DNA from: Paramacrobiotus metropolitanus
Taxonomy: Eukaryota > Tardigrada > Eutardigrada > Parachela > Macrobiotidae
Direction: 5' to 3'
Length of the DNA stretch: 64,000 nt
Assembly: GCF_019649055.1 (NCBI RefSeq)
Contig: NW_026570279.1
Location: 558,001 to 622,000, forward strand
Below, piece by piece: positions 1 to 64,000 of this stretch; within the stretch, counting starts at the first letter, position 1; each line of letters opens with the position of its first letter. The notes below the pieces were generated by a model that saw only the letters and a list, made by a program, of their open reading frames with translations, was not told where the DNA came from and searched no databases. Made by a program: the position numbers and the translations under genes.

Positions 1-367
1 ACTACTTTAAAAAAATGCCGACCATTGTACAGTACAATCTGCATTATGAACAGAAAAACTGAGATAGAATTAAAAACGGAGATGTTAGCTGCTTTTACTT
101 TTTTGCCGTATTGAGATTTGAATAAATATTTGTAGGAGTTGGAAGATTTACATAAATAGCCATCCAGCATACAGCGATTCACACATTATCACTCGCGTAA
201 CTTGGCCGAAAATGCCAGGCAGTCAGAAAACTTTGAAATGTTAATTTTGCGCATATTCACCTACATCACAAGTGCAATCAACTCCCAACCGCTTAGCCAA
301 GATTAGTTTTACTAGACTCATAATATTATTACGTATTCGGCACTTCGTGTAGGCGTGGGCAACTTAC

Positions 368-2321
368 ATCTGCAATGCCGGTAAACTGCGGAATACCCTC
401 CACGGTACGTATAAACAGCCTCCGTCCGCGGCGCAACAGCACCACATTGATATCCCAGCACACCGGCGTCATCCCTCCCAACGGTGCTTGTGGATATACG
501 GCTACGCCGATTGGTGTACTGGGCTTGCGTATATCGTAGATTTCCACAGCGTTATAAGAGAGACATTTACAGTAAGCAATGAATTCCACAGAAGTCATAT
601 TGGCTGCCCTGCGATTTCCCGACTCCATGGAGGACTGTCTGCGAAACAGCAACCAATAAGAAGTTGAAACGGAACCATTACTTGATAATGTCCGGTCGGG
701 TTCACAACCCACATGCAGATTTACCGCCCTTGCCGAAGATTGAGCTACATGCTCTGTTGTTATTTGCTGTATGCCCGTAACTTACTCTTCTTGCGTCATT
801 TTGGGATTTTTCGGCAACATGAACAGAAGGTCTTTAACAGATTTCGAACCCATTTCCGGGATGTCCATCACCGCTTTCTTCTAGAGTACCATGAGAAGAT
901 TACAATCGGTGAGATGACACTGGTAATACGACTGTCGACTGAAGGAAATTTTGTTAAGATTGTACTTCGGTTTTCCTCATATTTCGGTCACTTTCATTAT
1001 ACAGTTGCATATTTCAGTCACGAGAAAACAAAATTTCCTAGCAAAACAAAATTCATGGAAATGATTAGTTTTCATAAAAACGATTTCTATCATTAAATCT
1101 TACACTCAAACATCAAATAAACTTTTTGAAAAACAAAGCAAATAACACAAGTGTAATATCTTAGGTCTAGTATTTTATTAGAAGTATTACCGTTTTGTAA
1201 TAGTGCAAAGAGTCAACTGAAATACATTCAACGTTGTAACCGAGGCTTAACATGTCCGGTTGCTGCCAGGTCACAACAATAACAGCAATTAACCAAGCCG
1301 CAAGTCTGACAGCCTGTATTTTTTTAATAGGGGCAAGTAAAAACACACTATTGCGCAGTTAGTTTTACTTCCGGCAAAACTAATTTTGCTAATCATTATC
1401 GCAGTGTCGCGAAAAGCTACATTTCATTAGGTCTTTCTCTCTGTCATGACAACCACCTTCGAAACAATAAGACTTCCGTTACAAGGAAAACGACTTGTCT
1501 ATCGAATCGGGTAAAGATACGAAACATCATAGAGAAAACTAAACCGGGTGCTGGTGCCAAATGGGTCATCTCGCAGGGCCTCATGGTATGAATGTTAGTG
1601 AAGGGTGCGAGGCGACTTCACATCCTGACCCGGATCCGTCTTCTGATAAAACCGGTTGCTTACCTCAAGTTTATTGATCAACTTTTTAGTGAGATCATGG
1701 ACGACGAAGGCAGCCTTAACGCGTGTGGGGAAGCTGTCCGCTGTTCCGGAACCCGCCGTTATGCCCGCCGCTGCCGCAACTGTTTCCATGCTTTCCGTCT
1801 TCTTAAGCGTCGCGCATTCTAGTTTGTGTTCCATTTTCCAGTCAGCGACCTGACACCAATGAAACATGCGATAAACAGCGCGTTTAACGCGGCTTGGAAA
1901 CGGCAATGGGGATGCTCCTAAATTTTTATGGTCTTGCACCTACAGATCTGTATCGCTGCCTTTCACTGAGCTTTGCAGGATAACAGTTCAGACACGTAGC
2001 CACCGTACCTGGCAAACAAAACTGCAATAGCGATGCAACTGGCATCCCGAACATGTGCGTAACCCCGTGGATGAGTTGGGAAGGACCAGATATTGTCCTG
2101 AGTATGGTATAAAGTACATTCGCTGAACAAAATTAATGGACGAAGGCGATTAGGTTGACCGTAACGACGATTGCAGAATTTAACCATGTGCTCGGCTGGA
2201 AACAGTAGGCACAGTACGTTTTGTAGGCGCTCCTCTCCAGTGCCCAAACCATCGGATGACAGGACATCACAAGCTCGCCAGCTGATAAACAACGCCCACC
2301 AGCGCTCGGCACAACCTCCAT
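368..2321 (-). pseudogene. SMYD-like MYND/SET gene, copy 1 (5' part; rest off the window)
   Basis: Runs right to left. Exon 1 starts with MEVVPSAGG at 2321. The zinc-finger half with CSGCQLHRYC ends at a GT donor after 2009. Exon 2 is 1664-1849 (VADWKMEHKLEC, completing the MYND finger). Exon 3 is about 786-880 (MDIPEMGSKSVKDLL). Exon 4 is 368-638 (CLSYN...VCWDINVV, the SET core). Phases at exons 2-4 are consistent. Exon 1 carries about 112 extra bases between CAYCF and LRTCSGC with no usable AG acceptor, so the finger is split. The front of exon 1 is also duplicated by a 376-bp tandem repeat. Exons 5-7 are not in bases 1-367, so intron 4 runs off the window or the gene is truncated. The SET NHSC motif is replaced, as in the sister copies. 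Closest in style to copy 5. Probably a pseudogene, though an alternative first exon cannot be excluded. Confidence 0.65.
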
Positions 2322-2936
2322 TGTCTCTATTTTCAGCGGAATGGTCAAAACAAATATGATACTCTATGCAAGTAGTGGGGAAAACACTGATGATATTCAA
2401 AGTGGTTCGCAAAATTTCAAAATTTTAGTTTTCAATAGCTTACTGGATGAGTTGGGAAGGACCAGATATTGTCCTAAGTATGGTATAAAGTACATTCGCT
2501 GAACAAAATTAATGGACGAAGGCGATTAGGTTGACCGTAACGACGATTGCAGAATTTAACCATGTGCTCGGCTGGAAACAGTAGGCACAGTACGTTTTGT
2601 AGGCGCTCCTCTCCAGTGCCCAAACCATCGGATCACAGGACATCACAAGCTCGCCAGCTGATAAACAACGCCCACCAGCGCTCGGCACAACCTCCATTGT
2701 CTCTATTTTCAGCGGAATGGTCAAAACAAATATGATACTCTATGCAAGTAGTGGGGAAAACACTGATGATATTCAAAGTGGTTCGCAAAATTTCAAAATT
2801 TTAGTTTTCAATAGCTTACTGGATGAGTTGGGAAGGACCAGATATTGTCCTAAGTATGGTATAAAGTACATTCGCTGAACAAAATTAATGGACGAAGGCG
2901 ATTAGGTTGACCGTAACGACGATTGCAGAATTTAAC
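2068..2936. repeat. 376-bp tandem repeat, 2.3 copies, covering SMYD exon 1
   Basis: Units start at 2068, 2444 and 2820, each opening with TGGATGAGTTGGGAAGG. The third stops near 2936. The first two full units are nearly identical; two single-base differences seen in passing lie near 2099 and 2265. Each full unit carries the first half of SMYD exon 1 on the minus strand, so the duplication multiplied a partial zinc-finger exon. The near identity implies recent unequal exchange or an assembly artefact. Confidence 0.9.
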
Positions 2937-3365
2937 CGTGGGCAGCGCGTACGCGTACTGCAGTTGCATCCTGCCGAAGTAGATAAGACGATTCAAACAA
3001 TTGAGATGGACGCTTCACATTCACACAGCAGACTATCAAAATCACAAGTTCGATGTACTCGTACGTAAGAGTAATTGCGTACATGGAAGTGATGGAACTG
3101 TGCAACTCTACTCTGTATGCTTCCGGGACATTTGCAGCAGGTCAATTTTAACACGCGCTACCTATACGAGTACAAAAAATTTCAACCGGATGCCGGGAAA
3201 CATTTTGATTATCGGCTTCCGGCAACGTTCGCAGACAGTTTAATACAGTCGTGGAGATTGGCCATAGTGACAGCAGCTGTAGAAAACTATCACTGCTACG
3301 TATACCGGACTGGTTTAATAGGTTTCATCGATCCCGATTCCGGATTGTGTTGTGTTGTTACATAA
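2937..3365 (+). other. possible coding relic, unknown family
   Basis: Frames here look more protein-like than random intergenic DNA, for example a stretch at 3117-3365 reading KFQPDAGKHFDYRLPATFAD and then VENYHCYVYRTGLIGFIDPD. No recognised domain, no clear start, and flanked by repeat DNA on both sides. It may be a fragment captured beside the transposon at 3410-4347. Function unknown. Confidence 0.2.
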
Positions 3366-4392
3366 AAAGCCGCTGCTGCATAGTTTTGTGTTTATGTGTT
3401 GTATAGGTATACAGAGGGTTATTCAGCCAAGTGTGGTCAGCGCATTAAAAAAATTCCTATAATTCAGCCGTAGCGCAGAGTCAGATTCTAATAATTGTTC
3501 TATTATGACAAATTTGTTTTGATGCTTTTTGCAAATTTTTGTGACAATCGAGCTTAAACAGCCCGCAATATTGGCTACTGACCTAAAGACTCCGACTCTA
3601 AACCTTTGACCAGGCAAAATTTGGCTTTCGATGATCTGGCCTTAAAAGGATCGTCTGCTTTTCAAATCTGGATGGTTTTAATTGTAAAAACGACGATCCG
3701 AATATTTTTCATAACAAAACGATTCCATATTCTTGCGCGTTCTTGCGGTAGGACGGTTGGAAAAAACGCGAAAACAGGAAGACACTCGCAGGAGCCATGC
3801 TCATTGTGCGAATTCTTACTCACGGAGCTATAGCTATCCTTTTCGTTCCTCCACAAACTAAAGTTGTAACGCAGGTCTTTCTTCACCATTTACAATGTTC
3901 ATTGGTCGAAAAAGACGCTCCGCGGATTAAGCCTGGCAGAGAGGAAGAAGTCATCCAGAACCAGAAATGTGCTCCCGGGAGCACTGCTGAGAAAACAAGG
4001 ATGTTGCTTCCTGATCGAAAAAACTAGCAATTCCTTCTGAAAAAGGATTGTTCGAAACCCCTGACAGGTTTTCAATGGATTATGGCGAAAACCCAAATTT
4101 TAAATTAATTTTGAGTAAAGGGAATCCATTTCCTATAGCTGAACTGGTCAACTGTTGCCAACATGGGGGGGATGAACTTAATTTTTTCCTGGGCTACAGG
4201 ATAGCGAAATCTTGGCTCGGTTGAATTCAGAATATGATTAAATGTTGTGGCTATCTGATACAATTTTTAAAAAAGTAAAATGAGCCTGCAACGGCTAAGC
4301 AGAAATTTTCCAAAAAGTGACCACACTTGGCTGAATAACCCTCTGTACAACACATAAACACAAAACTATGCAGCAGCGGCATTTTATGTAAC
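3357..4392. repeat. outer inverted repeat surrounding the transposon
   Basis: Arms of about 45 bp at 3357-3401 and 4348-4392 share GTTACATAAAA and then GCCGCTGCTGCATAG and differ at about one base. With the inner transposon removed they would form a near-perfect hairpin, so the host site was itself a palindrome or small foldback element. Confidence 0.7.
3410..4347. mobile_element. Tc1/mariner-like short DNA transposon with 28-bp terminal inverted repeats
   Basis: Perfect 28-bp inverted ends at 3412-3439 and 4318-4345 begin CAGAGGGTTATTCAGCC. Both are flanked by TA (3410-3411 and 4346-4347), the target duplication typical of Tc1/mariner elements. About 0.94 kb with no transposase frame, so non-autonomous. 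It sits inside a second, imperfect inverted repeat (3357-3401 against 4348-4392), suggesting it landed at the centre of a pre-existing palindrome or of a nested element. Confidence 0.8.
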
Positions 4393-5027
4393 AACACAAC
4401 TATGCAGCGAAGCTCTGTTTATATATTTATGCGAAAAAGCCTTATTTTTATGTGTTGTATAGCTAGCCCCGGAAAAGGCGTCCCGTCTTCCGGTCGACTA
4501 ACCGTAGGTCAGCTATTGTCGTAGCTGTTATTAAAAATACCACAGCGCAATCTCCCACCAATTAAGAATCTTTCAGAATAAAAAATCTAGAGAATTTTGC
4601 ACAACCGGGAGTGTGAACCGAACACGCACCGGCGACATGCGTACGATAAAAATCAAGTTTTCGAAACAACGTTCCACAATATGGATAATTAATATTTCAT
4701 ACAGTAAGAACGTTAGTTCGGCTTTTCGAAACGTGTCGGTTGAAGTCATTTCATTTTTTTGCTTTCAGCACATACCGCCACGTCATCTCTTTCTGGTCAT
4801 TTCCTAACAAAAACTGAATTAACTGACTAACGGAGTCACGTTGGTGATTAAATCTCCGTGACGGAGAAGTGAAAAACACTGGTGTTAATTACCAGTTTGG
4901 AAATAAATGAATTTCTTCCCAGTTGCCATATAAAACAGAAAATCAGGTTTACGTTGAATTCCATTACAACCATTACAACATCAAAACCATTCGAACTCCC
5001 GAAAATAATCATTCCTTGGCTGCTGAT

Positions 5028-8000
5028 TCAGTGCCCCGAACAGCCTGCTCGATTGGAACCAAATTTCCCAGCCAATCGCGCCAGCACATCGTTGGCTTTC
5101 TCAGCTTCTTTAGACGCTTTACCAAACAGGACAATTAAGATATTCTTGGCTTCCTCGCTGTACTTAAACACACTGTTAATCATCTGAGCAGCCGATGATT
5201 CAGATTCCTTTTTTGTTTGGGACAGATGTGCAGTACCGTTCAACATTTGCTGATGCAACACCAAACTGAGAGATATTGCCTGGCCCATCAGCTGAAGAGC
5301 GCGGAAAAGGTCATATTCCGGATACATCTTTCTAAACGTAATTTAAATCATGTACTAACTACAGAGTAGGTTGTTTGGCAATTACGGTCGTACAAATTAC
5401 TGGAGAACTAGAGTCGAAAAACTTACCGCACACAGACCGTCTGCTCTTCCATCATCTTCCAGCCATCTTCTACGCGGTTTTCATCAAAGTACTGTTGCGG
5501 CACCCGCCAGCAGCAGAGATATCGGAAATGCGCATCCGGCTGCAGGATGCCGGCACTCTCCAGTTCTAGGCCGAGATTCGTGACCAAGCCCATCATCTTG
5601 TCAAGATCCTCCGGATGACGAAACTTGAAGCTTTCGTACTGCTCCACAAATCGGTGGTACTGCGTCAGGCGACCACTGTTTAGTGCGCCGCATTCGGAGC
5701 AGGGTGCCAGTGCACGGCGGTCGCTTGGAATGCGGTTGGTGCATCCCACTGTGACACATCGTAGTGGATTAATGTCAGCATCCTAAAAAAGATCACAGAT
5801 GCGGAATACCGTGCAGTTAATTATTACTGCTCGAGGGGTTAACAATTCGTACGCACATATTCTTCCGTGCATTTGCGGCAAGTACACTTATATCCGTGAA
5901 GCTTCTCAAATGCACTGCGGCGTTCCGCTCTTGTTTGGCGGGATGGTTCCAGGAGTTCACTGTGCCGCAACTGCAAACAGTACAAATTTCTACTCTGACC
6001 GTAATTCGGCGCTACTTTGTAGAAACGTTACAGTATGTAAAATAAATGGAATACATTGGTACAAATTAGATAGTAGTAGTAGGTGTAGGGTGTTAAAACT
6101 TACATCCTTTATTCCGGTATATTGCGGGATGGATTCCACGGCATGTATGAACAATCGTCGTCCGCGACGGTTAAGCACCACACTGGCATCCCAGCACACA
6201 TTCTTCATGCTATGCCGCGGCACTTGAGGATACAACGCCAAACCGATCGGAGGTTCGGCGGCGCCGTCCAGCGCACCGTAAATGGGCCATGCATTATAAC
6301 TCAGGATTCCGTAGTATAGGAGGAATTTTCAGCTTGCATGGTTGATTTTCTGTGGACAGATTGAACAAGATTTGCACACAACTCAGCAGGAATTTGCAGA
6401 CAAATCACGGCAACTGGCTTACTGCGACTGCATCATGCGATTGAGTTCCGATTGCTCGGGATTTGCCGGCAGCATGAGCAGAAGATCTTTGGCCGACTGG
6501 GAACCCATTCCGGGCATGTCAATCATCGTGTTCAACTGAAAAACACAAATTGCAATTACTGCGAGCAACCGAGTAAGCATCACAACAATAGCGAATGGAT
6601 TTCCTTCCTATATCTGTAGGAGGAAGTTTAATAAGAACGTTAACAACTTAAGGGACTGCCAGATTTCCCAAATATATGCATTATGACTTCATGACCTGTG
6701 GCTAAAGGTAGCAACAGTACTGAAGTTCACCACAGGTCAGGAGCGGATTCAGGGCGACCGCACTGTAGCGACACTTGCAAGTTGATCCATAAATTTGGTA
6801 TACTTGTAATGGGAAATGAGCAAATTTATGGGAGTGCAGAAAACTCAGTACGGTATACTTACCAGTTGCATTCCTACAATTAAGTACACCCCGTCCGGAA
6901 ACAAGAGCCAAAGCGTGTACGTGGAATATCTGTATAAGCAGGGACATCTGCACGTCTCAGTTAAATACAGTGCTATGCATGTACAGAGTACGTATTGTAT
7001 CTGTAGAAGTCTCGTAAAATTCTCCCCGTTTAAAATACTTTTAAGCTCTTGTTTTCGGGCGGGCTTGCGCTCACTTCTATCATAAGGGCTTTAAATTTAG
7101 GTACTTCGTACAGAGCAACCCTAATATGCTTTTATCTGCAAAATGCGTGCGAGATCAATAACACACTCGCAAAACAGTAAAGAAATCCTAGTGTGACGTT
7201 TGCAGATTGCACATTCCTAGTTTGACTGGACTCACCTTAATTTTACAGTCCAGCTTGACGATCATGTCACTGATGGCCACGATAGACGCGGGGAGGCCGA
7301 GCGATGATAAATCAGTCAGAAGGCCGCCTATCAACTTGCTAACCGTGTGGTCCATATCCTTGGTTTTTATACCACTAATCTGCTTCAGCACGGCGCATTC
7401 TTGTTTATGCTCCAGTTTCCAGTCAGCGGCCTGCATTAAATCACCCAGCACAATAATTATACTTCCATACACATCCGGTGATCGGAAGGTGAAAACACCA
7501 GAGCTAAGAATACTGTAAAAAACTTTTTTTTTGTGGCTGAGATTCTTCTGCATCCGAATGTTACTCGTTTCTGCACCGTGTGTGGCAGTTCATAACAGAT
7601 TTAATTTCCCAAACGGTCAAGGATGACTTAGAGGGCGAGGATCTCACTTGGCTAGTTGGCTATAGTTGGCACTAAAGTTATTCAGAGTAATTCTACTTGC
7701 CAAAAATCCCATTTCCGCGTTCACAGCTCCGACCCTTATTTTTTATCTTCGTGATTGTTAGGCATACGACCCGAATTACATTTTGTAAACCCAGTTTAAC
7801 TTTACATCGTTCCGTTTCTTTTCTCACCTGGCAAGTAGTGTCACAGTAGCGGTGCAACCGACACCCCGAACACTTGCGCAGTTCCTCGCTGTCATGAAGG
7901 CAGAAAGCACAGTGGGTTTTGTAGGCGTCGCGCTCCAGGGCCCACACCAAAGGATCACAGGACATTATAACGTCGCCGGGAACAAAGCAGCGGCTGCCGG

Positions 8001-8028
8001 GGTTCGCCACCTCCTCATGGGTTTCCAT
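5028..8028 (-). pseudogene. SMYD-like MYND/SET gene, copy 2 (seven exons, one 2-base frameshift)
   Basis: Exons right to left: 7828-8028 (METHEEVANPG..., zinc finger), 7236-7430 (end of MYND, AADWKLEHKQEC), 6423-6535 (LNTMIDMPGMGSQSAKDLL), 6104-6349 (SET core), 5857-5970 (post-SET, CTCRKC), 5427-5782 (DADINPLRCVTVGC...), 5028-5331 (MYPEYDLFRALQLMGQ, C-terminal helices). All junctions are GT-AG and phases match copy 3, except that exon 4 has two extra bases (TA, about 6314-6316) relative to its 244-base twin in copy 6, which shift the frame into a stop. Without them the product would be 508 aa, close to the usual 430-490 aa of SMYD enzymes. The SET core reads ALYPQVPRHSMKNVCWDASV, lacking NHSC. 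The insertion could be a sequencing error; otherwise this copy is freshly dead. Confidence 0.8.
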
Positions 8029-8860
8029 TCTGCCTTAGTGTTATGACGCTAGATCTAAAGCAGATCCAGATGAAGAGACCACAACGGAAGTGATCCTGCT
8101 GAGTGAGCAATGCTGTAAGTATTGCGAGCGAAGAAGGAAAATTCTAATGCCCGACCAGCAACTGCAAACTTTATTGAATGACGATGCGTTCGGCGAGCTG
8201 CATTCTGGTGCCCACTTATTATCCGCATGCTCGCATGTGGCGAGATGAAGAGAACAGACATGAACGGCTCTAAAGCCGAGAACAAAGGCCAGTGAGACAC
8301 AAGCACAGACAGAGGAATCCGTACATGCAACCGGATACAGGTGTACGTAGTACACGCCACTGCTCACATAGTTAAAGAATAAAGACTAACCAAAATCAGT
8401 TGGATGAAACTGGATGCAACAAAGAATAAAAAATGCCTCACAAAATGACAGAAACTGAAACTTGATGCCGTCGCCGTGGTTTAATAACCCGGTGACTTGT
8501 CAGAACAGTCCACAATCGGGACGACAAGTGCAGCTAGGCTCTAGCATATCATGATGTGAAGGCTGTGAATAAAATGCATGTACGGATTATGAAATTGCTA
8601 GGTCTTCATTTTCGGATTCTCGGCGAATACATGCAATAACAAAAGACATCGTGACCTCATTTGTTTGTTTTGAAGCGTTAGCTGCAGACTTGCATTGTAT
8701 TACAGCTAATGGCATTTCAGTGAAGTGTATCGTGTATCGCCTTCTGCGAATGGACTCGCGCGATTCTCCCGGTCCCATTTTTGCTTCCGGTAGCTGATCA
8801 TCCCAAATCAGCACTCGTCTGTGCAGCGCTACAGAGGCAGACGATCCCTGGTCATTAGTC

Positions 8861-9112
8861 GAAGACAGCGGAAAAGATCATATTCTGGATACGTGATACA
8901 TCCTTCTAAACGGATTATACGGTATCATAGCCAACCGGCTAGTTTGATGCGCCAGACAGCCGGCAACTAGCAGCTGCCCCGCCGAAATTCCTGACGTTGG
9001 TCCCAGTATAATGTTACAGCTGTTAGAACGGCGCTGTAAACCGGAGTGCGCAACTTACATCTCCAAGTCCAGTAAATTGCGGCATGTCCTCCACGGCGCA
9101 GATGTGCAGTGT
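8861..9112 (-). pseudogene. relic SMYD exon fragments between copies 2 and 3
   Basis: Two isolated pieces on the minus strand. 8861-8913 resembles the start of the last exon (an AAGGATGTAT-type beginning, then TATCCAGAATATGATCTTTT, with a short insertion between). 9059-9112 reads LHICAVEDMPQFTGLGD followed by a GTAAGT donor, the end of the SET exon. The order is scrambled and intervening exons are missing, so this is the remains of at least one further copy. Confidence 0.65.
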
Positions 9113-9641
9113 TCTAGATGGTTCGGTTAAATGTCACAGTTTTTTTATAAGGAACGAACAAGAATCTCCCTACTCCAAATAGCGAACTGAAATGCAGCGA
9201 CCCACTCAGTTGAACAACTGCAAATTTTTATTTAAAAAGGAAGAAATTCAAGTTTTTGTTTCAGGACATGATGTAACATATCCCGGGTTTTCAAAACAAA
9301 TCCAGGAAAGGTCAAACCTCTGTTTACTGTTACTGCAACTTAATTTTACTGTAAAGTCTATAAACAACACTTTCGAATGAAGCTAACGTGAAGTCAACCA
9401 AGTGTTCAACGGATACACCGCAACTTGATCAACAGACCGACATTTTGTTTAGCAACCCATTGCAAAAGGTACGACCAATTATCGTTTATCGATCTGATTC
9501 ACTACTATGCATGAAAAAATAAATAAATTTCATATCCCGAAAGAGACAATTAGGTAAAATAAGGACCGTTATGTAAGCATATAAAAACCGAAGCTCATAA
9601 CAGTAAAGACTAAACAAATACTCGAAGCCAAAAATCAGATT

Positions 9642-12600
9642 TCACATTGCTTTGGGTTCACTACCGCGAAAACCTCGCTCGATGGGGCCTATAATCACAG
9701 TCACACGCTCCAGTGTAGAATCGGCTTCCTGCACCTCCTTGGACTCCGTCCCAAACAAAACAGTAAAGATTTCTTTGGCCTCCTCGCAGTATTCGATTAC
9801 AACACGACATATTTCAGGAGCCAATGTGACCATTTCATTTGCCGCCGGTCCCGACAACCGACCTGTCCCATTCACCACTCGCTCGTACAGCGCAGTAGTG
9901 GCAGCCATTGCGTATCCCATCAGTTGCAGACCGCGGAAAACATCATACTTTGGATACATCTTTCTAGAGACAACTCTAGTTTTATCTTTCGACGATCGCG
10001 GTTGTTACTGTACACTTGGTACAGAGATATGCATTTGTTTTTAATGAAATAATTTTTAAAAACTCTAGAGGCAGCACACAACACAGAAATTCAGTACTTC
10101 CAGCCCCAAGGCACTTCACCAGTTATTTCGGTTTACTGAGAGTATCCGAATAATTCAGCAGTTACAGTATGTAAGTAGTTTGATTTATTAGCAAATAATC
10201 CGATAGTTAACTGACAACGGAAATCTGTAATTAACCAAATAATTAAAACAATGATAACAATTATTGATGAAAATTAATGATGATACATGTTAATAATAAT
10301 AACTAGTAACAATTAATGACATTCATAATAATTATCAACACATTATCAAACTTGAGTATAGCTAAATAATATTCAATTAATGATATTAATTATCAACAAC
10401 ATTAACAAACTGGAGCATGGCTAAATACTAATAACTTTCAGTTATTAGAATCACTTACGTAAACAGTTAGAAGTTAAATTTACTCTATTGTAAGTAATAA
10501 ATGAAAAGTCCATATAGGGGTGAAGTCGGAAATTTACCGCATGCAGGCAGTCAGTTGCTGGATCATCTTCCAGCCATCACCCAAGCGGTCCTCATTGAAG
10601 TACTTGGTCGGCAACATCCAGCCGCAGACAAAACGGAAATGCGCATCCGGCTGCAAAATGCCGGCCAGCTCCACATCCTGTCCCAGCTTCGTGACCATGC
10701 TCATCGCTATGGCAAGGGACTCCACGTGACGCCATTTAATGCTTTCAAACTCCTGCACAAAATGACGGAATTGCGCCAAACGGTCACGGTTAGTGGCACC
10801 GCATTGCGCGCAGGGCGCCAGTGCACGGCTATCGCTGGGAATCCGATTGGTGCATCCACTGGTCACACATCGCAACGAGTTAATGTCAGCATCCTAAGGA
10901 TAGACCGATCATGTTGAAGCAGACATCAGGATCAATTGACAGTAATCACACTACTCATACATATTCATCTTTGCATCGACGGCAAGTACACGGATAACCG
11001 TGACGCATCTGGAACTGCTCGCGTCGTTCTCCTTTTGTTTGGCGAGATGGCTCCAGTACGTCACTGTATCGCAACTGCAAACATCAGTAGTGAACATAAC
11101 TGCATCGGCTTCACGATTAATTTTTGGTCACGTGACCTCTTGCTCTTTCTGTCCGACAGATCTTCTGTGTATCTACTCTGCAGCGTTACGTCCAGCGAAA
11201 ATATGCGACTTACCTCCTTAAGTTCCGTGTACTGTGGAATATCTTCCACCGCATGTATGAATAATCGTCGTCCGCGACGGTTAACCACAACATTGACATC
11301 CCAACACACCGGCGTCATTTGTCGCCGTGGCGCTTGTGGGTACAGCGCGAAACCGATCGGGGGATTTCCGTTACCGGTCAGCGCAGCGTACAGGGGCCAT
11401 GCATTACAGCTGAAGATAGTATAGTACTTCAGGCAGTCGATGACCGGCACGGAACTTCCCGGTTCCATGGCGGAGAATCTATGAACACAAACAACGGGGA
11501 GGAAATTTGCACACAGACACAGGCATCGGGAAAAAAGTGGCATACTTCAGTTGGATCGCGCGTTCAGCTTCCGCTGACACGGGATTTGCCGGCAACATGA
11601 GCAGAAGATCGCGGAGAGATTTCGGAGCCATTTCTGGATTATTCGCCAATGCGTTCATCTGGAAAAAATTACGAAACCCTATTCCAGAAAGCAGTAACAG
11701 TACAGCAAACTGAGCAAAGTACAGCACGATCGGAGCTGAAAATTAATATCCTAATAGGGATAATAGTTACAGTAGAAATACGGTTTTTAGTAAAGTACTA
11801 GAGGCAGGCATTTGCAATACCTGCCTCTAGTACCTTACTAAAAGTTTAATAATAATAAAGAAACAAAATTTATTTATTTAATGTTAGTGTAACTTTACAC
11901 CGCTCAGTGAGAGTGTCAGACCAAGTATAGGGAGAAACAGAATTAGCTGGGAAAAATTTTCAGAACATTTTCGATTTGACAAAATTAAGAACAGAATAAT
12001 TATTATAAGCACAGCGATAAAATCCAAAGAAATGCTTAACGTTCTGGCACTATCATATGATTATATTAGACCAGTTAATCTGCGCGAGATTTAGTTTTTG
12101 CGCAAAGTTTACTTCCGTTTCGTCTTACCCTAATTTTGAAGTCCAATTTGATGATCATATCAGTGAGAGTACCACTAGACACGGGAAAACCGTTCGAAGT
12201 TTCACCCGTAAGTCCTTCTGCCACCGCAGAGATGATGCGGCTCGTACCCGTGCTCTCCATTTTGCCAATCTCCTTCAGCAGGGCGCATTCCATCTTGTGC
12301 TCCATTTTCCAGTCAGCGGCCTGCATCAAACCAGCCACACAAATTAATGCAGTTAGTAAGGCCCTTTAAAGAAGTTTTAAGCCCACACCTATATGAGGGC
12401 AAAGAAGTCTTCAGTCCTAGTCTAGATAGCTAGTCCCGGTCCCCAACGCTAGCTTAGGGTGCACAATAAGGTGACAAAAGGAAAAGGTAACGAGTACACC
12501 CAGTACAGACTCTTCCAACCCACAAGTGCGGTTTTACTGACTGTTGTGGAAGAGTGATGACTTTGAGTCTGTGATGTGAACCAAATGTATTGTGAAGGAC

Positions 12601-12824
12601 TAGGTTTTCTCATCTTTTCTTACCTGGCACCTGGTGTTACAGTAGTAATGCAGCAAACATCCCGAGCATTTGCGTAAATGCTTGCTATCGCGAAAGCAAT
12701 AGGCACAGTGGGTTTTATAGGCACTGCGCTCAAGGACCCACACCAGAGGACTACACGACATTACAATATCACCGGGAACGAAGAAACGTCTATTAACGCT
12801 CGGCACAGCGTCTTGGGTCTCCAT
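9642..12824 (-). CDS. SMYD-like MYND/SET protein, copy 3, intact (520 aa)
   Basis: Seven exons: 12624-12824, 12129-12320, 11546-11658, 11214-11478, 10961-11074, 10538-10893, 9642-9963. Coding lengths sum to 1563 bases, 520 aa, with consistent phases and GT-AG borders. Domains: MYND zinc finger with all eight ligands (C40, C43, C53, C56, C62, C66, H75, C79) split by intron 1; helical SET-I region about 80-170; SET core about 185-257; post-SET CTCRRC at 286-291; a GCTNRIPSD cysteine pair region about 300-325; C-terminal helices 415-520. SMYD enzymes methylate lysines on histones and other proteins. Here NHSCxPN is replaced by MTPVCWDVN, the N-terminal GxG methyl-donor motif is not evident and the NSF/NSY position reads FSC, so catalysis is doubtful and a zinc-finger binding role is more likely. 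It is the only copy here without a visible lesion. Confidence 0.85.
10300..10445. repeat. AT-rich imperfect tandem repeat in intron 6 of SMYD copy 3
   Basis: Two units of about 65-70 bp, each ending in a GAGTATAGCTAAATA or GAGCATGGCTAAATA type phrase, preceded by ATTATCAAC...ATTA(T/A)CAAAC. They lie in a very AT-rich intron (about 10010-10537). No gene seen. Confidence 0.5.
11785..11843. other. 59-base hairpin, 24-base arms with one mismatch, in intron 2 of SMYD copy 3
   Basis: Left arm 11785-11808 and right arm 11820-11843 pair at 23 of 24 positions around an 11-base loop (CATTTGCAATA). The arm core is AGTACTAGAGGCAGG / CCTGCCTCTAGTAC. Size and pairing resemble a microRNA precursor, but a small foldback transposon would look the same. 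No A- or B-box seen. Confidence 0.55.
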
Positions 12825-13216
12825 TCTACCCTAGGTCTAAAGGTTTCACCAAAAGCAATTATTGGGGAGAAGCAACGTTCAAATTACTGCACAAGCAAAT
12901 AGTTCCCAAAATGCCAAACTCAAAACTGTCCCGTCATACGATCAATCCCAGTACATAATATCAACTATCAAGTACTAGTAATACTGTATTATGGATCAGT
13001 CCAAGTAGCTGACAGCAAGCGGGCGGACGCCGTAAGACGGGAATTACACCATTGAGCAGAACAGTTTCAGTAGTCAGTAATGTTTCAAGTTACTGCGTTT
13101 ATTTTTCGATGTCCGCTAAATTTTTCGGTAGAGGCTTCAATTTTCATGATCTGGCAAAATTACAAAAAGAAAGAGATGAGAACTTAATCCGTCTTTTCCG
13201 CCATACGCTGCATTGG

Positions 13217-13760
13217 CTGCAAACGAACAACAAATGCGACAAGTACACGGATGCCGGTAACGCCTCTGAAATTCAGCATGCCGGCCTATGAAGTCGTTTT
13301 TCCTTGTCGCTGTGTGCGTAGCGCCACTCAAGTGAAACGTAAGATATCACAAAGAAAATAAGTAGGAAGATCGCAACTGATTTCGTACATTTTTCATCAG
13401 ACAGCAAGCAGTTTTGTGCAGTAGTTAGACAAATCTAAAGCAATCTGGAATCAGTTAGCAGCTGGTATTAGTTTTTCGTTTGGTTTGTGGTGTGCTTACA
13501 GATAGGTGCGACGTCGAGTCTTCGATTCCGTTCGTCAGTTGCACTTTACGTTGATTTGGGCCTTTCCATGGGGCGCACTACATACAGAGTAAACTGACGC
13601 AAACTCTTCCACGAAGTTCCCTTCTGAGTAATTATGTAGAAGCGCACTTCATGCTGGTGAATGCGGTTTACTTCTTCCAGTCCTATAAACTGCTGGATAT
13701 CTCCAACAGCATGTACACGCAGGCACAGGGGAAATTTGCGAAAAGAACATCCGCTATCTA
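13217..13760 (-). pseudogene. SMYD relic B: SET-exon end plus post-SET exon
   Basis: Minus-strand pieces in gene order. The end of the SET exon (LRVHAVGDIQQFIGLEE, ending at 13672 before GTAAAC) is followed by a post-SET piece near 13217-13331 reading HAEFQRRYRHPCTCRICC. The NHSC-equivalent region is absent or unrecognisable and no other exons are near. A dead fragment. Confidence 0.6.
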
Positions 13761-13989
13761 GCGGAAGAAAACAGAGTGCCAAAAAGCGACATTACATTGC
13801 AATTAATACCGAGTACATGTATGCCGACTACGATCCTGCAAACATTTATAGCGGACATATCTGTATGTGATCACAGATGTATTGACAATTATTTTTATTT
13901 GCCACATTAATAGTACGGAAACGATTTTTCAGGCAGTGCTTGAAATACAACTTTGTTACTTTGCCGTGAATGTACGGAGTTGGTTCTCA

Positions 13990-14366
13990 TCGAAATACTT
14001 TATCGGTAACACTCAGCAGCAGATAAAACGGAAATGTGCATCGGGCTGCCGAATGCCGGCAGTCTCCAGTTGCTGGCCGAGATTCGTGACCATGTTCACC
14101 GCAATAGAAAGAGCCCCGAGGAAAGCCATTTAATGCTCTCGTATTCCTCTCACATCGCAACGGATTAACGTCGCCATCCCAAGAACACCACAGATTTGGA
14201 AATCCGGTTTGCTCGGTAGATATTAGGATTAAAGGTACACACAGATTCTTCCGTGCATTTACGGCAGGTACACGGATAACCGCGTCTATTCTGGAACTGC
14301 CGGCGACCTTCCGTTTTGGTGTGGTGCGATGGCTGTAGCAGTTCGTTGTATCGTAACTGCAACAGA
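13990..14366 (-). pseudogene. SMYD relic A: post-SET exon plus internally deleted sixth exon
   Basis: A post-SET exon lies at about 14252-14366 (LRYNELLQPSHHTKTEGR, CTCRKCTEE). Downstream, about 13990-14178, is a sixth exon beginning DGDVNPLRCE. Its acceptor reads GG instead of AG, and most of the first half is missing: the sequence jumps from LRCE to the EYESIKW-like part. The remainder (LQTGQQLETAG type) is out of frame with the start. No exons 1-4 precede it. Confidence 0.65.
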
Positions 14367-15179
14367 AACGCGTGATGCGGGTGACCGCTGCTTTGACCTT
14401 TTGTCGCTGAATCACTTGTGAAGTCTGCCATATTCGTTTAGCACCTTCTGCTATAAAAATGCTGCATTCGGCCGATACTCCGGTACTGCTTGACCAGCAA
14501 AAACAATCCAACATATTAACAAATCACCTTATGAAGTAAACATACAATTCAGGACAACACATCAGTTCCCATACATACAGTATAACTGCTGAAAGTGCAA
14601 AATGATTTGTTTGCTGAAAGTGTTTACGTGTCACGGACCATTGCATCCGCTTTGGCCAGGCAGATTATCATTTGCGGCACTTTCAATGTATGGACATAAT
14701 CGTCGTTATTTCTCCTAGAGTCGTTTCAAGTATCTGTTTACTACGCCGCAAAATGTCTGTACGAAAATGAATCGTCGCTGATTAACGAACTTAACGTTGA
14801 ATGTTCAGTGCTGTGCACTCGCTACATTCGAGTAACTTGTAACGAACATAAGGAATTGCTCGTTTTTCTTCAACCAATATAACAATAACAACATTTATAA
14901 TTATTCCCGTAAAAAAAACAGATACTGGGTACAGTAACGACTGCAACAAAATCCCATCCAATCCTCACAAAGACACGCGGAAAGTTTTACAAACTGCACT
15001 ACATTATAATGAAATTTGAGCTTTCCTTATAATGAAAATTGAGGACAATTAAAGGGTTATTAAAAAATTATTCAACAGCTTCGCAAAAAGTGAAAAAAAA
15101 CGCCGCTGCCAGACTGGACGACTCAGCAGTCTGCAGCAAAACAACAACAGGACTTTAGCAAAACAATACCATGGCTTCA

Positions 15180-18075
15180 TCAATTGCTGCCGCGAAAAGC
15201 CTGCTTAATGCGGCATACTGAGGAAGTGATCTCCTCCATCTCCATCTCGCAACACTTGGCTTCATTTGACTGTCTACCGTACAATAAAGCAAAAATATCT
15301 CTCACTTCGTTACGGTAATCCAGCACGAGAGAGCACACGTGATCCGCCAGGATTTTCAGCTCCGATTTCGCCAGGCGCGACAGCTTTCTGCCATCATTCA
15401 GGACGCGCTTTTCCAGCGCTTGTGCGGTGCACCACGCAGCGGACGTCAGAAGGTTAGCACGAAAAATCGTATACTTTGGACAAGCCTTCCTGAAGAAGAT
15501 TACAACACCTCACATATATTTTTCTGAGTTTAATCGATTAAATTATTTTATAACTGTGTAGTTTATGATAAATTGGATGAAGTGTGACATTTCTAATTTA
15601 CCGCGCACAGCTGACAAATTCCTGCATCATCTTCCAGCCATCATCGAAGCGGTCATCAATGTAATACATCTTCGCCAAGTCCCAGCCGCAGATAAAACGG
15701 AAATGCGCATCGGGCTGCAGGATGTCGGCAGTCTCCATCTGCTGGAACAGCTGCAGGATCATGGCCGAGTGCGACTCCCGCGGCGCGCTGCTCTTCATGG
15801 CCGCGTACTGCTGCATGAACCGACGGAACTGCGTCAAACGTGCGCCGTTCAGAGCGCCGCATTCAGCGCAACATTCCAGACTCCAGTGCACGGCTGTCGC
15901 TGGGGATGCGATTACTGCATCCGACCGTCACACATTTCAATGGGTTGATATCGGCATCCTACAAACACACACAGATGGAGTTGCGCTTTATAAATTGACC
16001 ATAAATTGACCATCATGAATTGACCATCTTTTCAGGGATGGTGATAACGTACATAGACTTCCGAGCATTTGCGGCAAGTACATGGAGTACCGTGACGCTT
16101 GACGAACTGAGCCCGACGTTCCGCTCTGGTCATGCAGAATGGGTTGTCAATGCCGGCGGAGCGCAACTGGAAAAACATGGGAAATAATACGAGAGTGACA
16201 AAAAAAGGTAAAGGAACTCCTAACAGCTCGTTTTTACGGCGGTGCAACCTCCCAAGGATGACGGTCATAATCACGATCATTTTTCACAACAACTGTATCG
16301 TGTTATTAATTTTCACGTTAGTTACACAAGGCGTATGCCGTATTTACATAGTTCACTCCTTTTTATTTACATACTAAGCACCGTGTAGCATACTCTATGC
16401 ACTTTACAGTATCTGTATGAACAAAAATCAAGCCGATTAATATATGTCTGCAGATACGGAACACGAAGTACGGGATGAGACTTACATCGGCAAGTCCAGT
16501 AAACTGCGGAATGTCATCCACGGCATGGACAAACAGCTGTCGTCCACGGCGGCTCATCACCACATTGATGTCCCAGCACACCCGCGTCATCCCGCCCATC
16601 GGTGCTTGTGGATACACGGCTCTGCCGATCGGTACACGGGGCGTGAGCGGCTCCAGAATTGGCACACCGTTGTAGCTCAAAATGCAACAGTAAGCCCGGA
16701 AGGTCAAGCGGGAGTCACCGGCTGTCAGGGAAATCGGGTCTACGGTGGACTGTCGATTTGTCGGCATCGAGAGTAAAAGTTCTCGGACAGACTGCGGACC
16801 CATCCCCGGGATGTCCATCATCGCGTTTTTCTGAAGAACCGCAACAAGATTGCAGGCAGCCGGGCACCGATCAACATCATAATAATGTTATCGTAATTAT
16901 CGAACCACAGGCGGCACAGGCCGGCAAATAGTTGGAACACCCCGAAGCAGCAGCGCTTATTTCGGGAAGCTGCCGTTGCTTTAGGGTGCCTTTATTAGGG
17001 GGGGGGGTGTCCTTTAACGTTCAAACCATAAATTTCGCGGCTTCAAATTATTGCTACCGTTTGATTTTTTGTCCTCAAAGTTTAATTATGCGCTTAAGCG
17101 AGCAATAACTGCGTTCTTAACTGATACAGCTGAATCGTTTTCCTTGTCTTATCACAGATTCTACTGTGCTCGAACATGCGGCCATACAACGTGTGTTAAT
17201 ACTCGTATTTTCGCTGTCAGTATTCAGCTGTTTTATTAAATCGGAAGTGAATATTAAATTATTAACAAATCCTGAAGCAATTTGCCAATTTCTGGTTTAA
17301 CTATTAGTTTAATGCGCTGGGCAGCACCTTGGGCGGCAGTTTCGGGGGGTTTTCTTATTTGTCAAACATGAAGGGGCATGTGCATTGCGGGGGCGCCACA
17401 AATTCGATCATTGCCGACGTTGCGGTGTATTATTTACTACAATACCGAGTATCAAATATCTTAAATTTCATATTAAACGTTGTTCTATACAAGTACCGAA
17501 ACTGAGTGTGCCCATGTCACAGCGTGAAACCATTTCGGATTTGTGATAAGGGCAGGATTCTTACCTTCATTTTATTGACCAACTTTCTGGCCAAATCAGA
17601 TGAGAGCCAACTGTCGTACATCACGGAGCCCGTTGGATCACCAGTCCCCGGGTCATTACGACCCATCTCCTTCAGCAGTGTGCACTCCAGTTTGTGCTCC
17701 AGTTTCCAGTCAGCAACCTGTGTCCAACCAAATCACAGTCAATAGCTCGCTTAACAGAACACTTTATGCACACAAGTACTGAAATGCGACAGCTTGCTCC
17801 GAAGTGTTTTGAAAATCCCGTAGCAATATGGAGATTGCTCAGACTGGCAACCTCTGATTTGAACAGTTATATACCTGACAAGCTGAACTGCAGTAACGAT
17901 GCAACTGGCATCCTGAGCATGTCCGCAGTTCTGGGCTTCCTCGCGAGCAATAAGCGGGCTTCCTTTTGTAGACGCTCTTCTCCAGCATCCACACCATCGG
18001 ATCACAGGCCATCACAAACTCGCCAGCAGCGAAACCGCGAGTACCACTGCGCGGCACAGACTCCTTGACTTCCAT
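15180..18075 (-). pseudogene. SMYD-like MYND/SET gene, copy 5 (six exons, exon 3-4 fused, 7-base insertion)
   Basis: Exons: 17875-18075 (MEVKESVPRSG..., zinc finger CSGCQLHRYC), 17565-17717 (VADWKLEHKLEC), 16486-16830 (MMDIPGMGPQSVREL through VCWDINVV, one exon where other copies have two), 16053-16166 (post-SET CTCRKC), 15602-15958 (DADINPLKCVTVGCSN), 15180-15489 (last exon, no internal Met, ending RIKQAFRGSN). Phases agree up to exon 5. In exon 6 about seven extra bases after SRAL, near 15875-15885, shift the frame into a stop, although the downstream frame stays open and protein-like (CAECGALNGARLTQFRRF). The intron between exons 3 and 4 was lost cleanly, which hints at an RNA-mediated event or conversion. 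Likely a recent pseudogene, or a product truncated after the post-SET region. Confidence 0.75.
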
Positions 18076-18222
18076 TACTGGGACAGTAAAACGAAGGATT
18101 GTTCAGGTGTGAGGTAGTGGAAAACACTGAGCATAAAAGTACGTCTTAGCAGTTAGCAAAATCAGAATCTGTAGGCGAGCTCAGCAGAGCAACGGAGTGG
18201 CAAGATTGGCATCAGGCTGATT

Positions 18223-18246
18223 GGCATCCTATCAGTGATAGGATGC
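18223..18246. repeat. perfect short hairpin upstream of SMYD copy 5
   Basis: GCATCCTATCA and TGATAGGATGC pair around a tiny loop. It lies about 150 bases upstream of the copy 5 start and could be structural or chance in a palindrome-rich stretch. Confidence 0.5.
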
Positions 18247-18366
18247 GCCGCTTGTTCACGCTCTGTCTGGGAACCTGGTCTGTACGACTGTCCGGTTGAG
18301 CTGATTCAGAACTTCGTACAAATGCATATGCAGTACTGTACGGTAGAGTGTTTTATAAAACACTCA

Positions 18367-18472
18367 AATGCCTCAAATCGTACAGCTCACCCGCGTATAT
18401 TATCGGGGTATGTTAATAATTAATAACATACCCCGATAATATACGCGGGTGAGCTGTACGATTTGAGGCATT
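18367..18472. repeat. 106-bp near-perfect palindrome
   Basis: Arms of about 49 bp (AATGCCTCAAATCGTACAGC ... and its exact complement) flank an AT-rich centre (ATAATTAA). A second palindrome, GAGTGTTTTATAAAACACTC, abuts it at 18347-18366. No coding content. Candidate foldback element or extruding cruciform. Confidence 0.85.
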
Positions 18473-18607
18473 CTGAGCTGTACGACACTAGTACGTGCTC
18501 GTAAGTCGTACGTACAAGTACTAATACGTGTAATTGAATTCGGCCGTCACCTCTCGGTTTATTCATACGTCATTCAGTACACGTAGTATGGTAGTCGGTA
18601 CTGAAAA

Positions 18608-19117
18608 TTATTTTGAAGTATGAAAATGGAAATATAGTATCACCACGCAAACTGACAAACTGGAAGCAAAATCTTGTACGAAGACAGAAAAAGAAAACGC
18701 AGATGAGACTATAGAAGGCAAGTCCGGAAATGGATATGTCTGCTCTGTGGCGTAATAATAAACATGAACAATTTTATCTACTTCAAGGGAGGCATCCAGG
18801 TGACGACACGAAAGGAGTACATAGATGTTAGCAGATGATCCCGAGGACATTGATGTTGCATCCGTCAAGGATTTGTCTTGGAAGAACTGAAAAATGGAAG
18901 GTCCCTTACCTGATGCGGAGATCATCTTGCCGACCAGCTCCATCACCGTCGATCGGCAGAGCACGAAGAGTTTTCCATTGCGACTGCCGGTAGTCCGACT
19001 GATACGGAACCGATATCGGCTAAATGCTTGGGTCCACTGAAAAGTTCGGGTGATGTGGATTTTCCGTTGATGTCCATTGTTTAAAAGCCAGAAATTACAC
19101 AAATTATCGGTTGTCAA
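18608..19117 (-). other. possible exon(s) of an unknown minus-strand gene
   Basis: An open frame of about 169 codons without a convincing start. An overlapping frame begins with ATG (MDINGKSTSPELFSGPKHLA, near 19078) and closes within about 45 codons. A GTAAGG donor-like site follows SASG near 18907. Parts such as SLTDATSMSSGSSANIYVLL look protein-like, but no family is recognised. Not related to the SMYD copies. Confidence 0.25.
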
Positions 19118-20509
19118 AACATTTTTTGGAGTTGCTTATTGAAAATCGTGGAACTGTGGCGTCAACGGAAGTGTTGGGCAAAGATAATAACGGTTAACGC
19201 GACATCACACTAATGTGACTCTATGCTTCGTTCATAGGTTTGGTATTGTTTTATTTGGTAAAGTGTTTGTTCGTTCATATTTTGCCAATATTTCCTCGCT
19301 TTTCCTTTAAGAGGCCTGATTGAGAATATCATGCCTAATGGGATGATGGGACTGGAGACAAGCACCCGAAGCGCCCAGCTGTTTCGGTGTCCGCGCAGAA
19401 AATTCTAACGGAGGGCCGACATCCAAGCAGTTAGCTCTTTTTCTCAGTTGGTTAAGGAAATATTACGAATACGTTCGAAGAATTTGACGGCTCCATTCAA
19501 ACTACAGATACGGTATATAGGTGGAAATTCGTCAGTGATCAATATTTTTGTTTTGCTAACTGGTGATTTATTTTTACGTGTTTATGACGCTAATCGACTA
19601 TTTGCGAATCACGTCTCCCGCTTTCCTCTTCCCGCTTTCTTCTCCAAGATCCCGTTGTGTTTTTTTATTGTTGTTTTAGGCTCGTAATTTATTAAGCGCA
19701 GTATAGTACTAGACGTACCATTTGACTACTCGTCTTGATGTTCTGGTGTTATCGGTCTTCCTGGTGATTTGCTTTCTGTTAGCACGCTAACCCGTAAAGT
19801 ATTCCGAGGTGGTGTGATGTATTTATTAAATTATTGCGACTGGTACTACGCCGATTTATTATGCATTACAATGATTGAAATTTAAAATAGAACACATGTC
19901 GAAAAACCATGCACATTACACGTTATTTCCGCTGCTCCATTTTTTGCTTCGAAGCAAATACATTTTCTTAAATTTTTAAGAACAACCAAACCTGCTTAAA
20001 ATACCCATACAGCCATTTCCGATTTATAACTTACCGATTAACGAATTAAGCTCACTGAATGCGAGCACATTTACTGCATTTCAAGTTTATAGCGCAATAA
20101 TCGGGTATTCTGTATAAAAATACAGGTATCACTTATGTACAGATACAACAACAACAACTAACTACAACAAAATCAACAACCCATATGCAACATACAGTAT
20201 ATATACAGAGTAAAACCAACTTGTCAGTTATCAGTTTACTACGGTATTGTACTTTTGTGAAATTAGAGTGGTATACGTTTTTAAGATTTTGAGCAGAACT
20301 TTCTGTAAAACTGGCATGAACAAACTTCAGCTAAATAATCCATTTGCGCTGACGATTTCATATTAGTCGATTGTTTGTACTGCGTACCATATGATGGGCT
20401 TCGGGAGGGGCTTTCAAAGGCAAAGGTTAACTGAGTTTTTAAGTGCAAAAGCCGTAACTCATACTGTATACGTATATATGCTATGATAATGTACACAACC
20501 GTGATTGTT
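19118..20509. other. intergenic, no gene seen
   Basis: AT-rich DNA between the unknown frame and the duplicated block that starts near 20510. No long frame with family similarity, no repeat longer than simple ACA runs near 20145-20175. Confidence 0.5.
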
Positions 20510-22126
20510 TAAACACAAACCGGCGACATGCGTAAGATAAAAATCAGATTTTAAAAAATCTTCCACCCCGAGTAGGAAAGGTAACTCGGGGGAACCATTT
20601 TATTTCTTTATCCGTATTAAAAACCAAATTGCCCTTAACTGGATAACTGCTACAAATTGGGGATCAAATAACCGTGAAGAGGAAGCAAAAACACGCGTAC
20701 CATTTACCAAACTGCAATTAATGACTTACTTCCAAGTTCCCATATATATAAAACAGAAAAATCAGCTTTTGGTTGAATCCAGCAAAGTAACGTTAAAGAT
20801 CCCAAGAATAAGCCAAACGAAATTCCACAAAAAATATTTCCTGGCTTTTAATTTACTGCCCGGAAAAGCCTGCTCGATTGGAACCAAATTTCGCAGCCAA
20901 TCGTTTCAACACATCATCCGCTTTCTCAACCTCTTTAGACGTTTTACCAAACAGGACGTTTAGGATATTCTTGGCCTCCTCGCAGTACGTGAACACGCTG
21001 CGAATCATCAGAGCAGCCTGTGTTTCAGATTTCTTTGTTGTCGCTTGCGACTGACGTGCAGTCTTTTTCAACGTGTGCTGGTGCAACACCAAACTGAGTG
21101 ATATTGCCTGCCCCATCAGCTGAAGAGCGCGGAAAAGGTCACTCCGGATACATCTTTCTGAAGGTAAATTGAATTACGAACTACAGAGTAGGTTGTTTGG
21201 CAATTACGGTCGTATTAATAACTGAAGATTTAAGGCTGGAAAACCTACCGCACACAGACCGTCAGCTCTTCCATCATCTGCCAGCCATCTTCTAAGCGGT
21301 TTTCATCAAAGTACTGTTGCGGCACCCGCCAGCAGCAGAGATAGCACAAAATACGCATCCGGCTGCAGGATGCCGGCACTCTCTAGTTCTATACCGAGAT
21401 TCGTGATCAAGGCCGTCATCTTGTCAAGATCCTCCGGATGACGAAACTTGAAGCTTTCGTACTGTTCCACAAATCGGTGGAACTGCGTCAGGCGATCACT
21501 GTTCCGTGCTCCGCATTCGGAGCAAGGTGCCAGTACACGGCGGTCGCTTGGAATGCGGTTGGTGCATCCAGCCGTGGCACATTGTAAAGGATTGATGTCA
21601 GCATCCTAAGAACGATCACAGATATGGAATACCGTGTAGTTAATTTTACTACCGTACTCGAGGGGTTAAAAATTCGTACGAACATATTCTTCCGTGCATT
21701 TGCGGTAAGTACACTTGTATCCGTGAATCTTCTCAAATTCACTGCGGCGTTCCGCTCTTGTTTGACGAGATGATTCCAGGAGTTCACTGTGCCGCAGCTG
21801 CAAAATGTACAAATTTCTACTCTGGCCGTAATTCGGCGCTACTTTGTAGAAGCGACAGTATGGAATAAGTACATTCGTACAAAGTAGATAGTAGTAGCAC
21901 AAAGCGTAAAACATAGACCTACGCTTGGGGTACAAATTATTACAAAATTTAGAATACGTAAATACGCTTATTCTTAAATTTTACTTTACATTAAAATTTA
22001 CCCTCTTTCCCCTTGGAAATTCGTATATGTTCCCATTCCCAGAAAGCTACGGCTGCTCGTGCAGTGATCTGGTTACCAACCACCACGAGTACTAGTACTA
22101 CAGTACTATTATAGATACAAGAAACA

Positions 22127-22320
22127 GCCTCGGCTTCGCCTCCGCGTTTCTTGTGGTCCACGGCAATTTTTATTTGAATTTGAATGACTATTTATTAGAA
22201 TAACATCTATATTTCGTCGAAACATGTTCGGCACATGCAATAGGGCAAACACGGATTTTATCTAAAAAAAAAATAATAAAAATCAGTTCATGATTCGCTC
22301 AACCTTGAAAGCATTCCCTT
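22127..22320. repeat. dispersed repeat, copy 1 (CTCGGCTTCGCCTCCGCGTT family)
   Basis: Starts with CTCGGCTTCGCCTCCGCGTT followed by TTGTGGTCCACGGC, then an AT-rich stretch with TCGTCGAAACATG and GCAATAGGGCAAA. The same sequence recurs at about 24672-24960, and its head at about 24318-24365 inside the minisatellite, so this copy marks the old left edge of the array before the MITEs entered. Confidence 0.7.
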
Positions 22321-22326
22321 GGGCTG

Positions 22327-23286
22327 TACCGGGTGGCCGAACAAAATGTCACCCTGGTTTACTAAGGTGCACTGGGCCTATCCAGTGCTTGATTGGCATG
22401 ATTTTAACTTTATCGAAAGAGCAATTTTCATGACACAAAAATTTTAAGTCAAACCAAAAATGTAAAAGGATTTCCTTTTTTCTGGAATTATTTTGAAAAA
22501 ATGGGCGGAGTGGAGTGATGCATGTCCTGGAAATAAAAATTCAAATTTCACTATTTTAAAATTTAAATTGTAGATATTCAACCAAGCATGTTATTGTTTA
22601 TGACGTAACTATTTAAGAAAGGGGGATTGTTCCTGGTTTTTCACTGGAAAGAAAAACGGCATTTTAGTTACCCTGACTGGCCAGGGAGCAAAAGATTTGA
22701 TACTCCTTACATATGTTTCTCATGAAACGGGGTAGCAGACTTTTTGAAAACATTTTGCAGACCACTTCAAAAGCAGTCCTGGCTCACACCCGTGCTTGAA
22801 AGGATAATCACCCACCTACAGTTGCCAGTTGAAGCGGCGCTCTTCGTTGCACCTTGTACTGAACAAAAATTGTAACTAAAATTCTTAAAAAAAACAGATG
22901 ACAAAATCGTAATTTTTTCGAACAGTCAGAAAGGTTGCTTAGTGCATAGCTCATCCAGTGCATGCACTATCCCAACAATTTTTTCCCGGCTGAAAGACCA
23001 CATCGTATTCTTGATAAAACAATTAAAAAACTTCAGATATTGCGCAAGGACAAAAAAGCGGTGCCAACATTTAAAGTTTGCGGGCTGGGACACTAAAAGT
23101 TTTGACAGCGATTTTACTTGGCGCCATTGTTAATGAGGAGTCCCAATTTTTCCAAAAAATATTTTATTGTTTTTAGTAGCTTATGAAATTGTGTGTCGAA
23201 TGGGTCTACCCGGTTTAAAGTAGGTTAAGTAGTTTGCGCGGAGCAAAACAAACGCGGAGGGTGACATTTTGTTCGGCCATCCGGTA
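22327..23286. mobile_element. non-autonomous DNA transposon with 27-bp inverted ends
   Basis: Inverted ends at 22329-22355 (CCGGGTGGCCGAACAAAATG...) and 23258-23284 match except for one base and are flanked by TA on both sides. About 0.96 kb, AT-rich, no transposase. TA duplication suggests the Tc1/mariner group, but the terminal CCGG is not a standard end, so the superfamily is uncertain. Confidence 0.75.
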
Positions 23287-23313
23287 CATACAGATGATTT
23301 TAGCGATATCCCA

Positions 23314-23925
23314 TACTTCGAATGCTGCCTTATATAGGCTCCCCTTATATTACTCTTCCTTATCTGGGCTCCCGGCTAGTTAGCAATACCCGTCAAATTA
23401 AATTTGTCGGAATTATAGCAGAACCATTTTCTACTTCTTTCAACCGGATTTACAAGTGAGCACACCAAAGAATTCCGAAATTTCACATCCGAATTATATT
23501 TATATATATTTTCTATATAATAATATTTTTCATTAATTTCAACAGATTTGCCAATGAACAAACTGAAAAATGCCGAAATTTCATATCACATTATTTTCTC
23601 ATTGGGTTCTTAGTGCATTTAAGCGGGCGACGCTTAGAAAGATTTTGAACTTAGAAGGATTTTGAAAGATTTTGAATTTTAGAAAGGTTTTCAATCTGTT
23701 GTTGATGAAAGCTGAACAAGTTGAAACAAAATAAATGCTACAAAAGTACTGGCAAAATAAGTATTTTAAATAAATCAAAATTTCAGTTAGGCATAACACT
23801 GATAACAGCTGCGAAAGTGTGAGTAATAACGTAACCGCCCATGTAGAGGGTTGCTCATATTGCCCGGGAGCCCAGATAAGGGAGAGTAATATAAGGGGAG
23901 CCCATATAAGGCAGCATTCGAAGTA
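23314..23925. mobile_element. second MITE with 62-bp inverted ends
   Basis: Arms 23314-23375 and 23864-23925 are complementary almost throughout (TACTTCGAATGCTGCCTTAT ... CTGGGCTCCCGG). 612 bp overall, no coding capacity. It abuts the previous element within about 30 bp. Family unassigned. Confidence 0.8.
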
Positions 23926-24039
23926 CCCGAAAAGAAAGCCGAAAATATCACTGTCTATAAGGATGAAATTCGAAATAGTGCACTGGATCACTAGTTCGTT
24001 GACTTGTCACTTCACGGGAAAGTAGCGTATGCCCGGTGG

Positions 24040-25980
24040 GGTATGTCTGGTCAGTAGTGGTAGCTCGATTACTTGCTTACCTAACCGGTTCTGTTTGCCG
24101 GACAGTAGTGGTAGCTTGGTACTCAACAGTAGTGGTAGCTACTCAACAGTAGTGGTAGTGGTACTCAACAGTAGTGGGAGCTTGGTCACTCGTTCACCTA
24201 ACGGGCTTTCTGGGCCCGTTAGGTGGTGGTGGCTCGGACAGCAGTGGTAGTTGGGTCACCCGCTCACCTAACGGACTTTCTGCGCCGGACAGTAGTGAAA
24301 GCTCGGTCACTCGTTTCACCTCGGCTTCGCCTCCGCGTTTCTCGTGGTCGACGGCCGGTTTATTCGAATTTCTATTTTAATCATTTTTATTCGTATTTTT
24401 GGCTCTGTTAACTGGACTATAGTGGTAGACTTGTGGTTCGGTCACTCATGTAAACTGTACAATGATGACAGCTCGGTCACTCGTTCACCTACCGGGCTCT
24501 CTGCACCGGACATAAGTGATAATTATAACTCGGTCACTCGTTCTCTAACGGGCTTTATACACTGAACAATAGTGATAGCTCGGCCATCCGCTCACCTACC
24601 GGGCTCTGTGCACGGACAGCAGTGGTAGCTCGGTCAGCGGTTTCCGCAGCGGAATTTCTGCACCGGACAGCCTCGGCCTCGGCAAGAAACAGCCTTGGCT
24701 TCGCCTCCGCGTTTCTTGTGGTCCACGGCCACTTTATTTGATTTCGAATGGATATTCAATAGTACATTTAACATCTCATTATACATTTAACATCTCATTT
24801 AACATCTCATTATCTCATCTCATCTCGTATTTTGTCGAAACGTGATCGGTAAATGCAATAGGGCAAAAACCCCGATTTTATATATATAGAATTCATGATT
24901 CTCTCAAATTACTATTAGTTCTCTCAAATGATTCTCCCAACCTCAACTTGATGATTCTCGGTAGTGGTAGCTCTGGCATTTGTTCCCCTAACGGGCTCTA
25001 TACATTGGACAGTAGTGGTTGCTCGGTCACTCGTTCAGCTAACGGGCTGTGTACACCGAACAGTGGCACTCGGTCACTCGTTCACCTAAAGGGCTCCATA
25101 CACCGAACAATGGCACTCGGTCTCTCGTTCACCTAACGGGCTCTGTATACGGAACAGTAGTGGTAGCTTGGTCACTCATTCAACTAACGGGCTCTGTACA
25201 ACGGACAGCAGTGGTAGCTCGGTCTCTCGTTCACCTAAAGGGCTCCATACACCGAACAGTGGTAGCAACTGAATTCATACAACTGAATTCACGATTCTGT
25301 GGACGTTGCGGGATTCACCATTCTGAATTCACGATTCTGAATATACGATTCTGTGATGAATCTGGGTAGTGTCAGCTTGGTCCCCCGTTCACCTAACGGT
25401 CTCCGAACACTGGACAGTTCGGTCACTCCATTACCGGACGCGATCTGTGCACTGGACAGTACCCGTAGCTCGGTCACCCGCTTACCCAACGGGTACCGCA
25501 CCCTGTACAGTACCGGTAGCTTGGTCAATCGTTCGCTTAACGGTCTCTGTGCACTGGACAGCACCGAGGGCTCGGTCACCCGCTCACCTAACGTGTCCCG
25601 CACACTGGACAATACCGGTAGCTTCAATCGCGGTAGCTGGACAATACCGGTAGCTGGACAATACCGGTAGCTTCAGTGGTAGCTCGTTCACTTGTCCACC
25701 TAACGGGCTCTGTACACCGGACAGCAGCGGTAGCTCGGTCACTCGTTCACCTAACGGGCTCTGTGCACCGAACAGTGGTAGCTCGTTCCGGGCTTTGTGC
25801 ATCGGACAGCAGACAGTAATGACAGCTCGGTCAACCGCTCACATTGCTATCCATAGTGGTAGTCCAGTCACTCACTGGCTTTACTGGAATATAGTGGTAT
25901 TTCGGTCACTCGCTGAACTAACGGTTTGTGAACTGAACAGTGGTTGTAGTACAATCACAGTAGTGATGGTGTAGCGATAG
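24040..25980. repeat. minisatellite of roughly 50-bp units
   Basis: Dozens of degenerate units built on AGTGGTAGCTCGGTCACTCG followed by TTCACCTAACGGGCTCTGTA and CACCGGACAG. Unit length is about 48-52 bp, with shorter derivatives (GTAGCTGGACAATACCG near 25635-25660) and two copies of the CTCGGCTTCGCC repeat inside. Frames across it give PNGL and SSVTRS-type repeats that are by-products. It lies within intron 4 of SMYD copy 6. Confidence 0.85.
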
Positions 25981-26630
25981 CTGCTCGGCCGGCACTTGTT
26001 TAGAAATTGTCCTCGATGACAACGTTACATGTGCAATCGTTCTTGTCGTAATAGCGGTCTGCTAATTAAATTCATTCTGATAATTCTGATAATTCATTCT
26101 GAGAATTTAATTAGTAGGAAATATTTATTTTTTAACTATGTTTTAGTTGGTTTACGTGGTAACACTGCCTGGTTAAAAATACCACGATGATAATTATTAT
26201 TATAATGATTTAGTTGCATTGATTTTGGTGAATGTGGTCAACACTCTTCCGCTTCGGCGTTCGAAGCGGGAGAGGTTTTGAAAGAAATGAAGACTATCTG
26301 GCCGGGTTTTCGACCAAGGGCTTTCAGAATATAATATTGGTTTTGGTCAGTCTTTTCGGGTTTGCCGGCTCTAGTGTATCCCATTCGTGGCAATATAGAT
26401 CTGAATCTGGATAACTTATGCATTCGCACAATGGAGATCATTCGCACAAGTGTCTTCGCAGGCAGAGATACGACAAAGCGCAGCAAATTAGCAAAATACA
26501 CCGTTGCCTATAAGTTGTAACCAACAGGGATAATATCATTACAGCCTGCCTGCACAGTGAAAGTGAGTATTTTGTTCCACATGCTACGATCAGCGATAAC
26601 GCCACGATAGGTTTAGGGTGTTATAACTTA
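25981..26630. other. rest of the enlarged intron 4, no gene seen
   Basis: Unique AT-rich DNA between the minisatellite and exon 4 of SMYD copy 6. Short frames only (26232-26501) without recognised similarity. Confidence 0.5.
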
Positions 26631-27354
26631 CATCCTTTAATCCGGTATACTGCGGAATAGATTTCACGGCATGTATGAACAGTCGTCGTGCGCGACGGTT
26701 TAGCACCACATTAGTGTCCCAGCACACTCTCTTCATGCCTTGCCGCGGCACCTGAGGATACAACGCCAAACCGATAGAAGGTTCGGCGGCGCCGTCTAGC
26801 GCACCGTAAATGGGCCATGCATTATAACTCAGGATTCCGTAGTAGGAGGAATTTTCAGCTTGCAAGATGGATTTTCTGTAGACAGATTGAGCCGGAATTT
26901 TCACACAACTGAGCAGAAATTTGCAGACAAAAAACGACAAACTGGCTTACTGTGACTGCATCGTGCAATTGAGTTCTGATTGCTCGGGATTCGCCGGCAT
27001 CATTAGCAGAAGATCTTTGGCCGACTGGGAACTCATTCCGGGAATATCGATCATCGTGTTCAACTGGAAAACACACACTGCAATTACTGCGAGTAACCGA
27101 GATGGCATAAAACATTAGCGAATGGATTTCCTTCCTATATCTGTAGGAGAAAGTTTAATAAGAACGTTAACAAATTAAGGGACTGGCAGGTTTTCCAAAT
27201 ATATGCCAAATACATGCATTATGACTTCATGACCTGTGCCTAAAAGGTAGTAACAGTACTGAAGTTCACCATTGATCCATGAATCTGGTATACTTGTAAC
27301 AGGAAATGAGCAAATATATGAGAGTACAGAAACCTCAGTACGGTATACTTACAG

Positions 27355-27480
27355 TGGAACCTCCCGACCCTGAACACTCTCGGTACGGGGTTTCTTGTTC
27401 AAGGTTCGGGGGTGTTCAGGGTTCAGAAGTGCTGCCCCTGGGGGCACCTACGCCCCTGGGGGGCGCATAAAATTCCAGAC
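27355..27480. mobile_element. orphan transposon end at a duplication breakpoint
   Basis: CAGTGGAACCTCCCGACC follows a TA at the exact point where similarity to SMYD copy 2 stops. The stretch has an internal inverted pair (CCCTGAACAC and GTGTTCAGGG). The CAGTGGAACC start resembles Tc1/mariner-type termini. No matching opposite end was found, so it is a truncated element or one end of a rearrangement. Confidence 0.45.
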
Positions 27481-27656
27481 GGAGTAATATACATTATATA
27501 AGTGCGAACAATAATAAACAAAATGATATATACCGTTCTTACATAATATATTTCCCGGCGGAAGTTAATAGTTAAGTTGATTTTATGTTATTCTTATGCT
27601 TTTTTTGTTCGTCGTTATGTCTAATATTCAAATTCATTTACTGAAACTAAGGCTAC

Positions 27657-27989
27657 TGTGAGCGCAGGCGTACATGCGTACACCCTCGCTTTGGCAGTCT
27701 GTTGTGTTCTGTTGCGCGCCCGCCTTACGCGAGGCGGAAGCACGCTGTTCTGCACGCACCCGCACTGTGTGGCGGCTACGTGCGCATTTTCCACGCTTGC
27801 TGCAGTCAGCAATGCGGAGTTGTCAATTGGGAAATTCTATCGAATTTAGTCTTGTCATAAATTCCTAGCAGTCACGCCATTTCTCGCTTTCTGTAGCGTA
27901 GGCGCATTTATAGCACTGCCAGGCTTTTTGGTAGGCAGAATCACGTCAATTCTGTTCCTACGCGTGAACCTTCACCAGGTCCACGCTCA
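27657..27989 (+). repeat. 5' LTR of the giant element
   Basis: Starts TGTGAGCGCAGGCG, ends about CACGCTCA just before the primer site. Matches 45752-46087 over the whole length with about 7% difference and a few small indels. Confidence 0.8.
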
Positions 27990-27991
27990 TA

Positions 27992-28003
27992 TGGTAGCAG
28001 GAG
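27992..28003 (+). promoter_or_regulatory. primer-binding site, initiator tRNA-Met type
   Basis: TGGTAGCAG immediately follows the LTR. Its nine bases are complementary to the 3' end (with CCA) of animal initiator methionine tRNA. The match weakens after the ninth base. Confidence 0.6.
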
Positions 28004-29426
28004 CTGTGTTTCTCCAGATAATCTCTGAAGTTTTTCCCGTCCAATTGACGAGGAGTTGAGGAAGTCTCCCGCGAGAAAGGGCTCGCGTACGGTTTGGTGG
28101 CGAAGGGAGCGTTTGGATCCACTCAGCAGACTTGAAAACGGTGCATCTCTACTGCGTAGAGTGCACTGTATCAGTCTGACGCGGTCAGGGCTACTGTCGT
28201 AGCTTTGACTGGAGGGGCACAAGCGCCGAGAAAGATCGCCAGAAGAGGCAGAAGCCCGAAGGGGGGCACGAGTGGGCAAGCCACTTTGGACTGCGGGTGT
28301 GGAGTTTCAGGTGCTACTATACTGCAGTAGAGAGCACACATAATACGCGCTCTCCCAAAAGGGTGATCGAGCGCCCCTGTCGTTGCCAACGTCAAGGCGC
28401 GACAGAAGACCCGCAGCCAGCAAGTCTTTTGGTCGACGCACCGCTGCGTCCTGCTGATACGAAGCAGAAGGGGTGTCGGCTGGCCCAGGAGAAGTCAGCT
28501 AAATCGCTGGAGGAGCATCAGGAGGATTCGCGGAAGGACGCAGGATCGATTTCTGGACTTGGGAGACGAGCAGGTCAGAATTTCGGTTATTAATTTTACC
28601 ATTGGTCGATAGGTAAAATCTTCAATTTTCATTCGTCGGTTCTGAGCTGAGCAGAGAAGTAGGCGGTTTTTTTGCGCACGGCGCGCTAGCAAAAATTTTC
28701 GGTTTTGGTCGTGACGTCTCTCTGCCTTATAAACAGAAAAACAACGCTTCTGATTGGTCGGTTATTCGCACTGTGATTGGCGCAGCAGCGTAGCTAAAGT
28801 TAGCTAGGAAATCAGCCAATTAAAAGCTGAGATTTTGTAAGGAGGCGGAGTTTTTGCGCACGACGCTCAAGATCGTGACGTAACTAGCTAAGAAAATTTT
28901 TTGAACTGACTGACGAGAAGTTGACCTTTACCAAAAATTTCGACGAGAATGATGACCTTTATTAAAAGTTGAAAGCTGAATAAATAACGTTTATTCGAGG
29001 AAATCTAAGTTGATTTCTCAATAAAATCGAAAAATATTCTCAGGTTAGACGTTCTAGACCGAAGTTGATAGTGACCTTTAAACAGAAAAGTTCTGAAGGA
29101 AAAAGTGACCTTTAACGCGACGGAGTAAGCTATTAAGCTGAAACAGTGGGAAATTAATCTCATTTTACTAAAGGAAGTGACCTTTAAAAGGGATTCAGTC
29201 AAATTTTTTCAAAGAAAAAGTGACCTTTAGAAGGGACTTAGCACTTTTTTGAGGCAGAGTGACCTTTAGTAAAATTGAGCTGATACAAAAGAAGGTGACC
29301 TTTAGGGCAGCGCTTGTTTCTGTTTACGTGTAAAGGGGCTTACGTAGCTTAAACTAACACACGTGTCAGAAACATTATTAGCATCGTCCAAGTTATCCGA
29401 TCATCAACTCAAGTCAAGACAAAGAT
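28004..29426 (+). promoter_or_regulatory. leader of the giant element, with CCAAT-type boxes and TGACCTTT repeats
   Basis: About 1.4 kb without a convincing gene. Near 28700-28830 there are GTGACGTC, CTTATAAAC and three CCAAT/ATTGG words, a promoter-like cluster. From 28920 to 29305 TGACCTTT occurs eight times, always in the same orientation, at intervals of roughly 30-115 bases. Regulatory role is inference. Confidence 0.5.
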
Positions 29427-31300
29427 ATGGATCAAGACGGAGACGGTAATGAACCGATCTCATCAGGGTCCCAAGGAAAACGGTCAAGGGACACGGAAAA
29501 CCCGTATGAAGTGAAAAGGCAGCCGTACACACGGCCGGTTGCTCACGAAAGGGCAACTCGAGCTCAGAAGACCTTTGGGAGGAAGGACACCAGAGGCTCA
29601 GAGGCCACATACCAAACGGCCCTGAGGGAAACTCAGAATGAGAGCTCGAGCGATGGAAGTGGAGAGAACTCCGGGCGACATGCCGGAGATAACACGGTAG
29701 ACTCAGCAAAGGTCACCGATGTGAGAATGGTCACAGATGGAGAGAACAAAGATGACCTGAAGGCCGAGACCGGAGGAATGGCACGGTCGGCCGAAAAGGT
29801 CAAGGAGGATCAAACTGAGAAGGGAAATACCGAAGTCAGCCAAAAGGTCACCGAAGGTGGTGGCGCCGTCAGCAGCGACATGCTGATTGACGAAGGAAAG
29901 GTCAAACAGGATGACCTTTCGGATAACTCACTGTTCCTACAAGAACAGCTGGAAGAGAATGGTAACAGCCCCATGTCAAGTGACAAGTTCTACACTGATG
30001 ACGAGGACGAAACGACGATACGAACATCTTTCCATACGGCCTTGAAAGAAGCCAGTATAACAAAAGAGATGTTCGAAACGACCATTCAAGACAGGCTAGA
30101 AGAGACCTTCGAAGGGACGGCGTCAGGAAAGGCCGACGACCGGGACCAAAGGTCACCATCACCAAAAACATCGGTACTAAACGGATTAAAGCAACGAGTA
30201 AAGGAGCTTGAACGACTACTCGACGAGAAAGAAGAACAAGCGTTTGCCGCGATACGAGATCAACGTAACAAAACCTTTGAGGCGGAGGCCAGATTGAGTG
30301 TGACGGAGGACGAAGTGCAACACTGGAAGGTCAAATTTGAAGTCCAGAAGCAAGCCGCAGAAGATCTTAAGAAAATGGTTGAAGATCGAGACACGAGAGG
30401 AACACTCACCGACGAAGACAATGAATTGTCCGAGGAGGTAGCTGAAAGGTCACGAGAGATAGCAGAATTGAAAGGAGCGTGACCTTTTGCAGTTAAAGGT
30501 CAAGGAAGTTGAGAAGAAACGTGATGAATCCTTGTCGAATGCGACAAAATTCACAGGAAAGATCACTAGCCTTACAGCAGACAACTCCAAGTTGAAAGAC
30601 GAGCTCAAATCACTTGAAGAAAATAATAAAACGCTCCAAACAGAATTACAAGACACGAGAAAGAAGCGACACGAAGCAGAGAGCCAACGAGAGCAAGTAG
30701 CGAAGGAACTGCTCGAACTGGCAGAAAAAACGAAAACCGAATTCAAACGTATCAATGATGAAGTCGAGAACCAAAAGAAAGAAGCAAAGAAGTGGCTGAA
30801 ACAAGCACAACTTTGTGACGAACGGGTCACTGTGCTAGAGGTCGCAAATGGAGAAGGGCGAAAAGAAAACGAAAAACAAAAAGCAGAAATCATAAAACTC
30901 AGCGATGAACTCGTGGAACTGGCCACTATAGTTATGGAAAAGGATGATAAAATCAAGGAGCTTGAAACAGTCAAAGAGGAGTGCGAAGCGAGAGGAAGGA
31001 CCCTCGCAGATAGAGCGGATCGTATCACACGGTTGGAAGCAGAAGCTGATATCCTAAAAGCAGCAAAAATGGATCTCGATAAGACTCTCGATAACCGAGC
31101 AAGTACAATCCTCGAGCAAATGAGAAAGGTCACCGAAGCAAACAACGATTATGAGAAGCTCAGGAAAGACGCAAACGAAACCGTAAAGCAGCTGCAGCAG
31201 ACAGTCAAACAAAGAGAGGAAGAAATTAAAACTTTAAAACGGTCGGCAAAACAAAAGGAAGGAGAGGCAACACAGCCGGAACGGATCGAATCTCCACCCC
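29427..31300 (+). other. coiled-coil gag head (fossil)
   Basis: Begins MDQDGDGNEPISSGSQGKRS, acidic and disordered at first. From about 30180 it becomes a very long heptad-like coiled coil (VKELERLLDEKEEQAFAAI; LKDELKSLEENNKTLQTELQ; IKLSDELVELATIVMEKDDK) to about 31260. A PPPGYGE motif at about 31295 resembles a late-domain type PPxY variant, but that is speculative. Gypsy gag proteins do not usually have so long a coiled coil. Confidence 0.75.
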
Positions 31301-31689
31301 CCGGATATGGCGAAGTCCACACCGTCGAAGGTAGCTTCCATTTCCAAGCTCCCTTAAAGACGGGTACTGGCCGACGCGACGGCCATGATGAAGATAAGGT
31401 CAAAGCTGAAAAGGTCACCGACGATACTGAGTTGGCGAAGGGGCACTCAGGACCGATCGGTGGGGTCAATCCTCGGCAACAAGAAACAGGACCGAGGGAA
31501 ACAATCGTCTACAAATCTGACCATCAGCCAGACAATCATGAAGATCCACGAGTTCGCCAAAACGAGCAGGAAAGGGTAGCTCGTGAAGAGGAGAGGCGAG
31601 AAAGAGAATACCGCGCGGAATACCACGCTGAAGCACAGCGACTCCGTCGCGAAGAACGGGAATTCAGAGGTTACATGAGAGCCATGGCC

Positions 31690-32240
31690 CGGAAATCCGC
31701 GTTGATCGACTACAACGGCAACCGAGAAGCTTTACTTGGTTGGATCCGTCAGGTCAAGGAGACTCAGAAGACGTATGACCTTTCGGATGCAGCAATGATG
31801 CTGGAAGTCGCCAACGCAGTCAAAGGGGACGCGAAGGCATGGTTTGACGCGGAAAGAGAAATCGATGACGAAGAAGAGGCGGAAGAGTTAACCGTCGATG
31901 AATGGATGACAAAGTTCAAAGAACATTTCGGCGATCGTGACGAAGGGGTCAACGCCTTAAGAGAAGCAATGACGAGAAAGTTTGAGGCTGGCAAAGAAAC
32001 GCTTGACCAGTTCTACCAGGCGATCATGCGCTTCAAATCGAAACGGATCATAACTGAGAAGCAGGCCATTGGATTCCTGATTCAAGGATGTAAGAATGAC
32101 AGTGACCTTTATAAGGCACTTCGCGCACAGAAATTCCATAACCCCATGGACATCAAGGAATTCTTCCGTACATGGTCGACTGGCGAAGAAAAGTATAAGG
32201 TCACGAGAGGCAACCGAACTCAAGATGACTGTGTCATAAT
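31690..32240 (+). other. capsid-like gag domain (fossil)
   Basis: Pattern of the retrotransposon gag family: LIDYNGNREALLGWIRQVKE, then VANAVKGDAKAWFDAE, WMTKFKEHFGD, REAMTRKFEAGKETLDQFYQ and a KQAIGFLIQG helix. It forms the particle shell in active relatives. Confidence 0.85.
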
Positions 32241-32679
32241 TCGGTCAGGCCAGATCGAAGAAGTCGCGAATGGGCGACAGAACCAGTCGTACTCGGCGCA
32301 GGTACCAAGATATAACACGGAATTTCCGCCTTTAGGCACTCAAGAGGTGACCTTTGACAACGAGCGAAATGAAGGTCAGATATCGTACGCGACGATCGCG
32401 GCGATACAGACAGCGGTCCAAGAAGCGACCAAGCCTGCGATCGCGGCGATCCAAGCATCAGCTCAGCAAGCAGCAAGGCCAAAACAGAATCCACAAGGAA
32501 ACGTGCAAAGAAATGCCCTGAATGGAGGGCTTGGCGGTCAGGGAATGGCTCAAGGGAATCCGGGCTTTGCCGGCCAAGGATTCAACGGTGGCTGAGGAAA
32601 TCAAGGAAACTTCCGACCGAACCGTGGACAAGGAAATCAAGGACCACGATACGGGTCGCGAGTAGAGCGCCTGTTCACC

Positions 32680-33426
32680 ATGATCGACGGATGGGTGGCC
32701 AATAACGCGCTGACATGCCAGAACTGCATGTACGGTAACCACCACACGCAAGCGTGTTCGTTTGCGGGGACACCGTGGAATCAGAACCCCAACAGGGTCG
32801 TGTATGAAGAATGGTTGATGTTGCGTAACAATCATGGTGGATGGCGCAACGCAATGGCAAATGGTTATGTGCCACAATCACGCCAAGGTGGACGGTATGC
32901 CGGTCAAGGTGGCCAGGCCAACTACAATAATCAAGGCGGCCAGGGTAATTTCGGTGGCCAAGGAAACTTCGGCGGTGGTCAAGGTGGCCAAGGAAACTTC
33001 GCCGGAGGCCAAGGCAACTTCGCCGGTCAAGGTGGCCAAGGCGGAGGAAATGGCGGATATGGTCCGGTGAGAGGAGGCTTCCGAGGAAGAGGAAGAGGCC
33101 GTGGCGGCAATCGCGGAAATTACGGCGGTGGCCAATGGAACGGCGGTGGTCAAGGTGGCCAATGGAACGATGCTGGTCAAGGAGGCCAGTGGAATAACGG
33201 TGGTCAAGGTGGCCAGAATTTTGCCGGTCAAGGTGGCCAGGGCAATTTCGCCGGTCAAGGTGGCCAGGGCGACTTCGGCGGGCAGCAAGGCGGCTTCGTC
33301 GGTGGGAACCAGAACGGTTTCGGTCAGCAAGGCGGAGGCTTTAACTTCGCCCCGGCGAATGGTGCCGGTCAGGCGCAAGGTGCGCCGGTTCAGGGAATGG
33401 TCCAGGGAAACGTTCAAGGTCAGTAG
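32680..33426 (+). other. zinc knuckle and RGG/QGG-rich nucleocapsid region (fossil)
   Basis: One CCHC-type knuckle, CQNCMYGNHHTQAC (C-x2-C-x4-H-x4-C), at 32716-32757, followed by about 180 residues of QGGQGNF/GGQWN repeats and an RGG box (GFRGRGRGRGGNRGNYG). Such tracts bind RNA and can phase-separate. Encoded by a degenerate GGTCAAGGTGGCCA nucleotide repeat. Confidence 0.85.
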
Positions 33427-33524
33427 GCGCCGGTGAGCCTACTGATCGTCCGGAACCGAAACCACCGGATATAGAGGAGCAAGGTGCTCCGCTGCAGGCA
33501 AAGACCGCAGCGAGAAAGGGATGC

Positions 33525-34188
33525 TGCGAAAGTAACGCAAAGACCCGGAAAAGAAATCCGTGGATTCGAGAAAGTAACTCGAAATCGAGCGAAGGGGCTC
33601 ATAAAGGTCAAGAGAAGGGTTTAAAAAGATTGCCGCAAGGACGGAAGAATCTGACCGAAAGGTCACCGCAGAAAGTAACTGCGGGAAGTCAAGAAAGTAA
33701 CTTGACTCGACCGGGGCCGACCGAAAGGTCACCGCAGAAAGTAACTGCAGGGTTGACGGAAGGTCCTCAACTCTGCATCCGGGACAGCAGAAAGTAACTG
33801 CAAATCAAGAAAGTCACGAAAGTAACGTGACGCTGCAAGGACAGCAGACCCAAAGGTCACCGCAGAAAGTAACTGCGAGGAAAGGTCACGAAAGTAACGT
33901 GACGCTGCAAGGACAGCAGACCCAAAGGTCACCGCGGAAAGTAACCGCGAGGAAGAGTGAAGCAACTCTGCGAAAAGCGCAAGCTGAAAGTTCCAGCGAA
34001 GAGGATGATGAAGCACGTCATTCCAGATTTCGGAAATACCTCCAAGAGACAGAAAAGCCAACTCAAGAGAGAGCTGAAGAAGTGAAAGGTCACGAGAGAT
34101 TGCCAGTGCAGCAGACTCAAAGGTCACTGAATGAGAAAGGTCACGGTGAAGTCGCCGATGAACCGAAAGGTCAAGAAAGTAACTTGAC
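33525..34188 (+). repeat. array of 11 mini-hairpins with constant AAAGTAA loop
   Basis: Stem-loop-stem spans: 33525-33539, 33565-33583, 33666-33684, 33687-33707, 33734-33748, 33787-33801, 33813-33831, 33861-33877, 33885-33903, 33933-33949 and 34170-34188. Each is an arm of 4-7 bases, AAAGTAA, then the exact complement of the arm. At least six different arms occur (TGCG, TTCGAG, CCGCAG, GTCAAG, GTCACG, CGCGG). AAAGGTCA words alternate with the hairpins. Confidence 0.9.
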
Positions 34189-35199
34189 TCTGCGAATGGC
34201 GCAGCAAACAGTGAAACAGAGCGAAGGGGCACAGCAAGTCTCAGATGACTCTCTCGATGAGGCTAACACTCTACAACAAAAGATGGAGTGGCAAAAAGTG
34301 GCTTACAGACCGAATGGACGGCACGGTATGTGGAAACCAGTTCCTCCGCCACAAAGGTCACCGCAAGATGCGAGAATTTCCAGAGAAGCTTACTGGGAAG
34401 AAAGAGAGAAACAAGATTGGCGGATGAGAAAGCATCTCGAGGAAATGGTTAAAGCTTCACAACCGAAAGTACAAGAGTACTGGAAAGAGAAAGTCCAATG
34501 TGACGAAAATAACCGTCAGTTTTGGGAGCGGATTGAGAAGGGTGAATTACCGCCTCAGTATGGTGAGAAAGTGCCTTTACAAAGGTCAACAAATGGCGGA
34601 TTTTTCATGTCAAGACCGAAAAGGTCACCGGACTTAGCGCAAACCCCACAGAAGGAGAAGTCATACGACATGACAGAAGAAATCCGGAATGACAACGAAA
34701 GGTCACCGCCAAGAACTGACGGATTGTCATCTCAAATCGATCCAACTCGCACGAATAACGAAATTGCGAAGAAAATTACCGATTGGATGAAAGAAAACGA
34801 CCATAAGATGGTTGTGTACGAAAGGTCACCAGAGAAAAAGAATGAAGATGACAAGATGACCTTTGCGGATGAAATTACACAAGAGATAATGGCAAAGTTG
34901 CAAGAAAAACCGTCCAAAGATGTGCGCAATGAAAGGTCACAATACGAAGTTATTGCGCAAGTGATAAAAGGTCACGAGAACGCACAAGAGAAGGGTTTAA
35001 TGTGCGAAGTGGCAAAGGTCACGAACAAAGAAACCGCCGCGAAAGAGCAGACGAACGCCTTACCGAAATCAAAGCGGATAGAAAAGTTCTCAGACGTGCG
35101 ACCCGACGTACCGAAACGGATAGATCGTTGGAGCTCAAAAGGTCTGATAGAGAGCAAGCATGCTGCACCAATCCCAGTCAAGTGTCGAATAAGAGTCTT

Positions 35200-35570
35200 G
35201 AAACTCGAAGATGGAAACTTACCGAAACGGATCGAAGCTTATACACATGAAGTCAAAATTGGAAATAAAAAGGTCATGGCAATGCTTGACACTGGCGCAG
35301 AGACGTCTTTGATTTGTCAACAGTTCTGTGAAAGGAATGGCCTCCAGACTGTAAGACTACCACCGAAAAAGAAGGTGATGATCAAAGGGATCAGCGGAAC
35401 GTCAGGCTTCGAAGTAACGCACTACTGCGTAGCACCAGTGACCTTAAGAAGGAAAACGAGTCAACACTCGTTCTACGTCAGACCAGCGTCAGACGACGTC
35501 CAAGTCCTACTGGGATTCGACTTCCTCGCAAAGAAATTCGTCGTGATAGACGGACACGACGAGGAAGAAA
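35200..35570 (+). other. retroviral-type aspartic protease (fossil)
   Basis: AMLDTGAETSLICQQFC (catalytic DTGA at about 35287) and, about 75 residues on, VQVLLGFDFLAKKFVVID, the usual second strand motif. Preceded by about 450 residues of charged, disordered sequence rich in ERS, KVT and KGH words that come from AAAGGTCA. Confidence 0.9.
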
Positions 35571-36339
35571 GGGAAACTGAAGCTGAAGACGATGAGCCGA
35601 AATCATCCGCAAAAGTTAATGCAGGAAAGGTCACCGAACTTCAACCAAGAAATAATTCGGGGCAGACGGCTATCCCAGTACCAGAGGCACAGGGATCGAA
35701 AGATAACAAACAAAATGAGAATGGTGAAAATCTACTCCCAGTTCCAGAGGCACAGGGATTAGAAAATGCTGGAAAAAGCAAAAGGTCACCGAAGTCTAAG
35801 GAAATCAAAGGTCACCAACGATGAAACAAATCAAGATAATGCAAGCAGAAGCACTGATTGCAAAGAAACAGTCGCTAGTGCCAGGAATGGAGTGGTCAAG
35901 GCTACTCCCAGTACCAGAGGCACTGGGCACGAGAATGGTTGGGCCCAGGACAGAGCCAGGACTGATGAACAGCGACGAAAGAGCACTATTCTCGGAAATA
36001 CGAGATCAAGCCATAAAGCAACTGGATGCAAGGAAAACGGAGCATGGTGCTCAACATACTTTCGAACCACGTGATAAAACAAGAGGGCGGATGAAAGGTC
36101 GAGACACGCGCCTGCGCAAAGAGGTAGCAGAGAGTAGTCGTCGTCTTACTTCCGAACCACGCTCTGCAGATGAAGAAATCGAAGTCATCGAAATATCATC
36201 AGATAACAGCGTAATCGAAATCGAAAAAGATGACGAATGGACAGATACCGATTCCGGAGAAACGGATAAGCGAGTTATCGTCCGTCCCGAACCGAGACAA
36301 CGGATGCCGGAAGGGAACAATCGCGTCATTTCCCGCAAA

Positions 36340-37090
36340 CCAAGAGAATGGACTGCGGAAGAGAGAGCAACCTCTTGCCATCACGATTGGCACGACAGCG
36401 ATGACCTTTCGATAGCGCGACCTCAAGAAAGATGTGCAAAATGCATGCAAGAAATGACACAAGATGACCTTTCGGAATGGCCGAAATGCAATGCAGCAAT
36501 TGCACGTCATAAAAGACAAGAAGAGAAAGAGGTCAAGTCGATTATGCGAACACTTCCCATGCCGGAGCTGTCAAAAGCAACTTACCTTTGGCAATGTTAT
36601 CGAGAATGGTTATCGGTAGTCAAGAACTACATCATCTCCAGAGGGAAGTGGCTCCATCATTGGCAGCAAGAAGCGGACAACTTCATTCCCGAAAAAGCGG
36701 ATAAAAGCGACCCATGGTATACAAACCCGATTACAAAGCTCGACAGAGAAAGGCGACGAGCAATGGAAGAGAACGAAATATGGGAACAAGCTAGGGTTGA
36801 CTTATTCTGGGAATTCAGAGTCAATTACCTATGGAAAGGTCAAGGACGAGCGATCATTTTCCCAATCGGACTCGGCACAGTAGTGTACGAATTATTTGAC
36901 CTTTACCAGGCCTGCCTCAAAAAGGGAAATTTAAGAGAATGGAACAAACAATGGGGCAAAATCCTCGAAGAAGTACCGATATATACAGGAGAAATCCCTG
37001 AATTAAAGGTCACGCAAAAAAGACGCGAACTTGGATTATTTGGCTATCCGAGAAAAAAGAAGGTGACCTTTGCACCAGACCCAGATGGAG
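36340..37090 (+). other. unassigned domain between protease and RT (fossil)
   Basis: After a cysteine/histidine cluster (CHHDWHD ... RCAKCMQ ... WPKC) comes a tryptophan-rich, well-ordered looking stretch of about 180 residues (YLWQCYREWLSVVKNYIISR; DLFWEFRVNYLWKGQGRAII; VVYELFDLYQACLKKGN). Standard gypsy pol has no such module here. No family recognised. An acidic NGTSAEE repeat follows (about 37213-37370). Confidence 0.55.
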
Positions 37091-38599
37091 TGGAGTATCC
37101 CGAAAGAGGCGGAGATACTTGGTGCATGTATGAGACGGTACCGAACAATGACTGGACTACAGAAGAACTGATGGCAAATTGCGTCTTTATCGGCGATAAA
37201 AGACCGAAAGGTCACGGCACAAGCGCTGAAAAAGAAAACGGCACAAGCGCCGAAGAGGAAAAGAACAAAGATAACGGCACAAGCGCCGAAGAAACCAAGG
37301 AAAAAGAACAAGAGGTCAGCACAAGTGCCGCTCAAGAAAACGGCACAGGCGCCGAAGAAGAGGAACCAACGCACGGCGTATGAGTTGGCTCAGATGATCA
37401 AGGAACTGAACCAGGCGTTTCGGGATAAGGAAAACGGAATCCCGGTAACAGAGGCAAAAAAGGCTCAAATGTCGCCGCAAGAAAAGAAAGCAGCGTCGTT
37501 AGTGGCTTCACTACAAAGGTCACTCGGTAACGGTGAGGAAGGGCCACCAACCGAGAAGAACGAAAGGTCACTAAACGCGATGCTGGAAGAAGAGCCAGAA
37601 AGGTCAGTTCCGAAAGTTGACGAAAGGTCACCTGAAACTGGCGAGGAAGGGCCGCCAGTTGGAAAAGCAAAAAGGTCACAGAATACCGCTCAAGCAGATG
37701 ATAGCTCGGAAGACCAAGAAAGGGATAGGTCACGAGCAAGGATTCGCGCAACACGAACAAATCCGAGGATAGCTGCACGAAACGGACGAAAGTCCAAGGA
37801 AACGGACAAACCTCTGCCCGAAAAACGAAAAGCTAAAAAACTTAGCGCTTCCAAGGATGAAAGCGATGACCTTTCAACAGAAAGTGAAGACGAAGGCGTC
37901 GATGAGCGACCAATCGAGAAAAGAAGCAAAGGTCAAGAGCTTGAAGCTAACCACAGCAGCGAATCCGACTCGGAATTCTCGAGCACGAGCGATAACTCGA
38001 CCACTTCTGAAGATTCTGGAGTGAGTGACCTTTCGGATCAAGAAGATCTGCTGGACCTTGATGAAGACGATGAAAAGAATGAAAAACAAGAGAAAGAGAT
38101 CATCGTTCGAAGAATTAAAGTACAGAAAGCAAGAATCCCAGAGCGGGCGATCAAGGTTTACAGCGACCAAAGAGTCAAGCTGAGACCAAACCTCGGCACA
38201 CGCGTAAAGGTCAAGATGGGCGCTCATGTACCACGGAATCAGAAGCTGATGTATACAGCAACTCCTCAAAAGGATAATGAAGTCCAACCGAGAACGGGAG
38301 TCACGGACCATAACGGCACTCGATTTGAAATTATTATCGAAAACCGAAGCAAAAGCCGAAAGACCGTAAGGAAGGGCCAATTTCTCGGTTACGTAGAACA
38401 TTACGAACACCTTGAGAACGTAAAGGTCAATTCGGCTACCGTCGTGAAAAACATACTTGAAGATCCTGAAGTGGACGCAAAGACGAAAGAAGAACTGAAC
38501 GATATCATTGAAAGATTAAAGTTAGGACCAGACCTAACTGAAGAACAAAAGAATGACGTGCGAAACGCATTTTGGGAGTTTTGGAAAGTTCTCCCCACG

Positions 38600-39340
38600 T
38601 CAAAGAAACCGTACGGCGATGTCAAAGGGGTAACGCACACTATTGACACAGCCGATGCCAAACCGGTTAAATGCAATCCCGCAAGAACAAGTTGGAAAGG
38701 TCGGGAATTCATCACAAAGCACATCGAAGAGATGTTACAGCAAGATGTCATTGAACCATCCGATGCGGAATGGAGTTTTCCGGTCGTATTGGCCGCGAAG
38801 AAGAATGGCGACGGAACTATGGGAACAAGATTCTGCGTCAATTACATTTTGCTGAACAAGCTGACGAAAAAGAACAACTATCCACTGCCGAACCCAGATG
38901 AACTGCTTGACGCATGCGCGGGAAACAAGTACTACGGCAAGATGGACTTACAAAGTGGCTTCTGGCAGATCCCAATGGATCCAGCGTCGAAAGATAAGAC
39001 AACTTTCGTCACGCAGGACGGAATGTTCCGTTTCAAAAGAATGCCTTTTGGAGTCTGCAATGGACCTGCGACCTTTCAACTCTGCATGGATAAAGTCTTG
39101 TCGAACGCAAAGAGAATGGGATGCGTTTTCGGCTACATCGATGACGTATCTTCGCAGGAAGACCTGGGAGATCTTCATGCAGAACTTAAGGAACGTCCTC
39201 AAAGTTTGGTTGACGCAGGCTTCACAATTAAGCCGACAAAATGCGAATTCGGTATGCGTGAAATGGGATTCCTGGGGCATATCCTCAGTGAGAATGGTAT
39301 CAAAATGGATCCCGAAAAGGTCATGGCAGTTAACGGCCAA
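38600..39340 (+). other. reverse transcriptase (fossil)
   Basis: Ty3/gypsy-type RT: FCVNYILLNKLTKKNNYPLP, YYGKMDLQSGFWQIPM, RFKRMPFGVCNGPATFQ and the active-site YIDD at 39134-39145, then GFLGHILSENGI. An upstream dUTPase- or connection-like stretch at 38150-38420 (PERAIKVYSDQRVKLRPNLG; GTRFEIIIENRSKSRKTV) resembles the spacer seen before RT in many gypsy elements. Confidence 0.93.
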
Positions 39341-39479
39341 AAGAAACCGACAACTGAACGGCAGTTGAGGTCATTCCTCGGATTAGCGAACTATTACCGA
39401 AAGTTCATCCTTGGATACGCGCAAAAGACGGCGCATCTCTACGAATTGCTAAGACACGACAAAAACATCAAAAGAGATT

Positions 39480-39930
39480 GGTCAGCAGTCCATGACCAAG
39501 AATTCAATGACCTTAAAGAAGCGCTATGCAAGGATCCAGTATTAAAGAAGTTCGACCCGACAAAGCCGACAGTGATCGAGTGCGACGCATCAAAGGAAGG
39601 GCTAGGTGCGATCTTGTCCCAAGATGGACATCCCATTGCATACGCGAGCCGCGTTTTGCATGGAGCGGAAAAGAATTACGGAGTAACAGAATGGGAATGT
39701 CTGGCGGTAGTCTTCGCCGTCAGAAAGTTCAAGTCGTACATCGACTACCCGAATTCACAGTGAGAACGGATCACAAAGCTTTGACGAACCTCTTTTAAGA
39801 TCGGAGTCGAACAAATCATGCATGAATCCCCAAGATTGACAAGATGGGCATTGGCACTGCAAAGTCACCGATTCAAGATTGAATACAAGCCGGGCAAATA
39901 TTGTGACAACGCAGATGCCCTTTCAAGAGC
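39480..39930 (+). other. RNase H (fossil)
   Basis: TVIECDASKEGLGAILSQDG, PIAYASRVLHGAEKNYGVTE, ECLAVVFAVRKFKSYI and the later KYCDNADALSRAP segment are the hallmarks of the gypsy RNase H that removes template RNA. Confidence 0.9.
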
Positions 39931-40629
39931 GCCAATTGAAGGTCCCACTTGCAACGAAGAAGAGTATGATGAAATCCCAAACTTCGAAGATTACAAGAAC
40001 GAACTCAACAGAGAAGAACCTCCGATTGAAGTTTGGCAACTTTTCGTACAATTAGCCGAAGAAAGGGAAGAACGGCTGAAAGCCGACATGAGAAGGGTTG
40101 TGTCGGAAGAAAAAGAAAGCGGAGACATGCGCTCGAGCATAAATGAAGCAGAGCGTAGTCGTCGTCTTACTTTCGAACCCCGCTCTGCTACCAAGATAAA
40201 GGTCAACAGAGTGAGAAAAGAAGCATCAGAACGAAAAGATGGAAAGGTCACGGAAGATGGTCAGAAAAGGGTAGACCAGGATGACCTTCGCGAAGCAGAA
40301 ATCCTCTCCGAATACATTCCGGAAGAGTGCCCCATCAGATTGCTGAGATTCCCAAAGAAAATTGAGAAAGGTCACAAGCCTCTTCCGAGATGCAAGGTCA
40401 TCAAAGATTGGAACGAACTCAGCACGGCAGTAGTCCGCATCGTCAACCTCCAAGGAGACGAAGAAGAAGAAGATGATACGAATTTGCAGTTGCGGAATAA
40501 GCAGCTAAAAGATCCGCACTTGGCAATGATCATCGATGAATTGGAGCACCTGCAAGACGCAGACAAAAGGTCAAAGTTTGAGACGCATTACCAGTTATGG
40601 AACGGCATACTGTATCGCGTCAAAGACCA

Positions 40630-41760
40630 GAAAGGAAGACTGGAAAGGACATATGTAGTACCGCTGCAAATGAGAAGGGCTATCATCCATGCACTGCATG
40701 ATGAAAAAGCAGCAGGTCACCTCGGCTTTGAAAAGACGCTGACAGCGATCCGGCTCAGATATTACTGGGACCGTATGAGCACGGATGTCAAGAATTACAT
40801 CCTCGCGTGTCAAGGATGTCAGTTCATAAAGACGCCGAGAAAGTGTCCACTGGAAAGCTCCAAGAGATCAAAGTCGGTCATCCATTCTTCAGAGTCTATG
40901 CGGATCTGAAAGGACCCCTACTTCCAACGAAGAAACGAGGATATAAATACATCGCGGTCTTCATCGACCAGCTGACGAAGTATGTTATAGCGGAGCCAAT
41001 GAAAACAGCTACTGCAAAGGAATTCGCAAAGATCTTTGTGAAGCATGTAATTCTGGTGCACGGAGCGCCACATATCCTCCATACGGATCGCGGAAGGCAT
41101 TTCACCGCAGAAGTACTGAAAAAGGTCACCAACGTGTTCAAAATCAAACACACGTTTGGAACAGCATACCATCCTGAAGGTCAAGGACAGGTGGAAAGGC
41201 AGATGCAGACCATCAGTGATGGATTGTCGCAGTACCTAAAAGCGGGAAATGAAAGGAAGTTCAACAAGTATCTTCCATACGTCATATCGGCAATGAACCG
41301 TGCAGTACATGCAACGACGGGGTACTCAGCGTACTACATGCTTCACGGGAGAGAAATGACCATGCCAGAAGACGTAGTGACGAAGACGAACGTTCCTGAC
41401 GACTACGGTGCACCAGATGAATGGGTCGAAACCATGAAAAGGAACTTGACCTTTTCAGAAGAAGTGGCGAAGTGCAACATCAAAGATGCTTACGAAAAGC
41501 ACGCGGAAATCTACAACAAGAAGAAGTCAGAGCCGCAATTCAAAGTCGGAGATCGAGTCTTAATTAGACTCCCGAAAGATACAAAGCAAGGAAAGAAGGA
41601 AAATCAATCCGACTTCAAGAATAAATATGACAAAGTGTGGAAGATTCTCAGTTTTCCGAGACCGAACGAAGTCGAGGTCATCGAGCAAGATGCGGTGAAG
41701 GAACCGGACCTACGAGTCGTTTCGGTGGATCGTCTGAAACCGTGGCATCCACCGTTACCG
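40630..41760 (+). other. integrase: HHCC zinc domain, DDE core and C-terminal part (fossil)
   Basis: Zinc domain HALHDEKAAGHLGFEKTL ... YILACQGCQFIK (about 40690-40830). Core residues are in VYADLKGPLLP, HTDRGRHF and GQGQVERQ, giving the D, D, E triad between about 40895 and 41200. The C-terminal part (PQFKVGDRVLIRLPKDT ... VVSVDRLKPWHPP) follows to about 41760. The zinc domain and core lie in two overlapping frames in this copy. Confidence 0.92.
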
Positions 41761-42567
41761 GTTCAGAAAGGTCAAGCTGAAAGGGCAGCTTCGGAGATAA
41801 TTGAGAAAGGTCAAGATGAAGCAGAGCGTAGTCGTCAGCATACTTCCGAACCACGCTCTGTACCCGATTTGGCAGAAGAGCCAAACGAGGCAGAAGAGCC
41901 AAAAGAGGCAGAAGAGCCCAAAGAGGCGGAAGAGCCAGTTAAGAAAAAGAGAGGACGACAGAAGAAAGAGATTAAAGACTTTGAGACGCCAGTCACGATG
42001 AAGCTTAATCAAGAAGCGGGGAACTTGACCACGATTGAGCAAAATGAAAGGTCACACCGAAATGAGGATAAAGAAAGCGCAGAGCATGGATCTCAAGTGG
42101 CGCCCACTTTCGAACCACGCTCCGCTACTAATGTCAGGGATGACCTTTCAAGAGCGAAAATGGATGAGCCTGCTTGCAGAGTAGCAGAGCGTAAACCTCA
42201 AGATACTTTCGAACCATGTTCTGCTACCAGCGACAAAGATGACCTCTCAAGAGCGGAACAAATAAAAGCCGTCAAAGAAAAAGCCGACCAACTTGGCCAA
42301 CGGATCGCGAACGAAATTGAGAAGCGAAAGGTCAAGAAAACGAAGAAAACTCCGAAGCCGACTCCAGAACAGATTCTGAGAGGAGAAGTCCAAGACGAAG
42401 ATGAAGCCGACAAAGCATTACTTGATCGGATAACTAAAGGACGAAAACAAATAAACCCGAAAGTCAGGCTTATTGGAGTTTATGATATAATGACCGGAAC
42501 ATGGGACGGCATAAAGGTCATCAGAAATAAACCCGCTAATCGAAGTCATTTCCGATCACGCCGTTGA
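41761..42567 (+). other. repeat-rich tail after integrase (fossil)
   Basis: Charged low-complexity region with EEPKEA repeats (41878-41940) and three copies of the palindromic AERS...FEPRSA word (41821, 42078, 42184). No enzyme motif. Confidence 0.7.
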
Positions 42568-43383
42568 ATGAAAATCGCTCATGAACGATTGGCGCGAAAC
42601 GAAAGAGAACGAAAGGATCAAAGAGCGAGTGAAACACTTAAAGGTCATCAGAATTCAGCGGGAAGCTCAGCCGGGGCGGAAGGTCACCCGAGCTCAAGGT
42701 TACAGAGTAAGGAATTATTGACTTCGCTGAAAGTTGCTCATGAGAGAATGGTACTGAGCAGTTAAGGAGAAAAGGTTCACAAAGCGATCGAGGCAGAAAG
42801 GTCATCAGACTTTAGCCAAAACGTTGGAAGAAAAAGTCATCAGACTTAAACCGGAAAGCTGGCAGCTAAAGGTCAGCAGAAATTGCAGCGGGGGGAAGGG
42901 TCACCTGTGCTCAAGCACGAAGAAGAAGCGCCTACTTTGAAGACTTTGATGGAAAAAGACGTAGCACTCATTCAGAAGCAAAGGAGGACTGAAAGGTCAT
43001 GGTGCTAATGAAGCAGAGAAAGGTCACCATACATCAGCAAGAGCAAAATGTGGGAGGAAGGACCACCACACGAGAAAAAGCAGTCAGAGGGAGAAGCAAA
43101 TGAGCAGACCGTAGTTCTCAAATTGCTTTCGAACCACACTGGAAGAAGAGTAGAATTATGAAGGGAGCTAAGCGATGGGCTAAGATGAGAAAGGTCACCC
43201 ATACAGTTGAGAATGGTTAAGCTAAAGAAGGATGACAAAGGTCATCATCAAAGAGCAGCGAAAAGTTTCAGCTCAGCACTGAATAGCCTTGTTATCATAG
43301 GCCTAAAGATAGACGTTGGAAAATGAAATCAGTGAAAGGTCACGGGACTTACAATTGTTGAGATTGCAGGTTGAAAGGTCAGA

Positions 43384-44405
43384 ATGGCTGAACGGAGCCA
43401 ACCTCATCAGAAGGCAGAGAATGGACAAAGACCATCGATCAAAAAAGATACCGGCGACCCGTTGACAAATTACAACGAGGATTGTCCGGATTGCAAGCGC
43501 AACAACATTCTTTCAGGTGAACGATTCCCTTGTTGGGAATGCGTGGTCGCCGTGCCGATGCCAAATCAACTCCTGGTAATTCCGCAGGAAGCAAAAAGAG
43601 GCAACCTAGATGTATTTCGACACCTGGTCAGAAGAAAAACGTGGCTGAAACTATCGCCCGAAGATAGAGTGATTTTGGAGGATAAATACCGAATGTGGGT
43701 AGGACGCAGACCTGGATGGGACGTCACCCTTGAACCTCCTAAAACTGCGGAAGCGAATGCGTTTAGAAAGCAAATATTGCAAGAAAAGCGTGAAGCAGAA
43801 GAAAGCGTTTGAAAGAAAGAAAGAAAGCTGCGGCAGAGAAGGGTTTAGCCGATGCAGCTAAAGGTCATGCGGGACTTGCAGCACCCGTTTCGGACGCGAT
43901 TTTTAAGAAACAAGACGTACAGGAGGCGATTATACGCGAATCACTCATCCAGCAATTGGACATCATCTTTAAGGATCCACTCTCACTAACAAAAGAGGAA
44001 CATACAATATTCCTGCAAGAAAAGGTCAACCTGACGGAAGGAGGCCGATGGTCGCAAGTCATCAAAATTTTGATCGAGGACAAAATTGAGAACATGCGCA
44101 AGTTCCTCATGCAGCAAAACGAAATGACGGAGACCGAAAGAAATTTCAAGATAGACGAGTTCAAACGACCGAAATCACCGCCGAGAGAAACGTATCAGTC
44201 GGGCTTGGAAAGGTCAGCCGACAGAAATGAAAGGTCACACGTCTACGAAAGGTCATCCGATCATTCTCGAAAAAGGTCACGAGAATCAGAAAGGTCACGC
44301 GTAGGCGAAAGGTCAACCAATCATCCACGAGAAAGGTCACGGGACTTAGAAAGTAAGGATGGTTTACGCAAGAAAACATTTGATTTGCATTCAGCGCAGA
44401 GGTGA
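43384..44405 (+). other. accessory region after integrase: zinc-ribbon-like and ERS-rich frames (fossil)
   Basis: The first part carries CPDCKRNN and FPCWEC, a C-x2-C pair arrangement like a small zinc ribbon, then RRKTWLKLSPEDRVILEDKY. The second part ends in an ERS repeat tail (NERSHVYERSSDHSRKRSRE) produced by seven closely spaced AAAGGTCA words (44205-44335). Neither matches a family I know. Additional genes downstream of integrase are unusual for gypsy elements without an envelope, and no envelope-like membrane protein is visible. Confidence 0.6.
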
Positions 44406-45751
44406 CCGAAACCAGCACAGTGTAGCTAGCAGCCGGAGCGAAGGAGACGAGCTGCAAGAGAGGGGAATGGAACCTCGAGATCGAACGTCTGATCAGAATG
44501 AAAAACAAAGACGTTTCGATCGGAACCGCGACGATGGTTCAAATGATCAGTGATGACCTTTAGGGCATCGCTGATGTGCTAGTTACGGCCATCAGTCGGC
44601 AGCACGAGAATGGTAACGAAGGTACAGTATTAGGGCGAAGGAGACATAACGTATTGAATTGTCATACCGTTTGTGTATTGTTGTTTGCAGAACTTTGTTG
44701 CAGGGATCAATGTGATCTTTAATATGGGGAGTTACGGAGGTCATCCGGCCCTCGAAGCAGGAAGAGTAACGGCGTTAACCGGCCTTCCTCATTACATTTA
44801 AACGTCACTTCTAGAGTGTAGTTGCGGCCTACCTAGTCGGCACACTCTTAAGGAATGTCAGAAGCCACAAGGGTGAAAAAGAGAAAGAGTTCAAGAAAAT
44901 AGGGGTAAAAACTTTCAGATGTTGAGGTTACGGCGACAACCGGCCTCAGAAGAGAGGAGTTACGGCGTTAACCGGCCCTCGAACCTGGTAAGGAAAAGAA
45001 GAAAGGTGCGCGTCAATTGGCACTAAAAGAAAGGAAAGGATGTGCGACAGAAGAAAATGGTTGAAAAAGATGGATGACCTTTACAAGGGAGGCAAGCAGA
45101 ATTGCTTGAAAGCCAAAAATCGGCTAAGTTCCTCCATGACCTTTAATATGGAACTTACGAAGGGAAAATGGATGACCTTTTGGGATCGTCACTGCCCAAT
45201 TGAATCGCACATCAGAAAAGAAAGGATGACCTTTGAGAACTTCACTGCTCAAGAGAGTCATCGAGAAAAAGAGAATGACCTTACCAGGGAGGAAGCATCA
45301 AGCTTGTCTTTCAAGACGTCCCTCCATGTCTACGAGGAAGAATCTCATTTTGCAGAAGTCGTACTTGATACGCGAATTATCCAAAGAGGAAGCATCAGTA
45401 TTGCAAAAAGTCGTACTTGATACGCACCTTATTCCTTAAAGCGGATCTCTCATTGTGATGAAAAGATTGCTCAACAGAGCGGAATGGACCAAAGCGGATT
45501 ACGGTTGACAGGACCCAGTGACCCTTAGGAGTCGGAGGATCCTAGTCGTTTTGATAATGAATTCTGTTGATATTTTTTACTGTTTTTACTTTTGTTTCGA
45601 GATCTCTTTATTCACACATGTAATTGGAATTTGTGATGTTAAAAGGAGATTAAATCTCGATGTTTTATTAATCGCACAGACGAGCCGTCAAGGATCCCAA
45701 GGAATTGGACGTGGATTTGCTTCGACGGAGCTCAGCCTCCTCCCAGAGGCA
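44406..45751 (+). other. 3' untranslated tail of the giant element
   Basis: No convincing gene. Contains the GTTACGG family, five TGACCTTT words (44550-45232), all in that orientation as in the leader, and a duplicated CTTGATACGC phrase near 45362 and 45416. No textbook polypurine tract precedes the LTR. Confidence 0.6.
44573..44978 (+). repeat. six copies of a GTTACGG...CCGGCC word in the 3' tail
   Basis: Copies start at about 44582, 44731, 44765, 44821, 44927 and 44959. The best form is GTTACGGCGTTAACCGGCC. The ends are constant and the middle six or seven bases vary. Confidence 0.8.
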
Positions 45752-46087
45752 TGTGAGCGCAGGCGTACATGCGTACACCCTCGCTTTGGCAGTCTGTTGT
45801 GTTTGTTGCACGCCCGCCTTACGCGTGGCGGAAGACATGGTGTTCTGCACGCACCCGCATCTGTGTGGCGGCTACGTGCGCATTTTCCACGCTTGCTGTA
45901 GTCAGCAATGCGGAGTTGTCGATGAGGAAATTCTATCGAATTTAGTCTGTTCATAAATTCCTAGCAATCACGCCGTTTCTCGCTTTCCGTAGCGTAGGCG
46001 CATTTATAGCATTGCTAGGCTTTTTGGTAGGCAGAATTCCGTCAATTCTGTTCCTACGCGTGAACCTTCATTGGGTCCACGCTTTCA
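45752..46087 (+). repeat. 3' LTR of the giant element
   Basis: Direct repeat of 27657-27989 with about 7% difference, starting TGTGAGCGCAGGCG and ending near CACGCTTTCA. Confidence 0.8.
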
Positions 46088-47838
46088 CCAGCATACTTCC
46101 ACGCCAAGTTTTTTTTTAAATTTTTGGAAATAATTTTAAAAGATAATTTATTTTTTTTAGACTGCAAGCCTGATGCATCTCTTTTATAACATATTAATTT
46201 TATCTTACTACTCGGTCCTTCGGATATTTGTATAACGATTTTCATAAATCCTTACCTTGAACACGACTGATCGGCTTTCTTGGAAAGCATACTTGCTGAA
46301 AAGTCAAATGCATAATTATTATTATCTTTCTATAAAGGGCGCACCAAGAGGACAACATCTAACAGCAAATGGGAAACATCCGATAGTAGAGCGGCGTATT
46401 CGTACAGATAGACTGGGTGTCGGGTACCTGCTTGAAGCGATCTGCATCGGTTTATTAAGTAAAAATCTTGAACCTTCGAATCAATCTAAACAGATGCTTT
46501 AAATCAGTTACGGCTGGGTGCTGATACAGTACTCGCTGCTTAGCAACGAGTACGAGCACTTTATTATTGCGGCCGAGCAATTTTTTAATATGCGCTCACT
46601 TGTTCAGTGGAAGACGATGCACTTCGTATAGCTGTACGTACGCCACTTACTGTACGTACGCCACAGTAAGTGGCGTACGCTCACTACGCTGTACAGTGTA
46701 CAACGTACTATTTATGACATAAACAAAAAAATCTTAAAACAATAGGGCTTGAATTTACTTGGGTTGTGGTTTGTGCGTTGAGTTTGGGGCAGCCGGAAAA
46801 GTGAGAGTAGATGGCCGATTCGTCAACAGACGCAGCAGGATTTTATCCAGAGTTTCGGTCTTCAGGCAGATTAGCAATGGCCAATCAGTATTCGTCGGTA
46901 AAATGTCAACTCGACTATGCGTTCCGGGACAATTCGCGCTGTCCACGAAATATCAACAATAATTATAGTATAATAAGTATACCGAAATAATTTGCGACTG
47001 ACAACAAATAAAATGTCTAACTTCGACCTATGCTCTTTTATATTTTTTCGAACGCCTCGCACTTTGTGACCTACTTGTTTTCAAATTTTTATTACAATTA
47101 TCAGAACTAAGAATCCTCACTCATTCTGTGAGGCACTGATAAGCTAATAATTTTGTGAATTTCTCCGTTTTGAATAAATGTAAACTTGAGAATGTTACCA
47201 TTATAATATTCGATAAGACCTTAGACAATTATTTGTTATAGCATATAATTTGCCTGAATGCCAAGTGCAGATTTGACATTATGGCCAAAGCTGTCCACGC
47301 TTTTAATTGTAATTTTCCTGATTATCAATAATTTCTTTTTTTGTTCATCATCATCTATGTTGCTAATCATCTATGTTGTATCATGCACAGGTCGATCGCA
47401 TCAAGCGTGAATAGTTGCAAAAAACAAATTTAAAATATTTCTGTAGGTCGTTTTATTGCTTTGTTGGCACATTTCTATACCCTGTTTTTATTGCTGTAAA
47501 TGGTCGCTGCAATATGCACTTTGCTGCCCTTGTTCTTGTTCCTTGTTACTCTCTCCTGAATTGTACTTACATCGCACGAAACTTGTCGTCGTTGTACCTA
47601 CGAATATCCCATAATTTGCGACTGCCATCAAATAGCTTTGACATTACCAACCTGTCTGCTTTGCTTCGCTTTGTTTGCTTGGTTTGCTTTGCTGTTTGCT
47701 TCTAGACGTTTAAGCTGCTTTATATTTTTTCTGTGTTTCATCTCGCGTTTTGACCTACTTGTTTTCAGTTTCTAAGGATCTAACCATTTAAGAATCTCCA
47801 CTCATTCTATGTTTTGCTAAAAGCCACTGGTATCACAC
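46088..47838. other. intergenic, inverted repeats only
   Basis: AT-rich DNA without a supported gene. At about 46628-46678 GTACGTACGCCACTTACTGT folds back on CAGTAAGTGGCGTACG, and further GTAC-rich palindromes follow to 46712. Confidence 0.5.
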
Positions 47839-49480
47839 ATGGACGACTCTTCTGCCAACATTAACCGTGACGCCTCCATCACGCGGCAGGTAGCCCCGCT
47901 CAACTACTGCACCTGCAAAAGCGGCAATTTCTGCACGGCCCTTTACTAGACATCACACTACTTTGTCTCGACCGCGGGTTTTCACCATCACCCTCCAAGC
48001 GGCCGCCAGCGCCACCACCGCAATCGACGCCGTGAAGCTCCAATATAACTACTGCCAGGATCTCCGGACGGTACGCTGTTTACGTTACTAAGTCCACGCC
48101 AGCGGTTCTGTGCGGTTCGGTTCCAATGGAACCGCAACGTTTTAACCGTCTTCGTATGGATTAAGCTGCATACGGCGCTCGGGCGGAGGAGGACGTCGAG
48201 ACGGCGGCGGTATCGTCGACGTACTTGGCGCAGCTGAACAAGACGTTTCAGGAGATGGGCTGATCGCCGAACATGAAAACAAATCTTCCCGAGAAGCCTG
48301 ATGCGTATGTCTTCTGCTCGAATCGGTCGGCGCGGGTGTATGTGCCGGGAAGGCGCTGTGAGCGTTCCCCGGTTCGCCAAATGCCAATGATCGTTACGGT
48401 TACATATAATGTCAATTACTTTTGCAACATTTTTGGTACAAGTACTTAATTATTCATTTGACTCACAACTGCACTAACTAAATAAACGTAAATACACGTA
48501 TATTCTTGTCTACAATTGTTGAAAGGTGACCTTTAGCGTAATTATTTGTCGTCGACTTCCAGATGGAAGTGTATCAAAGTCAAAACTGCCTGAAAATTGC
48601 GGTGACATTAAGCGGTCCGTGCGACTATCTCGGCTACGGACCTACGGTGAGGCCGCATCCCAGTTGACCTTTTCCCGACATAAATTCAAATCAACGCCCG
48701 ACGCCTTTGTCGCAACCATAATGCATCAGTATACTTTCGCAGACGCTGTAATCTGACTGCAATCAGTGTTTTTAAGAACGACGCGGTGATCTACTACGAT
48801 GAAGAATTCGCTATAATCCCGCGGTGGAATTGGACGGGCGGACCAATGCCATCGACATCATGATTACAAAAGACTTCGGTTTCAGCTTCGATCTCCACGG
48901 TTACGCCCTCCTTTTCCGCTGATTGGCGGGCACCTGACTGTCATTATTGCCATCCTTGCGCAGACCATCTACCAGACCGCGCAGACCCGTTTACCGGCTA
49001 ATGGTCCAGCTGACGGCGACCGGTGACTTTTGTCTGCTGACCGTTTACAACACTGCTATGGCGCAGCGTCAGCGGAAGATCAGCCAGTTCAAGAAACCGG
49101 TTTTCCCCGACATCATTGTCTGGGTGAACCGGTTCCAACGCCCGACGCTGGTATCCTTCAGCAAGGCCACGACCAAACATGGACTACGGGAAACCGTGTC
49201 CGTTCGCCATCTTCGCCGTCAGCAGACTGGAACCGTGATACTAATAGGACAGTATTGATAAGTACCATACCAACCGCATGGCTATGGTTCGACCGGACCG
49301 ATCTGAACGCGCACACTCAAGATCTGGACATTACCGTCCGCGACGGAAGCACGAGCGGCTACGATGACCATCACTGCTACCAAGGATTTCCAGAACGACC
49401 TGGTGAACATCAAGAAGCGGTTACCCATGACCACGCATTCCTTCCTGTTTATTACAAATCTAAGCATGTGTAGGTGCTGA
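47839..49480 (+). other. GC-rich broken coding-like DNA, unknown origin
   Basis: Markedly more GC-rich than its surroundings, with protein-like phrases in changing frames: MDDSSANINRDASITRQVAP with NYCTCKSGNFC at 47839; FTITLQAAASATTAIDAVKL near 47980; a TFSVIICRRLPDGSVSKSK frame at 48526-48756; and GGHLTVIIAILAQTIYQTAQ near 48925. No family recognised. It could be the remains of a host gene or of an old virus-like insert and is treated as a relic. Confidence 0.35.
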
Positions 49481-49711
49481 GCGCTTCTCTATTAATTTTT
49501 ATTTACTCGTGCATATTTATCGTAGGATCCGCTGGCAGATCGATCTTTGGTACTGTACATAATTATGTGCTTTTGAGGCACAGGCACCTCATTTTTCACT
49601 ATGCGTGAAAATAGAAGATCTCCGCTACGCTTCAGTCGATAAAAAGCAGTAAAGAATTGATCCCTCATCAGTTCTTCATTGCTTTTTGAGGGGCCTTTAG
49701 TATGTTTGCCT

Positions 49712-50149
49712 TGTTACGCCGGTATACGCATAGCGGTCATTTGAAAGGCGACCACGTTTATGAGCTTTATTGCTTAACTTGTTGTTGTGCATGATGCGTT
49801 TTATTACAGCTTGTTTAACTGCGTGTGTGTGTGCATGGATGAGCACGTTATGGCTTTGGCCATAACGCTGGACAATCTAAGAGATTGTTCTCATGTTTAT
49901 TGTCCTTATGAAAGTTGCCGAACTTTCTAGAATCATTGCAACACGGTTGCACTCAGATATAAGGTTCTGCTTTGCTGTGTATGATATCGATCATTCCAGC
50001 GATCGGTCTACCATTTCCTGTTGCTTTCCATCTCTTTGTTATTCTTGCTTGTTGTGTGATTAAAGTTATAGTTAAGAACTATTACTTTCACTTTCCGTCA
50101 GCACAGTACGAGTATATAACGCAGTCATATACGGCACTGGCCCCTTTTA
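49712..50149 (+). repeat. 5' LTR of the small element
   Basis: Starts TGTTACGCCGGTATACGC, with a TATATAACGC box near 50113, and ends CCCCTTTTA directly before the primer site. Confidence 0.9.
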
Positions 50150-50150
50150 T

Positions 50151-50168
50151 TGGTGCCGAAACCGTGGA
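50151..50168 (+). promoter_or_regulatory. primer-binding site of the small element
   Basis: TGGTGCCGAAACC lies one base after the LTR, the usual TGG start of a tRNA-primed site. The tRNA is not assigned. Confidence 0.7.
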
Positions 50169-50350
50169 CGGAAGCGTCCACAGTGTGAGTTCGTTTAGCG
50201 GTGCTTTTACCAGCTATTTATTCCGTCACGACGCGTGACCTTTATCGAACAGACACCAGTGTCGTACACTGATTAACTTGATTGCTTTTATCGTAATCGT
50301 TTGTTGTTGCTGCGGAATATTTTTTTTTTCCTGACACGTCGTCAACAATC

Positions 50351-50995
50351 ATGTCCACCACCGAGTCAGGGACGACGAAAGTCGGTGAAACGCAAGACAG
50401 CGCGAATCGTAACATTATGTTAGATTCAAGAGCGCTGGCCACACAATTTTCCAACCTTTGTATCGGTACGGATATGAGGCCACCCCTCTACAGTGGACGT
50501 GCTGGTGAAGACGTCGAGCAGTGGGTGCGCCGGTACAAAGTGATCGTTGCTGCCCTGGAGTGGGACGATGCCAAGGCGCTTCGTCAGCTTCCGGCTTACT
50601 TGGATGGATTTGCCGCAACATGGTGGTACAAGGTGAGCGAGGACGGAGAGAAGAAGCCGTTCGCTACAACGAAGTTGTTCCTGGAAGCCTTAGTCAAGCG
50701 CTTCCAGTCCAAAGATTACTGCACCCGTCTCAAACGACAGTTACGTGACCGAAAACAGGACCCCGACGAGCCACTCGAAGATTACTACAATGATGTTTTG
50801 GCAATGTGTGACCGCATCGACCGCGACATGGACGATGATGCCGTCATCACTCGGCTCCGAAATGGTCTCCTTCCAGAATTTTGTCAGCGGCTTGCCATGA
50901 GCACAGCCAAAACGCCTATGGAGTTCCTTACGGATATGCAGCGAGTTTCACACGTACTGTATTTGGAGGCCAAAAACAGTGCGTATGATGACTAG
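50351..50995 (+). other. gag-like frame of the small element (fossil)
   Basis: Begins MSTTESGTTKVGETQDSANR. The core matches the retrotransposon gag pattern (YSGRAGEDVEQWVRRYKVIV; ATWWYKVSED; FLEALVKRFQSKDYCTRLKR; DEPLEDYYNDVLAMCDRID). Not closely related to the gag of the giant element. Confidence 0.85.
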
Positions 50996-51916
50996 CGCTA
51001 CGTCATGGCAAGCGACTGCACACGGTGCGGGTCGCAGAAAAACGGCCCTGATCACGGATCTTGACTGGTACGATGTGTGGTGGCTGGAAGCGATACAGTC
51101 GTACGCAGTGCCGCCGATTACGCGAAGGAGCAGTGTCATTGTCACGTTTGGTGCATCTGGCATCGTCAAGGACGATGTTGCAGTATCGGCCAGTATGCCG
51201 AGAAGGACAACGAAGGCTGCCGGTGTAGTGCAAGCCTTTCGGTGCGTATTGACTACGTTGTCCATTGTGCGAGTTATCTGCAGGGTTCAACTGGACCTAC
51301 GGCAGCCACGGAGCGTGTCGCGAAGTGTCCGAATCAATGCCGGCTTAACGAGATGCAGGATAGTTCCATATCCTGAGAAACCCCATGCAGAGTTTATTGA
51401 AGTGGGACGTGGATCCCCTTGGCTCCACCGGGAATGGAGTGCGGAACGGCAACAGTCTGATCAGCTGGAACCGTGGCCGGAGATACTCAGATGTCCCGGA
51501 GACGAAACGCTTTTGGAACAAAGCGTTGTACTGTAGTGAGTCACGCGCGCGTAGCGGTACAGTGGAGGAGCCAGTGGTCGGTTGTGGTTGCCGACTGGTA
51601 ACCGATTACGCACCCGGTTACACACTGAATGTCCGTTTGACATTCAGCTGCGGGACGTTGGACGCAACGGTGCCCGAATGCGATGCCAATTTGGATTAAT
51701 TGGCCCAGTGATGGCGATCCCCCCACGCCACACTTTGTCTTCAGCCAGCGCGGAGAAGCCGAGGGAAGCCTCAACCCTCTCATCTTGGAAACGTTCCATG
51801 TGGTTATTTGCAAACGTTGCAAGCGGGCTGATGTTCGTGATTTGATTCGCCTACGATCACCTGGATGGACCGGATGCCACTGGCATTGGCGCTTCCGGTT
51901 GCGAGGACGCAACCGT

Positions 51917-51930
51917 TAAGGAGGGGAGAG
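51917..51930 (+). promoter_or_regulatory. polypurine tract of the small element
   Basis: AAGGAGGGGAGAG directly precedes the 3' LTR, the expected plus-strand primer. Confidence 0.8.
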
Positions 51931-52368
51931 TGTTACGCCGGTATACGCATAGCGGTCATTTGAAAGGCGACCACGTTTATGAGCTTTATTGCTTAACTTG
52001 TTGTTGTGCATGATGCGTTTTATTACAGCTTGTTTAACTGCGTGTGTGTGTGCATGGATGAGCACGTTATGGCTTTGGCCATAACGCTGGACAATCTAAG
52101 AGATTGTTCTCATGTTTATTGTCCTCATGAAAGTTGCCGAACTTTCTAGAATCATTGCAACACGGTTGCACTCAGATATAAGGTTCTGCTTTGCTGTGTA
52201 TGATATCGATCATTCCAGCGATCGGTCTACCATTTCCTGTTGCTTTCCATCTCTTTGTTATTCTTGCTTGTTGTGTGATTAAAGTTATAGTTAAGAACTA
52301 TTACTTTCACTTTCCGTCAGCACAGTACGAGTATATAACGCAGTCATATACGGCACTGGCCCCTTTTA
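51931..52368 (+). repeat. 3' LTR of the small element
   Basis: Same length and almost the same sequence as 49712-50149, followed by the GCCT target duplication. Confidence 0.9.
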
Positions 52369-52372
52369 GCCT

Positions 52373-53855
52373 TTAGCTAAGGGCCTGACTGAAAAAATTA
52401 ATAAGTGCCAATTACGTTAAATCTACAGCTCATTGCGTCTTAATCTGTAGGTTATCGCCGATTGTACGATAAACTACTGGGACGACACTCTCTCTAAGGA
52501 TGCGCTAGCCTTTTCGTCTACATTCACGGTGCGCCGACGGTTTTTTTCCGAAAATGCGATAGGATCACTCCGCCGCGTGAAATTAGAACGCCACTCCTAG
52601 CCGCCCGGGGATATACCCGAACTAGACTCCGGGCCGCGAAAGCATGGAAAGCATTGGCAGGACACTAGCGACGTAGCGGCGACAGACTGCCAGCTGGAGT
52701 TCATATTGCATTTGCGAAGACAACTTTAACGCACGTAGAGATAAACGAGGTACGACATGCCGAGTTCCGAGAATTTTCGGAGTTCTATCGGCAAGAAGTA
52801 AATTCCACCCGGGATTATTTTAATGTTGAAAAGGAGACACAAGGCAACGCTGTATGGAAACAGCAGCATTTCGGCAACTACAGCTGATGCGAAATGGGTG
52901 AACGCTCTACTAAGCTTGTGTGTTCGGTATTTAGTAATTTTCAGTGTGTTGGGGAAACTAAGTTTATATTGCCTCGAGCTCGCTAGAGTTCATAACAAAC
53001 CACTAATAGGAATAAAAATAAATGGTAAGAGCAAAACCGTGGCCTTTTCGTGATAGGAAGTTCGAAAAAATTTTAATTCATCCGCATTTATTACATTACA
53101 AAATGAACGACGTTGTTGAGCGCTCTTAGAATTATAAGTCAAACAAAGCCAAATTTTGGTGGTTTTCAATCGCAAGAGAAACTTCACAAACTACGTTCGG
53201 CACATAAAGTGGTCCATTAAGACCTCAGCAAAGTTGTCGAGCAATATTCACATGCCCTTTAATTTAAAAGCCGATTAAAATTAACCAGTGTCATGACAGA
53301 TTATTATTGTTCTTATTAAACTGGGTAAACACCGAAAAAGCATGCCATGATATGACGCCGTTATACGCAGTCGAAAGCGTTCAGTCCATCAACTTGAGGT
53401 CGGATTACGGCTGGTAGCTCGTTGTGCTGTGTTTCCGCAGCATGTACAAAACCAACAGGATTCACAGCATATTTGCAATTTGCATCCCGTCATCTCTGTG
53501 CCGGGTGCCCTTTCGGTAGTACTTGATGGAAGCATTGTCGCCGGTGTCTGCTCCGGAGGTACAACCAGGGCTCGGAGGTATGTTTCCACTCCGTGGTGTC
53601 TAGTAACTGATATGCATTCATCAGTTATGGCCTACCGTATCATACGAATTCGGTCTTACCCGATATCACGATTGGAGCCGGAGTAGCTGCTGACCGGTGC
53701 GCTCCGTTTGTAAATCTGCCGGGATCACCATCGGATGTCAGTCTTGACTCTCGGCGTTTCTGATAACAAAAATTTAAGCATAGGTTACCATTAGCGAACC
53801 AAGAGTCTACCAAATGTTTTCCCTTGCTGCCAAGTAGTAATTTCTTAAACTATAT
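52373..53855. other. intergenic, no supported gene
   Basis: Mixed DNA. A stretch at 53389-53690 is more GC-rich, with short frames on both strands, but no family is recognised. Confidence 0.4.
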
Positions 53856-53985
53856 GATATGATAATATGATAATATATGATAATAAATAAAAAAATATGA
53901 TAATATAAAATTACATATTACGTAATATAAAATATGATATTATATAAAATAATACATAATATAAAATTACGTATCTCCCACTGCT
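53855..53985. repeat. AT-rich ATATGATAAT simple repeat
   Basis: Runs of TATGATAATA and TAATATAAAATTAC about 130 bp long, almost free of G and C. Confidence 0.8.
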
Positions 53986-54130
53986 AATTTGGGCAACAGT
54001 CTTTTCCGGGATCTACGCTTCTCTGGCTTCCTTTAAGTGAAATGAAGAAGACGCTACCTGAAGCAACCAGTTTATTCCAAAAGCTATTTGACAGTACTTA
54101 CTAGTTCACTAAATACAATACACCAACAGG

Positions 54131-54660
54131 TCAAACTAACCTGTGGGGGCTTTGACGCCGCCCTTATTTGTGATATCATCTGGCTGGTTCTCGGGATTAT
54201 GGCTCCGCTTCTGATGGTTGGCCAATGTTAAGAGCTTTTCATACGATACAGTAGACCGCTTGGCTTTCTTCTCGGATTCTTACTAATCTAAATAAACTGT
54301 TATCAGTACTGAGCAAAAGTTATTTTTATACGGTATGCATACCTTCGAGCTTAGCGGCAGCTGGCTCTTCACACAGTGCAGACGCCTCATCATCCACAGC
54401 TGCAGGATTCAGGAATATAGTTATGTAGGGTCTATGATGCTTTGCAACATGTTCATTGTACGTACAACTGCAATTCGTTCATATTTAGGGTATTTTTTTT
54501 ACTGACTTGAGGCAACCGGGGTTTGCAAATTTCAGTGCCGCTAGCCGTGGATCTTCTTCCGGAATTACGAGATGATTGGGAAAGACATCCGATACGACGC
54601 TACCTTTTTCGCCATGCACAGCGTCACTCGCGTCAACATTTCCTTAATTACGTCAATAGC
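54131..54660 (-). CDS. possible small host gene, at least three exons, hydrophilic protein
   Basis: Minus-strand pieces in order: about 54510-54655 (NVDASDAVHGEKGSVVSDVF and PEEDPRLAALKFANPGCLK, donor GTCAGT or GTAAAA), about 54347-54405 (VDDEASALCEEPAAAKLE, donor GTATGC), and about 54131-54285 (ESEKKAKRSTVSYEKLLTLA, HQKRSHNPENQPDD..., ending GGVKAPTG and a stop). Joins at plausible AG acceptors keep the frame. The first exon is not found. Acidic then basic, no domain recognised. Exon borders are approximate. Confidence 0.4.
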
Positions 54661-56139
54661 CAGAACTGGTAGCCGCGAAACAATTTGTTCCCTTAAATAT
54701 CATGAATAAATTTGCATGTGATCATCCCCAAATTCACAAAGAAAATAATGTACCCCAAAATACTGATGGGTTTGAATAAAATGTCCACGGAGGTCCTTGA
54801 AGGCGGGGATGGCTTCTACTTCGATCTGCAAACTATTAACGTTTCCATGCTTTCAGTAGTCACTGCGATTTTTCCCGGAAATAGTGCATGTTCCTACGGA
54901 GCAATAGTGCCTGATTTTCCTCAGGATCAGACGATCATAAAAAAATGCTGCAAAACAGCGTACTAGTAATAAAATGCGGTGGCCTTTACCAACCGCCAGC
55001 CATACAGATACACACAGAGCTATAATAAAATTCAAATCTTAAAATCAATACTGTGTAGATACTATGGACAGGCGTCAAGTCCTGAATTTTCGCTTGCTTC
55101 CCGTGGGTTAAGTGACTTACGTTGCATAACTGCACTGCACTACGGGCCCATAGTGCAGTGAGCTGCTCGATGCTGGTGTGATGAGTTTACTGTACGACAT
55201 TTTGTATTTCCGACCTAAACGTACTATCGTTAGATCATTCTTCTTGATATTCCCTGACGCCTAATGTACTTCGCACATCGCAAGTTTTTAATCGATACTA
55301 GAAAATTAGTTATTTTTTATGCACTTGTACGGTACGACTGCAAGAATCGAATCAAATTGGATTTAATTCGCTTGCCCAGCCATGACAAAGCATTTACATA
55401 AATGATAGATATCCTTCCTTTTCACCAATTTTTGTTAGTCGGAACGGGAACTTTGCAGCTGTGTATTTTTCTTGGTCTTCTCACACAGAGCTCTTGTGGC
55501 TAAATCTCATTCTCTTTCGTGGCACGCCATGCTTTAGTATTCAGCATTTTTCGCCAGCGAGATATTTAACTGCTTATTTGTGTACTGTATACTGTAAGTA
55601 TGCGCGCTGTTCCAAACACACAGCACAGTACGTAGTAAGTGCAATACTTACTCATTTCCCGGCTGACTGAAAATATGTATGTGAAAATGACAGTTGCCAG
55701 GTTGTCAGAATTTTTTGGACGAAGCTTTTTGTCGCTTAACGGAAAAGAGGATCCTTCTAATGCTGCGAGCAGTTTCAAATTCATTTACTGAAAATATTGT
55801 CAAATATTACAGTAATAGTCGTGTTAATTAATTATTAATGGTAATTTGTTATTCTTGGCCGCTAATGCTGACTACTCATCCAGATTTCTTTGATTTTTTC
55901 ACGGTAGGTAATGTGTAAACAGTGCGGAACTGCGGATTTATGTTATTATTATGTTATACAAGTGCAACTGCGCGCCTGCGAATTATTTAACCATAATTAA
56001 CGGATTACTGTGGAATTATTTTCCCTATTTTGTGCGGATTGTTCCAGTTTTTGAAGTTGAAATTATTGCAAGGCGATTATGGAAGTAATTTTTTAATTCT
56101 GTATATCTGATCCGTATCATGCTACAATCTACATGTATA
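54661..56139. other. intergenic, no supported gene
   Basis: An open stretch at 54712-54966 (ILMGLNKMSTEVLEGGDGFY) has no recognised similarity. Otherwise AT-rich DNA. Confidence 0.35.
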
Positions 56140-57390
56140 GCAACCGAAACGAGTCCGGGTGGCGGCGCTCCCACCAAGCGTTGTGTCACCTGACGAACCT
56201 GCGAACTGCCCAACGCTGACCTTTCCGGACATCCGCTAGTTCAACTGTGAAGACCTTCCGACCAGCAAACGCTTTGGATGTTCGCATCGTGCCAAGTTCT
56301 CCGACAATTTCCGCCCGGTGACGCCGATCAGCGATGAACTCAAAGGGCAACAACGCTCTCCTGACTGCGATGCAGTTCAACCAGTTTGTGTCAACGAACC
56401 CGTTCAAACTTCGTGATACAAGGAACCGGTGGGCGAAGAAAGAATTGGAGAAGCGCGTAAAGAACCTGAATAACTGCTTGGATACCTGATGTGCATGCCG
56501 CACACGCTACAAAATTAGTACAGTCCGCCCGCCATGGAGAAGATCTGCCAGAAAGCAACGTATATCACCAGTTAAAAAGGGAAACCGCGCCGAACATGAT
56601 GGTACGAGGCAGCAAAACTCTGCTTGAACCGCATGGTGGAGCTGTACGAGAACTTAATAAAATCCAATTACAGTGTTGTCAAGAGTACACTCAATTCATA
56701 GGCGAGAAGGCGGTGGTGGACGCGGAGTTCTACCGCATACAGAAGGCACCGCGGCATACCGAAGTAGACATGGCTGGTAACGGCTGTATGCAGAGAACCT
56801 CCCGTGAATCGCCAATGGATAAAGTGAACTTTGCGCTAGCGGACGGCCAACCAAACTGTTAGCAGAAGCACGCAAAGGTCGTTTAACGCATTTCGAACAG
56901 TTGCTGGAAATTCGGTGTCTGTAGCAGACGCCATTGAGCGGAAAGAAAAGGCTAAACTGTATCATGCTTAATTTCAGCAGTAGTGTATCGGGCTGCTTAA
57001 AGGCTGGTATCATGTACTACTAGCACATCATGCGTGTCCTTCGGAGCCAGTTGCTGCTACAGCCGGCCGTATGATCGGTTTGTCTTGTCAGTGAAATGCA
57101 TGGGTGCATGTTTGGTGGAGGATAATCTGCGGTAGAAGAGAGGGCGGTGACGACAGCGTTGCAGGAGAAAGTGGAGGAGCTGCAACGGTGGAGGATTGGG
57201 ATGGTGTGCAAGCTGACGGAAACGGCGGGGCAATGTCGGCCCCGCGGGGCGTTAGCGCTGTTACCGATATTGGAAGGCGATAATTATTATTTGCTGTGGC
57301 TGATGCATGGCAAGATCTTTGAATATACTAAGATTCCCGTAACTTTTGCTAGTGCTTTGTTAATGGAAACTTTGTCTTGTCTGAAAAGGC
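56140..57390 (+). other. GC-richer broken coding-like DNA, unknown family
   Basis: Protein-like phrases in shifting frames: NALLTAMQFNQFVSTNPFKL near 56355, TLLEPHGGAVRELNKIQLQC near 56620, EKVEELQRWRIGMVCKLTET near 57165 and ILEGDNYYLLWLMHGKIF near 57270. Probably a decayed gene or processed copy. Not matched to any family I know. Confidence 0.3.
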
Positions 57391-57689
57391 CATGAATGCA
57401 TACTACTGGCAAAGCATTATACGTACAGATACTTATTAAAGTAATTAAACTGTATGCGCGTTTATTAGGATCAGCTAATCGACCTTCCAAGCAAAGGCGT
57501 TGAATCAAGTAATGTAGCAGTACGGACCGTACGGCGTGCGTACGATTCTATTTCCGCGTACAGACGTACAGCATGCTCTAATTCTTATACAAATATAGCA
57601 ATATGCGTATAGATATCGCAGTTCTCACTGTAGCACTTCGAACGTGATAACCAACCAAATCAAAAAAATTTAAAGTAAGCAGATAAATA

Positions 57690-57765
57690 AATGTACATAA
57701 TGTACATTAAAAAGTACATAAAGTACCTGTACGTAGAGTGCATAATGTACATGAAGTACATAGAT
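57690..57765. repeat. GTACAT-rich simple repeat
   Basis: Repeated ATGTACATAATGTACATT and AAGTACATAAAGTACC phrases, self-complementary GTAC cores every 8-12 bases. Confidence 0.6.
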
Positions 57766-59252
57766 ACTGTGTAGCGTATGTGTAGCTATGTAAGCATTGC
57801 TGCAATTTGCTTATTTTTGGGATTTAACAAACTGCGGACAGACTGAGGGTACTTACCAGGACTGAGCTGACCTTTATAACCTTCGAACCTTGATCATATT
57901 TTACGGGGTTTTCGCGCGCGCCATGTCTTGGCGACAATAATTAACCGCGCGACATTATTGAAAATCATCCTTTTTCCGTTCAGTGATAATAATAATTCGT
58001 TCTTGTTTCCCTGTACAGATTATATAATAATTTATACACGAAAAAATATGGCTGCGTTTTTCACGGAAGTGGCGCATTATATGGCATGTCCGCATAAGTA
58101 CTCTCAATGTTCGAATAATTATATTCTAACACTGTACAAATGTACATGATCGAACGACCTAGAATTCGCACGGGAAGCCACTCTACTGGGTGGCCAATAT
58201 TGCGACAAGTGCCCCATATAGAACATTTCCCCATCACTTCGTTATCCAGTTGTAGTCGTTACCTTAGTGCATTTCTACGAGGAAATAAGCTTTTTCTCTT
58301 CCCTGAGAATTCCTTTCCATTAGTTTTAAGTGCTGTTTACGCATAATTGTTCCATGTATTTCAAGGCCTTTCTGAGTACTGTTTAAATTGTTTCTTGCGA
58401 AATGCGTATTAACTAAACGTTGAGTGAAGTGCCAGTTAAGATCAACGGCAGATAGCTTCAGTGATATAATTATTATTTCTGTAATTTCTGCTTAGAAGCA
58501 GTGACCATTTGTGGAGCTAACCACCCACTGCTTATGCTGATAATACTGGGAAAACCATCGCGTTGCTTGCTGTTTACGCATTACAGTAGTGATTAATCCC
58601 GGTCTTTACCACATTCGTGTGGCATAGGGCCGCGCTGATCGTGGCAATGCAATTCACTCGAATGATTGTTTCCTTACCTCTGCCAACTAGGGAACCCTTA
58701 CTGGGCTGGTTACCAGGTGAATGAACGTTGTTCAGGGCTGCAGAATTACTAAGAATCTATGTGCGAAGTACTTACGTTTACTGCGAAATAGTACATAATT
58801 ATTAAATTATTATCAATAATTATGTACTATAATTATGTACTTTAGTACTATTTCGCAGCAAACATACTTCGCAATTAGTACAACTGTGTAGGTTCCCTCT
58901 GCTGGTACAATGTGCGTACAACGCAGTTGTTGTTGCTTCGTAAGTCTACCGCGTACAAGTTTACAACGGTAACTGTATTATTTTCATTTCAACCTTGGTA
59001 ACACGAAACCACAATTAAGTTAACGCGTCGAATTTTGGAATAAACGTAATACAGCAACATCAGTGAAGACAAGGCTAAGTACTTAGTAAGTATGTGATCA
59101 CATACGTACTGTACTCGTACATTATGTGAACAGGACTTTACAGTACAATTATTACGTCTGTACGTTATTATCCGCTTTCTTCTTAGTAGAATGCACAAGC
59201 GGACAAAACGCTTCTAAGTCCTGCTTCGATCAAAAGCAGGATCCTTCTAACT
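57766..59252. other. intergenic, apart from one palindrome no feature seen
   Basis: Short unsupported frames only (57928-58346). Holds the inverted repeat listed at 58763-58872. Confidence 0.45.
58763..58872. repeat. 110-bp imperfect palindrome
   Basis: GCGAAGTACTTACGTTTACT...GCGAAATAGTACATAATTAT pairs with the complement ending AATAGTACTAAAGTACATAA-type sequence and CATACTTCGC. Small bulges occur, with an AT-rich centre. Similar in style to the 18367-18472 palindrome but different in sequence. Confidence 0.7.
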
Positions 59253-59280
59253 ACACACAAACACACACACACACACACAC
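59253..59280. repeat. (AC)n microsatellite
   Basis: About 14 AC units with one interruption. Confidence 0.9.
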
Positions 59281-59726
59281 CCGTGACTGAACATCCGTGA
59301 ACGAAACGGAGCAACGAATCACATCCGGGTGCTGAGCTTATATTTACTTGTTTAGCACGTTAGTTTTTTCATAATTTTAGCATTTTCGTGCCAGCAAGTT
59401 TGCAACAACATCTACCTCCTCCTAAATGGTGCCGATCTGGTGTTAATTAATTTTTAACTAATCTATGGTTTGTCAATCTAATATTATAGTTTGTCAGTTG
59501 GATTTTTAACGTCATATAAGCCCTCATATTTATCCGGTGTTCTTGTATAATTTTATTTATTAATTTAATTTGTTTCTAATCTTATATCGGCCCTTTCCCG
59601 GTTTATATTATCCAGTGTTCGTTTATTGGTGTTTTGTTTCTAATTTTATATCGGCCATCTGGAGTTAATATATTTAAACCGTGTTATTCTAAAAACTGGA
59701 GGGAGAACTACTTCGATTTTTTATCG

Positions 59727-62700
59727 ATGGAGAGTATGGAGAATCCTGATGTTGTTGTGGAATGTCGTCGCGAAAATGGAGTGCGTGATTGTGGCATAAC
59801 AATAGCAGTTTCAGAAAGTCAAAGGACCCTGGATTTCTCAAGCGCGGGCAGACGGAACGGATGTGTTCACTTCGGCCAAGTCCTCCAAACCCCAGCTTCA
59901 GCTGGTTCTTCGAGTCCCGCAACTTTGCTTGATCCCTGCAGTGTCGCTTCAGGTAATTTTGAGAATTACGTATGAAGGTCTGTGAGAGGATACTGGTTCA
60001 GTTTTACGATGCTGTTTTACTCGCATAAATAATCCTTTTTCTCAGTCAGGCTGCAATATTATTCGATAATAATGAGCTGGTTTCTTAAACTCATTTGCTA
60101 CTATTTCCAGTCAGATTTTTATTGTTTAGAATTTCTGAGTTATCCAATATTAACGTAACTTGCAGGTCAACCGGAGTTTATCCTTTCCTCGTCACCGTCC
60201 CTCGCTGATACGCAGCCTGTCCATTCCATTCCACGGGCGAAAGATCTCAGCAGCGACCAGTTGAGCCAGGATGTGCGCCACTCTGAGGCAATGGTGGCCA
60301 GTCTGGAAAATCGGCTGCTGGAGCGGGAGCAGCTGCAGCGCGAGAGCGGTCAGCAGATGGAAGCGCTGCGCACTGCGTACGACAACGCGGTGGCCGAGAA
60401 GAACGATGAGCGGGAGCGGCTGGCTCGGGCGCAGTTTCGGCTGCTGAGTCTAGAGCGCAAGCACCGAGAACATAAACGGGAGTACAAGAAGCTTCTGCAG
60501 TCAGCCGAGGAAGAGAGGAAGCGCGGACAGACGGCGTACCAACAGGTCAGTTCAAACGGAAAGCGGCTTTGGTTTTCGGCATCATATATTCCATTGCTGA
60601 AACTTAAAATTAATTTAGGTAGACAATCTCGTTCGACTTCAGAATCACCAAATAAAATATTGAATTGAATGTGGTTAACTTTTTATTATTATTTTTTTTT
60701 GTGTATAGCTGGAAGCTGATAAATCCGCATCGGAGACCTCTTTGCACTACCGCATCGCAGCTCTCGAAGAGGAACTCTCTTCACTGCGCGAAGCTCACCG
60801 CGACCTGAGGACTCAATCCAAACAACTGACTAAGAACAGCCAGGATGAAGTCTCTGTTCTGCGGCAAAAGCTAACGGAAATTGAATCGCTGCTAATCCCC
60901 ACACTGCAGTGCCATCTGCCCATCGATGAGCGGTGTGCCGGGGATATTCTGCAGACAGGCTTTAATGTGCGAAAAGTCGTCCTGAGGGCGATGCGCGCAC
61001 TGAGAGAGCTCAAGGCGCAACGGGAAAAGAATGTGGCGCAGGAGGATAAAATCAGCCAAATGAACGCGGAGTTGGCCCCTGTCCGCGTGAAGCGGAAAAC
61101 CAGCACCATCCAACGCGACAAGTAAGCTAGTCAATCTGCTTTATACTATATAATATTGTATATTGCCGAATTTTCAAGACGTTTTATCTTAAGTTTGGGA
61201 TGTCCATACATAATATGGTATTGGTAGCAACGTAAGTAACTGATCTTTATTAAGAATATAAGTGTTACTTTTTGTAGTAAGTTAGTTTTTTTTTTATTGC
61301 TCATGCCACTTGCAGCTCAAAGACCAGAAATCCACGTCTCGCAGGCGTTTAAATTAGATTCACAACTGCATGTATTGAATTGCACCAAAACTGTTTAACT
61401 TTTATTTTGTAGATTGCTTTCTACCGGCGTTGTGACCAATTCCGCCCTGCACCCGGAGGATTCTGTCGTTGTGGAAGTTCTTGGAAGAGACGGAGTGCTT
61501 CAGTGTGGAAAAGCAATTGTCCGTTCTACAAGCAAAGTACTCGTAGACTTTTGTTGCGCAAACAAGCGGAGCGAGTGGATTACTTTGGACCAGGCCTTCA
61601 TATCCCGACTTAATTTTTATTATGGTTACAGTCCGTTACGTGTCTCGTTTTACCACGATCAAGGTAACTTTTAAAAATAAAGACAACATATACAAACTTT
61701 TTTTGCGGGATGGTTTTGCACTTTCCTGACAATACTGTAGATTACATTAATAACCATTAATGAAAGTGCACTACCTCTTGTACACTTCGGGCCATAAAAT
61801 CTGTGATTTAGACAAGGGATTTGTATCGTCTTGCAGGAGTCAATGATCAAGTGGAAGTGTTGATGCAACAGCGCAAAACGGAGCCGTGGAAGTGGCAGCC
61901 CGCCACAGTGCTGGTTTTCGACTGGCAGCACCGGCAGTTCGCTTGGGTTGCCATCCACCTGCCTGATGGAGACGTCAAAACAATCGTTGCCCAGGACAGG
62001 ATTAGACGCCCTGCTCCGAGGATTTCGCTGGCCAGTGAACTTCAAGAGGAGACAGAAGATGGAAACGCGGAGAAATTGCGGCAGTTATACGTAAGAAATT
62101 CTTGAATTAAGTGCTTTTTTTAAATTGTTCTCGATGAAACTTTTTAAATTCATCAACCGCTGCTTGCTTTATTTTGCGGGAATCCGTGAGACAAAATAAT
62201 TGCCATTGCAGAGTAAGACTGTGCTCCGAGGCGAAAATGCATATTGCACAAAGGGAAAGAAACGAGGACACCGAGACGTGTGCCTGGCCACGGCGAAACG
62301 TCGAAAGGTGGAACGGGGCTGCAGGGATGCCTTTGCTTCATCAGTGCCAGGAGCGATGCGGCCGATACCTGCGCTTGTACTCGACGATATTAGTGGTATC
62401 CGATTCCTGCCAGTGGAAATCTTAGCCGAGGCTCTTCAGTATCTGCACACCGTGGATCAATGTCGGCTGCGGACGGTGTGCGCCGGCTGGAACGCCATCC
62501 TCACATCGATCGCAGTCAAGAATGTGCTGCATATCCAGTTTCCTTCCGAACATGCTCCCCGGCGTCCACGCGTACCTTCCGTCGGCAGTGTTTACGTGGC
62601 CGTGGCCTGTGCACATCACTGTTGGAGCAACCGCGCGGTTGCCATTGTCGGCTCGCCAGTTGCCGATAATTCTACACAGTTATCTGGACTGGCGAACTGG

Positions 62701-63428
62701 CCTTTGTGTGATGGGCTTTTTCTTCGCGAGATCATACGAGGCGGAGCGGAGAAATTTCCCAGGAATCTAATTATGAGGGACGTTCGCTTTCACGTTCCGT
62801 GGAATTCCAGTGATTCCATCAGCGATCTTTGCTACATGTTTGACTCACTAGTGGCGATCTGTGGCACGCTTATAGTCAAGAACTTTACCTGTGTCTTTCG
62901 CCCGTTTTTTCCGGATGGCGGCGTGAGCTTCACCATCCGGATTCCATTTGGGCGCATGAGCAGCGATCGGCGTCTGACTGTCGCCGACTGCTGGAACATG
63001 TTTGAGCAACGCTGTCCGCTGCTGGATGATCAACAGAAGAGTGTTTTGTACACGGCGATCAAAGATAGCACTGAAGACGGCCTCCTTGAGAGGAAGCTAG
63101 TTATGGTTAGTCTACTGCAATTATTGATCAGTTGAGCGCAAGGGATCTTTTCTAGCAGCATTTGGTAATAATGCTTGTTTAAAAACACGATTGATCATCC
63201 AGCGGTTGAGCTTAGGGGTTTACTGTTTTCAGTGTTTTGCAGGTTCTGGATTCATGGCAGTCTGAGGATCCTCGAAAAACTTCCACTTATTTAAAGCCGT
63301 TTCCCGAAGGAGGCGATCCGCTTGAGCTCGTCGATGTGAACCGGCTTTCCCGAATGGTCCAGTACATTATGTACTGTGTGATAACCAAGACGATATCCAG
63401 CTTCGACATTGCCTGGCCCACTTCTTAG
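59727..63428 (+). CDS. F-box protein with Agenet/Tudor-like units and coiled coil (867 aa)
   Basis: Seven exons: 59727-59952, 60166-60545, 60709-61121, 61413-61663, 61837-62090, 62212-63105, 63243-63428. All borders are GT-AG and the coding length is 2604 bases, in phase throughout. Domains: Agenet-like unit 1 at 8-54 (VVVECRRENGVRDCG); long coiled coil about 105-335; Agenet-like unit 2 at 355-405 (VVVEVLGRDGVLQCGKAIVR); unit 3 at 425-482 (VNDQVEVLMQQ, PWKWQPATV, TIVAQDRIR); F-box about 572-612 (FLPVEILAEALQYLHTVDQC, RLRTVCAGWNAIL). Units 2-3 resemble in order and spacing the FMRP N-terminal pair that binds methyl-lysine. F-box proteins link substrates to SCF ubiquitin ligases. The C-terminal 250 residues have no recognised repeat. 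The start was chosen at MESMENPD because upstream codons look untranslated. Function inferred only. Confidence 0.85.
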
Positions 63429-63712
63429 GTAGCCCATGTTCCTTTGTAAGGATTTTCTACTGTCTACTGAATTTTCAAACGAATGCAGGCTGCCACCCCA
63501 GAATAATAAGGAATAGGCCCACTTCACGCTGATCTTTGATTGCTTTTCGGTTTATTCTTTTTACCGGTTTGAGCTCCATTTTACTTGGTTTTAGATGTTT
63601 ACCCGTATCTGAATTGGCTCTAGCAAATCGTTTTTTTCTCGCTTTTCCTTTTGATACCGGTTTAGAGGAGCTTTTTCAAATGCTTGCTTCTCGGTAAGGA
63701 TGGTAATATCCA

Positions 63713-63805
63713 AGGGAATGCCTCTGGATATGGGATATATCCAAAATTGATATGGATATATCTACAAATATCTTGGATATATCATTTCCTATCCAGATAT
63801 ATCCA
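63713..63805. repeat. ATATCC-rich degenerate repeat
   Basis: GGATAT and ATATCC words repeated about ten times in both orientations (GGATATGGGATATATCC and later CCAGATATATCC). Simple-sequence DNA downstream of the F-box gene. Confidence 0.7.
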
Positions 63806-64000
63806 TTAAAACGTTTATTTCTGAAAAAGTCTTGAAAAGTCTGAATATTTTATCAAAAAACTTCATAAAGCACATTAACCATCAACACCTAATTCCGAAA
63901 GTTAGGAAATAAGTTGAGCTGTGATAAAATAGTGCGTGATTAACAGATAACAAAATTAATCAAAATAATTCAAAATGCAAGATTTATAAAAACAAGTCAG
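63806..64000. other. AT-rich window end, nothing seen
   Basis: No frame or repeat of note. Confidence 0.5.

What the first reader, a model, noticed from the sequence alone, without database searches (positions are those of the whole stretch)
33525..34188. Eleven mini-hairpins with covarying stems and a fixed AAAGTAA loop
Stems differ (TGCG, TTCGAG, CCGCAG, AGTCAAG, GCAG, GTCACG, CGCAG, CGCGG, GTCAAG) but each right arm is the exact complement of its left arm, while the loop AAAGTAA never changes. Examples are TCAAGAAAGTAACTTGA and CGCGGAAAGTAACCGCG. Compensatory change within one locus is strong evidence that a folded RNA or extruded DNA hairpin is the functional unit, perhaps a protein-binding site, packaging signal or translation control element between gag and pol.
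Basis: seen in the sequence. Interest (0 to 1): 0.92.

Follow-up and report, generated by a model that had tools for sequence, protein, structure and literature searches.

The report
Same-loop RNA hairpin array in retrotransposon
A jumping element in a tardigrade genome carries a row of eleven tiny RNA hairpins whose stems differ but stay paired while the loop is always the same, inside its protein-coding sequence, which suggests that something reads the loop, perhaps the element's own coat protein.

Summary
All 11 + strand AAAGTAA sites at 33529-34176 sit in perfect 4-7 bp stems of differing sequence; none of the other 15 AAAGTAA sites in the window has a stem over 1 bp. The host is the tardigrade Paramacrobiotus metropolitanus. 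The array belongs to a Ty3/gypsy-like element with 93% identical LTRs and lies not between the genes but inside the pol frame, after a predicted -1 frameshift signal. In 14 of 14 family-1 copies whose pol frame is open over the array, the loop is read in both possible frames (QKVTA and ESN; the third would be a stop). With protein and codon use kept, shuffles average 0.1-0.6 such hairpins against 4-11 observed. Two related families have arrays at the same place with other loops (AATGGTA, AATCGGA, TA....GAT), with compensated stems shown best in f3. Best reading: RNA hairpins recognised through the loop on any stem, most likely by Gag nucleocapsid for packaging or assembly. The reader protein is inferred, not shown. 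The main rival is a by-product of tandem duplication and palindrome correction.

The parts
27657..27987 (+). 5' LTR of the element
   Evidence: blastn of the two ends: 333 aligned columns, 93.1% identity to 45752-46083
45752..46083 (+). 3' LTR of the element
29382..33426 (+). gag region, split over several frames in this copy; CCHC zinc knuckle CQNCMYGNHHTQAC and Gly/Arg-rich tail near its end
   Evidence: ORFs; knuckle also seen in copies of all three families
33405..33411 (+). GGGAAAC, predicted -1 frameshift slippery heptamer in the gag frame
   Evidence: sequence; also in copies of f1, f2 and f3
33418..33447 (+). 11-bp hairpin (one G-U pair) spanning the gag stop (33424-33426), 6 bases after the heptamer
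33463..33468 (+). CACCGG, complementary to loop bases 33430-33435: predicted pseudoknot
   Evidence: in the 35 copies that matched a pattern requiring CACCGG it lies at the same distance (15 bases) in all
33525..33539 (+). hairpin 1 TGCG-AAAGTAA-CGCA
33565..33583 (+). hairpin 2 TTCGAG-AAAGTAA-CTCGAA
33666..33684 (+). hairpin 3 CCGCAG-AAAGTAA-CTGCGG
33687..33707 (+). hairpin 4 AGTCAAG-AAAGTAA-CTTGACT
33734..33748 (+). hairpin 5 GCAG-AAAGTAA-CTGC
33787..33801 (+). hairpin 6 GCAG-AAAGTAA-CTGC
33813..33831 (+). hairpin 7 GTCACG-AAAGTAA-CGTGAC
33861..33877 (+). hairpin 8 CGCAG-AAAGTAA-CTGCG
33885..33903 (+). hairpin 9 GTCACG-AAAGTAA-CGTGAC
33933..33949 (+). hairpin 10 CGCGG-AAAGTAA-CCGCG; in the 72-base duplicate of the unit with hairpins 7 and 8, differing at 3 bases of which 2 are the compensating pair
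34170..34188 (+). hairpin 11 GTCAAG-AAAGTAA-CTTGAC
33701..35824 (+). pol ORF piece; aspartic protease domain from about 35249
   Evidence: Pfam PF13975 E=1e-9, residues 517-610
37172..39763 (+). pol ORF piece with reverse transcriptase and RNase H
   Evidence: PF00078, PF17919
39785..42567 (+). integrase (H2C2 and rve), two frames in this copy
   Evidence: PF17921, PF00665

Best explanation
The array is a set of RNA hairpins in the sense transcript of a tardigrade Ty3/gypsy-like retrotransposon, kept by selection on the RNA. The invariant part is GAAAGUAAC: the 7-base loop with its closing G-C pair. The rest of the stem is only required to pair, so its letters are free to drift in complementary pairs. 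A protein that recognises this loop on any stem binds several hairpins at once. The most likely reader is the element's own Gag nucleocapsid (CCHC knuckle plus Gly/Arg-rich tail), with the array acting as a multivalent packaging or assembly signal on genomic RNA. The array sits in a spacer stretch of Pol, after the frameshift site and before the protease, where the protein tolerates change. Shown by computation: the hairpins, their excess over codon-preserving shuffles, use in two frames, arrays with other loops at the same place in related families.
For: 11 of 11 paired against 0 of 15 elsewhere. In 14 of 14 f1 copies open over the array, AAAGTAA occurs in two frames, giving QKVTA or ESN, so the peptide is not what is conserved; the third frame would be a stop and is excluded by asking for open copies. 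Hairpins with this loop: 4-11 per copy against codon-shuffle means 0.10-0.57, largest shuffle 4. All hairpins: L055 10 against 2.1, L049 11 against 2.4; two control stretches of pol 1 against 1.1 and 1 against 0.8. Ensemble: 9 of 11 (window) and 10 of 11 (L055) formed, loops unpaired at 0.91-1.00. Homologous site GQE..LT: f1 (27 of 31) and f2 (15 of 16) GTCAAG/CTTGAC, f3 GTCAG/CTGAC in 7 of 7, both changes synonymous. Related families have their own loops: AATGGTA in f2 (32 of 36 with stems of 5 bp or more) and f3 (15 of 17 with 4 or more); f3 stems covary, 0 of 20000 shuffles. In f1 the PQ-type and GQE-type hairpins share one loop, whereas in f2 they carry AATGGTA and AAACAGA: loops agree across different stems and frames within f1.
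Against: No RNA, binding or packaging data exist here. f1 hairpins are clustered in 0.65 kb, not dispersed as packaging signals usually are. In f2 the PQ-type arms hardly vary; the shuffle test there is weak (197 of 20000 reach it, 3 of 24 distinct sites with 4 bp or more). 19 of 31 distinct sites taken by a 9-base-loop pattern in f2 and f3 pair under 4 bp, some of them chance matches of the pattern. At the GQE..LT site 4 of 31 f1 and 1 of 16 f2 copies have a broken pair. The swap CGCGG/CCGCG (17 copies) against CGCAG/CTGCG (2 copies; 1 broken) at one site, found in 20 of 35 f1 loci, may come from conversion by the neighbouring repeat and not from independent change. One pol control stretch without hairpin excess still folds at z = -4.4. 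f2 and f3 are sisters, so it is open which loop is ancestral.
Confidence: 0.42

Rival explanations
1. Mutational by-product: a short hairpin was multiplied by tandem duplication, and template switching during reverse transcription (quasi-palindrome correction, recalled) copies one arm onto the other, so arms stay complementary without selection. The loop is the same only by descent.
For: 72-base tandem duplication inside the array (D7); copy number differs between elements; a site where both arms and the loop switch together, as conversion would do; f2 PQ-type arms nearly invariant.
Against: Correction would not hold 9 loop and closing bases fixed while every other stem position changes; f1 hairpins of unlike stem and frame share the loop; two pol control stretches of the same element show no hairpin excess.
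Confidence: 0.22
2. The reader is a host RNA-binding protein and the array controls localisation, stability or translation of the element's RNA (as Smaug- or Roquin-type loop readers do; Smaug recalled, Roquin seen only as title and abstract start in a search listing).
For: Same loop-on-any-stem logic; the loop differs by family, which a change of host partner could explain.
Against: Three families in one host with different loops would each need a different reader or a tolerant one; Gag with its knuckle is a family-specific RNA binder at hand.
Confidence: 0.2
3. The hairpins tune translation: they slow ribosomes after the -1 frameshift site or help Pol folding.
For: The array starts 57 bases after the predicted pseudoknot; mRNA stem-loops can pause ribosomes (title and abstract start in the listing).
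Against: Pausing needs stability, not one loop sequence (inference); the loop identity is unexplained.
Confidence: 0.08
4. Peptide repeats selected at the protein level (PQNGTA, EMANKMPSQV), with hairpins as an accident of codon choice.
For: In the f3 copies the listed loops lie in one frame of each copy and give similar peptides; in f3 copy L079 the hairpin count is within the codon shuffles (7 against 3.6, largest 7).
Against: f1 uses two frames with unlike peptides; in the f1 and f2 copies tested and in f3 copy L082 codon-preserving shuffles do not reach the observed hairpin count.
Confidence: 0.05

Closest known systems
Multiple packaging signals of single-stranded RNA viruses (MS2 and others; PMC6281560, passages seen)
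   Same: Several stem-loops with a shared recognition motif and otherwise varying sequence within the genomic RNA.
   Different: Here clustered in 0.65 kb, in a retrotransposon, loop identical in all 11 sites of the window copy, and no coat-protein binding shown.
Loop-specific RNA readers such as Smaug and Roquin (Smaug recalled; Roquin title and abstract start)
   Same: Loop sequence read on a stem of free sequence (recalled).
   Different: Those sites lie in mRNAs of host genes, with other loops (recalled); no reader is known here.
RsmY/RsmZ-type small RNAs that titrate a protein by repeated hairpin loops (recalled; Rfam RF00195 matched at a chance-level E of 2.9)
   Same: Repeated hairpins with one loop motif, multivalent.
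   Different: No family match; the array is in a coding frame of a eukaryotic element.
Ty3/gypsy LTR retrotransposons with a Gag-Pol -1 frameshift
   Same: LTRs, Gag with CCHC knuckle, PR-RT-RH-IN order.
   Different: 18.4 kb long, with a spacer of about 600 codons between the frameshift site and the protease domain, whose first part carries the array.

Membership tests
Ty3/gypsy LTR retrotransposon | two LTRs | tested here: met
   27657-27987 and 45752-46083, 93.1% identical
Ty3/gypsy LTR retrotransposon | domain order PR-RT-RH-IN | tested here: met
   Pfam hits in this order along 33701-42567
Ty3/gypsy LTR retrotransposon | position in an RT tree | not tested
   One listed hit is named Ty3-gypsy subclass (P0094); no RT tree with reference elements was built
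Packaging-signal array | several stem-loops with a common loop motif | tested here: met
   (computed folds only)
Packaging-signal array | stem sequence varies while pairing is kept | tested here: met
   weak in f2
Packaging-signal array | dispersed over the genome | tested here: not met
   all 11 lie in 33525-34188; the other AAAGTAA of the element have no stem
Packaging-signal array | bound by coat or Gag protein and needed for packaging | not testable with these tools
   needs binding and packaging assays
-1 programmed frameshift signal (gag-pol) | slippery heptamer X_XXY_YYZ in the gag frame | tested here: met
   CAG GGA AAC, 33405-33411; also in copies of all three families
-1 programmed frameshift signal (gag-pol) | structure 5-9 bases downstream | tested here: met
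   11-bp stem after 6 bases (fold); pseudoknot CCGGTG/CACCGG by complementarity only
-1 programmed frameshift signal (gag-pol) | shift measured | not testable with these tools
   reporter assay needed
Known Rfam RNA family | match over gathering score | tested here: not met
   0 in the window; two chance-level matches in 33380-34250

The most novel reading that the evidence does not exclude
A family-specific loop code: each of these retrotransposon families in this tardigrade carries, inside the coding frame of Pol, a fast-renewing array of hairpins whose loop is a recognition word for its own Gag, so that the families sort their genomic RNAs by loop (GAAAGUAAC in f1, GAAUGGUAC and GAAUCGGAC in f2 and f3). 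The coding frame is bent around the RNA word and not the other way round.
Probability: 0.3. Interest if true: 0.86.

Novelty: new variant of a known kind. Interest (0 to 1): 0.7.

Why it matters
How LTR retrotransposons pick their own genomic RNA is poorly understood outside a few models (recalled). An array with one loop, many stems and two reading frames separates what the RNA must keep from what the protein must keep, and three related families with different loops in one host give a ready-made test of loop-by-Gag specificity with short synthetic RNAs.

Tried and rejected
Viral contig match: IMG/VR contig L091 holds one CCGCAGAAAGTAACTGCGG hairpin, no AAAGGTCA, and long ORFs that look phage-like to me (the family search on it was a faulty request); taken as a chance match of an 18-mer. 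SL1 RNA search for a nematode host: nothing, and no control genome rang either. Rfam: nothing above threshold. A tRNA search found none. Kissing of the AAAGUAA loop with another site of the element: no GUUACUUUC, one UUACUUUC at 40167 inside a different repeated hairpin; three UACUUUC in that repeat, against 0.28 expected for the 7-mer TTACTTT; one repeat family, so only a hint. A DNA-binding dimer on the inverted repeat: rejected because half-sites vary and the spacer is fixed, the reverse of what such sites show (inference). Covariation inside the PQ-type hairpins of f2: hardly informative. Literature: searches (five terms; LTR retrotransposon with AAAGGTCA) gave 0 papers; some searches were seen as listings, PMC6281560 and PMC11071193 as passages, and I saw no description of this element there; searches failed, so I make no claim that nothing is in print.

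Dropped or partial: the 30 loci were replaced by the longer loci and not counted. Searches list only part of the places (about 100 of 341; 115 of 1556 candidates scored), so the families are not complete. The arms were listed for the 60 commonest pairs only.

Full report
What is there. The window is G000:C59:558001-622000 of a 169.8 Mb genome. A host F-box ORF (62200-63132) has 8 relatives in the search, all 8 named Paramacrobiotus metropolitanus, and two contig lengths printed for them (1253618, 709813) equal those of contigs C35 and C73; 63 matches to the nuclear-receptor zinc finger fit an animal. The finding lies in an 18.4 kb LTR element, 27657-46083, with LTRs 93.1% identical and protease, RT, RNase H and integrase in Ty3/gypsy order.

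The observation. All 11 AAAGTAA of 33529-34176 have perfect stems of 4 to 7 bp and the other 15 of the window have 0 or 1. Stem letters differ at every position but the closing G-C pair. Shuffling right arms among distinct sites does not reach the observed pairing in 20000 trials for the window and does so once in 20000 for copy L055. The fold of 33520-33980 has z = -7.45. In the ensemble 9 of 11 hairpins are formed at 0.85 or more in the window and 10 of 11 at 0.92 or more in L055, loops open at 0.91 or more; with a span limit of 100 the two GTCACG hairpins fall to 0.45 (window) and 0.69 (L055).

Where it lies. Gag ends at a TAG (33424-33426). GGGAAAC in the gag frame at 33405-33411, an 11-bp stem after 6 bases and a complementary CACCGG predict a -1 frameshift pseudoknot. 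A pattern asking for all of these was met in 22 of 35 f1, 6 of 16 f2 and 7 of 7 f3 loci, with CACCGG always 15 bases after the stem; why the other loci miss it (stretch cut short or changed) was not examined. The -1 frame then runs through the array; the protease domain begins about 1 kb after the array. In the window copy the frame goes out between hairpins 5 and 6 by a length difference; intact-frame copies exist: 14 f1 loci are open over the first 330 codons, and relatives with open frames up to 3124 codons are listed.

Why RNA and not protein. In those 14 copies AAAGTAA is read in two frames, as (Q)KVT(A) or (E)SN; the third frame would read TAA and is excluded by choosing open copies. Shuffling synonymous codons keeps the protein but leaves a mean of 0.10-0.57 such hairpins (largest 4) against 4-11. 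Total hairpins: f1 L055 10 against 2.1 (MFE z -6.6), L049 11 against 2.4 (z -7.1), L036 6 against 2.0 (z -5.6); f2 L073 7 against 1.2 (z -2.9), L051 6 against 1.2 (z -4.3); f3 L079 7 against 3.6, reached by the largest shuffle (z -2.6), L082 8 against 2.3 (z -4.0); two pol control stretches 1 against 1.1 (z -4.4) and 1 against 0.8 (z -0.6). The hairpins arose partly by duplication, so these counts are not of independent events.

Relatives. An RT search scored 115 places of 1556 candidates: 14 full-length at 91-100% identity (the window family, f1), one partial at 93%, the rest at 79-89%. Twenty array regions of the latter were fetched; 13 of them plus three earlier loci are called f2, seven f3. 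In the linker after the array f2 and f3 are 72% alike and f1 56.5% to each. f2 and f3 have arrays at the same place with loops AATGGTA, AATCGGA, AATGGAA and a 9-base TA....GAT, with stems such as CGCAG, CACAG, CGCGG, CAGCAG, GATGGC, GACGGC, ACGGT, each with its complement. The main 7-base loops fit G-AANNNNA-C. At the one site clearly homologous in all three (protein GQE..LT), found in 54 of 58 loci, f1 (27 of 31) and f2 (15 of 16) have GTCAAG/CTTGAC and f3 (7 of 7) GTCAG/CTGAC, an A-T to G-C change by two synonymous substitutions. Of 309 AAAGTAA in 35 f1 loci 275 have stems of 4 bp or more; the rarer arm pairs listed are mostly single copies with one change, as decay after insertion would give.

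Mechanism. Fixed loop plus closing pair, free stem and frame-blind placement point to a reader of the loop. Gag has a CCHC knuckle in copies of all three families, so Gag-mediated packaging or assembly is the most economical proposal; a host reader is next. The by-product model explains duplication and perhaps arm correction, but not why loops agree across unlike stems within f1 while the f2 homologues differ from each other. The ancestral state is open without an outgroup.

Limits.

Noticed in passing
27765-46083: The octamer AAAGGTCA is the commonest 8-mer of this stretch: 71 on + and 27 on - in 18.3 kb, against 14 on both strands in 65.7 kb of other sequence (2.4 expected from composition, 10.3 from a 6th-order model). 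In f1 pol stretches it occurs in all three frames, 17-27 per 2.3-2.4 kb against 2.5-4.7 in codon shuffles. It equals the NBRE site of NR4A nuclear receptors (listing). Both orientations suggest a DNA-level site.
   Followed up: partly
28922-29296 and 45075-45227: In the leader all 8 octamers, and in this 3' stretch all 4, are in the opposite orientation (TGACCTTT), so they could also pair as RNA with the AAAGGUCA of the coding part.
   Followed up: no
33405-33468: Predicted -1 frameshift signal: GGGAAAC, 11-bp stem over the gag stop, pseudoknot CCGGTG/CACCGG, seen in copies of three families.
   Followed up: partly
36063, 36153, 40174, 41847, 42111, 42210, 43130: Repeats around CGAACC (7 of 12 CGAACC in the element): at several of them GCAGAGCGT...ACTTTCGAACCACGCTCTGC can form a stem of up to 9 bp with a long loop, somewhat tRNA-like (recalled likeness); one loop holds UUACUUUC, complementary to the array loop.
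   Followed up: partly
33650-33935: AAAGGTCA is at several places preceded by GACCG or GACCC, so that GACC-GAAA-GGUC-type tetraloop hairpins stand just before array hairpins.
   Followed up: no
28000-46000: The sense strand of the element is purine-rich (AT skew up to 0.44) unlike the flanks.
   Followed up: no
24041-25774: Direct-repeat cluster, often at about 51-base spacing, around GGTCACTCGTTCACCTAACGGGCTC.
   Followed up: no
50297-50995: A second, different retrotransposon gag ORF (PF03732, E=1.2e-10).
   Followed up: no
5400-16900: Several similar ORF pieces on the - strand (for example RRGRRLFIHAVESIPQYTG), some with cysteine patterns like a MYND zinc finger (recalled likeness): perhaps a local gene family.
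   Followed up: no
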